Origin: Stutzerimonas stutzeri
GTDB taxonomy: Bacteria; Pseudomonadota; Gammaproteobacteria; Pseudomonadales; Pseudomonadaceae
DNA length: 64,000 nucleotides
Reading direction: 5' to 3'
Assembly (NCBI RefSeq): GCF_015291885.1
Contig: NZ_CP036186.1
Span: 62,001-126,000, forward strand
This document shows, piece by piece, positions 1 to 64,000 of this stretch; position 1 is the stretch's first letter; the number at the start of each line of letters is the position of its first letter. The notes beneath the pieces were generated by a model. That model had not been told where the DNA came from and ran no database searches. It worked only from the letters and a program-made list of their open reading frames with translations. The position numbers and the translations under genes were made by a program.

Positions 1-450
1 GTACTGCACCTCCAGCGGATCATCCGGCCGTTCACGGTGATCCTTATAGGGACCGGCTTCGTGAACCTTCTGGTACAGCGTGCCGCCAAAGGCCACGTTC
101 ATTTCCTGAAAACCCCGGCAGATGCCGAATACCGGGATGCCCGCCTCGACAGCCGCACGAATCAGCGGCAGGGTAAGGTGGTCGCGCAAGGGGTCGTGAT
201 GGGTGCCTGCCTCGCTTGGTGGTCCGCCATAATGATGGGGTTCGACGTTCGACGGTGAGCCAGTGAACAACAGACCGTCGAAGCTATCTAGAAGTGTCGC
301 CGGGTCCATCAGCTCATCCAGCGCCGGGATCACCAGTGGCACACCGGCGATCGCCGCAGCACGCAGGTACTTGTCACCGGCGATATGGAAGCTGTGGTGT
401 CCGATCTGCTTGGTACAGGCGGAAACGCCGATCAGGGGCTTGCGCGACAT
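1..450 (-). CDS. spuA: Gamma-glutamyl-GABA hydrolase, SpuA/PuuD-like class I glutamine amidotransferase (3' end cut by the window edge)
   Basis: The first 150 codons read leftward from an ATG at 450 and run off the left edge without a stop. The protein begins MSRKPLIGVSACTKQIG and carries the amidotransferase nucleophile motif GICRGFQE with Cys111, close to the position of the catalytic Cys in E. coli PuuD. PuuD-type enzymes release GABA from gamma-glutamyl-GABA in the gamma-glutamylated putrescine pathway. The gene lies divergent from a glutamine-synthetase-like gene at 691, which fits a shared polyamine pathway; the 240 bp between them must hold both promoters. The His/Glu of the catalytic triad would lie in the missing C-terminal part. 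Family assignment is firm; the symbol follows the P. aeruginosa name. Confidence 0.88.
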   Translation of the reverse strand, partial: MSRKPLIGVSACTKQIGHHSFHIAGDKYLRAAAIAGVPLVIPALDELMDPATLLDSFDGLLFTGSPSNVEPHHYGGPPSEAGTHHDPLRDHLTLPLIRAAVEAGIPVFGICRGFQEMNVAFGGTLYQKVHEAGPYKDHRERPDDPLEVQY

Positions 451-690
451 GGGATACTCGTCGTTCGAATGGGGCATACCGGAGAGTAGTCTTGTTCATT
501 TTTATAGACAATAGCCCGAGCATTAGCCCGGCGCGCTATATCCCCAGCGCGACCGAGATGCCCCAAAAAAGGCCCATTGTGGGCACTCATGGGGCGCTGG
601 CGGGCTACTATTGACAGTGAACAGGCTTTTCGATTGACTCCCAGACAAGCATCTGATGATTGAAATTTTTAACAATTAAGGTAATTCATC

Positions 691-2064
691 ATGGCCCCGC
701 CGCGTGCCGTTCAGCTCAACGAAGCTAACGCATTTCTCAAGGAACATCCGGAGATCCAGTACGTCGATCTGCTGATCACCGACATGAATGGAGTCGTGCG
801 CGGCAAGCGCATCGAGCGCGCCAGCCTGCACAAGGTTTACGAAAAGGGTATCAACCTCCCTGCTTCGCTGTTCGCCCTCGACATCAACGGCATCACCGTT
901 GAAAGCAGCGGGCTGGGCATGGACATTGGCGACTCCGACCGCACCTGCTTCCCGATTCCCAATACGCTGTGCAAAGAGCCTTGGCAGAAGCGTCCCACGG
1001 CGCAGCTGCTGATGACCATGCACGAACGTGACGGCGACCCGTTCTTCGCCGATCCGCGCGAGGTACTGCGTCAGGTAGTGAGCAAGTTCGACGAGCTGGG
1101 CCTGACCATCTGCGCCGCCTTCGAACTCGAGTTCTATCTGATCGATCAGGAGAACATCAACGGCCGGCCGCAGCCGCCTCGGTCGCCGATTTCCGGCAAG
1201 CGCCCGCACTCGACGCAGGTGTACCTGATCGACGATCTCGACGAGTACGTCGACTGCCTGCAGGACATCCTCGAAGGTGCCAAGGAGCAGGGCATCCCGG
1301 CGGACGCCATCGTCAAGGAAAGCGCTCCAGCGCAGTTCGAAGTCAACTTGCACCACGTCGCCGACCCGATCAAGGCGTGCGACTACGCAGTGCTGCTCAA
1401 GCGACTGATCAAGAACATCGCCTACGACCACGAGATGGATACCACCTTCATGGCCAAGCCCTATCCGGGCCAGGCCGGCAACGGGTTGCACGTGCACATC
1501 TCGCTGCTCGACAAGAATGGCAACAATATATTTGCCACCGACAACCCGCTGGAAAGCCAGACACTGCGCCACGCCATCGGCGGTCTCCAGGAGACCATGG
1601 CAGCGTCGATGGCCTTCCTCTGCCCGAACGTGAACTCCTACCGCCGCTTCGGTGCGCAGTTCTACGTACCCAATGCTCCTTGCTGGGGCATGGACAACCG
1701 TACCGTGGCACTGCGCGTGCCGACCGACAGCCCGGATGCGGTGCGCATCGAGCATCGCGTTGCGGGTGCGGACGCCAACCCCTATCTGCTTCTGGCAGGG
1801 ATTCTCGCCGGGGTGCATCACGGCCTGACCAACAAGATCGAACCGGACGCCCCCATCGAAGGCAACTCCTACGAGCAGGTAGAGCAGAGCCTGCCGACCA
1901 ACCTGCGCGATGCCCTGCGCGAGCTGGACGACAGCGAGATCATGGCGCGCTACATCAGCCCGGATTACATCGACATCTTTGTTGCCTGCAAGGAGAGTGA
2001 GCTGGCCGAGTTCGAACACTCGATCTCGGATCTGGAGTACAACTGGTATCTGCATACCGTCTAG
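691..2064 (+). CDS. Glutamine-synthetase-family gamma-glutamylpolyamine synthetase (PuuA/SpuI/SpuB-like)
   Basis: A 457-residue protein with the glutamine synthetase beta-grasp N-terminus (YVDLLITDMNGVVRGKR near residue 25) and catalytic domain (FELEFYLID, later NGLHVHIS and EHRVAGADANPYL). Members of this length next to spuA and agu genes ligate glutamate to putrescine or other polyamines with ATP, the first step of gamma-glutamylated polyamine breakdown, rather than making glutamine. An AAGG sequence about 9 nt before the ATG supports the start. In P. aeruginosa the equivalent position between spuA and aguR is occupied by spuI, and several paralogues (spuB, pauA genes) exist, so the exact orthologue and substrate are left open. 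A long antisense frame covers the gene and looks like codon-bias shadow. Confidence 0.88.
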   Translation: MAPPRAVQLNEANAFLKEHPEIQYVDLLITDMNGVVRGKRIERASLHKVYEKGINLPASLFALDINGITVESSGLGMDIGDSDRTCFPIPNTLCKEPWQKRPTAQLLMTMHERDGDPFFADPREVLRQVVSKFDELGLTICAAFELEFYLIDQENINGRPQPPRSPISGKRPHSTQVYLIDDLDEYVDCLQDILEGAKEQGIPADAIVKESAPAQFEVNLHHVADPIKACDYAVLLKRLIKNIAYDHEMDTTFMAKPYPGQAGNGLHVHISLLDKNGNNIFATDNPLESQTLRHAIGGLQETMAASMAFLCPNVNSYRRFGAQFYVPNAPCWGMDNRTVALRVPTDSPDAVRIEHRVAGADANPYLLLAGILAGVHHGLTNKIEPDAPIEGNSYEQVEQSLPTNLRDALRELDDSEIMARYISPDYIDIFVACKESELAEFEHSISDLEYNWYLHTV

Positions 2065-2123
2065 CGCTACGGCGGTGGGCACGGCGGTTTGCATCCGCCG
2101 CCGTGCTGGCATCAAATAGGCCG

Positions 2124-2774
2124 ATGACCAAACCCAGCCCCGCGACGCCCAGTCGCCGTCCGCGCGCCAGCAGCCAGACGCGCATCCGCCAGATTCTTTC
2201 CAGCGCCCGCGAACTGCTCGCCGAGCAGGGCGCTGCGACTCTGTCCGTGTATGCGGTGGCCGAGCATGCCGGTATTCCGCCTTCTTCCGTCTATCACTTC
2301 TTCTCCGGCGTGCCGGCATTGCTCGCAGCGCTGACGGCGGACGTCCACGCGACCTTCAGAGCCAGCCTCGAACAGCCTATCGATCACGACAGCCTGGGTT
2401 CCTGGCGTGACCTCTCGCGACTGATCGAACAACGCATGCTGACGATCTATCAGCAGGACAGCGCCGCCCGCCAGCTGATCCTCGTGCAACACGGCCTCGG
2501 CGAGGTTACGCAGATCGATCAGCGTCTGGACCTGGAACTCGGCCAGGCGATGCAGGCGGTGTTCGAACGCCATTTCGCCCTGCCACCGCTGCCGCAGGAC
2601 ATTGATGTCTTTGCGCTGGCCCTGGAGCTCGGCGACCGAGTCTATGCTCGATCCATACAGTTGTACGGCAGTCTGACGCCACGGATGGCCGAGGAAGGCA
2701 TGCGGGTGTTCGACGCCTACCTCGGCCTGTATCTGCCGCCGTACCTGCCCAAGCGGGAACAAGTCGAAAGCTGA
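2124..2774 (+). CDS. aguR: TetR-family transcriptional regulator, probable AguR
   Basis: About 216 residues. The N-terminal third has the TetR helix-turn-helix (IRQILSSARELLAEQGAATL, then VAEHAGIPPSSVYHFF), followed by a variable helical ligand-binding domain. An in-frame GTG at 2103 would add seven residues, but the ATG at 2124 is the more conventional start. It sits immediately before aguB and aguA in the same direction. In P. aeruginosa AguR is the TetR-type repressor of aguBA released by agmatine or N-carbamoylputrescine; position and family make the same role likely here. The gap to aguB contains several copies of TATCGA arranged as inverted repeats that could be its operator. Confidence 0.82.
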   Translation: MTKPSPATPSRRPRASSQTRIRQILSSARELLAEQGAATLSVYAVAEHAGIPPSSVYHFFSGVPALLAALTADVHATFRASLEQPIDHDSLGSWRDLSRLIEQRMLTIYQQDSAARQLILVQHGLGEVTQIDQRLDLELGQAMQAVFERHFALPPLPQDIDVFALALELGDRVYARSIQLYGSLTPRMAEEGMRVFDAYLGLYLPPYLPKREQVES

Positions 2775-2871
2775 TCGATAAATATCGACAAATGGTCGTT
2801 CACCATCGGCGTTTCGATCATTTGACGACTATCAATCCGGATAACTATCGAATAAATTTGCGCCTTCGATA
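2775..2871 (+). promoter_or_regulatory. Candidate AguR operator region before aguB
   Basis: The gap contains a perfect 14-bp palindrome, TCGATAAATATCGA (2775-2788), a second TATCGA at 2846-2851 and its reverse, TCGATA, at 2866-2871. Between them lie CAAATGGTCG (2789-2798) and CGATCATTTG (2815-2824), inverted copies with one mismatch. Repeated dyads between a TetR gene and its probable target are typical of repressor binding. Which dyad binds the protein is not decided by the sequence. Confidence 0.5.
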
Positions 2872-2906
2872 GCCGCCGTCCCTTCAACCGCAGCCGCGAG
2901 GTTTCC

Positions 2907-3788
2907 ATGTCCCGAGTCGTTACCGTTGCCGCCACCCAGATGGCCTGTTCCTGGGATAGCCAGGCCAACATCGCCAATGCCGACAAGCTGGTACGTGAGG
3001 CTGCCGCCAAGGGCGCGCAGATCATCCTCATCCAGGAGCTGTTCGAGACGCCCTACTTCTGCCAGAAGCCGAATGCCGAATACCTGCAGCTGGCTACACC
3101 GGTCGAGCAAAATCCGGCCATCCAGCATTTCCAGAAGGTCGCCGCAGAGCTGCAGGTGGTGCTGCCGATCAGCTTCTTCGAGCTCGCCGGCCGCGCACGC
3201 TTCAACTCCATCGCCATCATCGATGCCGACGGCAAGCTGCTCGGCGTCTACCGCAAGAGCCACATTCCGGACGGCCCTGGCTATCACGAGAAGTACTACT
3301 TCAACCCGGGCGACACCGGTTTCAAGGTGTGGAACACCCGCTACGCCAAGATCGGCGTGGCCATCTGCTGGGATCAGTGGTTCCCCGAGACCGCACGCAG
3401 CATGGCGCTGATGGGCGCCGAACTGCTGTTCTACCCGACCGCCATCGGCAGCGAGCCGCATGACCCGAACATCACCTCGCGCGACCACTGGCAGCGTGTG
3501 CAGCAAGGCCATGCCGGCGCCAACCTGATGCCGCTGATCGCCAGCAACCGCATTGGCCGCGAGGAGCAGGACGGCTACGACATCACCTTCTACGGCTCGT
3601 CGTTCATCGCCGACCAGTTCGGCGCCAAGGTTGAGGAAATGGACGAAACCAGCGAAGGCGTGCTGGTGCATCAGTTCGATCTCGATCAGCTTGAGCATAT
3701 CCGCAGCGCCTGGGGCGTGTTCCGCGATCGCCGGCCGAATCTCTACGGCTCAATCAGGACCCTGGACGGCTCGCAGCCGTCCGAGTGA
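2907..3788 (+). CDS. aguB: N-carbamoylputrescine amidase
   Basis: A 293-residue nitrilase-superfamily protein with the full Glu-Lys-Cys triad: Glu44 (IQELFE), Lys117 (YRKSHIPDG) and Cys154 (AICWDQWFPE). The WDQWFPE sequence and the length are characteristic of N-carbamoylputrescine amidases, which hydrolyse N-carbamoylputrescine to putrescine, CO2 and ammonia. It follows the TetR regulator by 132 bp and precedes aguA, as in the agmatine deiminase pathway of pseudomonads. The enzyme is cytosolic. The 66 bp to aguA contains a strong hairpin that may lower read-through into aguA. Confidence 0.95.
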   Translation: MSRVVTVAATQMACSWDSQANIANADKLVREAAAKGAQIILIQELFETPYFCQKPNAEYLQLATPVEQNPAIQHFQKVAAELQVVLPISFFELAGRARFNSIAIIDADGKLLGVYRKSHIPDGPGYHEKYYFNPGDTGFKVWNTRYAKIGVAICWDQWFPETARSMALMGAELLFYPTAIGSEPHDPNITSRDHWQRVQQGHAGANLMPLIASNRIGREEQDGYDITFYGSSFIADQFGAKVEEMDETSEGVLVHQFDLDQLEHIRSAWGVFRDRRPNLYGSIRTLDGSQPSE

Positions 3789-3812
3789 ACCGCGCACACG
3801 CCGATACGAACT

Positions 3813-3837
3813 ACGGGAAAGGCCTGCCCTTTCCCGT
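3813..3837 (+). terminator. Intercistronic hairpin between aguB and aguA
   Basis: ACGGGAAAGG (3813-3822) pairs perfectly with CCTTTCCCGT (3828-3837) around a five-base loop; only a short TTTC follows. It may be a leaky terminator or an mRNA-stabilising stem that sets the aguB:aguA ratio. The stem is visible; the role is inferred. Confidence 0.5.
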
Positions 3838-3854
3838 TTCATGAGAGATGCACG

Positions 3855-4961
3855 ATGACCACTCTGACGACCACGCCGCGTACCGATGGCTACTTCATGC
3901 CTGCCGAATGGGCGCCGCACAGCCAGACCTGGATGGTCTGGCCGCAACGCCCGGACAACTGGCGTGACAACGGCGCGCCTGCGCAGGCCGCGTTCACCGC
4001 TGTCGCCAAGGCCATCGCACGCTTTGAGCCGGTGACCGTCTGCGCCAGCGCCGAGCAGTACCTGGCGGCGCGCGCCGCACTGGATGACCCGCGCATCCGC
4101 GTGGTGGAAATGAGCACCGACGACGCCTGGGTGCGTGACACCGGGCCGACCTTCGTCATCGACGACAACGGCGGCCTGCGCGGCGTCGACTGGACCTTCA
4201 ATGCCTGGGGTGGCGAAGACGGCGGGCTCTACGCCGACTGGCAACGCGACGACGAGGTGGCGCGCAAGATCCTCGAGATCGAGTACTGCGATCGCTATCG
4301 CACCGAAGGTTTCGTGCTCGAGGGCGGCTCGATCCACGTCGACGGCGAAGGCACGCTGATCACCACCGAGGAGTGCCTGCTTAACCGCAACCGCAACCCG
4401 CATTTGTCCCGCGAGCAGATCGAGGCCGTGCTGCGCGAACATCTGGCGGTCGACCGCATCATCTGGCTGCCGCATGGCCTGTTCAACGATGAAACCGATG
4501 GCCACGTCGACAACTTCTGCTGCTTCGTGCGCCCGGGCGAAGTGCTGCTGGCCTGGACCGACGATGCGAACGACCCCAACTTCGAGCGCTGCCAGGCTGC
4601 CATGGCCGTGCTGCAGACCACTCGCGACGCCAGGGGCCGCGCACTGACCGTGCACAAGATGCCCATCCCCGGGCCGCTGCACGCGAGCGCCGAAGAATGC
4701 GCCGGGGTCCTCGCCCTGGACGGCAGCCAGCCGCGCGACCCGTCGATCCGCCTGGCCGGAAGTTACGTGAACTTCCTCATCGTCAACGGCGGCATCATTG
4801 CCCCGGCCTTTGGTGACCCGCTGGACGCCGAAGCCGAGCGCATCCTGGCGCAGCTCTTTCCGGAGCATCAGGTGGTGATGGTACCGGGCCGCGAGATCCT
4901 GCTCGGCGGCGGCAACATCCACTGCATCACCCAGCAGCAACCGGCGCCGCTGGCGCGCTGA
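3855..4961 (+). CDS. aguA: Agmatine deiminase
   Basis: A 368-residue peptidyl-arginine-deiminase-like (PPADPH, pentein fold) protein. It shows the N-terminal [20 protein letters not shown] segment, WVRDTGPTF near residues 92-100, and the catalytic cysteine near the C-terminus in [13 protein letters not shown] (Cys357), the expected position for AguA. It converts agmatine to N-carbamoylputrescine and ammonia, feeding AguB. Gene order aguR-aguB-aguA matches P. aeruginosa. Full length, no broken motif. Confidence is high because both the family and the neighbour gene agree. Confidence 0.96.
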
Positions 4962-5010
4962 TCCGCGCTGCATCGAAGCCCGATGCCTGCTTCAGGCACG
5001 AGGAGGTCCG

Positions 5011-5415
5011 ATGGAGTTTCTGGTAAATCTGGACGTCGACGATCTTGAGCGGGCCGTCGATTTCTACCAGTCGGTGTTCGACCTTCGTGAGGGCCGCCGC
5101 CTCGGCAGCTTCGCGGTGGAAATGCTCGGTGGCCCGACACCGATCTATCTATTGCTCAAGGACGCGGGCAGCGCCGCAACCCCGGGAGAGGCCCAGCAGC
5201 GCAGCTACGAGCGGCACTGGACACCGATCCACCTGGATTTCGTCGTCGAAGATATCGAGGCCGCGACAGCAAGGGCTGTAGCCCACGGCGCGCGATTGGA
5301 GCAGCCGATAGCAACCAAGGCTGGGCACATGCTCGCGCTGATGGCCGATCCATTCGGCCATGGCTTCTGCCTGCTGCAGTTCGTTGGTCAGGGTTACGAT
5401 GAGTTGGCGATCTAA
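5011..5415 (+). CDS. VOC (glyoxalase/bleomycin-resistance fold) family protein
   Basis: A 134-residue protein of the vicinal oxygen chelate fold: a first beta-alpha-beta module from residue 1 (MEFLVNLDVDDLERAVDFYQSVF) and a second ending in ALMADPFGHGFCLLQF, the typical closing strand. An AGGAGG sequence seven bases before the ATG is the strongest ribosome binding site at this end of the window. It lies 49 bp after aguA and may be co-transcribed. The family covers isomerases, dioxygenases and resistance proteins, and the metal ligands alone do not give the substrate, so no reaction is proposed. Confidence 0.8.
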   Translation: MEFLVNLDVDDLERAVDFYQSVFDLREGRRLGSFAVEMLGGPTPIYLLLKDAGSAATPGEAQQRSYERHWTPIHLDFVVEDIEAATARAVAHGARLEQPIATKAGHMLALMADPFGHGFCLLQFVGQGYDELAI

Positions 5416-5420
5416 AGCGC

Positions 5421-5446
5421 AGACCGGGCAGCTTTCAGCCCGGTCT
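5421..5446. terminator. Hairpin between convergent VOC and GGDEF genes
   Basis: AGACCGGGC (5421-5429) and GCCCGGTCT (5438-5446) form a perfect nine-base-pair stem with an eight-base loop in the 44 bp between two convergent stops. There is no clear T tract on either side, so it is a probable bidirectional terminator rather than a textbook one. Confidence 0.6.
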
Positions 5447-5459
5447 GGTCAGCCGTAGC

Positions 5460-6461
5460 TCAGCCGATAATTACCTGATTCTTGCCCAGGCGCTTGGCGG
5501 TATACATCGCCGCGTCGGCACGGGCGAATACCGTGCTCAGCTCGGGATCGCTGGCCTTGAGGTAGGTCAGGCCCAAACTGGCCGTAACCCGGAAGCGATC
5601 GCCGTTTTCGGCGGTGAACACCACGCGCTCGATTTCGCGTTGCAGGCGCTCGGCGATTTGCTCGGCCAAGTCCGGCTGACAGCCAGGCAGCACAGCGGCG
5701 AATTCCTCACCGCCGATGCGCCCGAACAGATCGCTCTGGCGCAGAACGGAGGCCCCGCAACGGGCGACTTTCTGCAGCACCTGATCGCCCATCTGGTGCC
5801 CGTGGGTGTCATTGATGCGCTTGAAGTCATCGATATCCAGTAGCAGGAAGCCCAGGGGTGAAGCGAACTGCCGGGCGCGCTCGAATTCGGCACGGGCACA
5901 CTCGAAGAAGTGCCGGCGGTTGCTGCTCTGGGTCAGCACATCGGTCGTCGCCAGGCGCTGCAACTCGCCTTCGAGTTGCTTCTTCTCGGTGATGTCCTCG
6001 GCGATGCCGACGATGATCGGCCCCTGGCCATGCTCGGCCTTGCGTCCGATGAAGCACTTGTCGCTCAGCCAGCGCAGTTGCCCGTCGCCACGAATGATGC
6101 GGTACTCACGGGTTTCCACCGCGCCCTCGTCGAGCACGGCGAGCATGCTCTTCTGGGCATATTCGACGTCGTCTGGATAGATCGCGTTGCGCCACTCGCC
6201 GTAATCGGCCAGCAACAGGGCCGGTGAACGGCCGAAGATGCGCTCATAGGCCGGGCTGACGTAGATCATCCGTTGCGCCTGCCAGTCGAAGGCCCAGAGC
6301 ACCGCATTGACGCCGCCCAGCAACGTACTGAAGAGCCGCTCTCGCTCGCCCAGACGCGCTGCCTCTGCCCGCGCGTGCATCAGCGCAAGCAAAGTCTGCG
6401 CATCCCCGCCGCCCGGCAGCATTCTCATTCCCGAATCACCCTGATTGCTTGCCAGCCGCAT
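5460..6461 (-). CDS. PAS-GGDEF diguanylate cyclase
   Basis: About 333 residues: a PAS/PAC domain (roughly 45-165, with VLWAFDWQAQRMIYVSPAYE and the closing GIAEDITEKKQLEGEL) followed by a GGDEF domain (roughly 170-333). The active-site motif is GGEEF at 250-254. RQSD five residues before it fits the RxxD inhibitory site, so the enzyme is probably active and product-inhibited. It should make c-di-GMP from two GTP in the cytoplasm in response to whatever the PAS domain senses. There is no membrane segment. ATG codons at 6461 and 6428 are both possible starts. It is downstream of desA on the same strand but separated by a hairpin and about 130 bp. Confidence 0.88.
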   Translation of the reverse strand: MRLASNQGDSGMRMLPGGGDAQTLLALMHARAEAARLGERERLFSTLLGGVNAVLWAFDWQAQRMIYVSPAYERIFGRSPALLLADYGEWRNAIYPDDVEYAQKSMLAVLDEGAVETREYRIIRGDGQLRWLSDKCFIGRKAEHGQGPIIVGIAEDITEKKQLEGELQRLATTDVLTQSSNRRHFFECARAEFERARQFASPLGFLLLDIDDFKRINDTHGHQMGDQVLQKVARCGASVLRQSDLFGRIGGEEFAAVLPGCQPDLAEQIAERLQREIERVVFTAENGDRFRVTASLGLTYLKASDPELSTVFARADAAMYTAKRLGKNQVIIG

Positions 6462-6550
6462 AGCCTTCTTCCTGAAACGACCGCTGCGCAGGGCAGCGGT
6501 ACTGCATAGAGTAAAGAATGCTGTTCAGAGGGGCGCCAGGCCGCAAAGTT

Positions 6551-6570
6551 CCGGGCGCCGCTGCGCCCGG
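6551..6570 (-). terminator. Probable terminator after desA
   Basis: CCGGGCGC and GCGCCCGG form a perfect eight-base-pair GC stem with a four-base loop, about 20 nt beyond the desA stop. The downstream T tract is poor (AACTTT), so termination strength is uncertain. Confidence 0.5.
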
Positions 6571-6589
6571 TGCTTGAGCTGATCGAAGG

Positions 6590-7780
6590 TCAAACAGGGG
6601 CGACGGACGGGCGCAGCGAGTAGGTCCACAGATGTTCGGCAAATTCGCGCAGCGACTGGATGCCGCTGGCTTCGGCCTCGGTGACCCACTGTTTGATGGC
6701 GGCAAGCATGTCGTGGCTGTTGGAGCTGGTTCGCGTCCAGATCTGCTGCAGTGCCAGGCGCTTTTCGTAGATCACCTTGAGTGCCTGACTTTGCTCCAGC
6801 ATGACGTCGATATGCGCCTGTTGCTCCTCCTGCAGCAGGCTTGGCTCGCGCGATAGCAGGCGCTTGGCGCGACGCAACTGGTGACGCAGGGTGGCGTCGG
6901 CACGGCCGATTTCCTGGCGCACCAGAGGCAGGATGACCAACTTGCGGTACTGCGCCATGATCTGGAAGCGGTTGTTGAGGATTGCCATGGCGCTGTCCAT
7001 ATCCAGCAGCTGCTTGCCTTCGATGCGGTGAGCGATGGGTGCGGTGCGGTTCACCTTGGCCAGCCCGAACAGGCTGAACAGACGTATCCAGGCCCAGCCC
7101 ATGTCGAACTCCCACTTGCGTACCGATAGCTTGGCAGAGTTGGGATAGGTGTGGTGATTGTTGTGCAGCTCTTCGCCGCCAATGATGATGCCCCAGGGCA
7201 CCAGATTGGTCGCCGCGTCGCGACACTCGAAGTTGCGGTAGCCGACCGCGTGACCGAGGCCATTGACCACACCAGCGGCCCAGAACGGAATCCAGATCAT
7301 CTGCACGGCCCAGATGCTCAGGCCGACGACGCCGAACAGTGCCAGATCGATCAGCAGCATCAGCACGATGCCGGCGTTGGGAAAGCGCGAATACAGGTTG
7401 CGCTCGATCCAGTCGTCCGGGCAGTTCTTGCCGTAGATACGCAGCGTCTCCTCGTTCTTTGCCTCCTCCATGTACAGCTCGGCGCCTTTGCGCACCACCG
7501 TGCTCAAACCCTTGTGAACAGGGCTGTGCGGGTCATCCGGGGTTTCGCATTTGGCGTGGTGTTTGCGGTGGATGGCGGTCCACTCGCGAGTGTTCATCGC
7601 CGTGGTCAGCCACAGCCAGAAGCGGAAGAAGTGCTTGAGCGCTGAATGCAGCTCGAGCGAGCGATGCGCCGAATAGCGATGCAGGTAAACCGTGACGCTG
7701 ACGATGGTGACGTGAGTCAGCAACAGCGTGGTCGCGATGAGCTGCCAGACGGAAAGGTCGAGTAAACCGGTGTGCCACAT
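6590..7780 (-). CDS. desA: Membrane fatty-acid delta-9 desaturase DesA
   Basis: A 396-residue membrane di-iron desaturase with the three histidine boxes HRYSAHR, HRKHHAK and HNNHHTYP. Hydrophobic stretches near the N-terminus (LIATTLLLTHVTIVSVTVYL) and the middle (GIVLMLLIDLALFGVVGLSIW) give four predicted membrane passes around the di-iron site. DesA of P. aeruginosa (PA0286) introduces a cis double bond into phospholipid acyl chains and lies in the same neighbourhood as aguBA, which supports orthology. The soluble C-terminal part (about residue 270 on) is rich in Gln, Glu and Arg and probably helical. An AGAGG sequence 11 nt before the ATG supports the start. Confidence 0.92.
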   Translation of the reverse strand: MWHTGLLDLSVWQLIATTLLLTHVTIVSVTVYLHRYSAHRSLELHSALKHFFRFWLWLTTAMNTREWTAIHRKHHAKCETPDDPHSPVHKGLSTVVRKGAELYMEEAKNEETLRIYGKNCPDDWIERNLYSRFPNAGIVLMLLIDLALFGVVGLSIWAVQMIWIPFWAAGVVNGLGHAVGYRNFECRDAATNLVPWGIIIGGEELHNNHHTYPNSAKLSVRKWEFDMGWAWIRLFSLFGLAKVNRTAPIAHRIEGKQLLDMDSAMAILNNRFQIMAQYRKLVILPLVRQEIGRADATLRHQLRRAKRLLSREPSLLQEEQQAHIDVMLEQSQALKVIYEKRLALQQIWTRTSSNSHDMLAAIKQWVTEAEASGIQSLREFAEHLWTYSLRPSVAPV

Positions 7781-8136
7781 AGTATCGGGTGCCTCTTGAA
7801 TAGGTGTGCGGCAACGAGGCTTTCGCCAGCGTGAGCCTTCCTGCAGCCTAACATCACCCCGTGGGGAGTCTAGAAACTCGGCTGACCGACCGTCTAAAAG
7901 CTGGTGATTTTTTAGCCAGATTCGGCTGAAATCTCTACGTTTTTCAGACCTGAGTTTGCATCGAATTCACATCATGTCAGCAAGACTCGCTATCGACTGT
8001 GCTGGCATAGCGCTATCATCGTTTTCTTTTCGCTCTGGAAAGTTGTGGCTCATGCAAACGTCGTGCGTCGGGTACCGCTCTGCGCAGCCTCAATGCAGCG
8101 TACTGCCAGGCCACGCCGAGCGCTGCATTTCAGGCT
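7781..8136. other. Divergent intergenic region between desA and the first sensor kinase
   Basis: 356 bp without a convincing gene; the only short frame (7956-8159) runs into the kinase start and has no recognisable features. The region must hold the promoters of desA (leftward) and of the long rightward signalling block. It is noticeably AT-richer around 7880-8050. No clear -24/-12 element or strong terminator was seen. Confidence 0.55.
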
Positions 8137-11115
8137 ATGGCCGGCCCGCCGATGAGTAATGCCGGCATCTCGACCCCCCACCGGATCTTCGCCCTTGGCA
8201 GCCTGCTACTGGTGCTGCTGTTTGGCGGTCTGGCCTTCAATGATTTTCGCGCCCGCGACGCGGCTTGGCATCTGGAAATCGAAAACCATGGTGAGCTGCA
8301 GAGCATGGCGCTGCAGAGTGCGCAGGTAAGTCAGCGTCGACAGGCCGATATGGTCGCCGCAGCCTTGGCCGGAAATGCCGAACTCCTGCGCCATTTTCGT
8401 CAGATCGATACTGCCCTGCGCGATGGACTGACGCTGGACGATCCGCAAGTCCAATTGCTGCGCCAGCGGCTGCGCACGACGCTGACACCGGCCTGGAGCG
8501 CCATGCAGCGCCACCAGGCCCTGCAGCTGCAGGTTTTCTGGGGCGAAGCCGGAATTGCTCTGCTGCGCATGCAGCAACCGGAACGTTTCGGCGATGCTGC
8601 CGCAACGCAGCGGCCGTTGCTGCAGCGTGTGCTCGACGAGGGTGTCGGGCAGTTCGGCATGGAGGTCGACGACCGGGGCGTCAGCAGTCGCGCCATCATT
8701 GCGCTGCGGGCAGCAGATGATCCTTCCAGCGACGTCATTGGCGCCCTGGAGGTTGGCTATAACGTGCTTCCGGAGTTGCCTGATCTCAGCGATCAACTCG
8801 CCGCTGGGTTGGCCTTGATCGTCAATCGCGATGCCGTGCATGCCGCTCAGCGTACGCCGCCCAGTGGCGTCCAGATGAGCGGTGACGGGCGCTGGCTGCT
8901 GATCGGCCACTCGGCGACGCAGATCCTGCACTGGTCACAGACGGGCATGCTGCCGGAGCCGGAAAGCGGCCCGGCCTCGCGCTTGCTCAGCGCTGACGGG
9001 CGCACTTACATGCTCAACCAGATTCCGCTTCACGGTGAGCGTCAGGCCGCGCCATCGCGGCCACTGCTGGCGGCGGCGCTGGTCTGGCGTGATATCAGCG
9101 CCATGCAGCGTGAACATCAGCAGGCCGAGCGTCGGCTGTTGATCAAATGGGGCCTGGCCTGGCTGGTCGTCGAAGCGCTGTTGCTAATGCTGGCGTTCCT
9201 GCTGCAGCGACGGGCCAGCGTGCAGCAGCAGTATCAGTTCGCTCAACAGCAGCAAGGCCGTCGGCGCCAGCGGCTGTTGGATCGGGCGCAGAAGATTGCC
9301 AGCCTGCTGCCAGGCGTGGTGTTTCAGCTCAAGCGCTTCCCCAGTGGTCGCTACGCCTTCCTATACGCCAGCGAAGGTGCGCGGGAGCTATACGGCATCG
9401 ACCCGCAGCGGTTGCTCGAGGATGCGCCCCAAGCGCTGGCTCATGTTCATCCCGATGACCTGCCTCGCCTGAAGGTCACATTGCTGCGCTTGGCAGCCGA
9501 CCCGGGAACCGGCGCGGTCGAATTTCGCATTCAGCATCCGCAGCGCGGCCTCCTCTGGGCCGAAGGCCGTGCGACGGCCGAACGGCTGCCCGACGGAACG
9601 GTGCTGTGGCATGGCTTCGTCACCGAAATCACGGAGCTGATGGAGGCAACCCGTGCGCTGCAGAAGAGCGAGAGCCGCTTCCGCGCCATGGTTGGCAACC
9701 TGCCGGGCGTGGTCTACCGCTGTCGCAACGATGGTCGCCGGCGCATGAGCTACCTCAGCGACGGCATCGAACGCCTGACCGGCTACCCGGCCAGCGATTT
9801 CGTCGGCGACCGCGTGCGCAGCTTCGCCAGCCTGATCCACGCCGACGACTTGCCGCTGGCCCGACAACATCCCGAGCAGGATACGTTCGAGAGTATCTAC
9901 CGGCTCACCAACGCCGAGGGCCGCACCGTGTATGTGCGCGAGAAAGCCCGCGTGCTGCACGAGCGCGACGACCCGGTCGGCTGGTGCGACGGCTTCATCT
10001 GGGACGTCACCGACCAGGCATTGGCCAAGGAGGAGATGCTGCAGCGCGAGCGTTACCTGAGCATGCTGATCGACAACGTGATCGACGCCATCATCATCAT
10101 CGACGCGCGCGGTGTCATCGAGACCTTCAACCACGCCGCCGAGCAGATTTTCGGCTACAGCAGCGAGGAAATGATCGGTCGCAACCTGTCGATGCTCATG
10201 CCCGAACCCGACCGCGGGGCCCATGACGGCTATCTCGAGGCCTACGATCGCCGCGGCGTTTCCCACGCACTGGAACAGAACCGCGAGCTCACCGCCCTGC
10301 GCCGCACCGGCGAAACCTTCACCATCGAGCTGCGGGTTTCGCAGATCAGCCACCACGGCGAGCGCAAGTTCATCGGGCTGGTGCGCGACATCACCGAGCG
10401 CAAACGCATCGAGCGGATGAAAAGCGAGCTGGTGTCCATCGTCAGTCATGAGCTGCGCACGCCATTGACCTCGATTTCCGGCGCGCTCGGTCTGATCGTC
10501 GGTGGCGCCTTGGGCGAGCCATCGCCCGCCATGCTGCAGATGCTGAGCATCGCCCATCAGAACAGCCAGCGCCTGGGCCGTTTGGTGGACGACCTGCTGG
10601 ATATGGACAAGCTCGTCGCCGGCAAGATGACGCTCGAGCTGCGCGAGCATTCGGTGGCATCACAGCTGCAGCTGGCTATGGGGGCCAATCATGCGTATGC
10701 GGCCACGCTCGGCGTGTACTTGGAGCTGCTGCCAATGCCCGAGCTGCAGCTGATAGCAGACGACGACCGGTTACAGCAGGTACTGGCCAATCTCATCTCC
10801 AATGCGGTCAAATTCTCGCCTGAAGGCGGCACCGTCTCGCTCGGCGCGCAATGCCGCGGCGACTGGGTGCGGATCAGCGTGCGTGATCAGGGCCCGGGCA
10901 TCGCGCCCGAATTCCACACACGGATATTCCAGAAGTTTTCCCAGGCCGACTCGTCTGATACGCGGCAGAAAGGCGGTACCGGGCTAGGCCTGGCCATCAG
11001 CAAGGAGCTGATCGAACACATGCATGGCCACATCGGCTTCGATTCCGAACCCGGCCATGGCGCCTGTTTCTGGTGTGAGCTACCGCTCGCGTCGGCGGCC
11101 AGCGAACAACCCTGA
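8137..11115 (+). CDS. Membrane sensor histidine kinase with Cache-like periplasmic domain and three PAS domains
   Basis: About 992 residues. Transmembrane helix near 17-34, a periplasmic region (35-335) resembling a double Cache sensor, a second helix near 336-358, then PAS domains at roughly 385-490, 508-625 and 640-755. A HisKA domain follows with phospho-acceptor His771 in IVSHELRTPLTS, and a HATPase domain ends the protein (DQGPGIAP, GGTGLGLAISKELIE). There is no attached receiver, so the receiver gene 48 bp downstream is the obvious partner. The ATG at 8152 is an alternative start; neither has a strong ribosome binding site. It is the first gene of a rightward block reaching 23.1 kb and closely resembles the kinase at 11627 in its C-terminal half. 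Signal unknown. Confidence 0.85.
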   Translation: MAGPPMSNAGISTPHRIFALGSLLLVLLFGGLAFNDFRARDAAWHLEIENHGELQSMALQSAQVSQRRQADMVAAALAGNAELLRHFRQIDTALRDGLTLDDPQVQLLRQRLRTTLTPAWSAMQRHQALQLQVFWGEAGIALLRMQQPERFGDAAATQRPLLQRVLDEGVGQFGMEVDDRGVSSRAIIALRAADDPSSDVIGALEVGYNVLPELPDLSDQLAAGLALIVNRDAVHAAQRTPPSGVQMSGDGRWLLIGHSATQILHWSQTGMLPEPESGPASRLLSADGRTYMLNQIPLHGERQAAPSRPLLAAALVWRDISAMQREHQQAERRLLIKWGLAWLVVEALLLMLAFLLQRRASVQQQYQFAQQQQGRRRQRLLDRAQKIASLLPGVVFQLKRFPSGRYAFLYASEGARELYGIDPQRLLEDAPQALAHVHPDDLPRLKVTLLRLAADPGTGAVEFRIQHPQRGLLWAEGRATAERLPDGTVLWHGFVTEITELMEATRALQKSESRFRAMVGNLPGVVYRCRNDGRRRMSYLSDGIERLTGYPASDFVGDRVRSFASLIHADDLPLARQHPEQDTFESIYRLTNAEGRTVYVREKARVLHERDDPVGWCDGFIWDVTDQALAKEEMLQRERYLSMLIDNVIDAIIIIDARGVIETFNHAAEQIFGYSSEEMIGRNLSMLMPEPDRGAHDGYLEAYDRRGVSHALEQNRELTALRRTGETFTIELRVSQISHHGERKFIGLVRDITERKRIERMKSELVSIVSHELRTPLTSISGALGLIVGGALGEPSPAMLQMLSIAHQNSQRLGRLVDDLLDMDKLVAGKMTLELREHSVASQLQLAMGANHAYAATLGVYLELLPMPELQLIADDDRLQQVLANLISNAVKFSPEGGTVSLGAQCRGDWVRISVRDQGPGIAPEFHTRIFQKFSQADSSDTRQKGGTGLGLAISKELIEHMHGHIGFDSEPGHGACFWCELPLASAASEQP

Positions 11116-11163
11116 TGCTTCCGTTGTTGCGGACGCGCATGCAAACCGACCCACGGAGACACA

Positions 11164-11550
11164 ATGGCCGAGCTCAGGCGCATCCTTCACGTTGAAGACG
11201 ACCCATCGATTCAGGCGGTGACCAAACTCGCCCTGGAAGCTATTGGCGGTTACCAGGTGCTGTCCTGCTCCTCCGGCGCACAGGCGCTGGAAGAGGTCGA
11301 AGCCTTCGCCCCCGATTTCATCCTGCTGGACGTGATGATGCCGGGTATGGACGGCCCGCAGACGCTGCTCAAGCTGCGCGAGCGAATCGACCTGGAGCGG
11401 ATTCCGGTAACATTCATGACGGCCAAGGTTCAGCCGGGCGAGATCGAGCACCTGCGCAAGCTCGGCGCGCGCGACGTGATTGTCAAACCTTTCGACCCGA
11501 TGCAGCTGGCCGGGCAGATTCGCAGCATTTGGCTGACTGGCCGATACTAA
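11164..11550 (+). CDS. Single-domain response regulator (receiver only)
   Basis: 128 residues, entirely a CheY-like receiver: acidic pocket Glu11-Asp12-Asp13 (LHVEDDPS), phospho-acceptor Asp56 (ILLDVMMPGMDG), Thr86 (FMTAK) and Lys108 (VIVKPFDP). No output domain, so it must act by protein contact or by passing phosphate on, perhaps to the Hpt domain of the protein at 14417. GGAG lies 7 nt before the ATG. It follows the first kinase and is a close relative of the receiver at 14035, which follows the second kinase. Confidence 0.92.
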   Translation: MAELRRILHVEDDPSIQAVTKLALEAIGGYQVLSCSSGAQALEEVEAFAPDFILLDVMMPGMDGPQTLLKLRERIDLERIPVTFMTAKVQPGEIEHLRKLGARDVIVKPFDPMQLAGQIRSIWLTGRY

Positions 11551-11626
11551 GGCCCTGAGCACATCCGCCGGGACGCGACACGCTGTCCGCTCGTGCGCCA
11601 CTCACCGAACCAGCAAGGCACCGACG

Positions 11627-14038
11627 ATGGAGTCACCGCAAGCAATCCCGGCGCCGATGCCATCCGCCGCGCAGCCACGCGAACTCTCGCGCCTGGCGGC
11701 CCTGCTGCGTTACGAAATCCTCGATACGCCCGAAGAAAGCGCCTTCGACGACTTCACCGCGCTGGCCGCGCAGATGTGCGACACCCCGATTGCACTGATC
11801 TCGCTGGTCGATGACCGCCGCCAGTGGTTCAAGAGCCGGGTCGGCCTGGACGTCAGCGAAACCCCGCGTGACATCTCTTTCTGCACCTACACCATCACCG
11901 GCGAGCAGATCTTCGAGGTACCCGACGCGCTGCAGGATCCGCGCTTTCGCGACAACCCGCTGGTGCAGGGCGATCCGCACATCCGCTTCTACGCCGGTAC
12001 GCCGCTGACCTCGCCGGACGGCCACAACCTCGGCACGCTGTGCGTCATCGACCGCAAGCCGCGGCGGCTGAGCAGCGAACAGCGGGAAACCCTAGAACGC
12101 CTGGGCCGCCAGGTGATCCGCCTGTTCGAGCAGCACCTGCTGGCGCACCGGCATGCCGAGCAGGCGGCATTGCAGCAGGCGATCCTCGACAGCGCCTCCA
12201 GCGCCGTGCTGATCACCCGCCCGGACGGCATCGTCACCAGCGTCAACCCGACCGCCGAACGCCTGCTCGGCTACAGCGAGCAGGCGCTGGCCGGCCACCC
12301 GCTGACCACTGCCCTCTTTCGCCACGAAGCGCTGGAGCGGCGCGCCAAGCTGCTCTCCAGCGAACTCGAGATGCCGGTGGAAGCGGGATTCGCAGTGCTC
12401 ACCGCGCCGCTGCACCTTGGCCGCCGGGAGATGTCCGAGTGGCGCCTGCGCCACCAGAGCGGCAGCGAAGTGCCGGTGCTGCTGGGCGTCACCGCCATCC
12501 ACGATGAACAGGAACAGCTGCGTGGCTACCTGATCAACGCCTACGACCTGGCCTACCAGGAACAACTGCAGCTGCGCCTGCAGCAGATCGCCGCGCAGGT
12601 GCCGGGCATGCTTTTCCAGTTTCACTGGCGTGGCAACGGCAGCTCCTGCTTTCCCTACGTCAGCGAAGGGGTCGAGCAGATCTACGGCCTCAGCCCGGGG
12701 CAGCTGGCCAGCAGCTTCGCGCCCATCGTCGGGCGCGTGCACGCACTCGATCGCAGCACCCTGCTGAGCAGCATCCGCAAGGCCGCCGCCGAGCTCACGC
12801 CGTGGCACAGCGAGCACCGCGTCGACCACCCACGCAAGGGCCTGATCTGGGTCGAGGCGCGCGCCACACCGCTGCGCCAGGTCGATGGCTCGGTGCTCTG
12901 GCACGGTTTCGTCACCGACATCACCGCACGCAAGGCCGAGCAGCTGGACCTGGACAAGCAGCAGGAAATGAACCGGCGTCTGCTCGAAGCGTTGAGCGAG
13001 GCGGTGATCGCCTGCGACGCCGAGGGCAATCTGACCCTGTTCAACGAGAAGGCCAAGCAATGGCACGGCGCCGATGCCGCGCCGGTGTCACCGGACGAAT
13101 GGGCCAGCCATTACCAGCTGTACCGGGCCGATGGCGTCACGCCGCTGCAGCCGGAAGAGATCCCGCTGCGCCGCGCCCTTGGCGGCGAACACGTGATCGA
13201 TCACGAGATGGTCCTGCTCAGCCAGGGCACGCCGCGCCATGTGCTGTCCAACGCCGATCCGCTGTACACCTCCGATGGCCAGCTGCTGGGCGCTGTCGCC
13301 GTGCTGCACGACATCACCGAGCGCAAGCGCATCGAGCGTCTGCAGCGCGAATTCATCTCCACGGTCAGCCACGAGCTGCGCACGCCGCTGACCTCCATCA
13401 CCGGCGCGCTGGCGCTGGTCTGCTCCAATGTCATGGGCGAGGTTCCCGGGCAGATGCGCGAGCTGCTGGACATCGCCCAGCAGAACAGCCAGCGCCTCGG
13501 GGCACTGATCGACGACCTGCTGGACATGGACAAGCTGCACGCCGGCAAGATGCGCTTCGACCTGCTCGAGCAGCCGCTACTGCCGCAGCTGGAGCTGGCC
13601 CTGCGCAGCAATGGCAGCTACGCCGAACGCCATGGCGTGCAGCTGCGCCTGGGCGACTGCCCGGCGGTGCAGGTGGAAATCGACGCCATGCGCCTGCAGC
13701 AGGTGCTGAGCAACCTGCTGTCGAACGCCGCGAAGTTTTCGCCGCCTGGCGAGCAGGTCGAACTGTCGGCCCGCATGCGTGACGGCCATGTGCGGGTCAG
13801 CGTCCGAGACCGGGGCCCAGGGATTTCCGACGAATTCCGTGAACGGGTATTCCAGAAGTTCGCCCAGGCCGATTCGTCCGACAGCCGCCAGCAGGGCGGC
13901 ACCGGCCTCGGTCTGGCGATCAGCAAGGAGCTGATCGAGCACATGGGCGGACAGATCGGCTTCGAATCCGCACCCGGCCAGGGCGCCTGCTTCTGGTTCG
14001 AGCTGCCCGTCCGGGGCGAGACCAAGGAGAGTTCGTGA
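11627..14038 (+). CDS. Cytosolic GAF-PAS sensor histidine kinase
   Basis: 803 residues without a membrane segment. A GAF domain (about 25-170; VDDRRQWFKSRVGLDVSETP is typical of this GAF subgroup) is followed by PAS regions at roughly 175-305, 315-435 and 445-565. HisKA carries His582 in VSHELRTPLTSITG, and the HATPase domain has RDRGPGIS and GGTGLGLAISKELIE. The kinase core is strikingly similar to that of the kinase at 8137 (shared LDMDKL..GKM, DSSD.RQ.GGTGLGLAISKEL), pointing to duplication of a kinase-receiver pair with replacement of the sensory half. AAGG precedes the ATG by 8 nt. The stop overlaps the next start by four bases. Confidence 0.88.
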   Translation: MESPQAIPAPMPSAAQPRELSRLAALLRYEILDTPEESAFDDFTALAAQMCDTPIALISLVDDRRQWFKSRVGLDVSETPRDISFCTYTITGEQIFEVPDALQDPRFRDNPLVQGDPHIRFYAGTPLTSPDGHNLGTLCVIDRKPRRLSSEQRETLERLGRQVIRLFEQHLLAHRHAEQAALQQAILDSASSAVLITRPDGIVTSVNPTAERLLGYSEQALAGHPLTTALFRHEALERRAKLLSSELEMPVEAGFAVLTAPLHLGRREMSEWRLRHQSGSEVPVLLGVTAIHDEQEQLRGYLINAYDLAYQEQLQLRLQQIAAQVPGMLFQFHWRGNGSSCFPYVSEGVEQIYGLSPGQLASSFAPIVGRVHALDRSTLLSSIRKAAAELTPWHSEHRVDHPRKGLIWVEARATPLRQVDGSVLWHGFVTDITARKAEQLDLDKQQEMNRRLLEALSEAVIACDAEGNLTLFNEKAKQWHGADAAPVSPDEWASHYQLYRADGVTPLQPEEIPLRRALGGEHVIDHEMVLLSQGTPRHVLSNADPLYTSDGQLLGAVAVLHDITERKRIERLQREFISTVSHELRTPLTSITGALALVCSNVMGEVPGQMRELLDIAQQNSQRLGALIDDLLDMDKLHAGKMRFDLLEQPLLPQLELALRSNGSYAERHGVQLRLGDCPAVQVEIDAMRLQQVLSNLLSNAAKFSPPGEQVELSARMRDGHVRVSVRDRGPGISDEFRERVFQKFAQADSSDSRQQGGTGLGLAISKELIEHMGGQIGFESAPGQGACFWFELPVRGETKESS

Positions 14039-14424
14039 ACAGACAGCTCAAGCGCATCCTGCACGTCGAGGACGTTCCTTCCATTCAGGTGGTGACGCGC
14101 ATCGCCCTGGAAAAGATCGGCGGCTTCGAGGTGCTCAGCTGTCCGTCCGGCCAGGCGGCCCTGGACCAGGTTCAGGCCTTCGCCCCCGACCTGATCCTGC
14201 TCGATGTGATGCTGCCGCAGATGGATGGCATCGAGCTGGTCCGCCAACTCGGCGATCTGGTGGACCTGCAGCAGATTCCGGTGGTCTTTCTCACCGGCCA
14301 TCTGCAGCCCGAGCGGCTGCAGGAGCTGCGCCAGCTCGGTGTGCGCCAGGTGTTGAACAAACCCTTCGACCCCCTGCAGCTGGCCTCCCAGCTGCAGCAG
14401 GTGTGGGAGGCCGAGCATGGATGA
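14035..14424 (+). CDS. Single-domain response regulator (receiver only), second copy
   Basis: 129 residues, CheY-like receiver with GTG start overlapping the kinase stop (GTGA), so translation is probably coupled. The motifs LHVEDVPSIQVVTRIALEKIGG and ILLDVMLPQMDG match the receiver at 11164 almost position by position. The acidic pocket reads Glu-Asp-Val, so one of the usual two aspartates is replaced by Val; the phospho-acceptor Asp and the LNKPFDP Lys are present. It overlaps the next gene by eight bases, tying kinase, receiver and Hpt-GGDEF protein into one translational unit. Confidence 0.9.
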   Translation: MNRQLKRILHVEDVPSIQVVTRIALEKIGGFEVLSCPSGQAALDQVQAFAPDLILLDVMLPQMDGIELVRQLGDLVDLQQIPVVFLTGHLQPERLQELRQLGVRQVLNKPFDPLQLASQLQQVWEAEHG

Positions 14425-16057
14425 GCGTGCCCGCCTGGCGCTGCAGGAACAGCTCACCCAGCTTGAGCAGCAGTTTGGCGAACGCCTGCAGGCGGACCTG
14501 GCAGAACTGGCAACGCTCGCCCGTGACCTGCAGCAGACCCGCGCCACCGGCAGCCGCCGCCAGCTGATGCTGAGCGTGCGCGAGCGACTCCATCGCCTGG
14601 CGGGCGCGGCCGGGACCTTCGGTTTCGCCAGCCTCGGGGACAACGCCCGGCAGCTCGAACAGCGCGCCGATCGCTGGCTGGACTCGGCCAAGCCCGGCAG
14701 CCGCGCCGCCGATGCCTTCGCCGCCGCCCTGCTGCAACTGGCCAGCGAGACACCCGGGCAGGAGCGCGAAGGCGCAGCGGCGCTGCCGGTGCACCACGAA
14801 GAGCCGGCGCCGGGCTGCCGCATCTACCTGATGAAGCGCGACCCGATCGCCGCCACCAGCATGGCGGTGACCCTGCGCAACTTCGGCTACATGGTCAGCC
14901 AGTGGCATGATTTCGCCGCGCTCGAGCAGGCCCTGGCCAACGAGCTGCCCGATGCGCTGATCGTCGGCATCGAGCATGAAAGCGAGTTCGATGCACTGGC
15001 CGCGCTGCAGCAGAGCCTGGAGCAGCCCCTGCCGCTGCTGGTGATCCACGATCGCAACGACTTCACCAGCCAGCTGGCCGCGGTGCGCGCCGGTGCCCAG
15101 GGCTTCTTCGTCCGCCCGCTGGACATCACCCAGCTGGAAAACAGCCTGGAGCGCTGCCTCGACCGCCAGCAGGGCGAGCCCTTCCGTGTGCTGATCGTCG
15201 ACGACGACGCCGAGCTGGCGGCGCGCTACAGCCTGGTGCTGCGCAACGCGCAGATGCAGGTGCAGACCCTCACCGAACCGACCCGCGTGCTGGACGCCAT
15301 GCGCAGCTTCAACCCCGAGGTCGTGCTGCTGGACGTCAACATGCCGGAATGCTCGGGCCCGGAGCTCGCGCAGATGATCCGCCTGCATGACGAGTGGCTG
15401 TGGGTGACGATCATCTACCTGTCGGCGGAAACCGACACCCACCGGCAGATGGCCGCCCTGCTCAAGGCCGGCGACGATTTCATCACCAAGCCGATCAGCG
15501 ACAGCGCGCTGGTGGCCGGTGTCTATTCGCATGCCCAGCGTGCCCGCTCGCTGAGCACCGCGCTGGCCCGCGACAGCCTGACCGGCCTGCTCAAGCACGC
15601 CGACATCAAGGAACAGCTGGCACTGGAGGTGCAGCGCAGCAGCCGCAGCGGCAAACCGGCAAGCGTGGTGATGCTCGACCTCGACCATTTCAAGCAGGTC
15701 AACGACACCTATGGGCACGCCGCCGGCGACAACGTGATCCGCGCCCTGGCCAACCTGCTGCGCCAGCGCCTGCGTCGCATCGATAGCCTCGGCCGCTACG
15801 GCGGCGAGGAGTTCGTCGCGGTACTGCCGGAATGCAGCGCGCTGCAGGCCAGGCGCATCTTCGACGAGATCCGCGTGCGCTTCGCCGCCCTGACGTTCAA
15901 TGCGGGCGACCATCAGGAATTTCGCGTCACCTTCAGCGCCGGCATCTGCGAAACCGATGAGCACAGCGCCGCCAGCGTCCTGCTGGAGCGCGCCGACCAG
16001 GCGCTGTACCTGGCCAAGCACCAGGGCCGTAATCAGGTGCAGGTCGCCGAGCGCTGA
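14417..16057 (+). CDS. Hpt-REC-REC-GGDEF diguanylate cyclase (PleD-like output with phosphotransfer domain)
   Basis: 546 residues in four modules. Residues 1-110 form an Hpt domain with His59 in LHRLAGAAGTFG. A first receiver (about 135-250) is degenerate: the phospho-acceptor position reads LIVGIE, with Gly in place of Asp. A second receiver (about 256-370) has LIVDDD and Asp306 in VVLLDVNMPE. The GGDEF domain ends the protein with GGEEF at 462-466 and RRID as a plausible inhibitory site five residues before. The layout suggests that phosphate from the neighbouring kinases and free receivers reaches Asp306 or His59 and tunes c-di-GMP synthesis. It may supply c-di-GMP to the polysaccharide genes at the end of the block; that link is inferred. 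Confidence 0.9.
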   Translation: MDERARLALQEQLTQLEQQFGERLQADLAELATLARDLQQTRATGSRRQLMLSVRERLHRLAGAAGTFGFASLGDNARQLEQRADRWLDSAKPGSRAADAFAAALLQLASETPGQEREGAAALPVHHEEPAPGCRIYLMKRDPIAATSMAVTLRNFGYMVSQWHDFAALEQALANELPDALIVGIEHESEFDALAALQQSLEQPLPLLVIHDRNDFTSQLAAVRAGAQGFFVRPLDITQLENSLERCLDRQQGEPFRVLIVDDDAELAARYSLVLRNAQMQVQTLTEPTRVLDAMRSFNPEVVLLDVNMPECSGPELAQMIRLHDEWLWVTIIYLSAETDTHRQMAALLKAGDDFITKPISDSALVAGVYSHAQRARSLSTALARDSLTGLLKHADIKEQLALEVQRSSRSGKPASVVMLDLDHFKQVNDTYGHAAGDNVIRALANLLRQRLRRIDSLGRYGGEEFVAVLPECSALQARRIFDEIRVRFAALTFNAGDHQEFRVTFSAGICETDEHSAASVLLERADQALYLAKHQGRNQVQVAER

Positions 16058-16121
16058 GGGCGCTACCGTTCGTCGCGAACCGCTCCGCGTCTGTGGGGTC
16101 TGACTATATTCGGGAGTCCCG

Positions 16122-17078
16122 GTGTTTCCGCTATCGCGCGGCGGCCAGGGTTCCATGCAGTCTCCCCCGCGGAAGGAGTCCGGTTTGCCCGCAAGACTCG
16201 CGATCGGTTGGCATTCAATCGCATTTCTGGCTGCGTTCGCGCTGCTCGCCGCCCTTGGCTGGCAGGGCAAGCGAACCCAGGAAACGCTGCTGCAGACCAA
16301 TCGGGCCGTCAGCCATAGCCTGGAGGTCATCACCTCGGTCCAGGCCATCCTCTCCTCCCTGCAGGACATCGAAACCGGCTCGCGCGGTTTCATCCTGACC
16401 GGCGATGCCAGCTACCTCGAACCCTACGAGCGCGGCCTGAATCAGCTGGAGGGCTATCGGCGTAGCCTGGAACAACTGGTCGAAGGCCGCAGCTATCCCG
16501 ACCAGCGCTGGTTCCGCACGCTGGATGCAACCATTGCCGAACGCCTGCAGGTGGCTGCCGGCAATGTCCAGGCGCGCCGCGACGCCGGCCTGCAGGCGGC
16601 CGCCGAGCGCTTGCGCGGCGCCGGCGGCAACCTGCTGATGGATCGCCTGCGGGCGCTGCTCAACGCAGTGGAACAACAGGAGCGGCGCGAGCTGAAAGCA
16701 GCCAGCAGCGCCGTTGCCCAGACGACCGAGCGTGCCCAGCGTCTGGCCCTCATCGGCAGCCTGGTGGTGGTCGCGCTGCTTCTCATCGCCTTCTGGGCGG
16801 TACACCGTAATCTGCGCATCCGCCAGCAGCTGGCCGGCGCGGCGCAGGCAGGCGAGGCTCGGCTCGGAGCGCTGCTGCAGGCCATTCCGGATTACCTCTA
16901 TGCGGTGGACCACCGACAGCAGGTATCCAGCCTGGCCGCGGGAACGGCTCGCCGGCGCCCCAGCCCGCGGCCATCGAACCCCTGCTGCACGACCTGCTCC
17001 AGCAGCACGAAGACAGCGGTCTGCGGCAGAACACCTGGTGCGAGGTGCAGACCCGGCGCACTTTCGAGGTTCGCCTGA
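16122..17078 (+). pseudogene. CHASE3 sensor kinase, N-terminal part of a gene split by a frameshift
   Basis: This frame encodes a transmembrane helix (HSIAFLAAFALLAALGW), a CHASE3 periplasmic domain (SVQAILSSLQDIETGSRGFI, GLNQLEGYRRSLEQL), a second helix (LALIGSLVVVALLLIAFWAV) and the first strand of a PAS domain (AIPDYLYAVD). After about 16935 it turns into arginine- and serine-rich nonsense and stops at 17078. The continuation lies in another frame and is open from at least 16922. The junction must fall between about 16911 and 16950 and equals a one-base loss (or two-base gain). Start: GTG at 16122 has GGGAG five bases upstream; ATG at 16155 is possible. It is either a real disruption or a sequence error. 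Confidence 0.75.
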
Positions 17079-19060
17079 TGCCCACCGGGCTGGGCGACCA
17101 CCTGGCGATCGCACGGGACATCAGCGAGCTGCAGCGCAGCCGTGACAGCCTGCACGACCAGCAGTTGTTCCTGCGCCGGGTGGTGGACACCGACGACAAC
17201 CTCATCTTCGTCCGCGACGCCCAGGGCCGCTTCCTGCTCTGCAACACCGCGCTCTCCGCCCTGCTCGACGTGCGTCCGCAGGATATCGAGCAGCGCCACC
17301 CCGACGAGGTGCCTTCCGCTCGCCTGCTGCGACCGCTGCTGCTGGGCGACGACGAACTGGCGGCCCTGGCGAGCAGCAGCGGGGAGCTGCGCACCACCGA
17401 GGTCGCCCTGACCGACGCCCACGGCACCGAGCATTGGTTTCAGGTGGTCAAGCGACCGCTGCGCATCTCCGCGCGCACCTGCCATGTGGTCACGGTGGCG
17501 GTGGACGTCTCCCTGCGCCGGCGCATGGAGCAGATGAAGACCGAATTCATCTCCACCGTCAGCCACGAGCTACGTACCCCGCTGACCGCCATTCGAGGCG
17601 CGCTCGGCATGCTGATCGGCGGTATCGCCGGGCAGCTCAGCGACGAGGCCCGTCCGCTGCTGACCATCGCGCACAAGAACAGCGAGCGGCTGGTGCGCCT
17701 GATCAACGACATCCTCGATATCGAGAAGCTGGAAGCGGGCCGCCTGGCGTTCAACCTGGGCCGACACGACGTGCGGCCGCTCGTCCAGCAGGCGCTGTCG
17801 GACATCACGCCGTACGGGCAGGACTACGGCGTCACCCTGGAATTCCTCGACGCCCCCGAGCTGGCCTCCAGTGAAGCAACCCTCGACCCTGACCGCTTCG
17901 CTCAGGTGATGGCCAATCTACTGTCCAACGCAATCAAGCATTCCCCCGCCGGCGGACGCGTGACGGTCGACCTGCGACGCAGCGGCGAAAGGCTCGTGAT
18001 CGGGGTGCAGGATCGCGGGCCCGGCATACCAGAAGCCTTCCGCTCGCGCATCTTCGAGCGCTTCGCCCAGGCCGATTCGTCCGATGCCCGTCAGCGCGGC
18101 GGTACCGGGCTGGGGCTGGCCATTACCCGCTCGCTGGTCCAGCAGATGAACGGCAAGATCGGCTTCGATTGCCAGCCGGACCAGGGCACGCGCTTCTGGC
18201 TGCAGCTGCCGCTGGAGGAACACGCCCAGCCGCTCCAGCCGCAGGCACCGGCGCAGCCACTCAGCCTCGGCTCGGCGCCGCAGCAGACGCCCCTTATTCT
18301 GATCCTCGAACCCGATTGCCACGCCGCCGAGCAGCTGGCCGAGGCGCTGCACCAGCACGGCTATGCCACGCTGATCGCCCATGCTGCCGCCGAAGCACGC
18401 GAACTGCTCGGCCAGCACCGCGTCCAGGCGCTGACCCTCAGCCCGGCGCTGGACGACGAGAACAGCGTGGCCTTCCTGCAGAGCCTGCGCAGCCAACACC
18501 ACTACCGCAACCTGCCGGTGCTGATCGTCAGCGTGCAGCCGCAGCGCCGGGATGAGGATGACGGCCTGCTGCGCGGCGGTGCGGTAGGCGTGATCGACTG
18601 GCTGCACAAGCCGATCGACCCCTCCCGCGTCATGGAGGTGATTCGCGCCTGCCTGCAGCTCGGCGGGTCGAAACCGCGCATCCTGCACGTGGAGGACGAC
18701 GACGACCTGCGCGTACTGCTGGCCAGGCAGATCGCCATGCTCGACGTCGAGCTGGCCGGCGCCGCCACCCTGCAGGAGGCGCGTCAGCTGATCAGCGCGC
18801 AGCCCTTCGATCTCGCCATCATCGACCTGATGCTGCCCGACGGCGACGGCACCGAGCTGTTCGACCAGCTGGCGCAGAGCATTCCGCCCCCACCGGTGAT
18901 CATCTTTTCCGCGCTCGACACCCCGATCCAGGACAACCGCCTGGCGCTGCGCCAGCTGGTCAAGTCCCGTCACGACGGCGACGAGCTGGCCAGGCTGATC
19001 CAGCACCTGTTGCAGCACTGGCCACCGGGCCACACTCACTCTGACGAGGTTCATGCATGA
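17045..19060 (+). CDS. Sensor kinase C-terminal part: PAS, HisKA, HATPase and two receivers (continuation of the frameshifted gene at 16122)
   Basis: 671 codons from the first possible start (GTG at 17045, no ribosome binding site), but meaningful coding begins earlier, at about 16950 (EPLLHDLLQQHEDSGL). It holds a PAS domain, HisKA with VSHELRTPLTAIRG, HATPase with DRGPGIP and GGTGLGLAITRSL, a first receiver-like domain in which the acceptor region reads LTLSPALDDEN and lacks the usual Asp, and a second receiver with VEDDDDLR and IIDLMLPDGDG. With the N-terminal part it would make a hybrid kinase of about 970 residues. The stop overlaps the next start by four bases. As sequenced, this half is unlikely to be translated well. 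Confidence 0.8.
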   Translation: MQTRRTFEVRLMPTGLGDHLAIARDISELQRSRDSLHDQQLFLRRVVDTDDNLIFVRDAQGRFLLCNTALSALLDVRPQDIEQRHPDEVPSARLLRPLLLGDDELAALASSSGELRTTEVALTDAHGTEHWFQVVKRPLRISARTCHVVTVAVDVSLRRRMEQMKTEFISTVSHELRTPLTAIRGALGMLIGGIAGQLSDEARPLLTIAHKNSERLVRLINDILDIEKLEAGRLAFNLGRHDVRPLVQQALSDITPYGQDYGVTLEFLDAPELASSEATLDPDRFAQVMANLLSNAIKHSPAGGRVTVDLRRSGERLVIGVQDRGPGIPEAFRSRIFERFAQADSSDARQRGGTGLGLAITRSLVQQMNGKIGFDCQPDQGTRFWLQLPLEEHAQPLQPQAPAQPLSLGSAPQQTPLILILEPDCHAAEQLAEALHQHGYATLIAHAAAEARELLGQHRVQALTLSPALDDENSVAFLQSLRSQHHYRNLPVLIVSVQPQRRDEDDGLLRGGAVGVIDWLHKPIDPSRVMEVIRACLQLGGSKPRILHVEDDDDLRVLLARQIAMLDVELAGAATLQEARQLISAQPFDLAIIDLMLPDGDGTELFDQLAQSIPPPPVIIFSALDTPIQDNRLALRQLVKSRHDGDELARLIQHLLQHWPPGHTHSDEVHA

Positions 19061-19445
19061 GCGAATCCGCCAGCAAGCGCATCCTCATGGTGGAAGACGA
19101 AGAAGACATCGCCTTCCTCATCCGTTACATGCTCGAACGCCACGGTTTCGTCGTCGACCATGCCGCCGATGGCCGCCAGGCGCTCGACCACTTCGCCCAG
19201 GCCGCCCCACCGGACCTGACCCTGATGGACATCATGCTGCCCTATCACGACGGTCTGGAGTTGATCGAACGGCTACGGGCACAGGCCGGCTGGGAAAGCG
19301 TGCCGGTGCTGATGCTGACCGCCAAGGCACGCGAGGTGGATATCGTCCGCGCGCTGGAACTGGGCGCCGACGACTACGTAACCAAACCCTTCCAGCCGGA
19401 GGAACTGCTGGCACGCATTCGTCGCCTGCTGAGGGGCGCCGGTGA
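19057..19445 (+). CDS. Receiver-domain response regulator with a probable frameshift at its C-terminus
   Basis: Receiver domain with VEDEED, phospho-acceptor in TLMDIMLPYHDG, LTAK and DDYVTKPFQPEELLARIRRLL. As sequenced, the frame does not stop there: it runs on to 20025 as about 190 codons of Ala/Gly/Arg/Pro-rich translation that overlaps the next gene out of frame. Adding one base in the short G run at about 19433-19436 would end the protein at the TGA of 19443-19445, inside a GTGA start-stop overlap with the next gene, as elsewhere in this operon. The end given assumes that correction. No DNA-binding domain, so it is a receiver-only protein and another possible link in the phosphorelay. 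Confidence 0.72.
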
Positions 19446-20578
19446 AGCGCGCGCTGCTGCTGCTTGCCCTGGCGATACCCTGCACCACGGCTTTGGCGGA
19501 TATCGCCACGGCCGAGCGACAGGTGCAGGCGCAGCAACTGGACGCTGCCGAAGCGACCCTGCGCGCACACCTGGCGCAGCACCCGGAAGACGCCGACGCG
19601 CAGTTCCTGCTGGCCCGGGTGTTGAGCTGGCAGGGCCGGCCGGAACAGGCCTTGCCGATCTACCAGCGCTTGCTGCGCCAGCAGCCGGACAATGCCGACT
19701 ACCTGCTCGGCGAGGGCCAGGCACTGCTCTGGGCCGGGCGCCCGCAACGCGCGCTGGCGTCGTTGGAACGGGCCGCCAGGATCGCGCCGGACTACGCCGA
19801 GGTGCAGCAGGTGATCCAGCAGGCACGCGCCGCGCTGACCGTGCCCACCACGGCGACCGCCCCGCTACCCGTGACGGCCGCCGCGACCAAGCGCCGTCAC
19901 GAGCTGGAGATCTCGGCGCGTCAGGACTGGCTGGACAGCGGCTTCGACAACTGGCGCAGCCAGCGCCTGGATTACACCTCGACCCGGCCGGAAAGCCTTG
20001 GCTGGTACGGTGCGCTGCTGCGTGAGCAGCGCTTCGGCGAATGGGACGAAGGCGTCGAGGCCGGCGCGGTGATTCCGCTCGACGACAACTGGACGCTGCA
20101 GCCGGAGGTCGGCTATCAGCCTTCACCCTATTTCCTGCCCGAGTGGCATGCCGATCTGCGCCTGCAACGGCGCCTGCCGGACGGCTACCTCGGTGCCGTC
20201 AGCGTTCGCCGCACCGAGTACGAGACCACCCGCGTCGACCGCCTTGCGCTGAGCGCCGAGCGTTACTGGAACGCCTGGCGCGCCGGCTACACCCTGAACG
20301 TGACCGACGTGGCCAACGCCGGCACGCCGATCGGCCACGACCTGGCGCTGGACTACTACTACCGAGGGCTGAGCTACGCCGGCCTGCGCCTGACCGTGGG
20401 CGAGGAAGAGGCGGTGGAAGAGCAGCAGCTGATCACCAGCGACGTGCGCGCCGTCAGCCTGCAGGGTCGTCACTGGTTCGACAGCCGCTGGGCGCTGAGC
20501 TGGGAAGTCGGCTATCACCAGCAGGGCAGCTACTACGACCGACAGTGGCTGCAGATCGGCCTGCGCCATGCGTTCTGA
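19442..20578 (+). CDS. TPR and YaiO-family outer-membrane beta-barrel protein
   Basis: 378 residues from a GTG. A signal peptide (MKRALLLLALAIPCTTALA) precedes TPR-like repeats at about 22-130 (LRAHLAQHPEDADAQFLLARVL, then LPIYQRLLRQQPDNADYLLG). From about 150 the chain has alternating polar/aromatic strands typical of a YaiO barrel (YLGAVSVRRTEYETTRV, DLALDYYYRGLSYAGLRLTV) and ends in ...LQIGLRHAF, a terminal Phe as expected for an outer-membrane barrel. The TPR-plus-barrel plan resembles exopolysaccharide exporters such as PgaA. In E. coli yaiO lies near a family 2 glycosyltransferase gene (yaiP). Here the glycosyltransferase is two genes downstream, so export of its polymer is the likely role. 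Confidence 0.85.
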   Translation: MKRALLLLALAIPCTTALADIATAERQVQAQQLDAAEATLRAHLAQHPEDADAQFLLARVLSWQGRPEQALPIYQRLLRQQPDNADYLLGEGQALLWAGRPQRALASLERAARIAPDYAEVQQVIQQARAALTVPTTATAPLPVTAAATKRRHELEISARQDWLDSGFDNWRSQRLDYTSTRPESLGWYGALLREQRFGEWDEGVEAGAVIPLDDNWTLQPEVGYQPSPYFLPEWHADLRLQRRLPDGYLGAVSVRRTEYETTRVDRLALSAERYWNAWRAGYTLNVTDVANAGTPIGHDLALDYYYRGLSYAGLRLTVGEEEAVEEQQLITSDVRAVSLQGRHWFDSRWALSWEVGYHQQGSYYDRQWLQIGLRHAF

Positions 20579-21692
20579 CCTGCTGACCGGCTGCCCTCCC
20601 TGGCTGTGCGAGGCGCCCGCTCGGCTCTGGCTGCACGTCTGGCCGGAAGACCGCATGTTGCAGCTGGCGCTGTACTGCGCCTTCGGCCTCGGGGCGTTGA
20701 CGCTGCTGGTGCTGCTGCAGGTGCTGCTGCTCGGCGAACTGTCGCGCCGGCGTGCGGTGCGCCGGCAGCAGTTCAACGAACAGTGGCGCCCCTACTTCGC
20801 CCTCTGCAGCCTCAGCGATGACGTGCCGACATCCCACGCGTCGCTGCCGCGGCGGCACCAGCTCTGGTTTCTGCTGCAGTGGAACCGCACCCAGCTGCAG
20901 TTGCGCGGCGCCGCCCGCGAGCGCATGAACCGCGCACTGGTCGCCCTGGGGATGGATCGTCAGGCGCTGCTCCTGTTACGGGGGCGGGTGCGCAGCAAGC
21001 TGATCGGCCTCACCTGCCTGCGCCATCTGGCCGACCCCACCCATTGGGACGCGGTGCAGCCGCTATTGCTCAGCCGCAACGCCATCGTCGCCCTGGCCGC
21101 CGCGCAGACGCTGGTGGCCATGGACCCAGCAAAGGCCATGCAGCTGATCCTGCCGGCGGCGGTGGAACGCCCCGACTGGGCGTTGCCGCGCCTCGTCAGC
21201 CTGTGCCAGCAGGCCGGTGAGCAGGCAGTGACCACGCCGCTACTGATCGTGCTGTCCAGCTCGCCGGACCCGCGCCGCGAGCGGCTGGTCGGCCTGCTGG
21301 TGCATGGCGACCCGCGCCATGCCGCGCCCTGGGCGCGGGCACGGCTGGACCAGGGGGCGCCTGTCGAGCAGCTGCAGGTGGCGCTGCGCTGCCTCAGCGA
21401 GCTTGGCGACCCACGCGACCGCCCGCGCCTGCTGCGCGCCCTCGGCCACGAGCAGGAGGGCGTGCGCCTGGCCGCCCTGCTGGCGCTGCACAAGCAGGCA
21501 CGTCGGGAAGACAGCGAGCTGTTCCTGCCGCTGCTCGCCTACCGCAGCTGGTGGGTGCGCCAGGCCGCCGCCGATAGCCTGGCGACGTTGCCCGGCGCAT
21601 CCCCGGACGCGCTGCAGCAGCTGCTCGAGCAGGTGCACGACCGCTACGGCAGGGATGCCCTGCGCCGGGCCATCGCGGAGGTGCGCCGGTGA
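20568..21692 (+). CDS. HEAT-repeat membrane protein of the polysaccharide cluster
   Basis: 374 residues. One strong transmembrane helix (about 33-55, YCAFGLGALTLLVLLQVLLL) follows a short N-terminus. The rest is alpha-helical, with HEAT/PBS-lyase-like repeats (LIGLTCLRHLADPTHWDAVQ, AIVALAAAQTLVAMDPAKAM, LRCLSELGDPRDRPRLLRAL, VRLAALLALHKQA). The ATG at 20568 overlaps the previous stop by 11 bases; ATG at 20655 would remove 29 residues and put the helix at the N-terminus. The stop overlaps the next GTG by four bases. HEAT proteins are scaffolds; sitting between the exporter and the synthase, it may be a synthase partner or a docking platform. No enzymatic motif seen. Confidence 0.75.
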   Translation: MRSDLLTGCPPWLCEAPARLWLHVWPEDRMLQLALYCAFGLGALTLLVLLQVLLLGELSRRRAVRRQQFNEQWRPYFALCSLSDDVPTSHASLPRRHQLWFLLQWNRTQLQLRGAARERMNRALVALGMDRQALLLLRGRVRSKLIGLTCLRHLADPTHWDAVQPLLLSRNAIVALAAAQTLVAMDPAKAMQLILPAAVERPDWALPRLVSLCQQAGEQAVTTPLLIVLSSSPDPRRERLVGLLVHGDPRHAAPWARARLDQGAPVEQLQVALRCLSELGDPRDRPRLLRALGHEQEGVRLAALLALHKQARREDSELFLPLLAYRSWWVRQAAADSLATLPGASPDALQQLLEQVHDRYGRDALRRAIAEVRR

Positions 21693-23092
21693 CGGTCGAC
21701 TGGCTGTGGTGGCTGCAGGTCGCCTTCATTCTCTATTTCCTGCTGCTCAACGGCATGTACCTGCTGCTCAATCTGCTGTCGATGGGCAGCCTGATGGGTT
21801 ACATCCGCCAGCGCGCGGAAACCGGCGAGCTGGCGCCTTATCTCGGCGTCGAACCGCCGGTGTCGGTGCTCATGCCGGCCTTCAACGAAGAGGCGACGAT
21901 CCGCACCTCGGTGCGCTCGATGCTGCAGCTGCAGTACCCCGAATTCGAGATCGTGGTGATCAACGACGGTTCGAAGGACAGCACCCTGGCCGTGCTCATC
22001 GAGGAATTCGACCTGGTGCCGCACCCTGAGCCGTTGCGCCAGGCCGTCGCCCACCAGCCGGTGCAGGCCATCTATCGCTCGCGCCGCTACGCCAACCTGC
22101 GCGTGGTCGACAAGGCCAACGGCGGCAAGGCCGATGCGTTGAATGCCGGTATCAATGCCGCGCGCTACGGCCTGTTCTGTGGCGTCGACGCCGACTCCAT
22201 CCTGCAGCGCGACAGCCTGTTGCGCGTGGTGCAGCCCTTCCTCGAAGACGAGCGCACCATCGCCGCCGGCGGCACCGTGCGTATCGCCAATGGCTCGCAG
22301 GTGCGCGGCGGCTTTCTTATCCAGGCCGGGTTGCCCCGCAACTGGCTGGCGCGTTTCCAGATCGTCGAATACCTGCGTGCGTTTCTCTTCGGCCGTCTCG
22401 GCTGGTCGCCGCTCAATGCCGTGCTGATCATCTCCGGGGCCTTCGGCCTGTTCGACCGCGAACGGGTGATGGCGGTCGGCGGCTATCGCACCGATACCGT
22501 CGGCGAGGACATGGAACTGGTGGTGCGGCTGCACCGCTATCACCGCGAAAGACGCATCCCATACCGCATTCGTTACCTGCCCGATCCGATCTGCTGGACC
22601 GAATGCCCGGAAGACCTCGGCACCCTCGGCCGCCAGCGCAGCCGCTGGCAACGCGGCCTGGCCGAAAGCCTGAGCCGGCATGCGCGGCTGGCCTTCAGCC
22701 TGCGTGGCGGTACGCCGGGCTGGCTGGCCTGGCCGTTCATGGCACTGTTCGAGTGGATCGGCCCGCTGATCGAACTGGTCGGCTACGGCTTCATGCTCGG
22801 GGGCTTTGCCTTTGGTGCGGTGTCCTACGCCGCGCTGGCCGCCTTCCTGCTGGTGGCGATCGGCATGGGCATTCTGCTGTCGGTCAACGGCCTGCTGCTG
22901 GAAACCATGTCCTTCCGCGTCTACAGCCGTCGACGCGACATGCTGCAGCTGTTTCTGATGGCCGTGCTGGAGAACTTCGGCTACCGCCAGCTGAATACCG
23001 TCTGGCGCTGCCGCGGTCTCTGGCAGTGGTTCTCGCGGCGTAAACACCAGTGGGGCGTGATGCGCCGCAGCGGGCAGTGGGGGCAAAGCTAG
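21689..23092 (+). CDS. Processive family 2 glycosyltransferase (PgaC/BcsA-like polysaccharide synthase)
   Basis: 467 residues from a GTG coupled to the previous gene. N-terminal transmembrane helix (about 5-30), then a GT-A domain with PVSVLMPAFNEEATI, NDGSKDST, the metal-binding DAD at 167-169, GED at 272-274 and QRSRW at 316-320, the Q..RW motif of processive beta-glycan synthases. Further membrane helices at about 345-410 form the translocation channel. There is no PilZ domain, so any c-di-GMP control must act through a partner, as with PgaC-PgaD. It should polymerise a nucleotide sugar and push the chain across the inner membrane. No deacetylase gene was found nearby; the sugar is unknown. 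Confidence 0.9.
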   Translation: MTVDWLWWLQVAFILYFLLLNGMYLLLNLLSMGSLMGYIRQRAETGELAPYLGVEPPVSVLMPAFNEEATIRTSVRSMLQLQYPEFEIVVINDGSKDSTLAVLIEEFDLVPHPEPLRQAVAHQPVQAIYRSRRYANLRVVDKANGGKADALNAGINAARYGLFCGVDADSILQRDSLLRVVQPFLEDERTIAAGGTVRIANGSQVRGGFLIQAGLPRNWLARFQIVEYLRAFLFGRLGWSPLNAVLIISGAFGLFDRERVMAVGGYRTDTVGEDMELVVRLHRYHRERRIPYRIRYLPDPICWTECPEDLGTLGRQRSRWQRGLAESLSRHARLAFSLRGGTPGWLAWPFMALFEWIGPLIELVGYGFMLGGFAFGAVSYAALAAFLLVAIGMGILLSVNGLLLETMSFRVYSRRRDMLQLFLMAVLENFGYRQLNTVWRCRGLWQWFSRRKHQWGVMRRSGQWGQS

Positions 23093-23110
23093 CTGAACGC
23101 TCAAAAGACC

Positions 23111-23184
23111 GTAGGGTGGATCACGCTTCATCGATCCACCATGGCTGTGCAACAAGGTGGATGTAAAAGGCGACATCCACCCTT
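23111..23184. repeat. REP-like pair of GGTGGAT hairpins after the glycosyltransferase gene
   Basis: Two dyads lie in tandem between convergent genes. GGTGGATC (23115-23122) pairs with GATCCACC (23133-23140); GGTGGATGT (23156-23164) pairs with ACATCCACC (23173-23181). Both share the GTAGGGTGG/CCACCCT style of short intergenic repeat common in pseudomonads, and the same style recurs at 26254-26318. They may also act as terminators. Confidence 0.6.
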
Positions 23185-23193
23185 CGGATGCCG

Positions 23194-24687
23194 TCAGAGC
23201 TGAATCCAGGTCGCCTTGAGCTCGGTGTACTTGTCGAAGGCATGCAGCGACTTGTCACGACCGTTGCCGGACTGCTTGAAGCCGCCGAACGGCGCAGTCA
23301 TGTCGCCGCCGTCGTACTGATTGACCCACACACTGCCGGCGCGCAGCGCCCGTGCGGTGCGGTGCGCCTTGGACAGGTCGGCGGTCCACACCGCGGCAGC
23401 GAGGCCGTAGGGCGTGTCGTTGGCGATCGCCACCGCTTCCTCGGCGCTGTCGAAGCTGATCACCGAGAGCACCGGGCCAAAGATTTCCTCCTGAGCGATC
23501 TTCATCGCATTGTCGACGCCATCGAAGATGGTCGGCTCGACGTACAGCCCGCCGGTTTCCTCCAGCGTCCGCTGGCCGCCGATCAGCACCTGCGCGCCGG
23601 CCTGACGCCCGGCGTCGATGTAGCCGAGCACGGTGTTGAGCTGCTGGGTGTCCACCAGGGCGCCGACGTTGGTCGAAGGGTCCAGCGGGTTGCCCGGCTT
23701 CCAGCCCTTGAGCGCCTCCACCACCATGGGCAGGAAGCGCTCCTTGATCGAACGCTCCACCAGCAGCCGCGAACCGGCAGTGCAGACCTCGCCCTGATTG
23801 AAGGCGATGGCACCCGCCGCCGCCTGGGCAGCCGCCTGCAGGTCGGGCGCATCGGCGAAGACGATGTTCGGGCTCTTGCCGCCCGCCTCCAGCCAGACAC
23901 GCTTCATGTTCGACTCGCCGGCGTAGATCATCAGCTGCTTGGCTACGCGGGTGGAGCCGGTGAAGACCAGGGTATCGACGTCCATGTGCAGCGCCAGCGC
24001 CTTGCCGACGGTGTGGCCGTAGCCCGGCAGAACATTCAGTACGCCGGCCGGAATGCCGGCGTCGATCGCCAGCTGGGCGATGCGGATGGCCGTCAGCGGC
24101 GACTTCTCGGAGGGCTTGAGCACCACCGAGTTGCCTGTGGCCAGCGCCGGGCCGAGCTTCCAGCAGGCCATCATCAGGGGGAAATTCCACGGCACGATGG
24201 CCGCCACCACGCCGACCGGCTCGCGGGTGACCAGGCCGAGCTGGTCATGGGGCGTAGCCGCTACCTCGTCGTAGATCTTGTCGATCGCCTCGCCGCTCCA
24301 GCGCAGCGCCCGCGCGGCACCGGGAATGTCCACCGCCTGCGAGTCGCCGATCGGCTTGCCCATGTCGAGGGTCTCCAGCAGGGCCAGTTCCTCGCGGTTC
24401 GCTTCCAGCAGATCGGCGAAGCGGATCAGCACCGCCTTGCGCTTGGCCGGCGCCAGCTTCGCCCAGCTGCCTGCCTCGAATGCGGCACGGGCGCTGGCCA
24501 CTGCACGCTCGGCATCGGCCTGGTCGCAGCTCGCGACCTGGGCCAGCACTCGCCCGTCCACCGGGCTGATGCAGTCGAACTGGCCTCCGTCCGCCGCGGC
24601 GCAATACTCACCCTGGATAAAGGCGCGACCTTCGATGTGCAGGTCGCGGGCACGCTGTTGCCAGTCGGCGAGGGTCAGGGTGGGCAT
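23194..24687 (-). CDS. kauB: Gamma-glutamyl-gamma-aminobutyraldehyde dehydrogenase / aldehyde dehydrogenase KauB (PuuC)
   Basis: A 497-residue NAD(P)-dependent aldehyde dehydrogenase with VPWNFPLMM (coenzyme and oxyanion site), FTGSTRVAK, catalytic Glu267 (WLEAGGKSP) and Cys302 (GEVCTAG). Length and the N-terminus (LADWQQRARDLHIEGRAFI) match the KauB/PuuC group, which oxidises aminoaldehydes from arginine, agmatine and putrescine breakdown. The product role links it to the agu/spu genes at the left end. AGAGGA precedes the ATG by 6 nt. It is divergent from an omega-amino-acid transaminase at 24879, and the 191 bp between them holds an AT-rich stretch with ACGAAC (24768-24773) and GTTCGT (24796-24801) in inverted orientation, a weak operator candidate. 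Confidence 0.9.
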   Translation of the reverse strand: MPTLTLADWQQRARDLHIEGRAFIQGEYCAAADGGQFDCISPVDGRVLAQVASCDQADAERAVASARAAFEAGSWAKLAPAKRKAVLIRFADLLEANREELALLETLDMGKPIGDSQAVDIPGAARALRWSGEAIDKIYDEVAATPHDQLGLVTREPVGVVAAIVPWNFPLMMACWKLGPALATGNSVVLKPSEKSPLTAIRIAQLAIDAGIPAGVLNVLPGYGHTVGKALALHMDVDTLVFTGSTRVAKQLMIYAGESNMKRVWLEAGGKSPNIVFADAPDLQAAAQAAAGAIAFNQGEVCTAGSRLLVERSIKERFLPMVVEALKGWKPGNPLDPSTNVGALVDTQQLNTVLGYIDAGRQAGAQVLIGGQRTLEETGGLYVEPTIFDGVDNAMKIAQEEIFGPVLSVISFDSAEEAVAIANDTPYGLAAAVWTADLSKAHRTARALRAGSVWVNQYDGGDMTAPFGGFKQSGNGRDKSLHAFDKYTELKATWIQL

Positions 24688-24878
24688 GGTGCATCCTCTC
24701 TAGTCAGGTCTTCGGGCTGTGGAAAAGGCACCCTAAACCAGCGGCGCGGACCCTATCAATATTTTTTACGAACGGCCGGTCAATCGCCTTGTTTTGTTCG
24801 TTTTATTAAACATAGACTCGATGAAAACCCTGCGGCTCGCCGTCGCAGCATAGCCGCTCGCCACCCGGAGCCAGCCCC

Positions 24879-26204
24879 ATGTCACAGGATTTCCATCCCA
24901 ACGCCTCGCCCGATCACTTCTGGATGCCCTTCACCGCCAACCGCCAGTTCAAGGCCACGCCGCGCCTGCTGGAGAGCGCCGAGGGCATGTATTACACGGC
25001 GAGCGACGGCCGCCAGGTACTCGACGGCACGGCCGGGCTCTGGTGCTGCAATGCCGGCCATGGCCGACGCGAGATCAGCGAAGCGGTGAGCAAGCAGATC
25101 GCCAAGATGGACTTCGCGCCGACCTTTCAGATGGGCCATCCGCTACCTTTCGAGCTGGCCGAGAAACTCGCCGCCATCAGCCCCGAAGGGCTGAACCGGG
25201 TGTTCTTTACCAACTCCGGATCGGAGTCGGCGGATACCGCGCTGAAGATCGCCCTCGCCTATCAGCGCGCCATCGGTCAGGGCTCGCGCACGCGGCTGAT
25301 CGGCCGCGAATTGGCCTATCACGGCGTCGGTTTCGGCGGCATGTCGGTGGGTGGCATGGCCAACAACCGCCGCGCCTTCGGCCCGATGCTGCCGGGTGTC
25401 GATCACCTGCCGCATACCCTCGATCTGCAGCGCAACGCCTTCAGCAAGGGCCTGCCGCAGCATGGCGTGGAGCGTGCCGATGAGCTGGAGCGGCTGGTGA
25501 CGCTGCATGGTGCGGAGAACATAGCCGCGGTGATCGTCGAGCCAATGTCCGGCTCGGCCGGGGTGATCCTGCCGCCAGTGGGCTATCTGCAGCGGCTGCG
25601 TGAGATCACTTCCAAACACGGCATCCTGCTGATCTTCGATGAGGTCATCACCGGCTTCGGCCGTGTCGGCGAGGCCTTCGCCGCGCAGCGCTGGGGCGTC
25701 ACGCCGGACATCCTCACCTGCGCCAAGGGTTTGACCAACGGCGCGATCCCCATGGGGGCGGTACTGGTCGCCGACCACCTGTTCGATGCCTTCATGAAGG
25801 GCCCGGAGAGCGTCATCGAGTTCTTCCACGGTTACACCTATTCCGGGCACCCGGTGGCCTGCGCAGCGGCGCTGGCAACGCAGGAGATCTATCAGCAGGA
25901 AAACCTGTTCCACAAGGCCATCGACCTGGAGCCCTACTGGCAGGAAGCGCTTTTCAGCCTGCGCGACCTGCCCAACGTGATCGATATCCGCACCGTCGGA
26001 CTGGTGGCCGGTATCCAGTTCGCCGCCCATGCCGATGGCGTCGGCAAGCGCGGTTACGAAGTGTTCCGCGAGTGTTTCGAGAAGGGCCTGCTGGTACGCG
26101 CCAGCGGCGACACCATTGCGCTGTCGCCGGCGTTGATCGTCGAGAAGGCCGAGATCGACCAGATGATGGAGTTGCTCGTCGACGGCATTCGCAAGGCCGG
26201 CTGA
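24879..26204 (+). CDS. Class III aminotransferase, omega-amino-acid (beta-alanine or putrescine type):pyruvate transaminase
   Basis: 441 residues, fold-type I PLP enzyme. The PLP lysine is Lys283 in TCAKGLTNGAIPMG; LIFDEVITGFGR supplies the Asp that contacts the pyridine nitrogen, and NSGSESADTALK the phosphate-binding loop. The N-terminal segment HFWMPFTANRQFK is typical of the beta-alanine:pyruvate/omega-amino-acid transaminase group. Likely substrates are beta-alanine, GABA-like amines or putrescine with pyruvate as acceptor. Its divergent partner kauB would oxidise a resulting aldehyde. CGGAG precedes the ATG by about 9 nt. SpuC is a possible alternative assignment; the exact substrate cannot be read from motifs. 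Confidence 0.87.
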   Translation: MSQDFHPNASPDHFWMPFTANRQFKATPRLLESAEGMYYTASDGRQVLDGTAGLWCCNAGHGRREISEAVSKQIAKMDFAPTFQMGHPLPFELAEKLAAISPEGLNRVFFTNSGSESADTALKIALAYQRAIGQGSRTRLIGRELAYHGVGFGGMSVGGMANNRRAFGPMLPGVDHLPHTLDLQRNAFSKGLPQHGVERADELERLVTLHGAENIAAVIVEPMSGSAGVILPPVGYLQRLREITSKHGILLIFDEVITGFGRVGEAFAAQRWGVTPDILTCAKGLTNGAIPMGAVLVADHLFDAFMKGPESVIEFFHGYTYSGHPVACAAALATQEIYQQENLFHKAIDLEPYWQEALFSLRDLPNVIDIRTVGLVAGIQFAAHADGVGKRGYEVFRECFEKGLLVRASGDTIALSPALIVEKAEIDQMMELLVDGIRKAG

Positions 26205-26253
26205 GGCTTATCCGGCCTGACGGGCCATTCTCGCCGTATTTGCAGGGAAAACC

Positions 26254-26318
26254 GGTGGGCTGAAGCCCACCCTACAGGGGCGGCGGTGGACGTTCGGTAG
26301 GGTGGGCTTCAGCCCACC
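26254..26318. repeat. Inverted pair of 22-bp REP-like palindromes between convergent genes
   Basis: The 22 bases at 26254-26275 are the exact reverse complement of those at 26297-26318. Each copy is itself a near-palindrome built on GGTGGGCT/AGCCCACC and ends in the CCCTAC/GTAGGG tag also seen at 23111. This is the paired layout of a BIME-type repeat and probably doubles as a terminator between the transaminase and znuA. Confidence 0.8.
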
Positions 26319-26338
26319 AATGCAATTGGGGCGCGGTC

Positions 26339-27343
26339 TCAGAGCGATTCCAGGCAGTCGGCCAGGGTGACACCGAGACCTTCCAGCAGCTTCTCGTAAC
26401 CCTGCGCATCCGTCGCCAGGCCGACGCCCAGCACGTCCAGTTCCGCCATCTTCACCGGCAAGCCGGCGGTCAGCGTCTCGACCAGGCGCGGACGCGCCGG
26501 CGGTTCGCTGAACACGCAGCTCGGACCGGCCTGCTGCAGCCGCTCGCGCATCGCCGCCACATGCCGCGCGCCGGGTTGCGACTCGCCACCGGCACTGAAC
26601 ACGCCGGCATGGCGCAGGCCGTAGGCCGCCTCGAAGTAGTCGTAGGCCTCGTGGAAAACGAAGAACGGCTTGTTCTGCACCTTGCTGAAGCGCTGCTTGA
26701 GGCGGGCGTCGAGCGCCTCGATGCGCTGGGCGAAGGCCGCCGAGTTGGCCTGGTAGCGCTGTGCGTTGGCCGGGTCGGCGGCGGCCAGGTCAGCGGCCAT
26801 GCGTTCTGCGATGATCAGGGCGTTGGCTGGCAGCAGCCACAGGTGCGCATCGAGCGTGCCCGGCCGATGATCATGGTCGTGCTCGTCGGCATGGGCGGTC
26901 TCGCCATGCTCGGCCTCGTCATGCTCGTGAGCATCATGGTCATGGCCGTCGTGATCGTCGTGATCGTGATGTTCAGCCTCGTCGTGCGCGTGCGCATCAC
27001 CAAAACGACGCAGGGTCAGCTTCGGCAGGTCCTGCACCGCCACGGTCGTGCCTTCGCGAGCGCTCAGCGCACGCGGCAGGAAGCTCTCCAGATCAGGGCC
27101 GATCCAGTAGAACAGTTCGGCATCGCGCAGCCGCCGTACGTCGGACGGGCGCAACGAGTAATGATGCGCCGAAGCGCTGGCCGGCAGCAGCACATCGGGT
27201 TCGCCTACGCCGTCTTGTACCGCTGCGGCGATCAGCTGCAGCGGCTTGATGCTGGTCAGTACACGGACTTCAGCTTGGGCAGAGGAGGCGCCAGCGAGCA
27301 GCGCCGCCAGCAACGGAAGGGAGCAAAGACGATTCACGGGCAT
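26339..27343 (-). CDS. znuA: Zinc ABC transporter periplasmic binding protein ZnuA
   Basis: About 334 residues, cluster A-I metal-binding protein. It has a Sec signal peptide (LCSLPLLAALLAGASSAQA), His ligands in ASAHHYSLRPSD and the later VFHEAYDYF, and a His/Asp-rich loop of about 45 residues (near 118-161, HDHDDHDGHDHD and similar), the zinc-capture loop of ZnuA proteins. It delivers Zn(II) to ZnuBC. The gene is divergent from zur with 58 bp between, a classical autoregulated layout. GTG at 27346 is an alternative start one codon upstream. Confidence 0.94.
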   Translation of the reverse strand: MPVNRLCSLPLLAALLAGASSAQAEVRVLTSIKPLQLIAAAVQDGVGEPDVLLPASASAHHYSLRPSDVRRLRDAELFYWIGPDLESFLPRALSAREGTTVAVQDLPKLTLRRFGDAHAHDEAEHHDHDDHDGHDHDAHEHDEAEHGETAHADEHDHDHRPGTLDAHLWLLPANALIIAERMAADLAAADPANAQRYQANSAAFAQRIEALDARLKQRFSKVQNKPFFVFHEAYDYFEAAYGLRHAGVFSAGGESQPGARHVAAMRERLQQAGPSCVFSEPPARPRLVETLTAGLPVKMAELDVLGVGLATDAQGYEKLLEGLGVTLADCLESL

Positions 27344-27362
27344 CACTCGAACGGAAAGAATT

Positions 27363-27375
27363 GGTACATAATAAC
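27363..27375 (+). promoter_or_regulatory. Candidate Zur box between znuA and zur
   Basis: Read on the minus strand the site is GTTATTATGTACC, with the GTTAT half-site typical of Zur boxes and a weaker second half. It overlaps CATAAT (27367-27372), a plausible -10 for zur, in the only 58 bp available for control of both genes. Position is persuasive; the match is partial. Confidence 0.45.
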
Positions 27376-27401
27376 GTCTCTCCCCTTACACGTCGCCGCC
27401 C

Positions 27402-27887
27402 ATGTCCAAGACTCCACTGGCCTGCACGCCCCACGACCACGACCACTGCGTCAGCCATGCGTTGGCCGAAGCCGACAGCCTTTGCGCACGCCAGGGCGTA
27501 CGCCTGACCGCCCTGCGCAAGCGTGTGCTGGAGCTGGTCTGGCAAAGCCACAGGCCGCTCGGCGCCTACGACATCCTCGCCGTGCTGAGCGAGCAGGATG
27601 GCCGTCGTGCAGCGCCGCCCACCGTTTACCGTGCGCTGGATTTCCTGCTGGAAAACGGCCTGGTGCATCGCATCGCGTCGCTCAATGCCTTCATGGGTTG
27701 CAACCACCCGGAGCATCCGCACCAGGGCCAGTTCCTCATCTGCCGCAATTGCCACACCGCCATCGAGCTTGAGCAGCCGGCCATCGCCGCCGCCATCGAC
27801 AGCGCCGCCGGCAGCGTCGGTTTTGCCGTCGAGGGCCAGACCGTGGAAGTCGTCGGCCTCTGCTCGAACTGCCGGAAAGCCGCATGA
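27402..27887 (+). CDS. zur: Zinc uptake regulator Zur (Fur family)
   Basis: 161 residues. The winged helix ([47 protein letters not shown]) is followed by the dimerisation domain with two Cys pairs, CRNC ([12 protein letters not shown]) and CSNC near the C-terminus ([10 protein letters not shown]), which bind structural zinc. An N-terminal CTPHDHDHC segment may add ligands. With Zn(II) bound it should repress znuA and its own operon. The ATG of znuC overlaps the zur stop by four bases, so regulator and transporter ATPase are translated together. Confidence 0.93.
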
Positions 27888-28654
27888 GCGAGGTGCTGCT
27901 GCGGCTGGATGACATCCACGTGCGCTTTGCCAACCAGAACGTGCTGGAAGGCGCGCAACTGCAGGTGCATCGCGGCGAGATCGTCACCCTGATCGGCCCC
28001 AATGGTGCCGGCAAGACCACGCTGGTACGGGCCGTGCTGGGCTTGCTGAAACCTGATCGCGGCCAAGTCTGGCGCAAGCCGAAGCTGCGTGTCGGCTACA
28101 TGCCGCAGAAGCTCCACGTGGACCCCACCCTGCCCTTGTCGGTGCTGCGCTTTCTGCGCCTGGTGCCCGGCGTCGACCGTGCCCGTGCGTTGGCGGCGCT
28201 GGGCGAAGTCGGTGCCGAACACGTGATCGACAGCCCGCTGCAGAAGATTTCCGGCGGCGAGATGCAGCGTGTGCTGCTCGCCCGCGCGCTGCTGCGCGAG
28301 CCGGAGCTACTGGTGCTGGACGAACCGGTGCAGGGTGTCGACGTCGCCGGCCAGGCCGAGCTGTACCGGCTGATCGGCGTGCTACGCGACCGCTACGGCT
28401 GCGGCGTGCTGATGGTCTCCCACGATCTGCACTTGGTGATGAGCGCCACCGATCAGGTGGTCTGCCTCAATCGCCACGTCTGCTGCTCGGGGCATCCAGA
28501 GCAGGTCAGCAGCGACCCGGCCTTCGTCGAGCTGTTCGGCCAGGACGCGCGCAGTCTGGCGATCTACCACCACCAGCACGACCACAGCCACGACCTGCAC
28601 GGCAGCGTGGTGATCGGCAAACCCCATGTCCACGGCCCGAACTGCAAGCACTAG
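27884..28654 (+). CDS. znuC: Zinc ABC transporter ATP-binding protein ZnuC
   Basis: 256 residues with Walker A (GPNGAGKTT), Q-loop (YMPQK), signature (ISGGEMQRV) and Walker B (LLVLDEP) in order, plus the switch His in VSHDLH. It energises Zn(II) import through ZnuB. The last 30 residues are unusual for an ATPase: a His-rich tail ([13 protein letters not shown], then HVHGPNCKH) that could bind zinc on the cytoplasmic side. Coupled to zur by a four-base overlap and followed by znuB after 12 bp. Confidence 0.94.
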
Positions 28655-28666
28655 ACAGAGCCTCCG

Positions 28667-29452
28667 ATGCCCGATTTCCTCCTCAACGCCCTGCTCGCCG
28701 GCCTCGCCCTGGCATTGGTCGCCGGCCCGCTCGGCTCTTTCGTCGTCTGGCGGCGCATGGCCTATTTCGGCGACACCCTGTCCCACGCCGCGCTGTTCGG
28801 CGTCGCCCTCGGCTTGATGCTCGACGTCAATCTGACGCTGGCGGTGACCGTCGGCTGTGTGCTGCTCGCGCTCTTGCTGGTCACCCTGCAGCAACGCCAG
28901 CCGCTGGCCTCGGACACGCTGCTCGGCATCCTTGCCCACAGCACGCTGTCGCTGGGCCTGGTGTCGCTGAGCTTCATGGATGACGTGCGCATCGACCTGA
29001 TGGGCTATCTGTTCGGCGATCTGCTCGCCGTCGGGCCGAGCGATCTGGCCTGGATCATCGGCGGCAGCGCCCTGGTGCTGCTGATGCTGATTCCGCTGTG
29101 GCGTCCGCTGCTGGCGATCACCGTGCACGAGGAACTGGCCAAGGTCGAAGGCCTGCCGGTGGCCGGTATCCGCCTGGCGCTGATGCTGCTGATCGCCGTG
29201 GTGATCGCCGTGGCGATGAAGATCGTCGGCGTGCTGCTGATCACCTCGCTGTTGATCATTCCCGCCGCCGCGGCGCAACGCCATGCGCGCACGCCGGAGC
29301 AGATGGCCTTTGGCGCCAGCGTGTTGGGCATCGTCGCGGTGTGCCTGGGGCTGACGCTGTCCTGGTACGAGGACACCCCGGCCGGCCCGTCCATCGTGGT
29401 CAGCGCCGCCGCACTGTTCCTGCTCAGCTTCGCCTGGCCGAAACGCGCCTGA
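28667..29452 (+). CDS. znuB: Zinc ABC transporter permease ZnuB
   Basis: 261 residues, almost entirely hydrophobic, with about eight membrane helices and the ABC-3 family pattern (AGPLGSFVVWRRMAYFGDTL near the N-terminus, KIVGVLLITSLLIIPAAAAQ in the second half). It forms the Zn(II) channel with ZnuC. Its TGA shares a base with the ATG of the next gene (TGATG), so the metallopeptidase is probably translated by reinitiation. Confidence 0.93.
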   Translation: MPDFLLNALLAGLALALVAGPLGSFVVWRRMAYFGDTLSHAALFGVALGLMLDVNLTLAVTVGCVLLALLLVTLQQRQPLASDTLLGILAHSTLSLGLVSLSFMDDVRIDLMGYLFGDLLAVGPSDLAWIIGGSALVLLMLIPLWRPLLAITVHEELAKVEGLPVAGIRLALMLLIAVVIAVAMKIVGVLLITSLLIIPAAAAQRHARTPEQMAFGASVLGIVAVCLGLTLSWYEDTPAGPSIVVSAAALFLLSFAWPKRA

Positions 29453-29973
29453 TGAGCGACCTGAAATACCTGCGCGGCTACCCCGAGCCGCTGCTGGCTC
29501 AGGTGCGTCAGCTGATCGCCGAGCAGCGTCTGGGCGACTATCTGCAGCGGCGTTACCCCGCACGGCATGAGGTGCAGAACGACAAGGCGCTGTACGGCTA
29601 CGTGCAGACGCTCAAGCAGGAATACCTGAAAAGCACGCCGCCAATCGACAAGGTGCTCTACGACAATCGGCTGGACCTGACCCATCGGGCGCTGGGCCTG
29701 CATACCGCGGTGTCACGGGTGCAGGGCGGCAAGCTCAAGGCGAAAAAGGAGATCCGCGTCGCCGCGCTGTTCCGCGACGCGGCTCCGGAGTTTCTCAGGA
29801 TGATCGTCGTGCACGAGCTCGCCCACCTGCGCGAGAGCGAGCACAACCGCGCCTTCTACAAGCTGTGCGAACACATGCTGCCGGGCTACGGGCAGATCGA
29901 GTTCGACCTGCGGCTGTTCCTGCATTGGCGCGAGCTGCGGGCCCAGGATGCCGAACCCGGCGGCTACGCCTGA
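29452..29973 (+). CDS. YgjP-like zinc metallopeptidase (DUF45/M48-type), coupled to znuB
   Basis: 173 residues from the ATG fused to the znuB stop; longer upstream frames are only read-through of znuB sequence. The C-terminal half has the zinc motif HELAHLRESEHNRAFY, i.e. HExxH with further His/Glu ligands, and MLPGYGQIEFDLRLFLHW, typical of YgjP-type peptidases. An N-terminal helical part (YLRGYPEPLLAQVRQLI) precedes it. Target unknown. Placement at the end of a Zur-controlled operon suggests expression under zinc starvation, which is notable for an enzyme that itself needs a metal. Confidence 0.82.
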   Translation: MSDLKYLRGYPEPLLAQVRQLIAEQRLGDYLQRRYPARHEVQNDKALYGYVQTLKQEYLKSTPPIDKVLYDNRLDLTHRALGLHTAVSRVQGGKLKAKKEIRVAALFRDAAPEFLRMIVVHELAHLRESEHNRAFYKLCEHMLPGYGQIEFDLRLFLHWRELRAQDAEPGGYA

Positions 29974-29993
29974 CGCCCAATGGCGCCAGGCGT
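29966..29993. terminator. Bidirectional hairpin terminator overlapping the metallopeptidase stop
   Basis: ACGCCTG (29966-29972) pairs with CAGGCGT (29987-29993), and inside it CGCC pairs with GGCG around CAAT; only single A and C bases bulge. It lies in the 41 bp between convergent stops. There is no strong T tract. Confidence 0.6.
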
Positions 29994-30014
29994 GCGGTTG
30001 CATGCCGGCAGCGC

Positions 30015-31499
30015 TCAGATCCAGCCCAGCCAGCGCCACCAGGTTGCCGCGAACAACAACATGGTCAAATAACCGATCAGCGTCACCAGCACGCCGACCT
30101 TGGCGAACTGCCGGGCGCTGAAGGTTTCAGTGCCCAGGCAGACCATGTTCTGCGGTGCGTTGATTGGCAGGATGAAGCCGTAACTGACGACGAAACCGAG
30201 CAGCATGGTCATCCCCAGCCGGCTGAAGTCGCCCGGCAGGCTCAGCAACACCGAAATCAGGATCGGCAGCATCGCCGAGGTCAGCGCCGTGGCACTGGCA
30301 AAGCCCAGGTGGATCACGATGAGAAAGGCGCCAAGGATGGCGAAGATGCCCAGCGGCCCCACCACGCCAAGCCCGGTGTGGGCTACCACCTGCGCGCCGA
30401 GCCACTGTCCGGCCTGGGTCGTGAGCAATACCGTGCCGAGGCTGATCCCGACACCGAAGACGATCACCGTACCCCATGGCACCCGCGTCTGGACCTCCTT
30501 CCAGTTCATCACGCCGATGCGCGGCAGCATCAGGATTACCAGGCCGGCGTAGGTGGTGCTGGTGGTGTCGAAGCTGTGCAGCTTGCCCTCGGTGGCCCAG
30601 CACAGCAGCAGCCCGATGGACACGGCAAGCAGGCGCTTCTGCGCCGAGGTCATCGGCCCGAGTTCGGCGAGCGAGCGGGCCACGGCTTCCTTGCCACCGG
30701 CTATCCGCTCGGTTTCCGGCGGCAGCAGCTTGAGCACGATGAACAGCAGCACGAAGGACATCAGCACGGCCCAGGGTGCGCCGGCGATGAGCCAGTCGAT
30801 CCAGCTGACTCGCTCACCTAGCAGTTTGTCCATGAAGCCCACCAGCAGCAGGTTCTGTGCCGCCGCGGTCTGGATGCCGATGTTCCAGATGCTGGTGCCC
30901 TGGGCGACGATGATCATCATGCCGGCGGCGAAGTTCGAACGCTTGTCGATGCCGAACGCGGTGATGATGCCGAGCATGATCGGCACCACGCAGGCGGCGC
31001 GCGCCGTGGCGCTGGGCACCACCAGGCTGAGCAGGACGATGACCACCAGCGTACCGCCGAGAATGTGCCGCGAACTGGTGCCGACCCTGGAGAGGGTCAT
31101 CAGCGCAATGCGACGGTCGAGCCCGGTAAGCGTCATCGCCGCAGCGATGAACAGGGCGCCCGCGACCAGCGCCAATGCCGGATTGGCGAAACCGGAAAGC
31201 CCCATGCTAATCGCTTTGGAGGTGCCGTAGACCACCTCAGGGTTTTCCAGCGTAGGCGCCGTGCCGACGAGAAACGCCAGCAGCGCGGTGATCATGATCG
31301 CGCTGACCTCGTAGGACACCGCCTCGGTGATCCACACCACCACCGCAAACACAAGGATGGCCAGCACCCGCTGGCCAGCCACGGGAAGATCGGCAGGCAA
31401 CGGCATCAGCAGCACGCCAATCAAGGCCAGTACGGCGACCAGTAGGCCGATGGGAATGCCGAGCAGTCCCTGACGGGCTGCATTTTGGGTATCGCTCAT
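30015..31499 (-). CDS. SLC13/DASS-family sodium-coupled anion (dicarboxylate or sulfate) permease
   Basis: About 494 residues with roughly 12 membrane helices. The DASS signature is clear in the middle (VPSATARAACVVPIMLGII) and near the C-terminus (GFASATALTSAMLPIL, ILPINAPQNMVCLG). The family imports dicarboxylates, citrate or sulfate with sodium. The ATG at 31499 is chosen over an upstream codon because GGAG lies about 7 nt before it and the upstream 21 residues are not conserved in character. The gene stands alone between two terminator regions; substrate cannot be read from sequence. Confidence 0.85.
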   Translation of the reverse strand: MSDTQNAARQGLLGIPIGLLVAVLALIGVLLMPLPADLPVAGQRVLAILVFAVVVWITEAVSYEVSAIMITALLAFLVGTAPTLENPEVVYGTSKAISMGLSGFANPALALVAGALFIAAAMTLTGLDRRIALMTLSRVGTSSRHILGGTLVVIVLLSLVVPSATARAACVVPIMLGIITAFGIDKRSNFAAGMMIIVAQGTSIWNIGIQTAAAQNLLLVGFMDKLLGERVSWIDWLIAGAPWAVLMSFVLLFIVLKLLPPETERIAGGKEAVARSLAELGPMTSAQKRLLAVSIGLLLCWATEGKLHSFDTTSTTYAGLVILMLPRIGVMNWKEVQTRVPWGTVIVFGVGISLGTVLLTTQAGQWLGAQVVAHTGLGVVGPLGIFAILGAFLIVIHLGFASATALTSAMLPILISVLLSLPGDFSRLGMTMLLGFVVSYGFILPINAPQNMVCLGTETFSARQFAKVGVLVTLIGYLTMLLFAATWWRWLGWI

Positions 31500-31604
31500 G
31501 GTAAGGCTCCATCCGCTGACAGATACGCTTACAGCATGGGCAAGCCAGGCAGCCGCAACCATGACCTGGGTCTATTGCAGGCCCTTGCGCCGAGTTAACC
31601 AAAT

Positions 31605-31640
31605 AAAAAAAGCAGAACGCCGGCATGCGCAGGCGTTCTG
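31605..31640 (-). terminator. Rho-independent terminator after katE
   Basis: Read leftward, CAGAACGCC (31640-31632) pairs with GGCGTTCTG (31621-31613) and is followed by CTTTTTTTATTT. Nine-base-pair stem plus T tract: a strong terminator for the catalase transcript. Confidence 0.9.
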
Positions 31641-31656
31641 TGGTTGATGGCTCACA

Positions 31657-31694
31657 GCCAGGTTCGAGCGGGCTGGCGCCTGCTCGAACCTGGC
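31657..31694 (-). repeat. 13-bp inverted repeat directly after the katE stop
   Basis: GCCAGGTTCGAGC (31657-31669) and GCTCGAACCTGGC (31682-31694) are perfect inverted copies around 12 bases, eight bases beyond the catalase stop and just before the T-tract terminator. It could protect the mRNA 3' end or add to termination. Confidence 0.7.
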
Positions 31695-31701
31695 GCAAAC
31701 C

Positions 31702-33837
31702 TCAGGCGGGTATGGCCTCCGCGGCGGCCTCGCGCGCCCAGACCCGATGCTGACCGAGTGCCTGGGCAAAATTGCCGAACACCCCATCCACATCATCGCC
31801 TTCCAGCAGACCAGCGTCGGGCTGCAGGCCCAGGGTCGCCAGCAGCGGACGCGCGGCGCCGAGCATGACGATAGGTTTCAGGTGCTTGTAGGCTTCCAGC
31901 ACGTAATGCTTGGCCTCGCCGGACTTGGCCATTGCCGCAGCCGCATCGGCGCCGCCGGGGACGAACACGGCGTCGAACATCACCGAGGGCATGCCATCCA
32001 TCGCGGCGTCGACCGGCAGCATCTTGCCGTCCGCCGTTTTTACCGGCGCCGGTGACGGACCGATGATCTTTGCCAGCGCGCCCTCCGCGGCCAGCTTGGC
32101 CTTGAACGCATCGATCGCCGCACCATCGACGCCGTTGGCTACCAGGATGGCCACCTTGCGCGACTTGATGTTGCCCGGTGCATGGTTCATCAGGCTCAGC
32201 GCCGGCGAATCCTGCGGGGTTGGCGTCTTCGGCGTCACGGTCGGTGCGCTCGGCGCCGGCAGACCCAGGTTTTCGGCGACACGGCGGGCCAGCTCCAGGT
32301 CGATATTGGCGAGGATCTCGTTGACCTGGCGTTCGCGGATGAACACCCGCTCCACTTTGCCCAGCTCGAAGGTGTAGGCGCCGATGATGTGCTCCTTCTC
32401 CGGCGCGCTCATGCTGTTCCAGAACAGCGTGGCCTGGGAGAAGTGGTCGCCGAAGGATTCGCTGCGGTTGCGGATCTTGTGGCCCTCGACGCGCTCCGGA
32501 TAGCTCTCGAAGCCGCCGCCCTGGGCCGCCGGTGGGGTTTCCTTGGGCCAGCCGCTGTCGATCGAGTTGGGCTCGTAGTTGGCGCGGCCCTTGTGGATCG
32601 TCTGGCGATGGAAGGCGTCGCGCTGGTTGTTGTGGAACGGACACAGCGGACGGTTGATCGGGATCTCGTGGAAGTTCGGCCCACCGAGACGCAGCAGCTG
32701 GGTGTCGGTGTAGGAGAACAACCGGCCCTGCAGCAGCGGATCGTTGGTGAAGTCGATGCCCGGCACGATGTGGCCGATGTGGAAGGCGGCCTGCTCGGTT
32801 TCGGCGAAGAAGTTGTCCGGGTTGCGGTTGAGGGTCATCTTGCCGAGCTTCTGCACCGGCACCAGCTCCTCGGGGATAATCTTGGTCGGGTCGAGCAGGT
32901 CGAAATCGAACTTGTGTTCATCGGCCTCTTCCACCACCTGCACGCCCAGCTCCCACTCGAAGTAGTCGCCCATCTCGATGGACTCCCACATGTCGCGGCG
33001 GTTGAAGTCCGGGTCCTTGCCGGCGATCTTCAGCGTTTCGTCCCAGACCAGCGAGAAGGCGCCTGCGACCGGCTTCCAGTGGAACTTGACGAAGCGGCTG
33101 ATGCCCTCGGCATTGATCAGGCGGAAGGTGTGTACGCCGAAGCCTTCCATCGCCCGGTAGCTGCGCGGCAGGGCGCGGTCGGACATGGTCCAGAGCACCA
33201 TGTGCGCCGATTCCGGCGTCAGCGAGACGAAGTCCCAGAAGCTGTCGTGGGCCGACTGCGCCTGCGGGATCTCGTTGTGCGGCTCGGGTTTGACTGCATG
33301 CACGAAGTCGGGAAACTTGATCGCGTCCTGAATGAAGAACACCGGCATGTTGTTGCCGACCAGGTCGAAGTTGCCCTCGTCGGTGTAGAACTTGGTGGCG
33401 AAGCCGCGCACGTCGCGCACGGTATCCGCCGAGCCGCGCGAACCCTGCACGGTGGAGAAGCGCGTGAAGACCGGGGTTTCCTTGCCTTCGGCGGAAAGGA
33501 ACGAGGCCTTGGTCAACCAGCTGTGATCGGCGTAGCTCTGGAACACGCCGTGCGCCGCGGCACCGCGGGCATGCACGATGCGCTCGGGGATGCGCTCATG
33601 GTCGAAATGGGTGATCTTCTCGCGCATGATGAAATCTTCGAGCAGCGAGGGCCCACGATCGCCAGCCTTGAGAGTGTTCTGGTTGTCGGCGATCTTCACG
33701 CCCTGATTGGTGCGCAGCGCCTCGCCGGTGGCGTCGCTGCGAAACTCTTCCAGCTGATCGAGCTTGGCGTTGTGATTGGCGCGGTCGACGGTATCGGTGC
33801 CGGCCAGTTCGCTCTGTTTAGGGGTCTTGTCGGTCAT
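31702..33837 (-). CDS. katE: Large-subunit catalase (KatE/HPII type) with C-terminal amidotransferase-like domain
   Basis: 711 residues. The heme catalase core has the distal His89 ([12 protein letters not shown]), Asn162 ([10 protein letters not shown]) and the proximal Tyr motif ([20 protein letters not shown]). After about residue 560 a class I amidotransferase-like (DJ-1/PfpI fold) domain follows ([34 protein letters not shown]), as in HPII. It breaks down hydrogen peroxide in the cytosol. Such catalases are usually stationary-phase or peroxide induced; no OxyR-like site is evident. Hairpins and a good terminator follow the stop. Confidence 0.95.
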
Positions 33838-34102
33838 GATGGGCCTCCATTTGCGGTGAGCTGAACCGCGAGCGATCGGGCCACAATCGAGGCCAGTTAC
33901 ACGATCTTTTCACGGCGTACCCGGTTAATGACCCCAACATCGCCTGCATGGTTGCCCAAATATTCGATTTGCTTTGACTATCACTGCCATGCACTTAGTC
34001 AATGGCAGCGGGTCAGGCAAGCGACCTCGCCGCCAAACGGGTAGAATGCCCGGCTTTCGCCGAATATCCCGGCAACGAACGCCGCACCCACAAGGTTCGC
34101 CC
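33838..34102. other. Divergent intergenic region katE-metN
   Basis: 265 bp holding both promoters. TAGAAT at 34042-34047 is a plausible -10 for metN; an upstream open frame from 33974 continues into metN but has no family features. No riboswitch-like structure was recognised by eye. Confidence 0.4.
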
Positions 34103-35110
34103 GTGATCGAATTCCATCAAGTCCACAAAACCTATCGGACCGGCGGCAGAGACGTCCCTGCCCTGCAGCCGACGCAGCTGGAGATCGCCGCCGGTGAAGT
34201 CTTCGGCCTGATCGGCCACTCTGGCGCCGGCAAGAGCACGCTGCTGCGTCTGATCAACCGCCTCGAGGAACCCTCCGGCGGGCGCATCCTGGTCAACGGT
34301 GAAGATGTCACCGCGCTCGATGCCGACGGTCTGCGGCGCTTTCGCCAGCGCGTCGGGATGATCTTCCAGCACTTCAACCTGCTGATGTCCAAGACCGTGG
34401 CCGACAACGTCGCCATGCCGCTGCGCCTGGCCGGCATCCGCTCGCGCAGCGAGATCGACGCCCGCGTCGCCGCCCTGCTTGACCGCGTCGGCCTCAAGGA
34501 CCACGCACGCAAATATCCTGCGCAGCTCTCCGGTGGCCAGAAGCAGCGCGTCGGCATCGCTCGCGCGCTGGCCACCGAGCCGAGCATCCTGCTCTGCGAC
34601 GAGGCCACCAGCGCCCTCGACCCGCAGACCACCGCATCGGTGCTGCAACTGCTGGCCGAGATCAACCGCGAGTTGAAGCTGACCATCGTGCTGATCACCC
34701 ACGAGATGGACGTGATCCGCCGCGTCTGCGACCGCGTCGCGGTGATGGATGCCGGTGCCATCGTCGAACAGGGCCCGGTGACCGAGGTGTTCCTGCACCC
34801 CAAGCATCCGACCACCCAGCGCTTCGTGCTGGAAGACGAGGCGATGGACGAAAGCGAGATGCACGATGACTTCGCCCACGTGCCGGGCCGCATCCTGCGT
34901 CTGACCTTCCAGGGCGATTCCACCTACAAGCCGCTGCTGGGCACCGTCGCCCGCGAAACCGGCGTCGACTACAGCATCCTTTCCGGGCGCATCGACCGCA
35001 TCAAGGACACCCCCTACGGCCAGCTCACCCTGGCGCTGATCGGCGGTGACATGACCGCGGCAATGGCGCGACTGCAGGCCGCTGATGTGCATGTGGAGGT
35101 GCTGCGCTGA
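34103..35110 (+). CDS. metN: D,L-methionine ABC importer ATP-binding protein MetN
   Basis: 335 residues from a GTG with AAGG nine bases upstream (spacing 7). ATPase domain: Walker [11 protein letters not shown]-loop MIFQHFNLL, signature LSGGQKQRV, Walker [13 protein letters not shown], switch His in ITHEMD. The C-terminal 80 residues form the NIL/ACT-like domain ([18 protein letters not shown]) that binds methionine and shuts transport when it is plentiful. With MetI and MetQ it imports methionine. An upstream in-frame ATG at 33974 would add 43 unconvincing residues and was rejected. Confidence 0.95.
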
Positions 35111-35787
35111 TGGAAGCCCTTTTCAGCTCTTTGTTGGGGAATGTGGACTGGTACGAGATCTGGCTGGCCACGCTGGACACCTTGCTGATGCTCGGCGGCT
35201 CGCTGCTGTTCACCATCCTGCTTGGCCTGCCGCTGGGCGTGCTGCTGTTTCTCAGCGGCCCGCGCCAGCTGTTCGAGAATGCCCCGCTGTATGCCGCGCT
35301 GTCGTTCGTGGTCAACGTGCTGCGCTCGCTGCCGTTCATCATCCTGCTGATCGTTATGATTCCGTTCACCGTGCTGATCACCGGCACCTCGCTGGGCGTC
35401 GCTGGGGCCATCCCGCCACTGGTGGTGGGCGCCGCTCCGTTCTTCGCCCGCCTGGTGGAAACCGCACTGCGCGAAGTGGACCGCGGCATCATCGAGGCGA
35501 CCCAGGCCATGGGCGCGACGACGCGGCAGATCATATTCAGCGCATTGCTGCCGGAAGCGCGTCCGGGCATCATCGCCGCCATTACCGTCACTGCCATCAC
35601 TCTGGTCTCCTACACCGCGATGGCCGGTGTGGTGGGGGCCGGCGGCCTCGGTGATCTGGCCATCCGCTTTGGCTACCAGCGTTTCCAGACCGACGTGATG
35701 GTTGTCACCGTGGTCCTGCTGCTGGTGCTGGTGCAGGTGCTGCAAAGCGTCGGCGACAGGCTGGTCACCCATTTTTCGCGCAAATGA
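35110..35787 (+). CDS. metI: Methionine ABC importer permease MetI
   Basis: 225 residues with five membrane helices and the binding-protein-dependent permease loop EATQAMGATTRQIIFSALLPEA, which contacts MetN. Its ATG shares the last base of the metN stop (TGATG), so the two are coupled. It is followed not by metQ directly but by a 144-bp palindromic element, an unusual break in an otherwise tight operon. Confidence 0.95.
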   Translation: MEALFSSLLGNVDWYEIWLATLDTLLMLGGSLLFTILLGLPLGVLLFLSGPRQLFENAPLYAALSFVVNVLRSLPFIILLIVMIPFTVLITGTSLGVAGAIPPLVVGAAPFFARLVETALREVDRGIIEATQAMGATTRQIIFSALLPEARPGIIAAITVTAITLVSYTAMAGVVGAGGLGDLAIRFGYQRFQTDVMVVTVVLLLVLVQVLQSVGDRLVTHFSRK

Positions 35788-35793
35788 ACCATC

Positions 35794-35937
35794 AGCAGGC
35801 CGTTGAAAAAACGTAGGCGAGGCAGGCAAGACAAGGCAAAAACAGGCGAGGACGCGGAGTTTAGTACTCTAAATGAGCAGTCCGAGCCTGTTTTTAACGC
35901 AGTATTGCCAACGCAGCTAGTTTTTCGACGGCTTGCT
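35794..35937. mobile_element. MITE-like palindromic element between metI and metQ
   Basis: About 144 bp with imperfect terminal inverted repeats: AGCAGGCCGTTGAAAAA at the left end and, inverted, AGCAAGCCGTCGAAAAA at the right. Inside, AAAAACAGGC and GCCTGTTTTT (35886-35895) pair, and a centre TTTAG/CTAAA closes the fold, so the whole element can form one long hairpin. It has no coding capacity of its own, although an open frame runs through it into metQ. Similar palindromes ending in TTTTTCAACGG are familiar as dispersed repeats in pseudomonads, from memory. No clear target-site duplication was identified. Confidence 0.75.
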
Positions 35938-35985
35938 AGGGCGAGCGAACTTCGCACCCTGATCTACCTACGAAGGAACCGAACG

Positions 35986-36756
35986 ATGAAGAAACTGATT
36001 GTCGCCCTGGCCGCCGTTGCCGCATTTTCCGCGCAGGCCGAAACCTTGAACGTGGCTGCCACCGCAGTACCGCACGCCGAGCTGCTGGAGTTCGTCAAAC
36101 CGCAACTGGCCGAGCAAGGCGTAACGCTGAACGTGAAAGTCTTCACCGACTACGTGCAGCCGAACATCCAGGTCGCCGAGAAGCGCCTGGACGCCAACTT
36201 CTTCCAGCATCAGCCTTACCTGGATGAATTCAACAAGGGCAAGGGCACCGATCTGGTGAGCGTAGCCGGCGTGCATATCGAGCCCTTCGGTGCTTATTCC
36301 AGCAAGCACAAGTCGCTGGATGCGCTGCCCAATGGCGCCAACGTGGTCATCCCCAACGACGCCACCAACGGCGGCCGCGCCCTGCTGCTGCTGGCCAAGG
36401 CCGGCGTGATCAGCCTCAAGGATGGCGCCGGCATCACTGCCACGCCGAAGGACATTGCCGACAACCCCAAGCGCATCAAGGTGCGTGAGCTGGAAGCCGC
36501 GACCCTGCCGCGCGTGCTGACCCAGGTCGACCTGGCGCTGATCAACACCAACTACGCGCTGGAGGCCAAGCTGAATCCCACTGAAGACGCGCTGGTGATC
36601 GAGGGCAGCGACTCGCCCTACGTGAACATTCTGGTGGCCCGTCCGGACAACAAGGACAGCGACGCCATGCAGAAACTGGCCGCCGCGCTGCACAGCGAGG
36701 AAGTGCGTCAGTTCATCCAGGAAAAATACAAGGGCGCCGTCGTTCCGGCCTTCTGA
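35986..36756 (+). CDS. metQ: Methionine-binding protein MetQ (NlpA family)
   Basis: 256 residues from the ATG at 35986, which follows AAGGA by 8 nt and opens a clean signal peptide (MKKLIVALAAVAAFSAQA). The mature protein shows the NlpA/MetQ pattern (VAATAVPHAELLEFVKPQLA, FFQHQPYLDEFNKGKG, PNDATNGGRALLLL, LINTNYAL). No lipobox Cys is present at the cleavage site, so it is probably a soluble periplasmic protein rather than a lipoprotein. The open frame extends 61 codons upstream through the palindromic element; this is an accident of the repeat. Confidence 0.94.
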   Translation: MKKLIVALAAVAAFSAQAETLNVAATAVPHAELLEFVKPQLAEQGVTLNVKVFTDYVQPNIQVAEKRLDANFFQHQPYLDEFNKGKGTDLVSVAGVHIEPFGAYSSKHKSLDALPNGANVVIPNDATNGGRALLLLAKAGVISLKDGAGITATPKDIADNPKRIKVRELEAATLPRVLTQVDLALINTNYALEAKLNPTEDALVIEGSDSPYVNILVARPDNKDSDAMQKLAAALHSEEVRQFIQEKYKGAVVPAF

Positions 36757-36783
36757 CCGCGACAGCATTGCCCAGTGACAGAA

Positions 36784-36807
36784 AACCCCGCCTCGGCGGG
36801 GTTTTTT
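36784..36807 (+). terminator. Rho-independent terminator after metQ
   Basis: AACCCCGCC (36784-36792) pairs with GGCGGGGTT (36795-36803) around two bases and runs into TTTTTT. It closes the methionine operon. Confidence 0.93.
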
Positions 36808-36938
36808 ATATCCAGCGGGTCGCCGTCGCGAAGCTGGGCTGACCGAGCCGTGGGTGCCGTGCTTGGCGGGGCAAGCTGCAACGCCAATACCAAGCTGCGT
36901 TTCGCTCCAGATCATCATGCGAGACCGGGACAAGACCA

Positions 36939-38192
36939 TCAGACGCGGCAGCCACCTCCTGCATCCGCTCCCACCGGCTCGTCACAACCCTGCCCACCAT
37001 CAGGCCGACCTTTCAGCCAGATCGGCGCCAAGTAGCCCATGGACAGGGCAAAGGCTGTCAGCCAACCAAGCCCGGCGAGCATGTTCAGCAGGGGTACGGG
37101 AGCGCCGGGCAGCCCGGCGAGGGCACGCAGCAGCGCGGCGAGCACCAGCAGGCAGGCTGCGATCGGTACCCAGCGCCGCTGATCCAGTGCGTAACCGCTG
37201 TGAGTACGCCCCGCGATGCACAGCACGGCCAGAATCGATACGCCCATGGCCCCAAGTGTCAGCAGATGGCGCCCGGCGCTGCTGGCAAAACCGTCAGCGA
37301 GCAGCGAGACACCCAGTGCGCCATAGCCCAGCGCCATCAGCCAGTACACGCTGTAGAGCATCAGCGACCAACGCTCCAGCAGCGCGCGGCCGATGTGCCA
37401 GTCGTTGAGCAGGTTGAACATCGCGGCGGCTGCGGCCAGGGCCAGCCAGCCGTTCAGCGGCGCCGGGAGGGCCAGCCATTCGGCGAGGGTGAACAGGCTG
37501 ATGCAGAAGATCGCCAGGTTGCGTCGTGGCGCGCGCGCGCGGTAGTCCTCGTCCACTTCGTGCCCGGCATCCCGGCGTGCCTGAATGGCGTCGTTGAGGA
37601 TGCGCATGGAGATTCGGCTCATGGCCACCACGATCAGCACCATCATCACGCCGATGCCAGCATACAGCCAGCGCATCGGGTACTGGCCGGCGACGGCGTC
37701 GACATGAAAGCCCACAGTCACCAGCGCCAGCGCGCCGAGTCCACCGAAAAAGCCGTACTGCCGGCGTAGCGGGTCGCCCAGCAGGCGCGGGGCGAGCAGC
37801 ACAACCAGGGCGATGGCGAAGGCACTGTTGAACAGCGCCGCCGGCCACGGCCCGATGACGCCGGAAAGCCAGAAGCTCAGCCGAGCCGCTAGCCACAGCA
37901 GTAGAAAGCCGAAACCTACCTGCCGACCGAATGCCGCGGTGGAGGTAAATTCCGGCACCGCAGTGAGGACGAAGCCGGCGACTGCCGCAAGGCCGAAGCC
38001 GAGCAGCATTTCGTGGGCATGCCAGACCAGCGGACCGCCCGGCACGCCTGGCAGCGGTATCCCGAAACCGAGAAACCCCAGCCAGAGTGCAACACCCACC
38101 GCAGCCAGCAGCACGGTGGCGAGAAACAGCGGGCGGAAGCTGCACAGCAGCAGCGACCAGTTGGCGAGTCGCGGCAATAAGGTTTTCAGCAT
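36939..38192 (-). CDS. nnrS: NnrS family heme-copper membrane protein
   Basis: 417 residues with about 12 membrane helices. NnrS features are clear: SFRPLFLATVLLAAVGVALW at the N-terminus, WHAHEMLLGFG with its His residues, and GRTHSGYALDQRRW. NnrS proteins bind heme and copper and protect against nitric oxide stress, especially effects on iron metabolism; they are common in denitrifiers. Here the gene is last in a Fur-box operon with a TonB receptor and an ABC importer, starting seven bases inside the ATPase gene. That setting hints at metal or heme handling rather than a pure denitrification role. Confidence 0.9.
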   Translation of the reverse strand: MLKTLLPRLANWSLLLCSFRPLFLATVLLAAVGVALWLGFLGFGIPLPGVPGGPLVWHAHEMLLGFGLAAVAGFVLTAVPEFTSTAAFGRQVGFGFLLLWLAARLSFWLSGVIGPWPAALFNSAFAIALVVLLAPRLLGDPLRRQYGFFGGLGALALVTVGFHVDAVAGQYPMRWLYAGIGVMMVLIVVAMSRISMRILNDAIQARRDAGHEVDEDYRARAPRRNLAIFCISLFTLAEWLALPAPLNGWLALAAAAAMFNLLNDWHIGRALLERWSLMLYSVYWLMALGYGALGVSLLADGFASSAGRHLLTLGAMGVSILAVLCIAGRTHSGYALDQRRWVPIAACLLVLAALLRALAGLPGAPVPLLNMLAGLGWLTAFALSMGYLAPIWLKGRPDGGQGCDEPVGADAGGGCRV

Positions 38193-39010
38193 CGTGAGCG
38201 TGCTCTGCTGGCGAGGGGTAAGGGTGCCGCCTCGCGAATGGCGACTTTGGCAGCGTTAGGCAAGGTCTGCGGCGCGCGGGTGGCCAGGCCGAAACTCTCT
38301 CTTACGGCCGGCAACTGCAGCAGCTCGGCGGTGTGTTGGTAGATCCAGGCATCGCTGCGCTGCATGGCTGGCAGATCCAGCTCCAGGTGGCTGACGATGC
38401 GCCCCGGCGCCGCCGCCATGACCAGGATGCGGTCGGCCAGGCGCACGGCTTCCATCAGGTCGTGGGTGATCATCAGCACGCCCGTGCCGCGTGCGGCCTG
38501 CTCGGCCAGCAGCAGGGCATAAAGGTCTTCCTTGAGGCCGATATCCAGCGCGGCGAAGGGTTCGTCGAGCAGCAGCAGATCCGGCTGCAGCACCAGCGCC
38601 CGCGCCAGGGACACGCGGCTCTGCATGCCGCCGGAAAGCTGGTGCGGAAACTTGCCGAGATCGCCCGCGGCCAGGCCCAGGCGCAGCGCGAGGGAACTGG
38701 CTTGCTGCAGGCGTTGCTGCCGCGCCATGCCGGCCGCCTTGAGCCCCAGGGCGATGTTGTCGAGCGTGGTCTTCCACGGCAGCAGCCGCGGTTGCTGGAA
38801 CATGCTGGCGGGGTTGCCGAAACCGTTGTCGATGCGTCCTTCCTGTACGTCCAGCAGTCCGGCACAGAGGTGCAGCAGGGTGGTCTTGCCGCAGCCGGAG
38901 GGGCCGACCAGGGCGACCACTTCACCCGCTCCCAGGTTGAAGTCGATGCCGCTGAAGATCTCGTCGCGGCCGAAGGCGTGGGCCAGGCCGTGGATATGCA
39001 ATTGCGTCAT
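38186..39010 (-). CDS. NitT/TauT-type ABC transporter ATP-binding protein
   Basis: 274 residues from the ATG at 39010, which overlaps the permease stop. Walker A GPSGCGKTT, Q-loop MFQQPRLLPW, signature LSGGMQSRV, Walker B LLLLDEPFAALD and switch His in ITHDLME are all present. The Q-loop QQPRLLPW is typical of the nitrate/sulfonate/taurine importer ATPases. It powers the permease at 39007. The substrate is not implied by the ATPase. Confidence 0.9.
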   Translation of the reverse strand: MTQLHIHGLAHAFGRDEIFSGIDFNLGAGEVVALVGPSGCGKTTLLHLCAGLLDVQEGRIDNGFGNPASMFQQPRLLPWKTTLDNIALGLKAAGMARQQRLQQASSLALRLGLAAGDLGKFPHQLSGGMQSRVSLARALVLQPDLLLLDEPFAALDIGLKEDLYALLLAEQAARGTGVLMITHDLMEAVRLADRILVMAAAPGRIVSHLELDLPAMQRSDAWIYQHTAELLQLPAVRESFGLATRAPQTLPNAAKVAIREAAPLPLASRARSRC

Positions 39011-39798
39011 GAAGGCACCTCGCGCCAGCGCTCGACTTCGCGCTTGATCGGTTCCAGCAGCAGGTACTCCACCGCAAGCAGCAGGCCGACCACCGCGGTG
39101 ATCCAGGCCATGGTCGCGCTGGTGTCCAGGTGCGAGCGCGACACCGCCAGGGCGGCACCGACGCCATCCTGGGTGGCCAGCAGTTCGGCCATCACCACGA
39201 TCTTCCAGGCCATGGCGAGCGCGGTGATCCACGCGGGGAACAGGTAGGACACGACGTGCGGCAGATAGACATCGAGCAACAGCATCCGCCGCGGCAGACG
39301 GAATGCCAGGGCCATGTCCTTGAGCTGGTTATCCAGCGTGCGGGTGCCTTGCAGTGCGCCGACGAACACCAGCGGAAAGCTGGCGATGAACACGGTGAAC
39401 ACCGGAGTGCCGTCGCTGGCGCCGAACCAGAGCATCGCCAGTACCAGCCAGGCGATTGGCGGCATGCCCATGAGCACGGTGACCAGCGGCCGCGCCATCA
39501 TCGAGGCAGTCATGGAGACACCGGCGGCAAGCCCGAGCACGCTGCCGACTGCCACGGACAGGGCAAAGCCGAGCAGCGCCCGGCGACTGGTGGCCAACAG
39601 CTCCGGCCAGGCGGCACCTTCATCGATCAGCTGGAGCAGGCGGGAAAAGGTCTCCAGCGGCGCCGGCAGCACCAGGGCGCCATAGTGACTGGCCACTGCC
39701 TCCCAGGCGGCCAGCAACAGAAACAGGCTGGCCAGCGCGCCCCAGCCGCTCCACAGATAGCCGGGCAGGCTGGCCAGCCAGCTGCGCAGGAGGCTCAT
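39007..39798 (-). CDS. NitT/TauT-type ABC transporter permease
   Basis: 263 residues, about six membrane helices, with the permease coupling loop (DMALAFRLPRRMLLLDVYLP) and GMPPIAWLVLAMLWFG typical of SsuC/TauC-like permeases. Both ends overlap neighbours by four bases, so the genes for receptor, binding protein, permease and ATPase are translated as one unit. It sits in the inner membrane with the ATPase at 38186 and receives ligand from the binding protein at 39795. Confidence 0.9.
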   Translation of the reverse strand: MSLLRSWLASLPGYLWSGWGALASLFLLLAAWEAVASHYGALVLPAPLETFSRLLQLIDEGAAWPELLATSRRALLGFALSVAVGSVLGLAAGVSMTASMMARPLVTVLMGMPPIAWLVLAMLWFGASDGTPVFTVFIASFPLVFVGALQGTRTLDNQLKDMALAFRLPRRMLLLDVYLPHVVSYLFPAWITALAMAWKIVVMAELLATQDGVGAALAVSRSHLDTSATMAWITAVVGLLLAVEYLLLEPIKREVERWREVPS

Positions 39799-40787
39799 GG
39801 CTGACCGCTGACTGGCGAGTAGAAGTCATCGGCCGGCAGCTTGCCGCCGATCAGCGCCGGATTCTTTTGCAACAGCAGCTCGAACAGAAACTCCACTTCC
39901 GCCCGCGCCTCGGCGGCGGGCACGGCCTCCATCTGCGCCACGGCCAACGAATCGCTCACCGCTTCGGCGCTGAGCATCGGCAGATGCCTGGCGACCAGCT
40001 GGCCGCAGCGCTCGGCGTTGGCGCCGCACCATTGCAGCGAGTCGGCGTAGGCCTGGGCGATTCGCGCGGCGATTTGCGGCTGGTCTTTCACGCTGGCCAT
40101 CAGCGCGATGCCAGCCTGCGGGATGCGTGCTTCGCGTTGCAACAGACGGCCCCATTCCTGTTGCAGGTCGACGCTGCGATACAGATCCGGCGCGACCAGT
40201 CCCAGCGGCCCTTCGCTGGCCTTGCGCAGGGCCATGGAGATGGCCGGCTCGGCGAGCAGGGCGTGGTCGGTACGGCGCATCAGCAATAGCTGCATGGCGT
40301 CGATGGGCGTGGCGACGTATCGCAAACGCAGGTCCTTGCGCACATCGATGCCGGCACGCTCGGCCAGCAGGCCGAAGAGGATGTCCGGCATGTCGCCGCG
40401 GAACGGCATGGCGATTTCCTTGCCGCGCAGGTCGTCGAGGGTGCTCAGGCCCTGTTCGCGGGACACCAGCCAGAGCAGACCCCAGGTCGAAACGTTGAGC
40501 ATGCGCAGCTTGGCGCCGCGGTTATAGAGGTTGGCCGCGACGTTGACCGGCATGGCCAGCACGTCCGCCTGCTGGTTCAGCGCCAGCAGGCGCAACTGGT
40601 CGGGGTCGCGCCAGCTAACGAATTCCACCTTGTCCGCCAGGTCGTCCAGTGCTCCGGATTCGACCATGTGGATCAGCGGATTCGATACCGACGAAGAAGG
40701 GCCGGCCAGGACCAGGCGCGGCAGCTTGTCCGCCAGTGCCGGTGTACCGGCAGCCAGCAGGACGACCATCAGCAGATGGCGGAGCAT
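39795..40787 (-). CDS. NMT1/SsuA-like ABC transporter substrate-binding protein
   Basis: 330 residues: signal peptide (MLRHLLMVVLLAAGTPALA) and a type II periplasmic-binding fold (LVLAGPSSSVSNPLIHMVES, LDDLRGKEIAMPFRGDMPDI, LLLMRRTDHALLAEPAI). This group binds sulfonates, nitrate, thiamine precursors or similar small molecules. Its gene is coupled to a TonB-dependent receptor, suggesting that the ligand first crosses the outer membrane actively. The ligand itself cannot be read. Confidence 0.87.
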   Translation of the reverse strand: MLRHLLMVVLLAAGTPALADKLPRLVLAGPSSSVSNPLIHMVESGALDDLADKVEFVSWRDPDQLRLLALNQQADVLAMPVNVAANLYNRGAKLRMLNVSTWGLLWLVSREQGLSTLDDLRGKEIAMPFRGDMPDILFGLLAERAGIDVRKDLRLRYVATPIDAMQLLLMRRTDHALLAEPAISMALRKASEGPLGLVAPDLYRSVDLQQEWGRLLQREARIPQAGIALMASVKDQPQIAARIAQAYADSLQWCGANAERCGQLVARHLPMLSAEAVSDSLAVAQMEAVPAAEARAEVEFLFELLLQKNPALIGGKLPADDFYSPVSGQP

Positions 40788-42850
40788 CAGAAGCTCCCGC
40801 TCAGCGCGACGGTGATGCCGCGCCCGGGTGCTTGCAGCTCGTTGCCGCTGATGCCGTCAGCCAGATGCTCGTGGTAGGCCTTGTCGAACAGGTTGCTCAG
40901 GCGCGCATCGAGGTTGGCGGTCTGCAGCACGCCGATCCTGCCGAAGCCCCAGCCGAGGCTGGCATCGGCGGTAACGAAGCCTGCGGTACGGTCCTCGCCG
41001 CCGCGGGTGAACTCGGTCGCTACACGATCCTGCTCGGCGACGGCACGCAGCTGCGCATGCCAGTAGAGGCCGCGCTCGGCTGGCTGGCCGATGCCCAGGG
41101 TCAACTCGTGGGCTGGCATCTGGTGCAGTGGTTCGTCGTCCTGTTTGTTCTCGCCGCGCAGCCAGGTGAAGCTGCCGTCCACCACGAACGCGCCGACGCC
41201 CTTGCTGGCGCTGCCTTCAAGGCCGTAGATCACCACCTTGTCGAGGTTCTCGGTGCGCTTGATCGGCAGCCCGTTCGGGGCGTTTGTGCCGGTCACGCGG
41301 CCGGCAATGTAATCGTCGATGCGGGTGTGGAAGGCCGCCAGCTGATAGGTGAAATCGCCATCGTTACCCTTGAGGCCGAGCTCGAAACTAGTGGAGCGCT
41401 CCGGGTCCAGCTGCGGGTTGCCGACGTGGAAGTAGCCGTCGCCGCGCGGCGCATCGTCGTAGCGCTCGCGCATGTCGGCGGCGCGGTAGGCCTGGCCGAC
41501 GTTGGCGTAGAGGTTCAGGGTGTCAGTCAGCGGATGCAGCGCGCCCAGCGACCACGACAGGTTGTGGTCGGTGCTGTCCAGGCCGCTGGTTCTAAACGAC
41601 GGGCCGTTGCCTTTGGCTCGGGCGTCGGCGCTGATGCGGTCGTAGCGGGCGCCGGCGGTGAGGCGCGTCTGGCCGAGGTCGAATTCATCCTGCACGAACA
41701 GCCCGTAGGATTCGATCTCGGCGTCCTTGAAGGGGTCGTTGCGCTGGTTGTTGTTGAAGGTCGGTGGGCCATCCACGTAGCGTTCCGGATCGCCGGTCAT
41801 CTTCCAGCCGTCGACGCCCACCGTCAGCAGGTGATCGGCGACCGGTACCACCCAGCTCGAGCGCAGCCCGTGGGTGATGAAGCTGACGTTGTTGCGTACA
41901 TAGTCGCGGTCGAGCCGCTCGGAGTAGGCGCGGATCTCCCGGTAGACCTCCTGACGATAGAGCTCGGCGGTCAGAGTGCCTTCACCGAGGCCGTTTTCCA
42001 GGCCGATCTGGAATAGCTCGCGCTGCTGTTCCGGCGAATGGATGGTCGCGGTGCCGAGCGGTACCGGGATGCCGGCACCGCCCGGCTGGCCACCGGTACG
42101 CGCCGAGCCCGGGTACCAGACGTCGCGGTCGGTGTGGCGCTGGACGTTCAGGTTGACGCTGACATCCTCGGCCAGGCGCTGCTTGTACTTGAGCAGCAGG
42201 GTATCGGAGCTGTAGCCGGTGTTCTCTTCGGTACCGTTGGGGCTCTTGTAGTCGTTGACCTTGCGCCCGGCAACGCCCAGCACCAGCGCATGATCGCTGC
42301 TGGAGTCGCGCAGCAGCGTGGCGCCAGTGAAGCCCTTGTCGACGCTGCTGGCGCTGGTGGAGAAACGTCCGCTGCGCTCGTCCTGCTCGGTGAAGCGTGC
42401 CTGCGGCGTGATCAGGTTGACCACCCCGCCCATGGCCCCACTGCCGTACAGCACCGAGCCCGGCCCCTTGACCACCTCGGCGCGTTCCAGCAGGCCGAGA
42501 TCGAGCATGGAGGCCAGCGAGCCCTGCGGCTGGCCGGAGTTGACCCGTACGCCGTCGACCATCAGCACCACGCTTTCCTTCTTCATACCGCGTAGCACCG
42601 GGTTCTGGCCCCAAGCGCCGTCGCTGTGCACGGCCAGGCCCGGCTTTCCGCGGAACAGGCTGCCGGCCGGTGCTGCCGTTTCAGTTGGCTGAGCCTGCAG
42701 CACCTCGATGGCTTGCGGAATGTCCTGCGTCGCGGCCTCGTAGCCCTTGGCGGTGACGACCGTTTCCTGCAACTCCAGGGGCGCGGCGAGTACGGAAGAG
42801 GTGCTGACGGCCAGGCAGGCCAGGGCTAGCGGGTGAAGGCGGAGAATCAT
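40787..42850 (-). CDS. TonB-dependent outer-membrane receptor
   Basis: 687 residues. Signal peptide (LALACLAVSTSSVLA), TonB box region (LQETVVTAKG), plug domain (NPVLRGMKKESVVLMVDGVR, EVVKGPGSVLYGSGAMGGVV) and a 22-strand-type barrel ending in ITVALSGSF with terminal Phe. The barrel resembles siderophore, heme or vitamin receptors. A strong Fur box about 65 bp upstream indicates expression under iron limitation. The start of the binding-protein gene shares one base with its stop, so receptor and ABC importer form one uptake route. Ligand unknown; a siderophore, heme or other metal chelate are the best guesses. Confidence 0.92.
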   Translation of the reverse strand: MILRLHPLALACLAVSTSSVLAAPLELQETVVTAKGYEAATQDIPQAIEVLQAQPTETAAPAGSLFRGKPGLAVHSDGAWGQNPVLRGMKKESVVLMVDGVRVNSGQPQGSLASMLDLGLLERAEVVKGPGSVLYGSGAMGGVVNLITPQARFTEQDERSGRFSTSASSVDKGFTGATLLRDSSSDHALVLGVAGRKVNDYKSPNGTEENTGYSSDTLLLKYKQRLAEDVSVNLNVQRHTDRDVWYPGSARTGGQPGGAGIPVPLGTATIHSPEQQRELFQIGLENGLGEGTLTAELYRQEVYREIRAYSERLDRDYVRNNVSFITHGLRSSWVVPVADHLLTVGVDGWKMTGDPERYVDGPPTFNNNQRNDPFKDAEIESYGLFVQDEFDLGQTRLTAGARYDRISADARAKGNGPSFRTSGLDSTDHNLSWSLGALHPLTDTLNLYANVGQAYRAADMRERYDDAPRGDGYFHVGNPQLDPERSTSFELGLKGNDGDFTYQLAAFHTRIDDYIAGRVTGTNAPNGLPIKRTENLDKVVIYGLEGSASKGVGAFVVDGSFTWLRGENKQDDEPLHQMPAHELTLGIGQPAERGLYWHAQLRAVAEQDRVATEFTRGGEDRTAGFVTADASLGWGFGRIGVLQTANLDARLSNLFDKAYHEHLADGISGNELQAPGRGITVALSGSF

Positions 42851-42914
42851 CGAGCGGCTCCCAGGTGGTTCGTCGGCTGCGAAACCGACTGGATGGGAGC
42901 GATTCTCGTTTAGT

Positions 42915-42933
42915 TGATAATAATTATCATTTG
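42915..42933 (-). promoter_or_regulatory. Fur box before the TonB receptor operon
   Basis: The core GATAATAATTATC is a perfect odd-centred palindrome of two GATAAT hexamers, extended by T and A on the flanks, and matches the Fur consensus built from GATAAT repeats. It lies about 65-85 bp before the receptor ATG. Fe(II)-Fur should repress the five-gene operon when iron is plentiful. Confidence 0.85.
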
Positions 42934-42961
42934 ATCGGGATCAAGTTTGCCGCTCGCCGCC

Positions 42962-43531
42962 TTATTGTTGCCAGTCGCAAAAGCAGGCCACGGCCAGCGA
43001 ATGCGTAGCGCGCACCTTACGGCCGGCGAGTACCGCGTCGAGGATTGGCTCGACGAAGCTGTTGTCCGAGCTGCACACAGCGCCCTCGCTGTAAGGCCCG
43101 ATATAGACAAGCTCGCCGCTCTGGTCCCAGATGCCCACAGCAGGACTGGCCGGCAGTTGATCGGAGCCGGGCAGGGCGCCGAGGGATTTGAGCGATAACA
43201 GCGGCTGCGGCAGGCGGCCCTTGCTGCCCGGCTTGCGTACTTCGTAGAAGTCGACGGGTTGCCCGGCGAAGCGCTTCAACAACTCCTCCAGGTGCTGTTG
43301 GTTACCGACATTGCAGGGGCAGCTTGGGTCCCAGAAATGCACGAAGCGCACCGGCCCCGGGCCCTGTAGTTCGGCGGGCAGGCGCAGTGCGTCGCCGGAG
43401 AACAGCTCGGCACGTTCGCCATCGAAGGTGCGCAGATAGCGCGCCTCGAACCACCAGAACGCAGCCAGCATGGCGCCGCCCCAGAGCAGGGCGATCAGTG
43501 CAGCGATCAGGTATTTGCGACGAGCACTCAT
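42962..43531 (-). CDS. Membrane-anchored thioredoxin-fold protein with CPC motif (DUF6436-like)
   Basis: 189 residues from the ATG at 43531, which has GGAG about 8 nt upstream. One N-terminal transmembrane helix (YLIAALIALLWGGAMLAAFWW) anchors a periplasmic thioredoxin-like domain (RFVHFWDPSCPCNVGNQQHL). The usual CxxC is replaced by Cys-Pro-Cys, so classical disulfide exchange is uncertain; two further Cys lie at the end (ACFCDW) and one in GAVCSSDN. Function unknown; a role in thiol or metal handling in the periplasm is only a guess. Confidence 0.75.
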   Translation of the reverse strand: MSARRKYLIAALIALLWGGAMLAAFWWFEARYLRTFDGERAELFSGDALRLPAELQGPGPVRFVHFWDPSCPCNVGNQQHLEELLKRFAGQPVDFYEVRKPGSKGRLPQPLLSLKSLGALPGSDQLPASPAVGIWDQSGELVYIGPYSEGAVCSSDNSFVEPILDAVLAGRKVRATHSLAVACFCDWQQ

Positions 43532-43616
43532 GGCTGGCTCCGATGTGGGTGCGCAAGCTTGCCATGGCGCGGCGCAGAGCTGAATATCCCGAGTCCTTGC
43601 CAACCGAAGAAAGCCC

Positions 43617-44555
43617 ATGCCCGCGCGTATCCAGCCCGATCGCCTGCGTAACAGCCTGCCCGCCCTGCGCGAAGCAGCTGACGCATCCGCCGAAACGTTG
43701 CACTACCAGGCCTATTACGGCCTGGACATGCCGCATCGGGGCAATGTGCAGCGGCGACTCGGGCGTTTTCGCGTGCATGACTACGATGTGGTTGCCCAGG
43801 CCTGGTGGCCAGAGCAGCCCCACGCCAGCCTGCTGATCCTGCATGGCTACTACGATCACATGGGCTTGTACCGGCATGTGGTCGACTGGGGGTTGGAGAT
43901 GGGTTTCGCCGTGCTCGCCTGCGACCTGCCGGGCCACGGTCTGTCCAGCGGCCCGCGCGCCAGTATCAACGAGTTCGATGAATACCAGGCCGTGCTGACC
44001 GGGTTGTTCGAGCAGGCGCGCCAGCTGGATCTGCCGCGGCCGTGGCATCTGCTTGGCCAGAGCACTGGTGGTGCCATCGCGCTGGATCACCTGCTGCACC
44101 AGGCCGACAACCCGGACCTGGGCCGCACCATTCTGCTCGCTCCGCTGGTTCGACCGCGCGCATGGTTGCGCTCGCGTGTCAGCTACGAACTGTTGCGGCG
44201 TTTCGTGCAGCAGATCCCGCGGACGTTCAGCGAGAACTCCAGTGATCCCGCTTTCCTCGAGTTCGTTCAGAGCCAGGATCCGCTGCAGCCGGACATCCTG
44301 CCCACGGCCTGGGTCGGTGCGCTGTCACGCTGGATCCCACGTATCGAGGGAGCGGCTGACAGTGCGCACTCGCCGTTGATCATTCAAGGTGAAGCAGACA
44401 TGACGGTGGACTGGCAGTACAACCTGCCGATCCTCGAGCGCAAGTTCGCCGGCGCGGAGGTTCTGCGTCTGCCCGGTGCTCGCCACCATCTGGTGAACGA
44501 GCGTGAAGAGTTGCGCCAGGCGTATTTCGACTTTCTGCGCGAGCGCCTGAACTAG
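43617..44555 (+). CDS. Alpha/beta hydrolase (monoacylglycerol-lipase-like)
   Basis: 312 residues with the serine hydrolase elbow GQSTGG (LLGQSTGGAIALDHLL), oxyanion HGYYDH after SLLILHGYYDHMGLYRHVVD, CDLPGHGLSSGPRASINEF, an acid in QGEADMTVDW and the late His in GARHHLVNE. The pattern is closest to monoacylglycerol lipase or lysophospholipase. No signal peptide, so probably cytosolic. The first 40 residues precede the fold and are variable. It stands alone, divergent from the thioredoxin-like gene. Confidence 0.83.
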   Translation: MPARIQPDRLRNSLPALREAADASAETLHYQAYYGLDMPHRGNVQRRLGRFRVHDYDVVAQAWWPEQPHASLLILHGYYDHMGLYRHVVDWGLEMGFAVLACDLPGHGLSSGPRASINEFDEYQAVLTGLFEQARQLDLPRPWHLLGQSTGGAIALDHLLHQADNPDLGRTILLAPLVRPRAWLRSRVSYELLRRFVQQIPRTFSENSSDPAFLEFVQSQDPLQPDILPTAWVGALSRWIPRIEGAADSAHSPLIIQGEADMTVDWQYNLPILERKFAGAEVLRLPGARHHLVNEREELRQAYFDFLRERLN

Positions 44556-44573
44556 CGCCGCGCACGTCGCCAA

Positions 44574-45338
44574 TCAGATGCCTTGCTGCGGTTCCAGCTC
44601 GGTTCCGCTCATACCCACCGCAAGTCCCGCGCGCAACGCTTTCAGCGCAGCCTGGTAGTAGGCTTGGCCCTCGTCCGATTGGGCGAATGCCACGTATTCT
44701 TCCAATTCTGCATCGGACAAATCGCGGTAGACGTAGAGCAGGGTGTTATCGAGCTCGGCCTCGGCCTGCTCGATCAAGCGCTGGCGTTGGCTGCTCAGCA
44801 GACCTTGCGCCTGATTGCCGCCGAGCAAGCCTGGAATCATCTGGCTGAGGCTGTCGGCGGCGACACCGGCCAGCGCCAGACTGACCTCGGCACCCGCTTC
44901 GCTGGCTGGAATGGCCGTCGCCAGGTGTCGGATCAGCAGTTGTCGATTGCTTCCTGCCTCCATCCGCGGCAGGCCATTGGCATGCTGTGCCAGTTGCTCC
45001 CGACGTGCGGCGAGCACTTCAGCGGAAACGATCTTGCGGCCCAGCGGGCTCTGGAAGAACTCCAGCGCTGGTTGCGGCTCGGCCAGGTTTTCGCGCAACG
45101 CCCGTTGTGCGCGTTGGTCGATTGCATGGGAGGCGAAGCGGCGATTGCTGTTGGTCACCAGGGCCTGGAATACCGCTGGGGGCAGGGTGTCCTTGTAGCG
45201 CTGTTGGGCTGCGGTCAGCGCATCGGCGAAATTGGCTCGCTGTTCGGTCCAGCCGGCGGTTTCGTAGAGTTCGTTGTAGGTGTCGGCGAAGCTGGTGAAG
45301 CTCAATGTCAGCAGTACACAGGCTAAGAGGGTGCGCAT
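44574..45338 (-). CDS. DUF2059-domain periplasmic protein
   Basis: 254 residues with a signal peptide (MRTLLACVLLTLSFTSFA). The helical remainder contains the DUF2059-type C-terminal motif (YRDLSDAELEEYVAFAQSDEGQAYYQAAL). Proteins with this domain are periplasmic and of unknown function. The stop lies 18 bp from the convergent hydrolase stop. The helical, Gln-rich composition fits a structural or chaperone-like role, but nothing specific can be claimed. Confidence 0.78.
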   Translation of the reverse strand: MRTLLACVLLTLSFTSFADTYNELYETAGWTEQRANFADALTAAQQRYKDTLPPAVFQALVTNSNRRFASHAIDQRAQRALRENLAEPQPALEFFQSPLGRKIVSAEVLAARREQLAQHANGLPRMEAGSNRQLLIRHLATAIPASEAGAEVSLALAGVAADSLSQMIPGLLGGNQAQGLLSSQRQRLIEQAEAELDNTLLYVYRDLSDAELEEYVAFAQSDEGQAYYQAALKALRAGLAVGMSGTELEPQQGI

Positions 45339-45492
45339 GGAAGCTCCTGTCTGGCGGGCGGTTCATTTTCCGTGCCCCGGCGCATGCTTGTCGAGGCGTA
45401 CAAGTGCTGCAGACATCTGGCGCAGCGACGGTGCTTGTGGCGGAGTCTCAACAGACCCTAGACTCCTGCGGTATCCCTTCGGAGTCACTTCC

Positions 45493-46101
45493 TTGCAGTT
45501 CTCTTCGATCATCGACGACCTGGCCGAGCGCGGCTGGTCGCTAAAGAGTTCTTTCCTTCCCAGTGATGTGACCCACAAGCTGGCCGACGAGTGCCGCAAG
45601 CGTGAGGCCGAAGGGGCGCTGGCGCCTGCGGGTGTTGGCCGTGGCGAAGCGCAGGCAGTGCGCGAGGGCATTCGCAGCGATCATATTCAGTGGCTGGAGC
45701 CGGGCCAGGCTGTGGTGTGCGATCACTACCTCACGGTGATGGATGAGCTGCGTCAGACGCTCAATCGCGGGCTGTTCCTCGGTCTGGAGGAGTTCGAATG
45801 CCATTTTGCCTTCTATCCGCCAGGCGCCTTCTACCAGACGCATCTGGACCGTTTTCGCGATGACGACAGTCGTGCGGTCACTGCAGTGCTGTACCTGAAT
45901 CCGGATTGGCAGCCCAGCCACGCCGGTGAGCTGCGCATGCACTTCCCCGACGGCAGGCAAATGGATGTGCCGCCGCTGGCCGGCAATCTGGTGGTATTTC
46001 TCTCCGGTGAGTTTCCCCATGAAGTGCTGGTCACCCAGGCCGATCGTTTGTCGTTGACCGGCTGGTTCCGGCGGCGCCCGGCGGATGTGCTGGCGATCTG
46101 A
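45493..46101 (+). CDS. 2-oxoglutarate/Fe(II)-dependent oxygenase (prolyl-4-hydroxylase-like)
   Basis: About 202 residues from a TTG with GGAG about 8 nt upstream; longer frames start inside the divergent gene and carry no family features. The iron ligands are visible as HLD in FYQTHLDRF and the later His in GEFPHEVL, with Arg of RLSLTGWFRR as the 2-oxoglutarate anchor. The chain FECHFAFYPPGAFYQTHLD and TAVLYLNPDW is typical of EGL-9/P4H-like bacterial oxygenases, some of which hydroxylate translation factors or ribosomal proteins. The substrate here is unknown. Confidence 0.82.
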   Translation: MQFSSIIDDLAERGWSLKSSFLPSDVTHKLADECRKREAEGALAPAGVGRGEAQAVREGIRSDHIQWLEPGQAVVCDHYLTVMDELRQTLNRGLFLGLEEFECHFAFYPPGAFYQTHLDRFRDDDSRAVTAVLYLNPDWQPSHAGELRMHFPDGRQMDVPPLAGNLVVFLSGEFPHEVLVTQADRLSLTGWFRRRPADVLAI

Positions 46102-46119
46102 CGAACCTTTCTCCAGCCG

Positions 46120-46146
46120 AAAAAAAAGCCCGGCATACGCCGGGCT
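46120..46146 (-). terminator. Rho-independent terminator after dctM
   Basis: Read leftward, AGCCCGGC and GCCGGGCT form an eight-base-pair stem with a four-base loop followed by TTTTTTTT. It ends the dct transcript; it may also help stop the converging oxygenase transcript. Confidence 0.9.
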
Positions 46147-46168
46147 AAAGGGAAGTAAGCGTTGAGGG

Positions 46169-47449
46169 TTACATGCCCAGCCAGTTCGGCAGTGCCAAGG
46201 AAATCGATGGCACGTAGGTGATGACCACCAGGAAGCTCAGCATCAGCGCCAGCCACGGCATCACCGCGCGGATGACCTGGGTAACCGGCATACCCGTCAC
46301 CGCCGAGGCGACGAACAGGTTTAGCCCCACGGGTGGTGTTATCAATCCGATCTCCATGTTCACCACCATGATGATGCCCAAGTGAATCGGATCGATGCCC
46401 AGCTGAATGGCGATCGGGAACAGAATCGGCGCCAGGATCAGGATGATTGCCGACGGCTCCATGAAAGCACCGGCCACTAGCAGGACGATATTCACCACCA
46501 GCAAGAACATCCAGGGTTGCAGGCCTGCTTCGATCACCCAAGCGGTGATTGCCTGCGGAATCTGCTCGGTGGTCAGCACGTGGGCGAAGAGCATGGCGTT
46601 GGCGATGATGAACATCAGCATGATGCTCAGCTTGCCCGACTCCAGAATCACCTTCGGGCATTCGCGCAGCGTCATGTCTTTATAGACGAACAGCGCGATG
46701 AATGCCGAGTACACCGCCGCCACGGCTGCAGCCTCGGTGGGTGTGAACATGCCGGAGTAGATGCCGCCGAGGATGATCACCATCAGCAGGAGGCCCCAGA
46801 GCGCCTTGCGTGCAGCCGAGAGCCACTCGCGGAAAGATGCGCGCGGCAGGGCCGGGAGGTTCTTTTTCACCGCGATAATGTAGATCGCCACCATCAGTGC
46901 CAGGCCGAGCAGAACGCCCGGTATCACGCCGGCCATGAACAGCTTGCCCACGGACTGCTCGGTAGCAGCGGCGTAGACCACCATCACCACCGATGGTGGG
47001 ATGAGGATACCCAGGGTGCCGGCGTTACAGACGATGCCGGCGCCAAAAGCCTGCGGGTAGCCGGAGCGCACCATGCCCGCAATGGCAATGGAACCGACTG
47101 CGGCCACGGTTGCCGGTGACGAACCGGACAACGCGGCGAACAGCATGCACGCCAGTACTGCGCCGATTGCCAGGCCGCCACGAATGTGGCCGACGCAGGC
47201 GTTGGCGAAATCGATCAGGCGACGGGCTACGCCGCCCGTCGTCATGAATGAGCCAGCCAGCAGGAAGAACGGGATCGCCAGCAGCGTGTAGTGTTCGGAG
47301 GTCTCGAACAGCTTGATCGCCAGCGAGCGCACCGAATCCTGGCTGAAGATCATGATCGTCAGCGAACCGGCCAGGCCCAGGGAAACGGCCACCGGCACAC
47401 CGATGAACATCAGTGCGAAGAGGGCGACGAACAGGAACAGAATGGTCAT
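46169..47449 (-). CDS. dctM: TRAP C4-dicarboxylate transporter large permease DctM
   Basis: 426 residues with about 12 membrane helices; N-terminus ILFLFVALFALMFIGVPVAV and motifs AALSGSSPATVAAVGSI and MEIGLITPPVGLNLFVAS are hallmarks of DctM. It is the sodium-coupled transport subunit importing succinate, fumarate and malate delivered by DctP. Four-base overlap with dctQ. Last gene of the dctPQM unit, followed by a good terminator. Confidence 0.95.
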   Translation of the reverse strand: MTILFLFVALFALMFIGVPVAVSLGLAGSLTIMIFSQDSVRSLAIKLFETSEHYTLLAIPFFLLAGSFMTTGGVARRLIDFANACVGHIRGGLAIGAVLACMLFAALSGSSPATVAAVGSIAIAGMVRSGYPQAFGAGIVCNAGTLGILIPPSVVMVVYAAATEQSVGKLFMAGVIPGVLLGLALMVAIYIIAVKKNLPALPRASFREWLSAARKALWGLLLMVIILGGIYSGMFTPTEAAAVAAVYSAFIALFVYKDMTLRECPKVILESGKLSIMLMFIIANAMLFAHVLTTEQIPQAITAWVIEAGLQPWMFLLVVNIVLLVAGAFMEPSAIILILAPILFPIAIQLGIDPIHLGIIMVVNMEIGLITPPVGLNLFVASAVTGMPVTQVIRAVMPWLALMLSFLVVITYVPSISLALPNWLGM

Positions 47450-48075
47450 TGCTTGGGCTCCTCTTCGCCGAGCTTGATGGCATCGGCCGCTTCATCGGCG
47501 AGGCCGAGGCCGGTCTGCTCGTTGCGCAGGATACGCACGAAGATCTCGGCGAAACGGATGAACACCATGGCGAAGCCAAACGGCACGATCATGCCTATGT
47601 GCCATTGCTTGATGCCGACATGACCGAGGTCTTCCGCACCGATGTTGGCGATGAACAGTGCCTGGATCCATTCGAAGCTGGCGACGGTCAGCAGGCCCGC
47701 GTAACCCAGGCAGAACAGGCAGGCAACGATGCCGATGACGCGCTGAATGTGGCGCGGCGCCAGCTTGACTAGGGCGTCGACACCGATGTGGCCAGCGGTG
47801 CGCACGCCGTAGGCAAGGCCGGAAAAGATCAGCCAGGCGAACAGTGCTTTGGTCAGCGCGGTACTCCAGGTCATGGCCTGAGCCAGGCCGATGATGAAGT
47901 CGCCGATGCCGAACCAGAAGTCGGCGCTTCCTTCGAACCGGTCGCCCAGATCGTAGAAGAGCGTGTAGAGATTGTTGAGGATCACGTAGACGAAGGTCAC
48001 CAATGTCATGGCGGCCAGCAGAAAGGCGATAAAACCTTCCTCGAAGCGATCCCAGACGCGCCAGAGGGCGTTCAT
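47446..48075 (-). CDS. dctQ: TRAP transporter small permease DctQ
   Basis: About 209 residues with four membrane helices (FIAFLLAAMTLVTFVYVIL at the start, GIVACLFCLGYAGLLTVASF in the middle). The ATG at 48075 is preferred because GGGAG lies nine bases before it; for the ATG at 48084 the same GGGAG is directly adjacent. DctQ pairs with DctM in the inner membrane. A stem-loop at 48309-48328 separates it from dctP, as is common where the binding protein is needed in excess. Confidence 0.92.
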   Translation of the reverse strand: MNALWRVWDRFEEGFIAFLLAAMTLVTFVYVILNNLYTLFYDLGDRFEGSADFWFGIGDFIIGLAQAMTWSTALTKALFAWLIFSGLAYGVRTAGHIGVDALVKLAPRHIQRVIGIVACLFCLGYAGLLTVASFEWIQALFIANIGAEDLGHVGIKQWHIGMIVPFGFAMVFIRFAEIFVRILRNEQTGLGLADEAADAIKLGEEEPKQ

Positions 48076-48308
48076 GGATGACATCTCCCGATGGACTGCT
48101 GTTGTGCGAAGGCAGCACGGAGGTGCGCCGTGGACCAGCCGGGGCAGGCTGGGGGACAGAGCAATGAAAAACTCTTGTTGTCGCCATCGAAGCGGCGTGG
48201 CCCGGGATCACCTCGGCCTGGCCTTTCTGCCCTTGGATGCGGGCTTGGTCTTCGCTAGCTGCTTTGTTTTTTCACTGAGCTGTCGGGTTTCTCTGGTGGT
48301 GCAGCAAA

Positions 48309-48328
48309 GGGGCGGGAGTAACCGCCCC
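48309..48328 (-). terminator. Intercistronic stem-loop between dctP and dctQ
   Basis: GGGGCGG (48309-48315) pairs with CCGCCCC (48322-48328); on the minus strand it is followed only by TTTGCT. It lies 12 nt after the dctP stop and probably causes partial termination or stabilises dctP mRNA, raising DctP over DctQM. Confidence 0.6.
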
Positions 48329-48339
48329 TCGGCAAAGGC

Positions 48340-49452
<1,113 letters not shown>

Positions 49453-49467
49453 TCATTGAGTTTCAGG

Positions 49468-49483
49468 AGCAATGCCTGTGCCA
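49468..49483 (-). promoter_or_regulatory. Sigma-54 (RpoN) promoter of dctP
   Basis: On the minus strand the site reads TGGCACAGGCATTGCT, an exact match to the -24/-12 consensus TGGCAC-N5-TTGCW. It lies about 130 bp before the dctP ATG, and the neighbouring DctD is a sigma-54 activator. Transcription should start about 12 nt downstream, near 49458. Confidence 0.9.
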
Positions 49484-49558
49484 ATAACGAGCAGAGCAGC
49501 TGAAGGCAGGGAGTTTACCCAGCAATAGATGAAGGTTTGAATGGCCAATTGCCAACAA

Positions 49559-49575
49559 GTGCGTCTAAGTCGCAC
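49559..49575 (-). promoter_or_regulatory. Candidate DctD upstream activating site
   Basis: GTGCG (49559-49563) and CGCAC (49571-49575) are inverted repeats within AAGTGCG...CGCACCTT, about 80 bp upstream of the sigma-54 promoter, a normal distance for an enhancer bound by DctD. Short, so assigned mainly on position. Confidence 0.42.
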
Positions 49576-49632
49576 CTTTGCGGGAGGAAGGTGGCATCGC
49601 TTGGGGTTTCTGAAGGGGGCTGCCCGGGTTCA

Positions 49633-49675
49633 CCCTCGCGTCTGCGAACGCGAGGGGGGTGGCGGTTTTCCGCCA
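49633..49675 (-). terminator. Two hairpins after dctD
   Basis: CCCTCGCGT/ACGCGAGGG (49633-49641 with 49648-49656) and TGGCGG/CCGCCA (49660-49665 with 49670-49675) lie side by side between the dctD stop and the dctP control region. Together they probably insulate dctP from dctBD read-through. No T tract. Confidence 0.55.
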
Positions 49676-49676
49676 T

Positions 49677-51071
49677 TTAGTCGTTGTCGTCGGGCGAGCT
49701 TCCGCCAGTTTCATTCGCGCTCAGGCCATGTTTGCGCAGCTTGTCGTGCAGCGTTTTGCGCGGCAGGCCCAAGGCCTCGGCAACGCTGCGCAGTGAGCCA
49801 TGTGGGCGGTTGAGCTCGGCGGCGATCAGCGCCCGTTCGAACGCTTCGACCTGCTCGCCCAGACTGCCCCTACCGGCAAGGCCGCCGGCTGTTTCGCTGC
49901 CAGGCGCGTCGAGGCCCAAACCTAACCCCAGAGCGAAGCGTTCGGCAGTGTTCTGCAGCTCGCGCACATTGCCCGGCCAGGCGTGACGCAGCAATACGGC
50001 GCGCTGTTCCGGCTGCAGCTCGCGTATCGGCAGGCCGTGGCGCTGCGCGGCGGCCTCGGCAAAGTGCTGAAACAGCAGGAGAATGTCGTCGCTGCGCTCA
50101 CGCAGCGGCGGAATACGCAGCGGCGCGACGTTGAGTCGGTAATACAGATCGGCGCGGAATCGGCCCTGGTCGGCGGCGATCCGTAGATCCTCCTTGGTTG
50201 CCGCGATGACGCGGATATCCAATGGAGTCGACTGATTGCCACCAAGCCGCTCGACGACCCGCTCCTGCAGCAAGCGCAGCAGCTTGACCTGCACGTCGAG
50301 GCTCATGCTTTCGATCTCATCGAGGAACAGCGTGCCGCCGTTGGCGAATTCGAACTTGCCGATGCGCCGCTTCTGCGCGCCAGTGAAGGCACCCGGCTCG
50401 TGGCCGAACAGCTCGCTTTCCACCACCGACTCGGCGAGCGCCCCGGCGTTGATTGCGACGAAGGGGCCGTTGCGCCGGTTGGACAGGTCGTGCAAGGCGC
50501 GGGCAACCACCTCCTTGCCAGCACCCGTTTCGCCGAGGATCAGCACATCCGCCTGGGTGCTGGCCAGTGCACCGATCTGCTCGCGCAGGCGCAACATCGC
50601 CTTCGATTGTCCGAGCAGGCGCGCCGAAAGCTGCTGGTGGTCGGCCAGGGCCAGGCGCAGGGAGCGGTTGTCCAGCACCAGCTGACGTAACGCCAGGGCG
50701 CGGCGCACGCTGTCGAGTAGTGCTTCACTGGGGAACGGCTTTTCCAGGAAATCGTAAGCCCCGGCGCGCATCGCCTGCACCGCCAACTGGATATCGCCAT
50801 GCCCGGTGATGAGAATCACCGGCAGCTCGCTGTCGCGTGTGCGCAGTTGCTGCTGCAGTTCCAGGCCATCAATTCCAGGCATGCGGATATCGCTGACCAC
50901 TACGCCCGGCCAATCCACCGGCAGACGCGCTGCCAGATCACGCGCGTCGCCCAGGCTGGCGACCTTGAGGCCAGCCAGGTCGAGGGTCTGGCTCAGGGCC
51001 TGGCGCAGGTGCGGATCGTCGTCGATCAGCAGCACCTGCGCCTGGGCGCTGATCGGGTTGTCGCTGCTCAT
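49677..51071 (-). CDS. dctD: C4-dicarboxylate response regulator DctD (sigma-54 activator)
   Basis: 464 residues. Receiver (about 12-125; LLIDDDPHLR, phospho-acceptor Asp61 in VVVSDIRMPG, FLEKPF), AAA+ domain (GETGAGKEVVARALH as Walker A, HEPGAFTGAQKR with the GAFTGA loop that contacts sigma-54, GGTLFLDEIESM as Walker B) and a Fis-type helix-turn-helix at the end (GSLRSVAEALGLPRKTLHDK). DctB phosphorylates it when dicarboxylates are present; it then activates the RpoN promoter of dctP. Overlaps dctB by four bases. Confidence 0.95.
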   Translation of the reverse strand: MSSDNPISAQAQVLLIDDDPHLRQALSQTLDLAGLKVASLGDARDLAARLPVDWPGVVVSDIRMPGIDGLELQQQLRTRDSELPVILITGHGDIQLAVQAMRAGAYDFLEKPFPSEALLDSVRRALALRQLVLDNRSLRLALADHQQLSARLLGQSKAMLRLREQIGALASTQADVLILGETGAGKEVVARALHDLSNRRNGPFVAINAGALAESVVESELFGHEPGAFTGAQKRRIGKFEFANGGTLFLDEIESMSLDVQVKLLRLLQERVVERLGGNQSTPLDIRVIAATKEDLRIAADQGRFRADLYYRLNVAPLRIPPLRERSDDILLLFQHFAEAAAQRHGLPIRELQPEQRAVLLRHAWPGNVRELQNTAERFALGLGLGLDAPGSETAGGLAGRGSLGEQVEAFERALIAAELNRPHGSLRSVAEALGLPRKTLHDKLRKHGLSANETGGSSPDDND

Positions 51072-52876
51072 TGGAAGTGGTCCTCGGTAGGAAAGGCGAC
51101 GCCAGGCTCGGCACTGCGCAGAAATAGGCCAAGCTGCGCGCCACCCTCGGGATGATTGCTCATGCGCAGTTCACCGCCCAGGGCGCGGGTCAGCGTATCG
51201 CAGATCGCCAGGCCGAGCCCCAGACCTTGAGCGCTGGTCTTGGTGGTGAAGAACGGCTCGCGGGCGCGCTGCAGTGACTCATCGCTGAAGCCTGGGCCGT
51301 TGTCGCGCAGACTGAGCAGCACGCCGTCGCCCTGTAGTTCGGCGCGCAGCCAGATGCGCCTTGGCGGTGGCCTTTCGGCCAGAGCGTCGAGCGCGTTGGC
51401 CAGCAGGTTGGCGAGGATCTGCCGCAACCGCGTTTCGCCAGCCTGTACCCACAGGGTGGCCTCCGGCAGATCACGAATGAGTTCGACACCCATGCCCTGG
51501 CGACGCTTGGCGAGCAGCGCCAGGGCGTCGTCCAGTGCGGGCTGCAGCGCAACCCGTTCCGGCGCATGCTGGTCGCGGCGGGCGAAGGCACGCAGGTGGG
51601 CGATGATCGATGCCATGCGCGCGGTCAATTCGCTGATCAGTCGCAGGTTGTCGCGGGCTTCAGCGTTGCGCTGGTGGTCGAGCAGCACCCCGGCGTTGTC
51701 GGCGTAGCTGCGGATCGCCGCCAGCGGCTGGTTGAGTTCGTGGCTGATGCTCGCCGACATGGTCCCCAGGGCCGACAGCTTGCCGGCCTGCAGCAGCTCG
51801 TCCTGGGCACGCACCAGTTCCTGCTGAGCCTGTTCGCGCTCCAGTACTTCGACCTTGAGCCGACTGTTCAGCGCCTCAAGGTCGCGGGTACGCTCCAGCA
51901 CGCGCTGTTCCAGCTGGTGGCGTGCCTTGGCATCCAGCGCCAATCGTTCGATGAAATGGCGGCGGCGCTGCATCAGCAAGCCGAGCCAGAGCAGCAGTGC
52001 CAGCAGCATGGCGGCACCGATGGCGACTACGGTGCGCACCGGGCGCTCGATCAGGTTGATCGGCGCGAGGATGCGCACCGTCCACCCAGTCTCCTTCAGT
52101 TCCCGACTCTGGATCAACCAGGCATCGATGTTCAAGGTCAGATCCTGCGGATACAGGGTCGGGTAGGGTTGATCGACGGCGATCTGCTCGCGCTCGTCGA
52201 CGCCTAGCCCACGGGTCGCGCGGAAGCGCCATTCCGGGCGGGAGGTGAGAATCACCACGCCGAAGTTGTCGGTTACCAGCAGCTGCTCCGGCGTGCTGCC
52301 CCAGAGCGTCTCGGTGTGGTCCAGGTCGACCTTGACCACCAGTACGCCGAGGATGCCATTGTCGTCACGTACGGCGGCGCCGAAGTAGTAGCCGCGCTTG
52401 CCGGAAGTGGTGCCAAGGCCGAAGAAGCGTCCCAGGTGACCTTCCATGGCCTGGCGGAAATAGGGGCGGAAGGCGAAATTGCGGTCGACGAAGCTGTCTT
52501 CCTCGTCCCAGTTCGAGGCAGCCAGGGTGTTGCCGTCGGTGCCCATGAGGTAGATCACGTCGGCACCGGTCTGGTTGCGCAGTCGCTTTAACAGTCGGTT
52601 GGCGTTATCCCGTATGGCCGGTGCATCAGCCTGCTGCAGCACGGCGCGCAATGCCGGCAGGTCGCCAAGGATGCGTGGCAGCACCTCGTAGCGGTTCAGT
52701 GTGCCGAGCAGGTTGGCCACGTAGAGGTCGAGGGTCTGCCGGTTCTGTTCGATCAGTTCATTGCGGTAATAGCGCTCGGCGAGCTGTTGCAGCGGCCAGA
52801 GCAGAGGCGCGAGCAGCAAGGCCAGCAGGGCGAGGTTGCGCCAGCGGGGGCGGCGAGGAGGATGCAGTGCAGTCAT
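51068..52876 (-). CDS. dctB: C4-dicarboxylate sensor histidine kinase DctB
   Basis: About 602 residues from the ATG at 52876. Membrane helices near the N-terminus (LALLALLLAPLLWPLQQL) and in the middle (TVVAIGAAMLLALLLWLGLL) bracket a double PAS/Cache-like periplasmic sensor (GVVILTSRPEWRFRATRGL). The cytoplasmic part has a coiled coil (RLKVEVLEREQAQQELV), HisKA with the DctB-type ISHELNQPLAAIRSYADN, and HATPase (DNGPGFSD, GLGLGLAICDTL). It senses succinate or malate and phosphorylates DctD. Confidence 0.94.
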   Translation of the reverse strand: MTALHPPRRPRWRNLALLALLLAPLLWPLQQLAERYYRNELIEQNRQTLDLYVANLLGTLNRYEVLPRILGDLPALRAVLQQADAPAIRDNANRLLKRLRNQTGADVIYLMGTDGNTLAASNWDEEDSFVDRNFAFRPYFRQAMEGHLGRFFGLGTTSGKRGYYFGAAVRDDNGILGVLVVKVDLDHTETLWGSTPEQLLVTDNFGVVILTSRPEWRFRATRGLGVDEREQIAVDQPYPTLYPQDLTLNIDAWLIQSRELKETGWTVRILAPINLIERPVRTVVAIGAAMLLALLLWLGLLMQRRRHFIERLALDAKARHQLEQRVLERTRDLEALNSRLKVEVLEREQAQQELVRAQDELLQAGKLSALGTMSASISHELNQPLAAIRSYADNAGVLLDHQRNAEARDNLRLISELTARMASIIAHLRAFARRDQHAPERVALQPALDDALALLAKRRQGMGVELIRDLPEATLWVQAGETRLRQILANLLANALDALAERPPPRRIWLRAELQGDGVLLSLRDNGPGFSDESLQRAREPFFTTKTSAQGLGLGLAICDTLTRALGGELRMSNHPEGGAQLGLFLRSAEPGVAFPTEDHFQ

Positions 52877-53012
52877 GCGAGGGCGCCTGGATGTCGGGCG
52901 CATTATGCACGCAGAGCATGCCTGCGTTCAGCCGTCGATTTCCGTACCGATCGCGAGGGTAGGGTAGGACCGGTTGTGGCGGCTTCTGTGCGCAGCCCGA
53001 CCGCTGCTCGGG

Positions 53013-53927
53013 TCAGCGGCCGGCAGCTGCGGCCTGCGGGGCATTCGTGGTGCCGAAGCGGTGTGATTGGGCAAGGCACTCGTGCAGTGCTGTTTCCCAG
53101 TCCGGCAAGCGGATACCCCAGTCGCTTTGCAGGCGTGAGCAGTTCAGGCGGGAGTTGAGTGGGCGCTGCGCCGCAGTCGGATAGTCCTTCGACTGAATGG
53201 GTGTGATCTCTGCGCGCAGAAGGCCCTGCTGGCGCAGTTGTTCAGCGATGCTGCACGCGAAGCCGTACCAGGAGGTCTCGCCGCTGGCGGTGAGGTGATA
53301 CAGCCCACTCGGGCCTGCTTCGCCTGCACTTCGTTTGCGCACCATTTCTGCCGTGGTGCGGGCGATGGTGGCGGCCCAGGTCGGTGCGCCGATCTCGTCG
53401 CTGACGACCGACAGCGCGTCGCGCTCCTGCAGCAGGCGCTGCATGGTCAGCAGGAAGTTCTTGCCGTGCTGCGAATACACCCAGCTGGTCCGCAGGATCA
53501 GGTACTCACCGCCGACCGCCTGAATCGCCTGTTCGCCGGCCAGCTTGCTGGCGCCATAAACGCTCAGAGGCTGGGGCACGTCGGTTTCGCTGTAGGGTTC
53601 GCTCTTGCGGCCGTCGAACACGTAGTCGGTGGAATAGTGGATCAGCGGTACACCAAGGCGCGCAGCTTCTTCGGCGAGCACCTGCGGCCCTCGCGCGTTG
53701 ACCGCGAAGGCCAGCTCGCGATGGCTTTCCGCCGGGTCGACGGCGGTGTAGGCCGCCGCATTGATGATCAGGTCCGGCCGCAACAGGCGCACCTGTTCGC
53801 GAATCTGTTCCGGATCAGCCAGATCCAGTGCGTTGTGCCCAAGCGCCAGCAGCTTGCCGGCACTCGCCAGCTCCAACTGCAGCTCGCGGGCAAGTTGCCC
53901 CTTGCTGCCGGTGATCAGGATTTTCAT
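53013..53927 (-). CDS. rfbD: dTDP-4-dehydrorhamnose reductase
   Basis: 304 residues from the ATG at 53927, which overlaps the rfbC stop by four bases. Rossmann start [37 protein letters not shown] and the catalytic YxxxK in YGASKLAGEQ. It reduces dTDP-4-keto-L-rhamnose to dTDP-L-rhamnose with NAD(P)H. Last gene of the rfbBACD unit. The gene order rfbB-A-C-D differs from the rmlBDAC order of P. aeruginosa. Confidence 0.95.
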   Translation of the reverse strand: MKILITGSKGQLARELQLELASAGKLLALGHNALDLADPEQIREQVRLLRPDLIINAAAYTAVDPAESHRELAFAVNARGPQVLAEEAARLGVPLIHYSTDYVFDGRKSEPYSETDVPQPLSVYGASKLAGEQAIQAVGGEYLILRTSWVYSQHGKNFLLTMQRLLQERDALSVVSDEIGAPTWAATIARTTAEMVRKRSAGEAGPSGLYHLTASGETSWYGFACSIAEQLRQQGLLRAEITPIQSKDYPTAAQRPLNSRLNCSRLQSDWGIRLPDWETALHECLAQSHRFGTTNAPQAAAAGR

Positions 53928-54469
53928 GCAAAGAGCTCCGCATCGCTGAGGCACTTGCCAGCCTGGTCCTTCGCGGACAGCTGTGGCGGTTCGTCGAACG
54001 GCCATTCGATGCCGAGCTCCGGATCGTTCCACAACAGGCTGCGCTCATGCTCTGGCGCATAGTAATCGGTGGTCTTGTAGAGGAACTCGGCGCTTTCGCT
54101 GAGCACCACGAAACCATGCGCGAAGCCCTCTGGGATCCACAGCTGACGCTGGTTCTGCGCGCTCAGGCGAGTCCCGACCCAACGGCCGAAGCTTGGCGAG
54201 CTTTTGCGCAGATCTACGGCAACGTCGAACACCTCGCCGGCAACGACGCGCACCAGTTTTCCCTGCGGTTGCTGGATCTGGTAGTGCAGGCCGCGCAGCA
54301 CGCCGCGCTGGGACTTGGAGTGGTTGTCCTGGACGAACTGGCGCCTGAGCCCAGTGGCCGCCTCGAAGGCGGCCGCATTGAAGCTCTCGTAGAAGAAACC
54401 GCGTTCGTCGCCGAAGACCTTGGGCTCGATGATCAGTACGTCGGGAATGCTGGTTTCGATGATTTTCAT
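53924..54469 (-). CDS. rfbC: dTDP-4-dehydrorhamnose 3,5-epimerase
   Basis: 181 residues, cupin fold, with [10 protein letters not shown] near the N-terminus, the catalytic His region [18 protein letters not shown] and the Tyr of [15 protein letters not shown]. It epimerises C3 and C5 of dTDP-4-keto-6-deoxyglucose. Coupled by four-base overlaps to rfbA upstream and rfbD downstream. Confidence 0.96.
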
Positions 54470-55338
54470 GCGTCTTCACCCGCCAATTTGAACAGGTACT
54501 GGCCGTAGCCGGTCTTGCCCAGGGCGTCGGCGCGGCGCAGCAGCTGCTCGCGGTCGATCCACTTGTTCTGGTAGGCGATTTCTTCCAGGCAGGCGACCTT
54601 CAGACCCTGGCGATGCTCGATGGTCTGCACGTACTGCGAGGCTTCCAGCAGGCTGTCGTGGGTACCGGTATCGAGCCAGGCGAAGCCGCGGCCGAAGCGC
54701 TCGACATTGAGGTCGCCGCGCTCGAGGTAGGCCATGTTGACGTCGGTGATCTCCAGCTCGCCGCGCGGCGAAGGCTTGATCGACTTGGCGATCTCGATCA
54801 CGTCGTTGTCGTAGAAATACAGGCCGGTCACCGCATAGCTGGACTTGGGCTTCTTCGGCTTCTCTTCGATGGACAGGGCTTTACCAGTCTCGTCGAAGTC
54901 GATCACGCCGAAACGCTCCGGGTCCTTGACCCAGTAGCCGAATACGGTGGCGCCGGTCGGCTGGGCCGCGGCACGTTGCAGCTTCTCGGTGAAGTGCTGG
55001 CCGTGGAAGATGTTGTCGCCGAGGATCAGGCAAACCGAGTCATCACCGATGAACTCTTCGCCAATCAGGAACGCCTGCGCCAGGCCGTCCGGTGAAGGCT
55101 GCTCGGCATAGGTGAAATTGACGCCGAACTGGCTGCCGTCGCCCAGCAGGTTCTTGTACTGCGGCAGATCCTGCGGGGTGGAGATCAGCAGGATGTCGCG
55201 GATGCCAGCGAGCATCAGCACCGAAATCGGGTAATAGGCCATCGGCTTGTCGTAGATCGGCAGCAGCTGCTTTGATACGCCAAGGGTAATGGGGTGCAGA
55301 CGTGTGCCGGAGCCTCCGGCGAGGATGATTCCTTTCAT
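54466..55338 (-). CDS. rfbA: Glucose-1-phosphate thymidylyltransferase
   Basis: 290 residues from the ATG at 55338, overlapping the rfbB stop. Nucleotidyltransferase signature [39 protein letters not shown] and [20 protein letters not shown]. It makes dTDP-glucose from dTTP and glucose-1-phosphate, the entry step to dTDP-rhamnose, and is typically feedback-inhibited by dTDP-L-rhamnose. Confidence 0.97.
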
Positions 55339-56405
55339 GCGTTCTCCAGGGCGCCGAGGCGCTCGCGTTGATAGCTGCCGTCCTGAACGCGACGGCACCA
55401 TTCGAGGTTGTTCAGGTACCACTGCACGGTCTTGCGCAGGCCGGTCTGGAAGGTCTCTTCCGGTACCCAGCCCAGTTCGCGCTCGATCTTGCTGGCATCG
55501 ATCGCATAGCGCAGGTCGTGGCCAGGACGATCCTTGACGAAGGTGATCAGGTCTTCATAGCGCGCAAGCCCGGCAGGCTTGCTCGGCGCCAGTTCTTCCA
55601 GCAGTGCGCAGATGCCGCGCACCACCTCGATGTTCTTCTGCTCGTTGTGGCCGCCGATGTTGTAGGTCTCACCAACCTTGCCTTCGCTGACCACCTTGAA
55701 CAGCGCGCGGGCGTGGTCCTCGACGAACAGCCAGTCGCGAATCTGCGAGCCATCGCCGTAAACAGGCAGCGGCTTGCCGTCCAGGGCATTGAGGATGACC
55801 AGCGGGATCAGCTTCTCGGGGAAGTGATACGGGCCATAGTTGTTCGAGCAGTTGGTGATCAGCACCGGCAACCCATAAGTACGCTGCCAGGCGCGAACCA
55901 GGTGATCCGATGAGGCCTTGCTGGCCGAGTAGGGCGAGCTGGGCGCGTAGGGCGTGGTTTCGGTGAACAGATCGTCGACACCGTGCAGATCGCCATACAC
56001 CTCGTCGGTGGAAATATGGTGGAAGCGGAAGGCCTCGCGCCGCTCGGCGGGCAGGCTCTGCCAATACGCTCGGGTAGCTTCCAGCAGCTGATAGGTGCCG
56101 ACGATATTGGTCTGGATGAATTCGGCCGGACCGTCGATGGAGCGATCGACGTGGGACTCGGCGGCCAGATGCATGATGGCGTCCGGCTGAAATTCCAGCA
56201 GCGCCTCGCTGACCCGCTCACGATCGGCGATGTCGGCCTGAAGGAACTGATAGCGTGGGTTGTCTTCCACAGTTGCCAGCGACTCCAAGTTGCCGGCATA
56301 GGTCAGTTTGTCCAGGTTGAGCACACTGTGCTCGGTATCGAGAATGAGATGGCGGATCAGTGCGGAGCCGATGAATCCGGCTCCACCGGTAACGAGAATG
56401 CGCAT
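55335..56405 (-). CDS. rfbB: dTDP-glucose 4,6-dehydratase
   Basis: 356 residues, extended [17 protein letters not shown] at the N-terminus, [21 protein letters not shown] with catalytic Asp-Glu, and [15 protein letters not shown] with the YxxxK pair. NAD-dependent conversion of dTDP-glucose to the 4-keto-6-deoxy sugar. First gene of the operon; a 30-bp palindrome lies about 110 bp upstream of its start. No glycosyltransferase gene using dTDP-rhamnose is in the window. Confidence 0.97.
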
Positions 56406-56513
56406 AGTGATGTGGCTTCCTTGGCGCGCTGTCGAGCGTCAGGCTCTTAGCATGTCGGCACGATAGACCGGCCTCTGATACAAAAATTCCCGAGCGCCTC
56501 GTGGTGTTGGGTA

Positions 56514-56543
56514 ACCGTATGGTTACCAAGGTAACCATACGGT
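56514..56543. promoter_or_regulatory. 30-bp perfect palindrome upstream of rfbB
   Basis: ACCGTATGGTTACC (56514-56527) and GGTAACCATACGGT (56530-56543) are perfect 14-bp inverted copies separated by AA. It lies in the 203-bp gap between the rfbB start and the 3' end of the export permease. No T tract follows on either strand. It could be a repressor operator for the rfb operon or a terminator for the export operon; the tight, AT/GC-balanced symmetry favours protein binding. Confidence 0.55.
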
Positions 56544-56608
56544 ACTGGCGTAATGCCAGAAAGGCGCAGGATAGAGAGCTCGGGCAGCCGTCGGACGGCC
56601 TGATGCGG

Positions 56609-57724
56609 CTATCGCAAGGACTGGCGCAGGCGCGACAGTGCGCCAAGAAAAAACACCGTGCCTATGAACGCCAGCGCGAGCAATTGCGGCCAGATCACCG
56701 ATGCGCCCGCACCACGGAACAGAATCGCCTGGGCCAGTTCGATGAAGTGCGTAGTGGGGGCCGCGAGCATGATGTTCTGCACCAGCTGGGGCATGCTCTC
56801 GCGTGGGGTCATGCCGCCGGAGAGAATCTGCAGCGGCATCAGCACCAGAATGATCAGCAGGCCCAGTTGCGGCATCGAGCGTGCCACGGTGCCGAAGAAG
56901 ATACCCATGGATGTGGTGGCAAACAGATGCAGCGCTGCGCCAACCACAAATAGCATCAGCGAACCCTGGATCGGAATCTGCAGCCAGCCCTCGACGATAA
57001 AACGCAGAGCGAACGCTGACGCCAGTAGCACCACCAGCCCCATCGCCCAGACCTTGGCCAGCATGATCTCGAACGGTGTGACCGGCATGACCAGCAGGTG
57101 CTCGATGGTGCCGTGTTCGCGCTCACGGATAAGCGCCGCGCCCGTGAGAATGATCGAGAGCATGGTGATCTGGTTGATCACCTCGTTGACGGCACCGAAC
57201 CAGGAACGCGTGAGATTGGGGTTGAACGCGGTGCGCACCACGGCTTCGACCGGCAGGGCGGTGTTGGCGCGATAACGCTTAACGAAAGCGGTGACTTCGT
57301 CGTTGATGATCTGCTGGATATGCCCGGCGCCAGTAAAGGCCTGGCTGACCTGGGTGGCATCGACGTTGAGCTGAATGGTCGGATTGCGTCCGGCCAGCAG
57401 GTCCTCCTGAAACCCTGGCGGAATGTTCAGCGTGAAGGTGTACAGGCCCGCGTCCATACCACTGTCCATCTGCCGCAGGTCGATGGGCACCGGTGGCAGG
57501 AAATAGGGCAGCTGGAAGGCATTGAGTATGCGCCGCGATGCCTGGGACTGATCCTCGTCGACCACCCCGAGCGTGGCGCGGTGAGGCGCTTCGGGCAACG
57601 CGGTGGCAGCGGTGTAAATGGCCAGGGTGAAGGCGTAGACGATCAGTACCAGCAACGCCGGGTCGCGGTACAGGCTGCGTAGCTCCTTGAGCCCCAGCTG
57701 GAAGACGTTGCTGAGTGTACGCAT
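56609..57724 (-). CDS. ABC-2 type export permease (YhhJ-like)
   Basis: 371 residues: N-terminal membrane helix (LLVLIVYAFTLAIYTAATAL), a large periplasmic loop to about residue 170, then five helices with EREHGTIEHLLVMPVTPFEIMLAK, the conserved ABC-2 coupling motif. With the ATPase-permease fusion upstream and the HlyD protein before it, it matches the E. coli yhiI-rbbA-yhhJ arrangement. It would form the second half of an export channel. One base separates it from rbbA. Substrate unknown. Confidence 0.87.
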   Translation of the reverse strand: MRTLSNVFQLGLKELRSLYRDPALLVLIVYAFTLAIYTAATALPEAPHRATLGVVDEDQSQASRRILNAFQLPYFLPPVPIDLRQMDSGMDAGLYTFTLNIPPGFQEDLLAGRNPTIQLNVDATQVSQAFTGAGHIQQIINDEVTAFVKRYRANTALPVEAVVRTAFNPNLTRSWFGAVNEVINQITMLSIILTGAALIREREHGTIEHLLVMPVTPFEIMLAKVWAMGLVVLLASAFALRFIVEGWLQIPIQGSLMLFVVGAALHLFATTSMGIFFGTVARSMPQLGLLIILVLMPLQILSGGMTPRESMPQLVQNIMLAAPTTHFIELAQAILFRGAGASVIWPQLLALAFIGTVFFLGALSRLRQSLR

Positions 57725-57725
57725 G

Positions 57726-60470
57726 TCATTTTTCCTGCTTGCGCAGGCCGGCGACGCTGAGCAGGGTCAGCAGTGGGATCGCCAGCAGCAAGGGGATGAA
57801 GTACCAATAGAGGTCGGCCATGCCCAGGGCCTTGGAGAAGACCCCGCGGCTGATTACCAGGAAGTGGCTGGTCGGGTAGATCTGGCCGAGAAAAGCGCTG
57901 AAGCCTTCCAGCGCCGAAACCGGATAGGTCAGTCCGGAGAACTGCACAGCTGGCAGCAGGGTGGCGATGGCGGTGCCGAAGATCGCCGCAATCTGGCTGT
58001 TGAGCACCGATGACATCAACAAGCCCAGACCAGTGGCGCAAGTGACGTAAAGCAGCGCACCCAGCACCAGGGTGAACAGGCTGCCCTTGATTGGAATGCC
58101 GAAGACGAACACTGCCAGCAGCACGAGGGTGATGAAATTGATCATGCCCAAAGCGATATAGGGCAGCTGCTTGCCGATCAGAAATTCCAGACGGGTGACC
58201 GGCGTGACGTAGAAGTTGGTGATCGAGCCCAGTTCCTTCTCGCGTACTACGCCGAGGGCTGTCAGCATCGCCGGAATCATCATCAGCAGGATCGGAATCA
58301 TCGCCGGCACCATTGCTGGCAGGCTCTGCACGTCCGGGTTGTAGCGATACCGGATGGCCACGTTGGCCAGAGCGCTGCTGTCCACGCCAGCGCTGCGAGC
58401 CAGGTCTTGCAGGTAGCTCATGTGCAGACCCTGCACGTAACCCTTGATCGTGTCGGCGCGCATCGGCATGGCGCCATCGATCCAAAACGCGATTTGTGGC
58501 ACGGCACCGCGTTTGAGGTCCCGCCCGAAGTTGGGTGGGATCTCGATAGCCAGGGCGATTTCACCGCTGCGCATGCGCTGGTCGAGGTCAGAGGGGCTCG
58601 TCAGCGGCGTCTTTTCAATGAAATAGCGTGAGCCGGCGATGTTCAGCGCATAGGCCTGACTGGCTGTAGTCTGATCGCGGTCGAGCACCGCGTAGGTCAG
58701 GTCCTCGACGTCCAGGCTGATGCCATAGCCCATGATGAACATCAACACCACCGTGCCGAGCATGGCCAGCGTTGCCCGGATCGGATCACGGCGCAGCTCC
58801 ATGGATTCGCGGCGGGTATAGCTGAGCAGGCGACGCATGCTGAAGCGCGCCTGCGGTGCTCCGCTGCTCGCGACTTGTGCCGGGCGCTGGCTATCGGATG
58901 TAGCAACGGTGCTCGGTGGCGCCTTTGCCGCACTTTCGGCCATGGCGTCTTCGAGATAAGCGATGAATGTTGCCTCGAGAGTCGGCAGTCCGCGCTTGTC
59001 CATCAGGCCCTGCGGTGTATCGCTGTCGAGCACGCGGCCGGCGTGCATCAGCGACATGCGGTCACAGCGCAGCGCCTCGTTCATGAAGTGGGTGGAAATG
59101 AAGATGGTCACGCCGTCTTCGCGCGACAGTTGCACCAGCAGCTCCCAAAAGCCGTCGCGGGCCACCGGATCGACACCCGAAGTGGGCTCGTCGAGAATCA
59201 GCATTTCCGGTGCGTGGATCACCGCCACCGCCAGCGACAGGCGCTGGCGCACGCCCAGCGGCAAGGCTTCAGGCAGGCTGTCGGCCTCCTCGACGAGCTC
59301 GAAGCGTTCGAGCATTTCCCGAATGCGCGGCTCACGGCGCTCGGCCGGCAGGTGGAACAGCCGAGCATGCAGGTCGAGGTTCTGCCGTACCGTCAATTCG
59401 CTGTACAGCGAGAAGGCCTGGGACATGTAGCCGACCCGCTGGCGGGTCTGCATGTCATGTGGATCCACCGGCTTGCCGAACAACAGGGCCTGCCCCTCGG
59501 TGGCCGGCAGCAGACCTGTGAGCATCTTCATGGTGGTGGTCTTGCCACAGCCGTTGGAGCCGAGAAAGCCGAAGATCTCCCCGCGCTCGATGCGCAGATT
59601 CACGCGATCCACCGCAACGAAGTCGCCGAAGCGCATGGTCAGGTCGTGGGCTTCGATGGCGATGCTGTCGCTGGCCTGGCGCGGTGGGATTTCCAGCGCG
59701 CGATGGCGTCGACTCTTCTCTTCCGGCAGCAGGCGAATGAACGCCTCCTCCAGGCTGTCGCTGTTGGTGCGCGTCAGCAGTTCAGCCGGCGTGCCGGTGG
59801 CGAGAATTCGCCCTGCGTCCATCGCCACCAGATGATCGAAGCGTTGCGCCTCGTCCATGTAGGCAGTGGCCACCAGCACGCTCATCTGTGGCCGTTCGGT
59901 TCGGATGCGGTCGATCAGCTCCCAGAATTGCGCCCGCGACAGGGGGTCGACGCCGGTGGTGGGCTCGTCGAGGATCAGCAGGTCGGGGTCGTGGATCAGC
60001 GCGCAACAGAGGCCGAGCTTCTGCTTCATGCCGCCGGATAGTTTGCCCGCGGGGCGGTCGACGAAAGGGCCCAGTCCGGTGCTGCGGGTCAGCTCGGCGA
60101 TGCGCCAGTGGCGTTCCTCAGCGTCCTGGCCGAACAGTCGGCCGAAGAACTCCAGATTCTCGAATACCGTTAGTGTCGGGTAGAGGTTCTTGCCCAGACC
60201 CTGAGGCATATAGGCGATGCGCGGGCATACGGCGCGGCGATGACTGGCATCACCCATGTCGCCGTCGAGCACCTGCACACGACCCTGTTGGAGTTGGCGC
60301 GCGCCGGCGATCAGCGCCAGCAGGCTGGATTTACCGACCCCGTCCGGGCCGATCAGGCCCACCATGCAGCGGGCTGGCAGCGATAGGCTGAGGTCGTCCA
60401 GGGCGCGGGTCTTGCCATACTGCAGGCTGACGCCATCCACCTGCGCCACCGGCGCGAGCGACTGGCTCAT
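57726..60470 (-). CDS. rbbA: Fused double ATPase and ABC-2 permease, RbbA-like
   Basis: About 914 residues from the ATG at 60470, which overlaps the upstream stop. Two ATPase domains: the first with GPDGVGKSS and [11 protein letters not shown], the second (from about 280) with GSNGCGKTT and a weaker signature [11 protein letters not shown]; both have LILDEPT Walker B motifs. From about 560 an ABC-2 permease follows ([40 protein letters not shown]). The length and plan match RbbA (YhiH) of E. coli, described as a ribosome-associated ATPase; the neighbourhood with HlyD and YhhJ-like proteins argues for an exporter role. Confidence 0.9.
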
Positions 60471-61543
60471 GGGCCGACATTGATCTGCAGGTGCGCCGGC
60501 CACTCGGCTTCAGCGTCCAGCTTGAGATAGGCCATACCCGGCAGCCCGGTCTTGACCTGCTCCATGTGTTTCTTCAGCAGTTCCGGGTCGATTCGCGCCT
60601 TGACCCGGAACATCAGCTTCTCGCGCTCGCTCTCGGTTTCCACGGTTTTCGGCGTGAACTGCGCGACGCTGGCCACATAGGTGACCTTGGCTGGAATCAC
60701 ATACTGAGGTGCGGCATCGATCACCAGGCGCACATCCGAACCCAGGGCCACCCGTCCTGCCTGGCGCTCTGGCAAAAAGAAGGTCATGTAGACGTCGGCC
60801 AGATCGACCAGATTGAGCAACTTGCCGCCGGCGCCAAGTACTTCGCCCGGCTGCGCTACCCGGTACTGCACCCGAGCGACACGATTGGTTTTCAACTCGC
60901 TGTCACTGATGTCGGCTTGCAGCCGGACGACGCTGGCCTGGGCGGCCTCCAGCGCCGATTGTGCTTCGATAACCTGGGATTTTGCGGCAGCGATGCCGGC
61001 ATCGGCAGAAAGCACCTGCGAGCGCGACGCCGCCAGTGCGGCCTGGGCGCTCTGCATCGCAGCGAGGTCGTCGTCCAGCTGTTGCCGCGGCAGGGCATTG
61101 CGACCGACCAGGGTTTCGGTGCGCTGGTGACGCTTCTGCGCGGCGGTCAGTTCGGCGCGGCGCTGCAGTACTACTGCTTCGGCCGTGGCCTTTTCGCTCT
61201 CGCGTTGAGTGACCAGCGCCTGGGCGGTAAGGATGGCGTTTTCCGCCTGGCGCACCTGGGCGCGGGCCTGGTTCAACTGGGCGTCCAGCACCTCGGTGTC
61301 CATGCGCGCAATGACTTGGCCCGGTTGTACGAAGTCACCTTCGTCAACGGTGATTTCACGGATGCGGCCGCCCAATTTGGTAGCGACATCGATCTCTGTG
61401 GCTTCGATGCGCCCGTTGCCGCTGGCGAAGCCCTCGCCCAGGCCGTCGGTGCGTAGCTCAGACCAGGCGAGCAGACCGACGATCACGACTACGACGAGAC
61501 CTAACAGTGCGCGGCGGAGGTTTTTCTGGGCTGGCGCTTTCAT
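60467..61543 (-). CDS. HlyD-family membrane fusion protein (YhiI-like)
   Basis: 358 residues from the ATG at 61543, chosen because AAGGA lies seven bases upstream. One membrane helix ([17 protein letters not shown]), a biotinyl-lipoyl-like half ([20 protein letters not shown]), a long coiled-coil hairpin rich in Ala/Gln (about 90-215) and the closing barrel ([20 protein letters not shown]). It should bridge the inner-membrane exporter to an outer-membrane channel; no TolC-like gene is nearby. First gene of the leftward export operon. Confidence 0.9.
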
Positions 61544-61659
61544 GGGCATTCCTTATCGTGAAGCAATAGTTCGCATGCTAAGCGATTGTCATGAAGGTTG
61601 CGTTTAGCCTGAGTCAATAAAAGCGCACTTATTGCGTTATCTGACCATTTCGCGGCAAT

Positions 61660-62286
61660 TCACTGCATAGGCTGGCTTTTTGCTATCTGCAATATCCAGC
61701 CTTGCAGTTGTTGGCTGAGCTGGTCGCTGGCGTGGCCGAACGCCTCGACCACGCTTTCCAGCTGCGGGCTGCCGCTCGGTTGGAGGATTTCAAAGCGACG
61801 GCTGGCGAGGATGCGTTGATCTGCGCTCGATGCCAGCTGCGCGTCCAGACGAATCCGCACGTGGGGTTTGCCGTCGACGTACTCGCTTTGGAATGCCCGC
61901 AAATCGCTGAACAGCTCCAGTTCGGCGAACAGATTGCTTTCCTCATTGCTCACTGGGGTCGGTTGCCCGCTTTGTCTGAACTGCTCGATCAGCCGATCAC
62001 GCAGCAGGGTTGGCGCCGTGTCGCCCCAGCGTGCACCCTGATAGCTGCTGATCTGATTGCCATCGGGCACCACGGCAATACGCGGCCCAGCGAGAATCCT
62101 GCTGGCGTGCGGGGTATGAATGCGCAGTGCCTGGCGCAACGTGCCCGCGGCCTGGTTCGTCTGGGCCTCGCTGGTCGGCAGCAAAAACACCCGAATCGGC
62201 TCGGCCTCGGGCAGTAGCGTGCAGGCCGAAAGCGTGCCGAGCAGCGTTGCCACGGCAAAAGAGCGGATCAGCGCAAGACGGCTCAT
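61660..62286 (-). CDS. ABC-type transport auxiliary lipoprotein (PqiC-like)
   Basis: 208 residues with a lipoprotein signal (LLGTLSAC, lipid-carrying Cys22). The mature part fits the ABC_trans_aux/PqiC fold (IRVFLLPTSEAQTN, RIAVVPDGNQISSYQGARW, LLRDRLIEQFRQSG). Such lipoproteins sit in the outer membrane or periplasm and work with MCE proteins in lipid transport. Start overlaps the MCE gene by four bases. Last gene of the system in this window. Confidence 0.88.
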   Translation of the reverse strand: MSRLALIRSFAVATLLGTLSACTLLPEAEPIRVFLLPTSEAQTNQAAGTLRQALRIHTPHASRILAGPRIAVVPDGNQISSYQGARWGDTAPTLLRDRLIEQFRQSGQPTPVSNEESNLFAELELFSDLRAFQSEYVDGKPHVRIRLDAQLASSADQRILASRRFEILQPSGSPQLESVVEAFGHASDQLSQQLQGWILQIAKSQPMQ

Positions 62287-63221
62287 GGGGTGAACTCCTG
62301 GATTTTTTCGCGACCGAGCAGGAAGCCGCTCGGGTTGTCCTCAAGGCGCTGGGTGACGCGCCGCAGTGCACCCAGGGTACCGCGCAATTCGTTGATCGCC
62401 GGGCCCAGCTCGATGAAGCCCTGCAGGCCGTTGTTCAGGGCGCCCTGATTGCTTGCCAGCAGCTCGTCCAGGCGCGAAGTGGCCCGCTCCAGGGCGGCCA
62501 TCGACTCGCTGGCGCTGGTCAACACTTGACGACCTTCTCCGTCCAACAGGCCGTTGGCATTTCGCGTTAGAAGGCTGATTTCCTCCAGTGCTTTGTTGGT
62601 CTGCTGGCCTAGCTGACCGAGTTGGGTGAGGGCCTGGCTAAGATCACCACGTTGCTCGGCAAGTACGCTGGTGGCCTGCTCTAGGTTGGCCAGCGTGCGG
62701 CTGATGTGTCCGGCATTGTCCTCTGAGAGCATCAGGTTAGCGCTGCGCAGCAGATTGTTGATGTTGGTCATCAGGTCTTCGCCGTTCTCCAGTAGCGCGC
62801 TCAGCGGCGACGGGTCCGCGACGATCAGCGGTGGCTCGCCGCGCTTGCCTTCCAGTGGCGGACTCTGCGGAGTGCCGCTGTGCAGCTGGATGATCATGCT
62901 GCCGGTGATGTTGGCCAGAGCCAGGCGGGCGCGGGTGTCCTGCTTGATTGGGGTGCCGGAATAGATGCGAATGCGTGCACGCACCTTGCGCGGGTCGTCC
63001 GGTTCGAGCCATAGCGCCTCGACGTCACCGACCTTGATACCGCTGTACTCCACCGCGCTGCCGTTGGACAGACCGCTGACCGCCCGATTGAAGCTGATTT
63101 CGTAATAGTTGTACTCGCGATCCATGCTCGACTTGCCCAGCCAGAGGGCGAACAGCAAGGCGCCACCGACCGCCAGTACGGTGAACAGACCGATCAGCAC
63201 GTGATGGGCACGGGTTTCCAT
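62283..63221 (-). CDS. MCE-domain (MlaD-like) periplasmic lipid transport protein
   Basis: 312 residues. One N-terminal membrane helix (VLIGLFTVLAVGGALLFALW), an MCE domain at about 38-115 (YYEISFNRAVSGLSNGSAVE, GIKVGDVEALWLEPDD, NITGSMIIQLH) and a long helical C-terminal region with heptad-like LxxLxxA patterns. MCE proteins form hexameric rings that pass phospholipids between membranes. Two bases separate it from the ATPase gene. In P. aeruginosa a similar set (PA3211-PA3214: permease, ATPase, MCE, lipoprotein) has the same order. Confidence 0.9.
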   Translation of the reverse strand: METRAHHVLIGLFTVLAVGGALLFALWLGKSSMDREYNYYEISFNRAVSGLSNGSAVEYSGIKVGDVEALWLEPDDPRKVRARIRIYSGTPIKQDTRARLALANITGSMIIQLHSGTPQSPPLEGKRGEPPLIVADPSPLSALLENGEDLMTNINNLLRSANLMLSEDNAGHISRTLANLEQATSVLAEQRGDLSQALTQLGQLGQQTNKALEEISLLTRNANGLLDGEGRQVLTSASESMAALERATSRLDELLASNQGALNNGLQGFIELGPAINELRGTLGALRRVTQRLEDNPSGFLLGREKIQEFTP

Positions 63222-63223
63222 TT

Positions 63224-64000
63224 TCAGTTCTCCAGCAAGTCGGCGGCTTGTTGCGCCGCCCGGCCACGTGGGCCGTGGAAGTAGTCGCGGATCCAGGCGT
63301 CGTCGGTGGCTTCCACCACCTCCAGGCGATCGGCCACCAGCACGCGCTTGCGCGACAGCACCGCGACCCGGTCGCAGATGGTGTAGAGCGTATCCAGATC
63401 GTGCGTCACCAGAAATACGCTCAGGCCCAGCGCATCGCGCAGGGTCAGGATCAGCTGATCGAAGGCGGCCGCGCCGATGGGGTCGAGGCCGGCAGTGGGC
63501 TCGTCGAGGAACAGTACTTCCGGGTCGAGCGCCAGCGCGCGGGCTAGTGCGGCGCGTTTGACCATGCCGCCGGACAGCTCGTCGGGGTATTTGCAGGCGG
63601 CGTCCGCCGGCAGGCCAGCCAGCGCCAGTTTCAAGCGCGCCAGGTGCTCGGCATCCTTGCGCTCGAGGCCGGCGTGCTCGATCAGCGAGAGGGCAACGTT
63701 CTCCTGCAGATTCAGCGAGGTGAACAGCGCGCCACGCTGGAACAGCACACCGAAGCGCCGCTCCACCTGGGAACGGCGCTCGGCCGACAGCTCCAGCAAA
63801 TTCTCGCCGAATACCGTCACACTGCCGGCATTCGGCCGCCGCAGGCCGACGATGCTGCGCAGCAGCACTGATTTACCGGTCCCCGAGCCGCCGACGACGC
63901 CGAGGATCTCGCCGCGACGAATATCCAGGTCGAGGTTCTCGTGCACGGTCTGGCTGCCAAAGCGATTGACCAGTCCGCGTACCTGTATCAGCGCGTCGTT
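63224..64000 (-). CDS. MlaF-like ABC ATPase of the MCE system (5' end cut by the window edge)
   Basis: 258 codons are present and the frame is still open at the right edge, so the start lies beyond 64000. The frame at the edge reads NDALIQVRGLVNRFGSQT, typical of the first strand of an MlaF ATPase. Walker A is GGSGTGKSVLL, signature ELSGGMVKRA, Walker B VLFLDEPTAGLD, switch His VTHDLD. It energises phospholipid movement with an MlaE-type permease, which is expected just outside the window. Confidence 0.92.
   Translation of the reverse strand, partial: NDALIQVRGLVNRFGSQTVHENLDLDIRRGEILGVVGGSGTGKSVLLRSIVGLRRPNAGSVTVFGENLLELSAERRSQVERRFGVLFQRGALFTSLNLQENVALSLIEHAGLERKDAEHLARLKLALAGLPADAACKYPDELSGGMVKRAALARALALDPEVLFLDEPTAGLDPIGAAAFDQLILTLRDALGLSVFLVTHDLDTLYTICDRVAVLSRKRVLVADRLEVVEATDDAWIRDYFHGPRGRAAQQAADLLEN

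Follow-up and report, generated by a model that had tools for sequence, protein, structure and literature searches.

A gene pair for a HEAT-repeat protein and a predicted GT2 polysaccharide synthase recurs in bacteria and haloarchaea, usually near a receiver-domain gene

The locus and its closest described relatives

According to PMC7112194, synthase-dependent exopolysaccharide systems combine four parts, namely a synthase, either a c-di-GMP-binding domain or a co-polymerase, enzymes that modify the polysaccharide in the periplasm, and an outer-membrane pore with TPRs. The Pga/Ica systems (PgaABCD and IcaADBC) and the Bcs system (BcsA/BcsC) are close points of comparison for the locus analysed here, together with two Escherichia coli loci, namely the c-di-GMP-controlled NfrA/NfrB pair, a GT2 glycosyltransferase with an outer-membrane protein (by annotation), and yaiO-yaiX-yaiP(-yaiS), in which a YaiO barrel gene lies near a GT2 gene.

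We analysed a 64,000-nucleotide stretch of Stutzerimonas stutzeri DNA (hereafter called the window), for which a first-pass annotation had proposed a compact polysaccharide machine encoded by three genes overlapping by 4-11 bases, for a TPR/YaiO barrel, a HEAT protein and a processive GT2. The three ORFs, 19442-20578, 20568-21692 and 21689-23092, were confirmed, with overlaps of 11 bp (barrel/HEAT) and 4 bp (HEAT/GT2), and Pfam and NCBIfam matches support the three identities. The genes of the locus are the following:

11627..14038, + strand: GAF-PAS sensor histidine kinase (Pfam GAF, PAS, HisKA, HATPase_c)
14035..14424, + strand: upstream stand-alone REC protein (Response_reg 1.3e-23)
14417..16057, + strand: Hpt-REC-GGDEF protein (Hpt 1.8e-5, Response_reg 5.8e-26, GGDEF 5.8e-43)
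16122..19060, + strand: hybrid kinase, CHASE3-PAS-HisKA-HATPase-REC, with a frame break giving two overlapping ORFs, 16122-17078 and 17045-19060
19057..19445, + strand: REC protein, candidate synthase switch (Response_reg 7.7e-32)
19442..20578, + strand: TPR/YaiO barrel, candidate outer-membrane exporter (378 aa; signal-like segment, ~3.5 TPRs, 14 strands)
20568..21692, + strand: HEAT protein (374 aa; HEAT_2 2.1e-11; hydrophobic helix at residues 37-55, then repeats)
21689..23092, + strand: predicted GT2 polysaccharide synthase of a HEAT-associated family (467 aa; Glycos_transf_2 8.3e-23)

The signalling genes 5' of the barrel gene are on the same strand and are spaced by small overlaps or gaps, the GAF-PAS kinase gene sharing 4 bp with the next gene, and another kinase gene (8137-11115) and REC gene (11164-11550) precede the GAF-PAS kinase gene. 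The Hpt-REC-GGDEF protein is a probable diguanylate cyclase, as a GGEEF motif was read by eye in its translation. On the 3' side of the GT2 gene are an aldehyde dehydrogenase gene, on the opposite strand, and then an omega-aminotransferase gene. The start of the HEAT gene at 20568 is backed by a Met followed by a CPxWLC-like stretch in 14 Stutzerimonas loci, and a later start at Met30 was rejected after comparison of these loci. A scan for promoters and terminators yielded no signal exceeding those of shuffled sequences.

Set against the four-part scheme, the window has a predicted synthase, identified by its motifs and fold, and a TPR/14-strand barrel as a candidate pore, while the c-di-GMP part would be replaced by, or hidden in, the HEAT and REC proteins. 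Because no periplasmic polysaccharide-modifying enzyme was found among the scanned operon genes, we describe the locus as working like the synthase-dependent exopolysaccharide systems and file it in no known family. It resembles Pga/Ica in its TPR-barrel exporter, GT2 synthase and membrane partner, and, among three E. coli GT2s, PgaC comes closest to that of the window (28.5% identity along 284 residues). The best NCBIfam match of the window GT2 is the PgaC/IcaA equivalog TIGR03937, at 139.9 bits for a cut-off of 422.3, and the barrel reaches 23.5 bits on the PgaA model (cut-off 366.65). Unlike in Pga/Ica, neither a PgaB/IcaB deacetylase nor PgaD was found among the scanned operon genes, which encode HEAT and REC proteins instead; the lack of deacetylase and PilZ domain in this gene set agrees with the first-pass annotation. 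Unlike in Bcs, there is no PilZ domain in the GT2, which scores 49.5 bits on the CelA model (cut-off 699.1) and gives a weak profile match with the solved BcsA (E 5e-12).

On the family model of the HEAT-associated GT2s, NfrB scores 17 bits and YaiP 66 bits, versus 526-534 for the distant members L051 and L137. The E. coli K-12 yai locus contains the yaiS deacetylase gene and the yaiX pseudogene, with neither HEAT nor REC genes, so that the likeness to yaiO/yaiP drawn earlier holds for the proximity of YaiO and GT2 genes but is otherwise weak. Membership of the Pga, Bcs, Nfr or YaiOP systems was rejected on model scores, missing genes and the content of the K-12 locus. An anti-phage defence function was similarly discarded, as the only PADLOC match was a weak HEAT-ARM one for the HEAT protein (E 8e-7), with none for the barrel or the GT2. 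Searches of open-licence PMC papers, among them PMC2666748, PMC7112194, PMC11481889 and PMC6599016, brought up no account of HEAT paired with a GT2.

Motifs and predicted fold of the GT2

The DAD, GED and QRSRW motifs highlighted by the first-pass annotation are all present in the GT2 and mostly conserved in its family. Each of N92-S95, D167, D169, D274, Q316, R317, R319 and W320 is shared by 53-57 of the 57 members, with 53-56 for the four QRSRW residues, and the Glu of GED is conserved at <90% in this set and invariant in another alignment of 64 rows. A structure prediction (pLDDT 87.7, pTM 0.88) was compared with known folds. Hyaluronan synthases (Chlorella virus, Xenopus) came on top in Foldseek (E 3.4e-17) and provided the best full-length fold match, at 14-17% identity; we know of no HEAT partner for these enzymes. 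With VIA-align, the top score went to an archaeal mannosyltransferase, which is not known to be a polymer synthase, membrane GT2s of the PcManGT type presumably transferring single sugars with a similar fold. The hyaluronan synthase alignment was the longer one (393 residues versus 341).

The earlier claim of processivity thus finds support in the motifs and fold, with the mannosyltransferase match as a qualification. Grouping with non-processive lipid glycosyltransferases, which the first-pass annotation had named as fatal to its proposal, is not what motifs and fold indicate. Alternatively, the GT2 could be non-processive and decorate a lipid or a surface glycan, the YaiO barrel acting at the surface or in assembly and no polymer being exported. 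We deem this improbable, given the conservation of Q316, R317, R319 and W320, the two hyaluronan synthase results, the finding of BcsC as the best Foldseek match of the TPR-barrel (E 1.9e-10, with a TM-score of only 0.38) and the lack of a lipid-carrier gene among the scanned operon genes. The window GT2 therefore resembles processive synthases, with a predicted fold like that of hyaluronan and cellulose synthases over its full length, and may itself be processive.

HEAT and GT2 genes are linked across genomes

Genomes were sampled by taxonomy, and the GT2 was the only query, so that the HEAT protein had no part in this search. GT2 homologues were found in 12 of 148 genomes of the family (E <= 1e-60) and, at E <= 1e-40, in 17 of 369 genomes of the class, 15 of 349 of the phylum, 1 of 121 and 23 of 249 of the phyla to which the genomes with loci L041 and L042, respectively, belong. 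The draws overlap, those of the family, class and phylum include the window genome, and one of the 23 genomes, already known through its HEAT gene, was not counted for linkage. In these genomes, a HEAT gene lies within 1.5 kb of the GT2 gene at 60 of 62 distinct places, as detected with a local HEAT model built from five proteins, three of which come from counted genomes (the window, L174 and L178). An independent Pfam check found HEAT_2 in 66 of 68 genes directly 5' of GT2 genes, a set that also took in plasmid loci and three HEAT-found loci. For comparison, the whole genome of the window has two genes with HEAT_2 above the cut-off.

The neighbourhoods were characterized in 58 larger GT2-drawn loci (leaving out the window genome, G064, G096 and G129), of which 51 have GT2s at >=35% identity, six have lower identities and one (L183) has no intact GT2. 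Same-strand HEAT genes were detected with the local model in 47 of the 51. The remaining four are L129, whose HEAT gene (HEAT_2 2.2e-12) adjoins the GT2 gene in convergent orientation, L132 (HEAT_2 4.9e-9), and L178 and L181, in which HEAT and GT2 are encoded in one open frame. HEAT is thus adjacent or fused to GT2 in 51/51 of these loci, and in 5/6 of the lower-identity ones. We rejected the notion of two independent fusions, as L178 and L181 are sisters and probably reflect a single event. The converse search gave a GT2 gene next to HEAT in 38 of 39 HEAT-found loci, L041 being the exception. Rarity of this neighbourhood was the observation named beforehand as fatal to the proposal; these figures show the opposite.

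Plasmid-borne relatives (H1, H4-H13 and H17; 12 from 427 records) have a HEAT neighbour in 12/12 cases, called from annotation, or from domain and model scans for L047, with L048 below the family cut-off. No HEAT was found for H14, H16 and H20 or for L186-L188 (all at 27-30% identity), nor for L090/L148 (30% identity) and L152, and L121/L183, with a frame-broken GT2, has a weak HEAT_PBS match alone (E 0.006). These cases, like the convergent L129, run counter to the linkage. In Stutzerimonas the three genes come as a set: of 18 genomes, nine (that of the window included) have GT2, HEAT and YaiO, and nine have none of them. The linkage is near absolute, and HEAT is probably a constant partner of the GT2.

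The pair is found in Pseudomonadota, Bacillota, Bacteroidota, Deinococcus and haloarchaea, i.e., in at least four bacterial phyla in addition to haloarchaea, with loci in Mesorhizobium, Devosia, Erythrobacter, Deinococcus, Emticicia, Bacteroides, Planococcus, Legionella and three haloarchaea. Judging from its genes, the HEAT-GT2 module is real and widespread, with a predicted role in polymer synthesis of the synthase-dependent kind already known. With 18 of 62 inner branches starred, the GT2 tree has too little resolution for us to argue for a single origin or a history of transfer. One GT2 tree omitted rows L005-L024 and the duplicates L039, L040, L042, L154 and L159-L161; the starred tree used a smaller choice of sequences.

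The barrel as an optional component

The barrel matches YaiO (PF19413, E 3.4e-26, 92.7 bits for a cut-off of 23.9) and TIGR04390 (1.9e-41, 142.5 bits, cut-off 32). Its AlphaFold2 model (pLDDT 87.7, pTM 0.62) has 14 strands, versus 6 peaks in a strand count by hydrophobic moment. The gene order barrel-HEAT-GT2 is the same in homologues. Scanning of the second genes 5' of GT2 in 64 of the 68 cases (leaving out L049, L134, L148 and L173) gave YaiO in 26, Response_reg in 21 and GGDEF in 6. Because no YaiO match was obtained with the local model in the Bacillota-side loci L162-L182, the TPR/YaiO barrel looks like an optional outer-membrane add-on of diderms to a HEAT-GT2 core.

Receiver genes accompany the pair

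The REC protein encoded next to the barrel in the window has a complete domain (residues 9-122) with acceptor residues D58, T88 and K110, and its frame, lacking a stop where the barrel gene begins, runs on to 20025. In 35/35 HEAT-found relatives (L004-L038), the REC stop is 7-19 codons past the domain; in L005, whose barrel ORF is long, the REC is not part of that ORF. In 21 of 23 relatives the hybrid kinase gene is one unbroken ORF (819-999 aa), and in the window genome it is split. This split and the open REC frame, side by side, may represent a real change or an assembly error, both being possible, and concern the signalling genes of this strain, leaving the evidence from the family as a whole unaffected.

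By automatic count, 40 of the 51 loci have REC or GGDEF within the same-strand chain (REC in 38, GGDEF in 4). REC is also present upstream in the three haloarchaeal loci. Adding L125, L178 and L181, with a REC gene 5' on the same strand at <=2.4 kb, and L172, with a Response_reg match, brings the upstream total to 44/51. With this recurrence and an optional barrel, the self-contained three-gene machine of the first-pass annotation was not sustained. In the Bacillota-side loci L162-L164, L174 and L176 (more weakly in L175), the gene 5' of HEAT is longer than one for a lone REC, as the protein extends beyond the domain at the N or C terminus. When the nearest REC was aligned for 85 sequences, a set with many near-identical members, the acceptor Asp was retained in 82, the Lys in 82 and the Thr/Ser in 83. 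The described synthase-dependent systems centre on c-di-GMP, whereas the signalling gene near the pair mostly codes for a phosphorylatable receiver.

The seven loci out of 51 lacking REC or GGDEF upstream, and the disturbed kinase and REC frames of the window genome, would fit a REC that is a mere neighbour, two-component genes clustering there and the functional unit being HEAT and GT2 alone. This is very unlikely in our view, as REC adjoins the unit in hosts as distant as haloarchaea and rhizobia, with its acceptor residues kept. The recurrence of the pair, usually near a phosphorylation-switch protein, suggests an undescribed on/off control of polymer production.

HEAT as a putative adaptor

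A hydrophobic N-terminal helix is predicted in 64 of the 68 genes directly 5' of GT2 (two of the 68 not being HEAT genes), and its more positive flank is on the C side in 56 of these 64. By the positive-inside rule, the more positive flank faces the cytoplasm, and the HEAT repeats are therefore predicted to be cytoplasmic.

We compared tree distances for 27 loci with <75% GT2 identity, taken from 53. Correlations are 0.80 for GT2-HEAT, 0.72 for HEAT-REC and 0.60 for GT2-REC, and the partial correlations, whose statistics ignore the species tree, are 0.66, 0.51 and 0.05, respectively. Bootstrapping ranked HEAT-REC above GT2-REC in 95.8% of replicates, and in 94.8% when p-distances were used. 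Within statistics that ignore the species tree, these distances fit a REC-HEAT-GT2 chain. As they place HEAT between REC and GT2, and its repeats are predicted in the cytoplasm, we propose a signal-adaptor role for it.

The first-pass annotation had viewed HEAT as a replacement for a PgaD-like partner. This need not be its sole role. In a stricter version of that view, HEAT would be a PgaD-like co-polymerase whose helix completes the channel and whose interface with the GT2 senses c-di-GMP, REC acting only on the diguanylate cyclase. The GT2 family has one N-terminal hydrophobic segment where PgaC has two, the operon has a GGDEF gene, GGDEF is found near 13 of 22 Bacillota-side loci, and in L170 and L171 it is directly 5' of HEAT with no REC at that place. 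A c-di-GMP-binding domain or co-polymerase is also part of the described systems (PMC7112194). Conversely, REC predominates over GGDEF in the upstream chains (38 versus 4 of 51 loci) and extends to the haloarchaeal loci, no known c-di-GMP domain, PilZ included, was found by Pfam in HEAT or the GT2, and HEAT distances track REC distances beyond those of the GT2. We thus consider the co-polymerase reading unlikely.

We cautiously favour a receiver-controlled, synthase-type exopolysaccharide machine, with HEAT as both cytoplasmic partner and adaptor. The GT2 would act in the inner membrane as a processive synthase, building the chain from a nucleotide sugar and moving it across that membrane. HEAT would sit beside it with one membrane helix and an alpha-solenoid in the cytoplasm. 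Once phosphorylated by histidine kinases, REC would bind the solenoid and switch the GT2, and the diguanylate cyclase would feed in a further signal. Secretion of the chain through the periplasm and the outer membrane would fall to the TPR/YaiO 14-strand barrel in diderms, and monoderms and archaea would use no barrel. The broader proposal, that in bacteria and archaea alike phosphorylated REC docks on the membrane-anchored HEAT, which directly gates a processive GT2, with no need for c-di-GMP binding by the synthase, is more tentative, and we give it slightly less than even credence.

A precedent for a HEAT protein between REC and an output is OE2401F, a HEAT_PBS taxis protein of Halobacterium likened here by role and not by sequence. 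According to PMC2666748, it is needed between CheY-P and the output machine, has CheD and OE2402F as shown binding partners, and controls the archaellum. If correct, our proposal would define a widespread, unnamed polymer machine in which the synthase has a new type of partner and two-component signalling acts directly on polymer synthesis, and it would provide a function for part of the proteins annotated as 'HEAT repeat domain-containing' and 'YaiO family'.

The neighbouring genes give mixed hints as to the donor sugar, with glmS and a nucleotidyltransferase gene in Halosolutus; in the Legionella sub-clade they code for a nucleotide-sugar dehydrogenase and for epimerases. What the computation shows is the gene content, the linkage and fusion of HEAT with GT2, the linkage to REC/GGDEF, the predicted topology and synthase fold, and the presence or absence of the genes as a unit.

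Frame irregularities in the hybrid kinase and REC genes

Two reading frames that start upstream of the barrel gene in the window depart from the expected layout:

16122..19060 (+), hybrid kinase gene (CHASE3-PAS-HisKA-HATPase-REC), divided by a frame break
19057..20025, REC gene lacking its usual stop, its frame continuing for 200 codons beyond the domain

The hybrid kinase is a single ORF of 819-999 aa in 21 of the 23 relatives, and at two related loci, L011 and L014, it is open over a 546-aa piece only. As the open piece is 671 aa long in the window versus 546 aa in L011 and L014, the break sites are probably different. Sequencing error may be the source of these frame breaks.

The REC read-through lies in a different frame from the barrel gene. 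A 437-aa homologue (P0344) harbours REC (PF00072) and YaiO domains within one frame, representing either a natural fusion or a frame slip. At another locus (L164, 10503-11450), the REC protein preceding HEAT has a DivIVA-like N-terminus (PF05103, 7.8e-8), a possible hint at polar localisation.

Variant HEAT-GT2 loci

CotH-kinase genes precede the paired HEAT-repeat and GT2 synthase genes (HEAT-GT2) at two loci, L050 and L182, and a search for REC there found none. This arrangement is a putative different sub-type of the HEAT-GT2 locus. L050 also harbours genes for a polyphosphate-polymerase-domain protein and a DUF4956 protein before HEAT-GT2, and codes for a 689-aa protein for which Pfam gave no match.

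Four loci (L051, L135, L136 and L137) form a sub-clade in which YaiO-HEAT-GT2 is accompanied by nucleotide-sugar epimerase genes, with a dehydrogenase gene as well in L051; their same-strand chains are devoid of REC. This gene content hints at a different donor sugar. LTA-synthase- or sulfatase-type genes are found near HEAT-GT2 in Emticicia and in genome G239 (L048, L133), and their predicted products would perhaps add phospho-groups to the polymer.

In the genome that harbours locus L042, a second GT2 (L152), which has no HEAT, is encoded in the same 998-aa frame as a gamma-glutamyltranspeptidase domain. L173 codes for a 1081-aa protein with HEAT repeats joined to a long N-terminal part.

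The E. coli K-12 locus (L189) includes the yaiO-yaiX-yaiP stretch at 4070-8617, in which an IS2 insertion interrupts yaiX; yaiS, coding for a putative deacetylase, adjoins yaiP.
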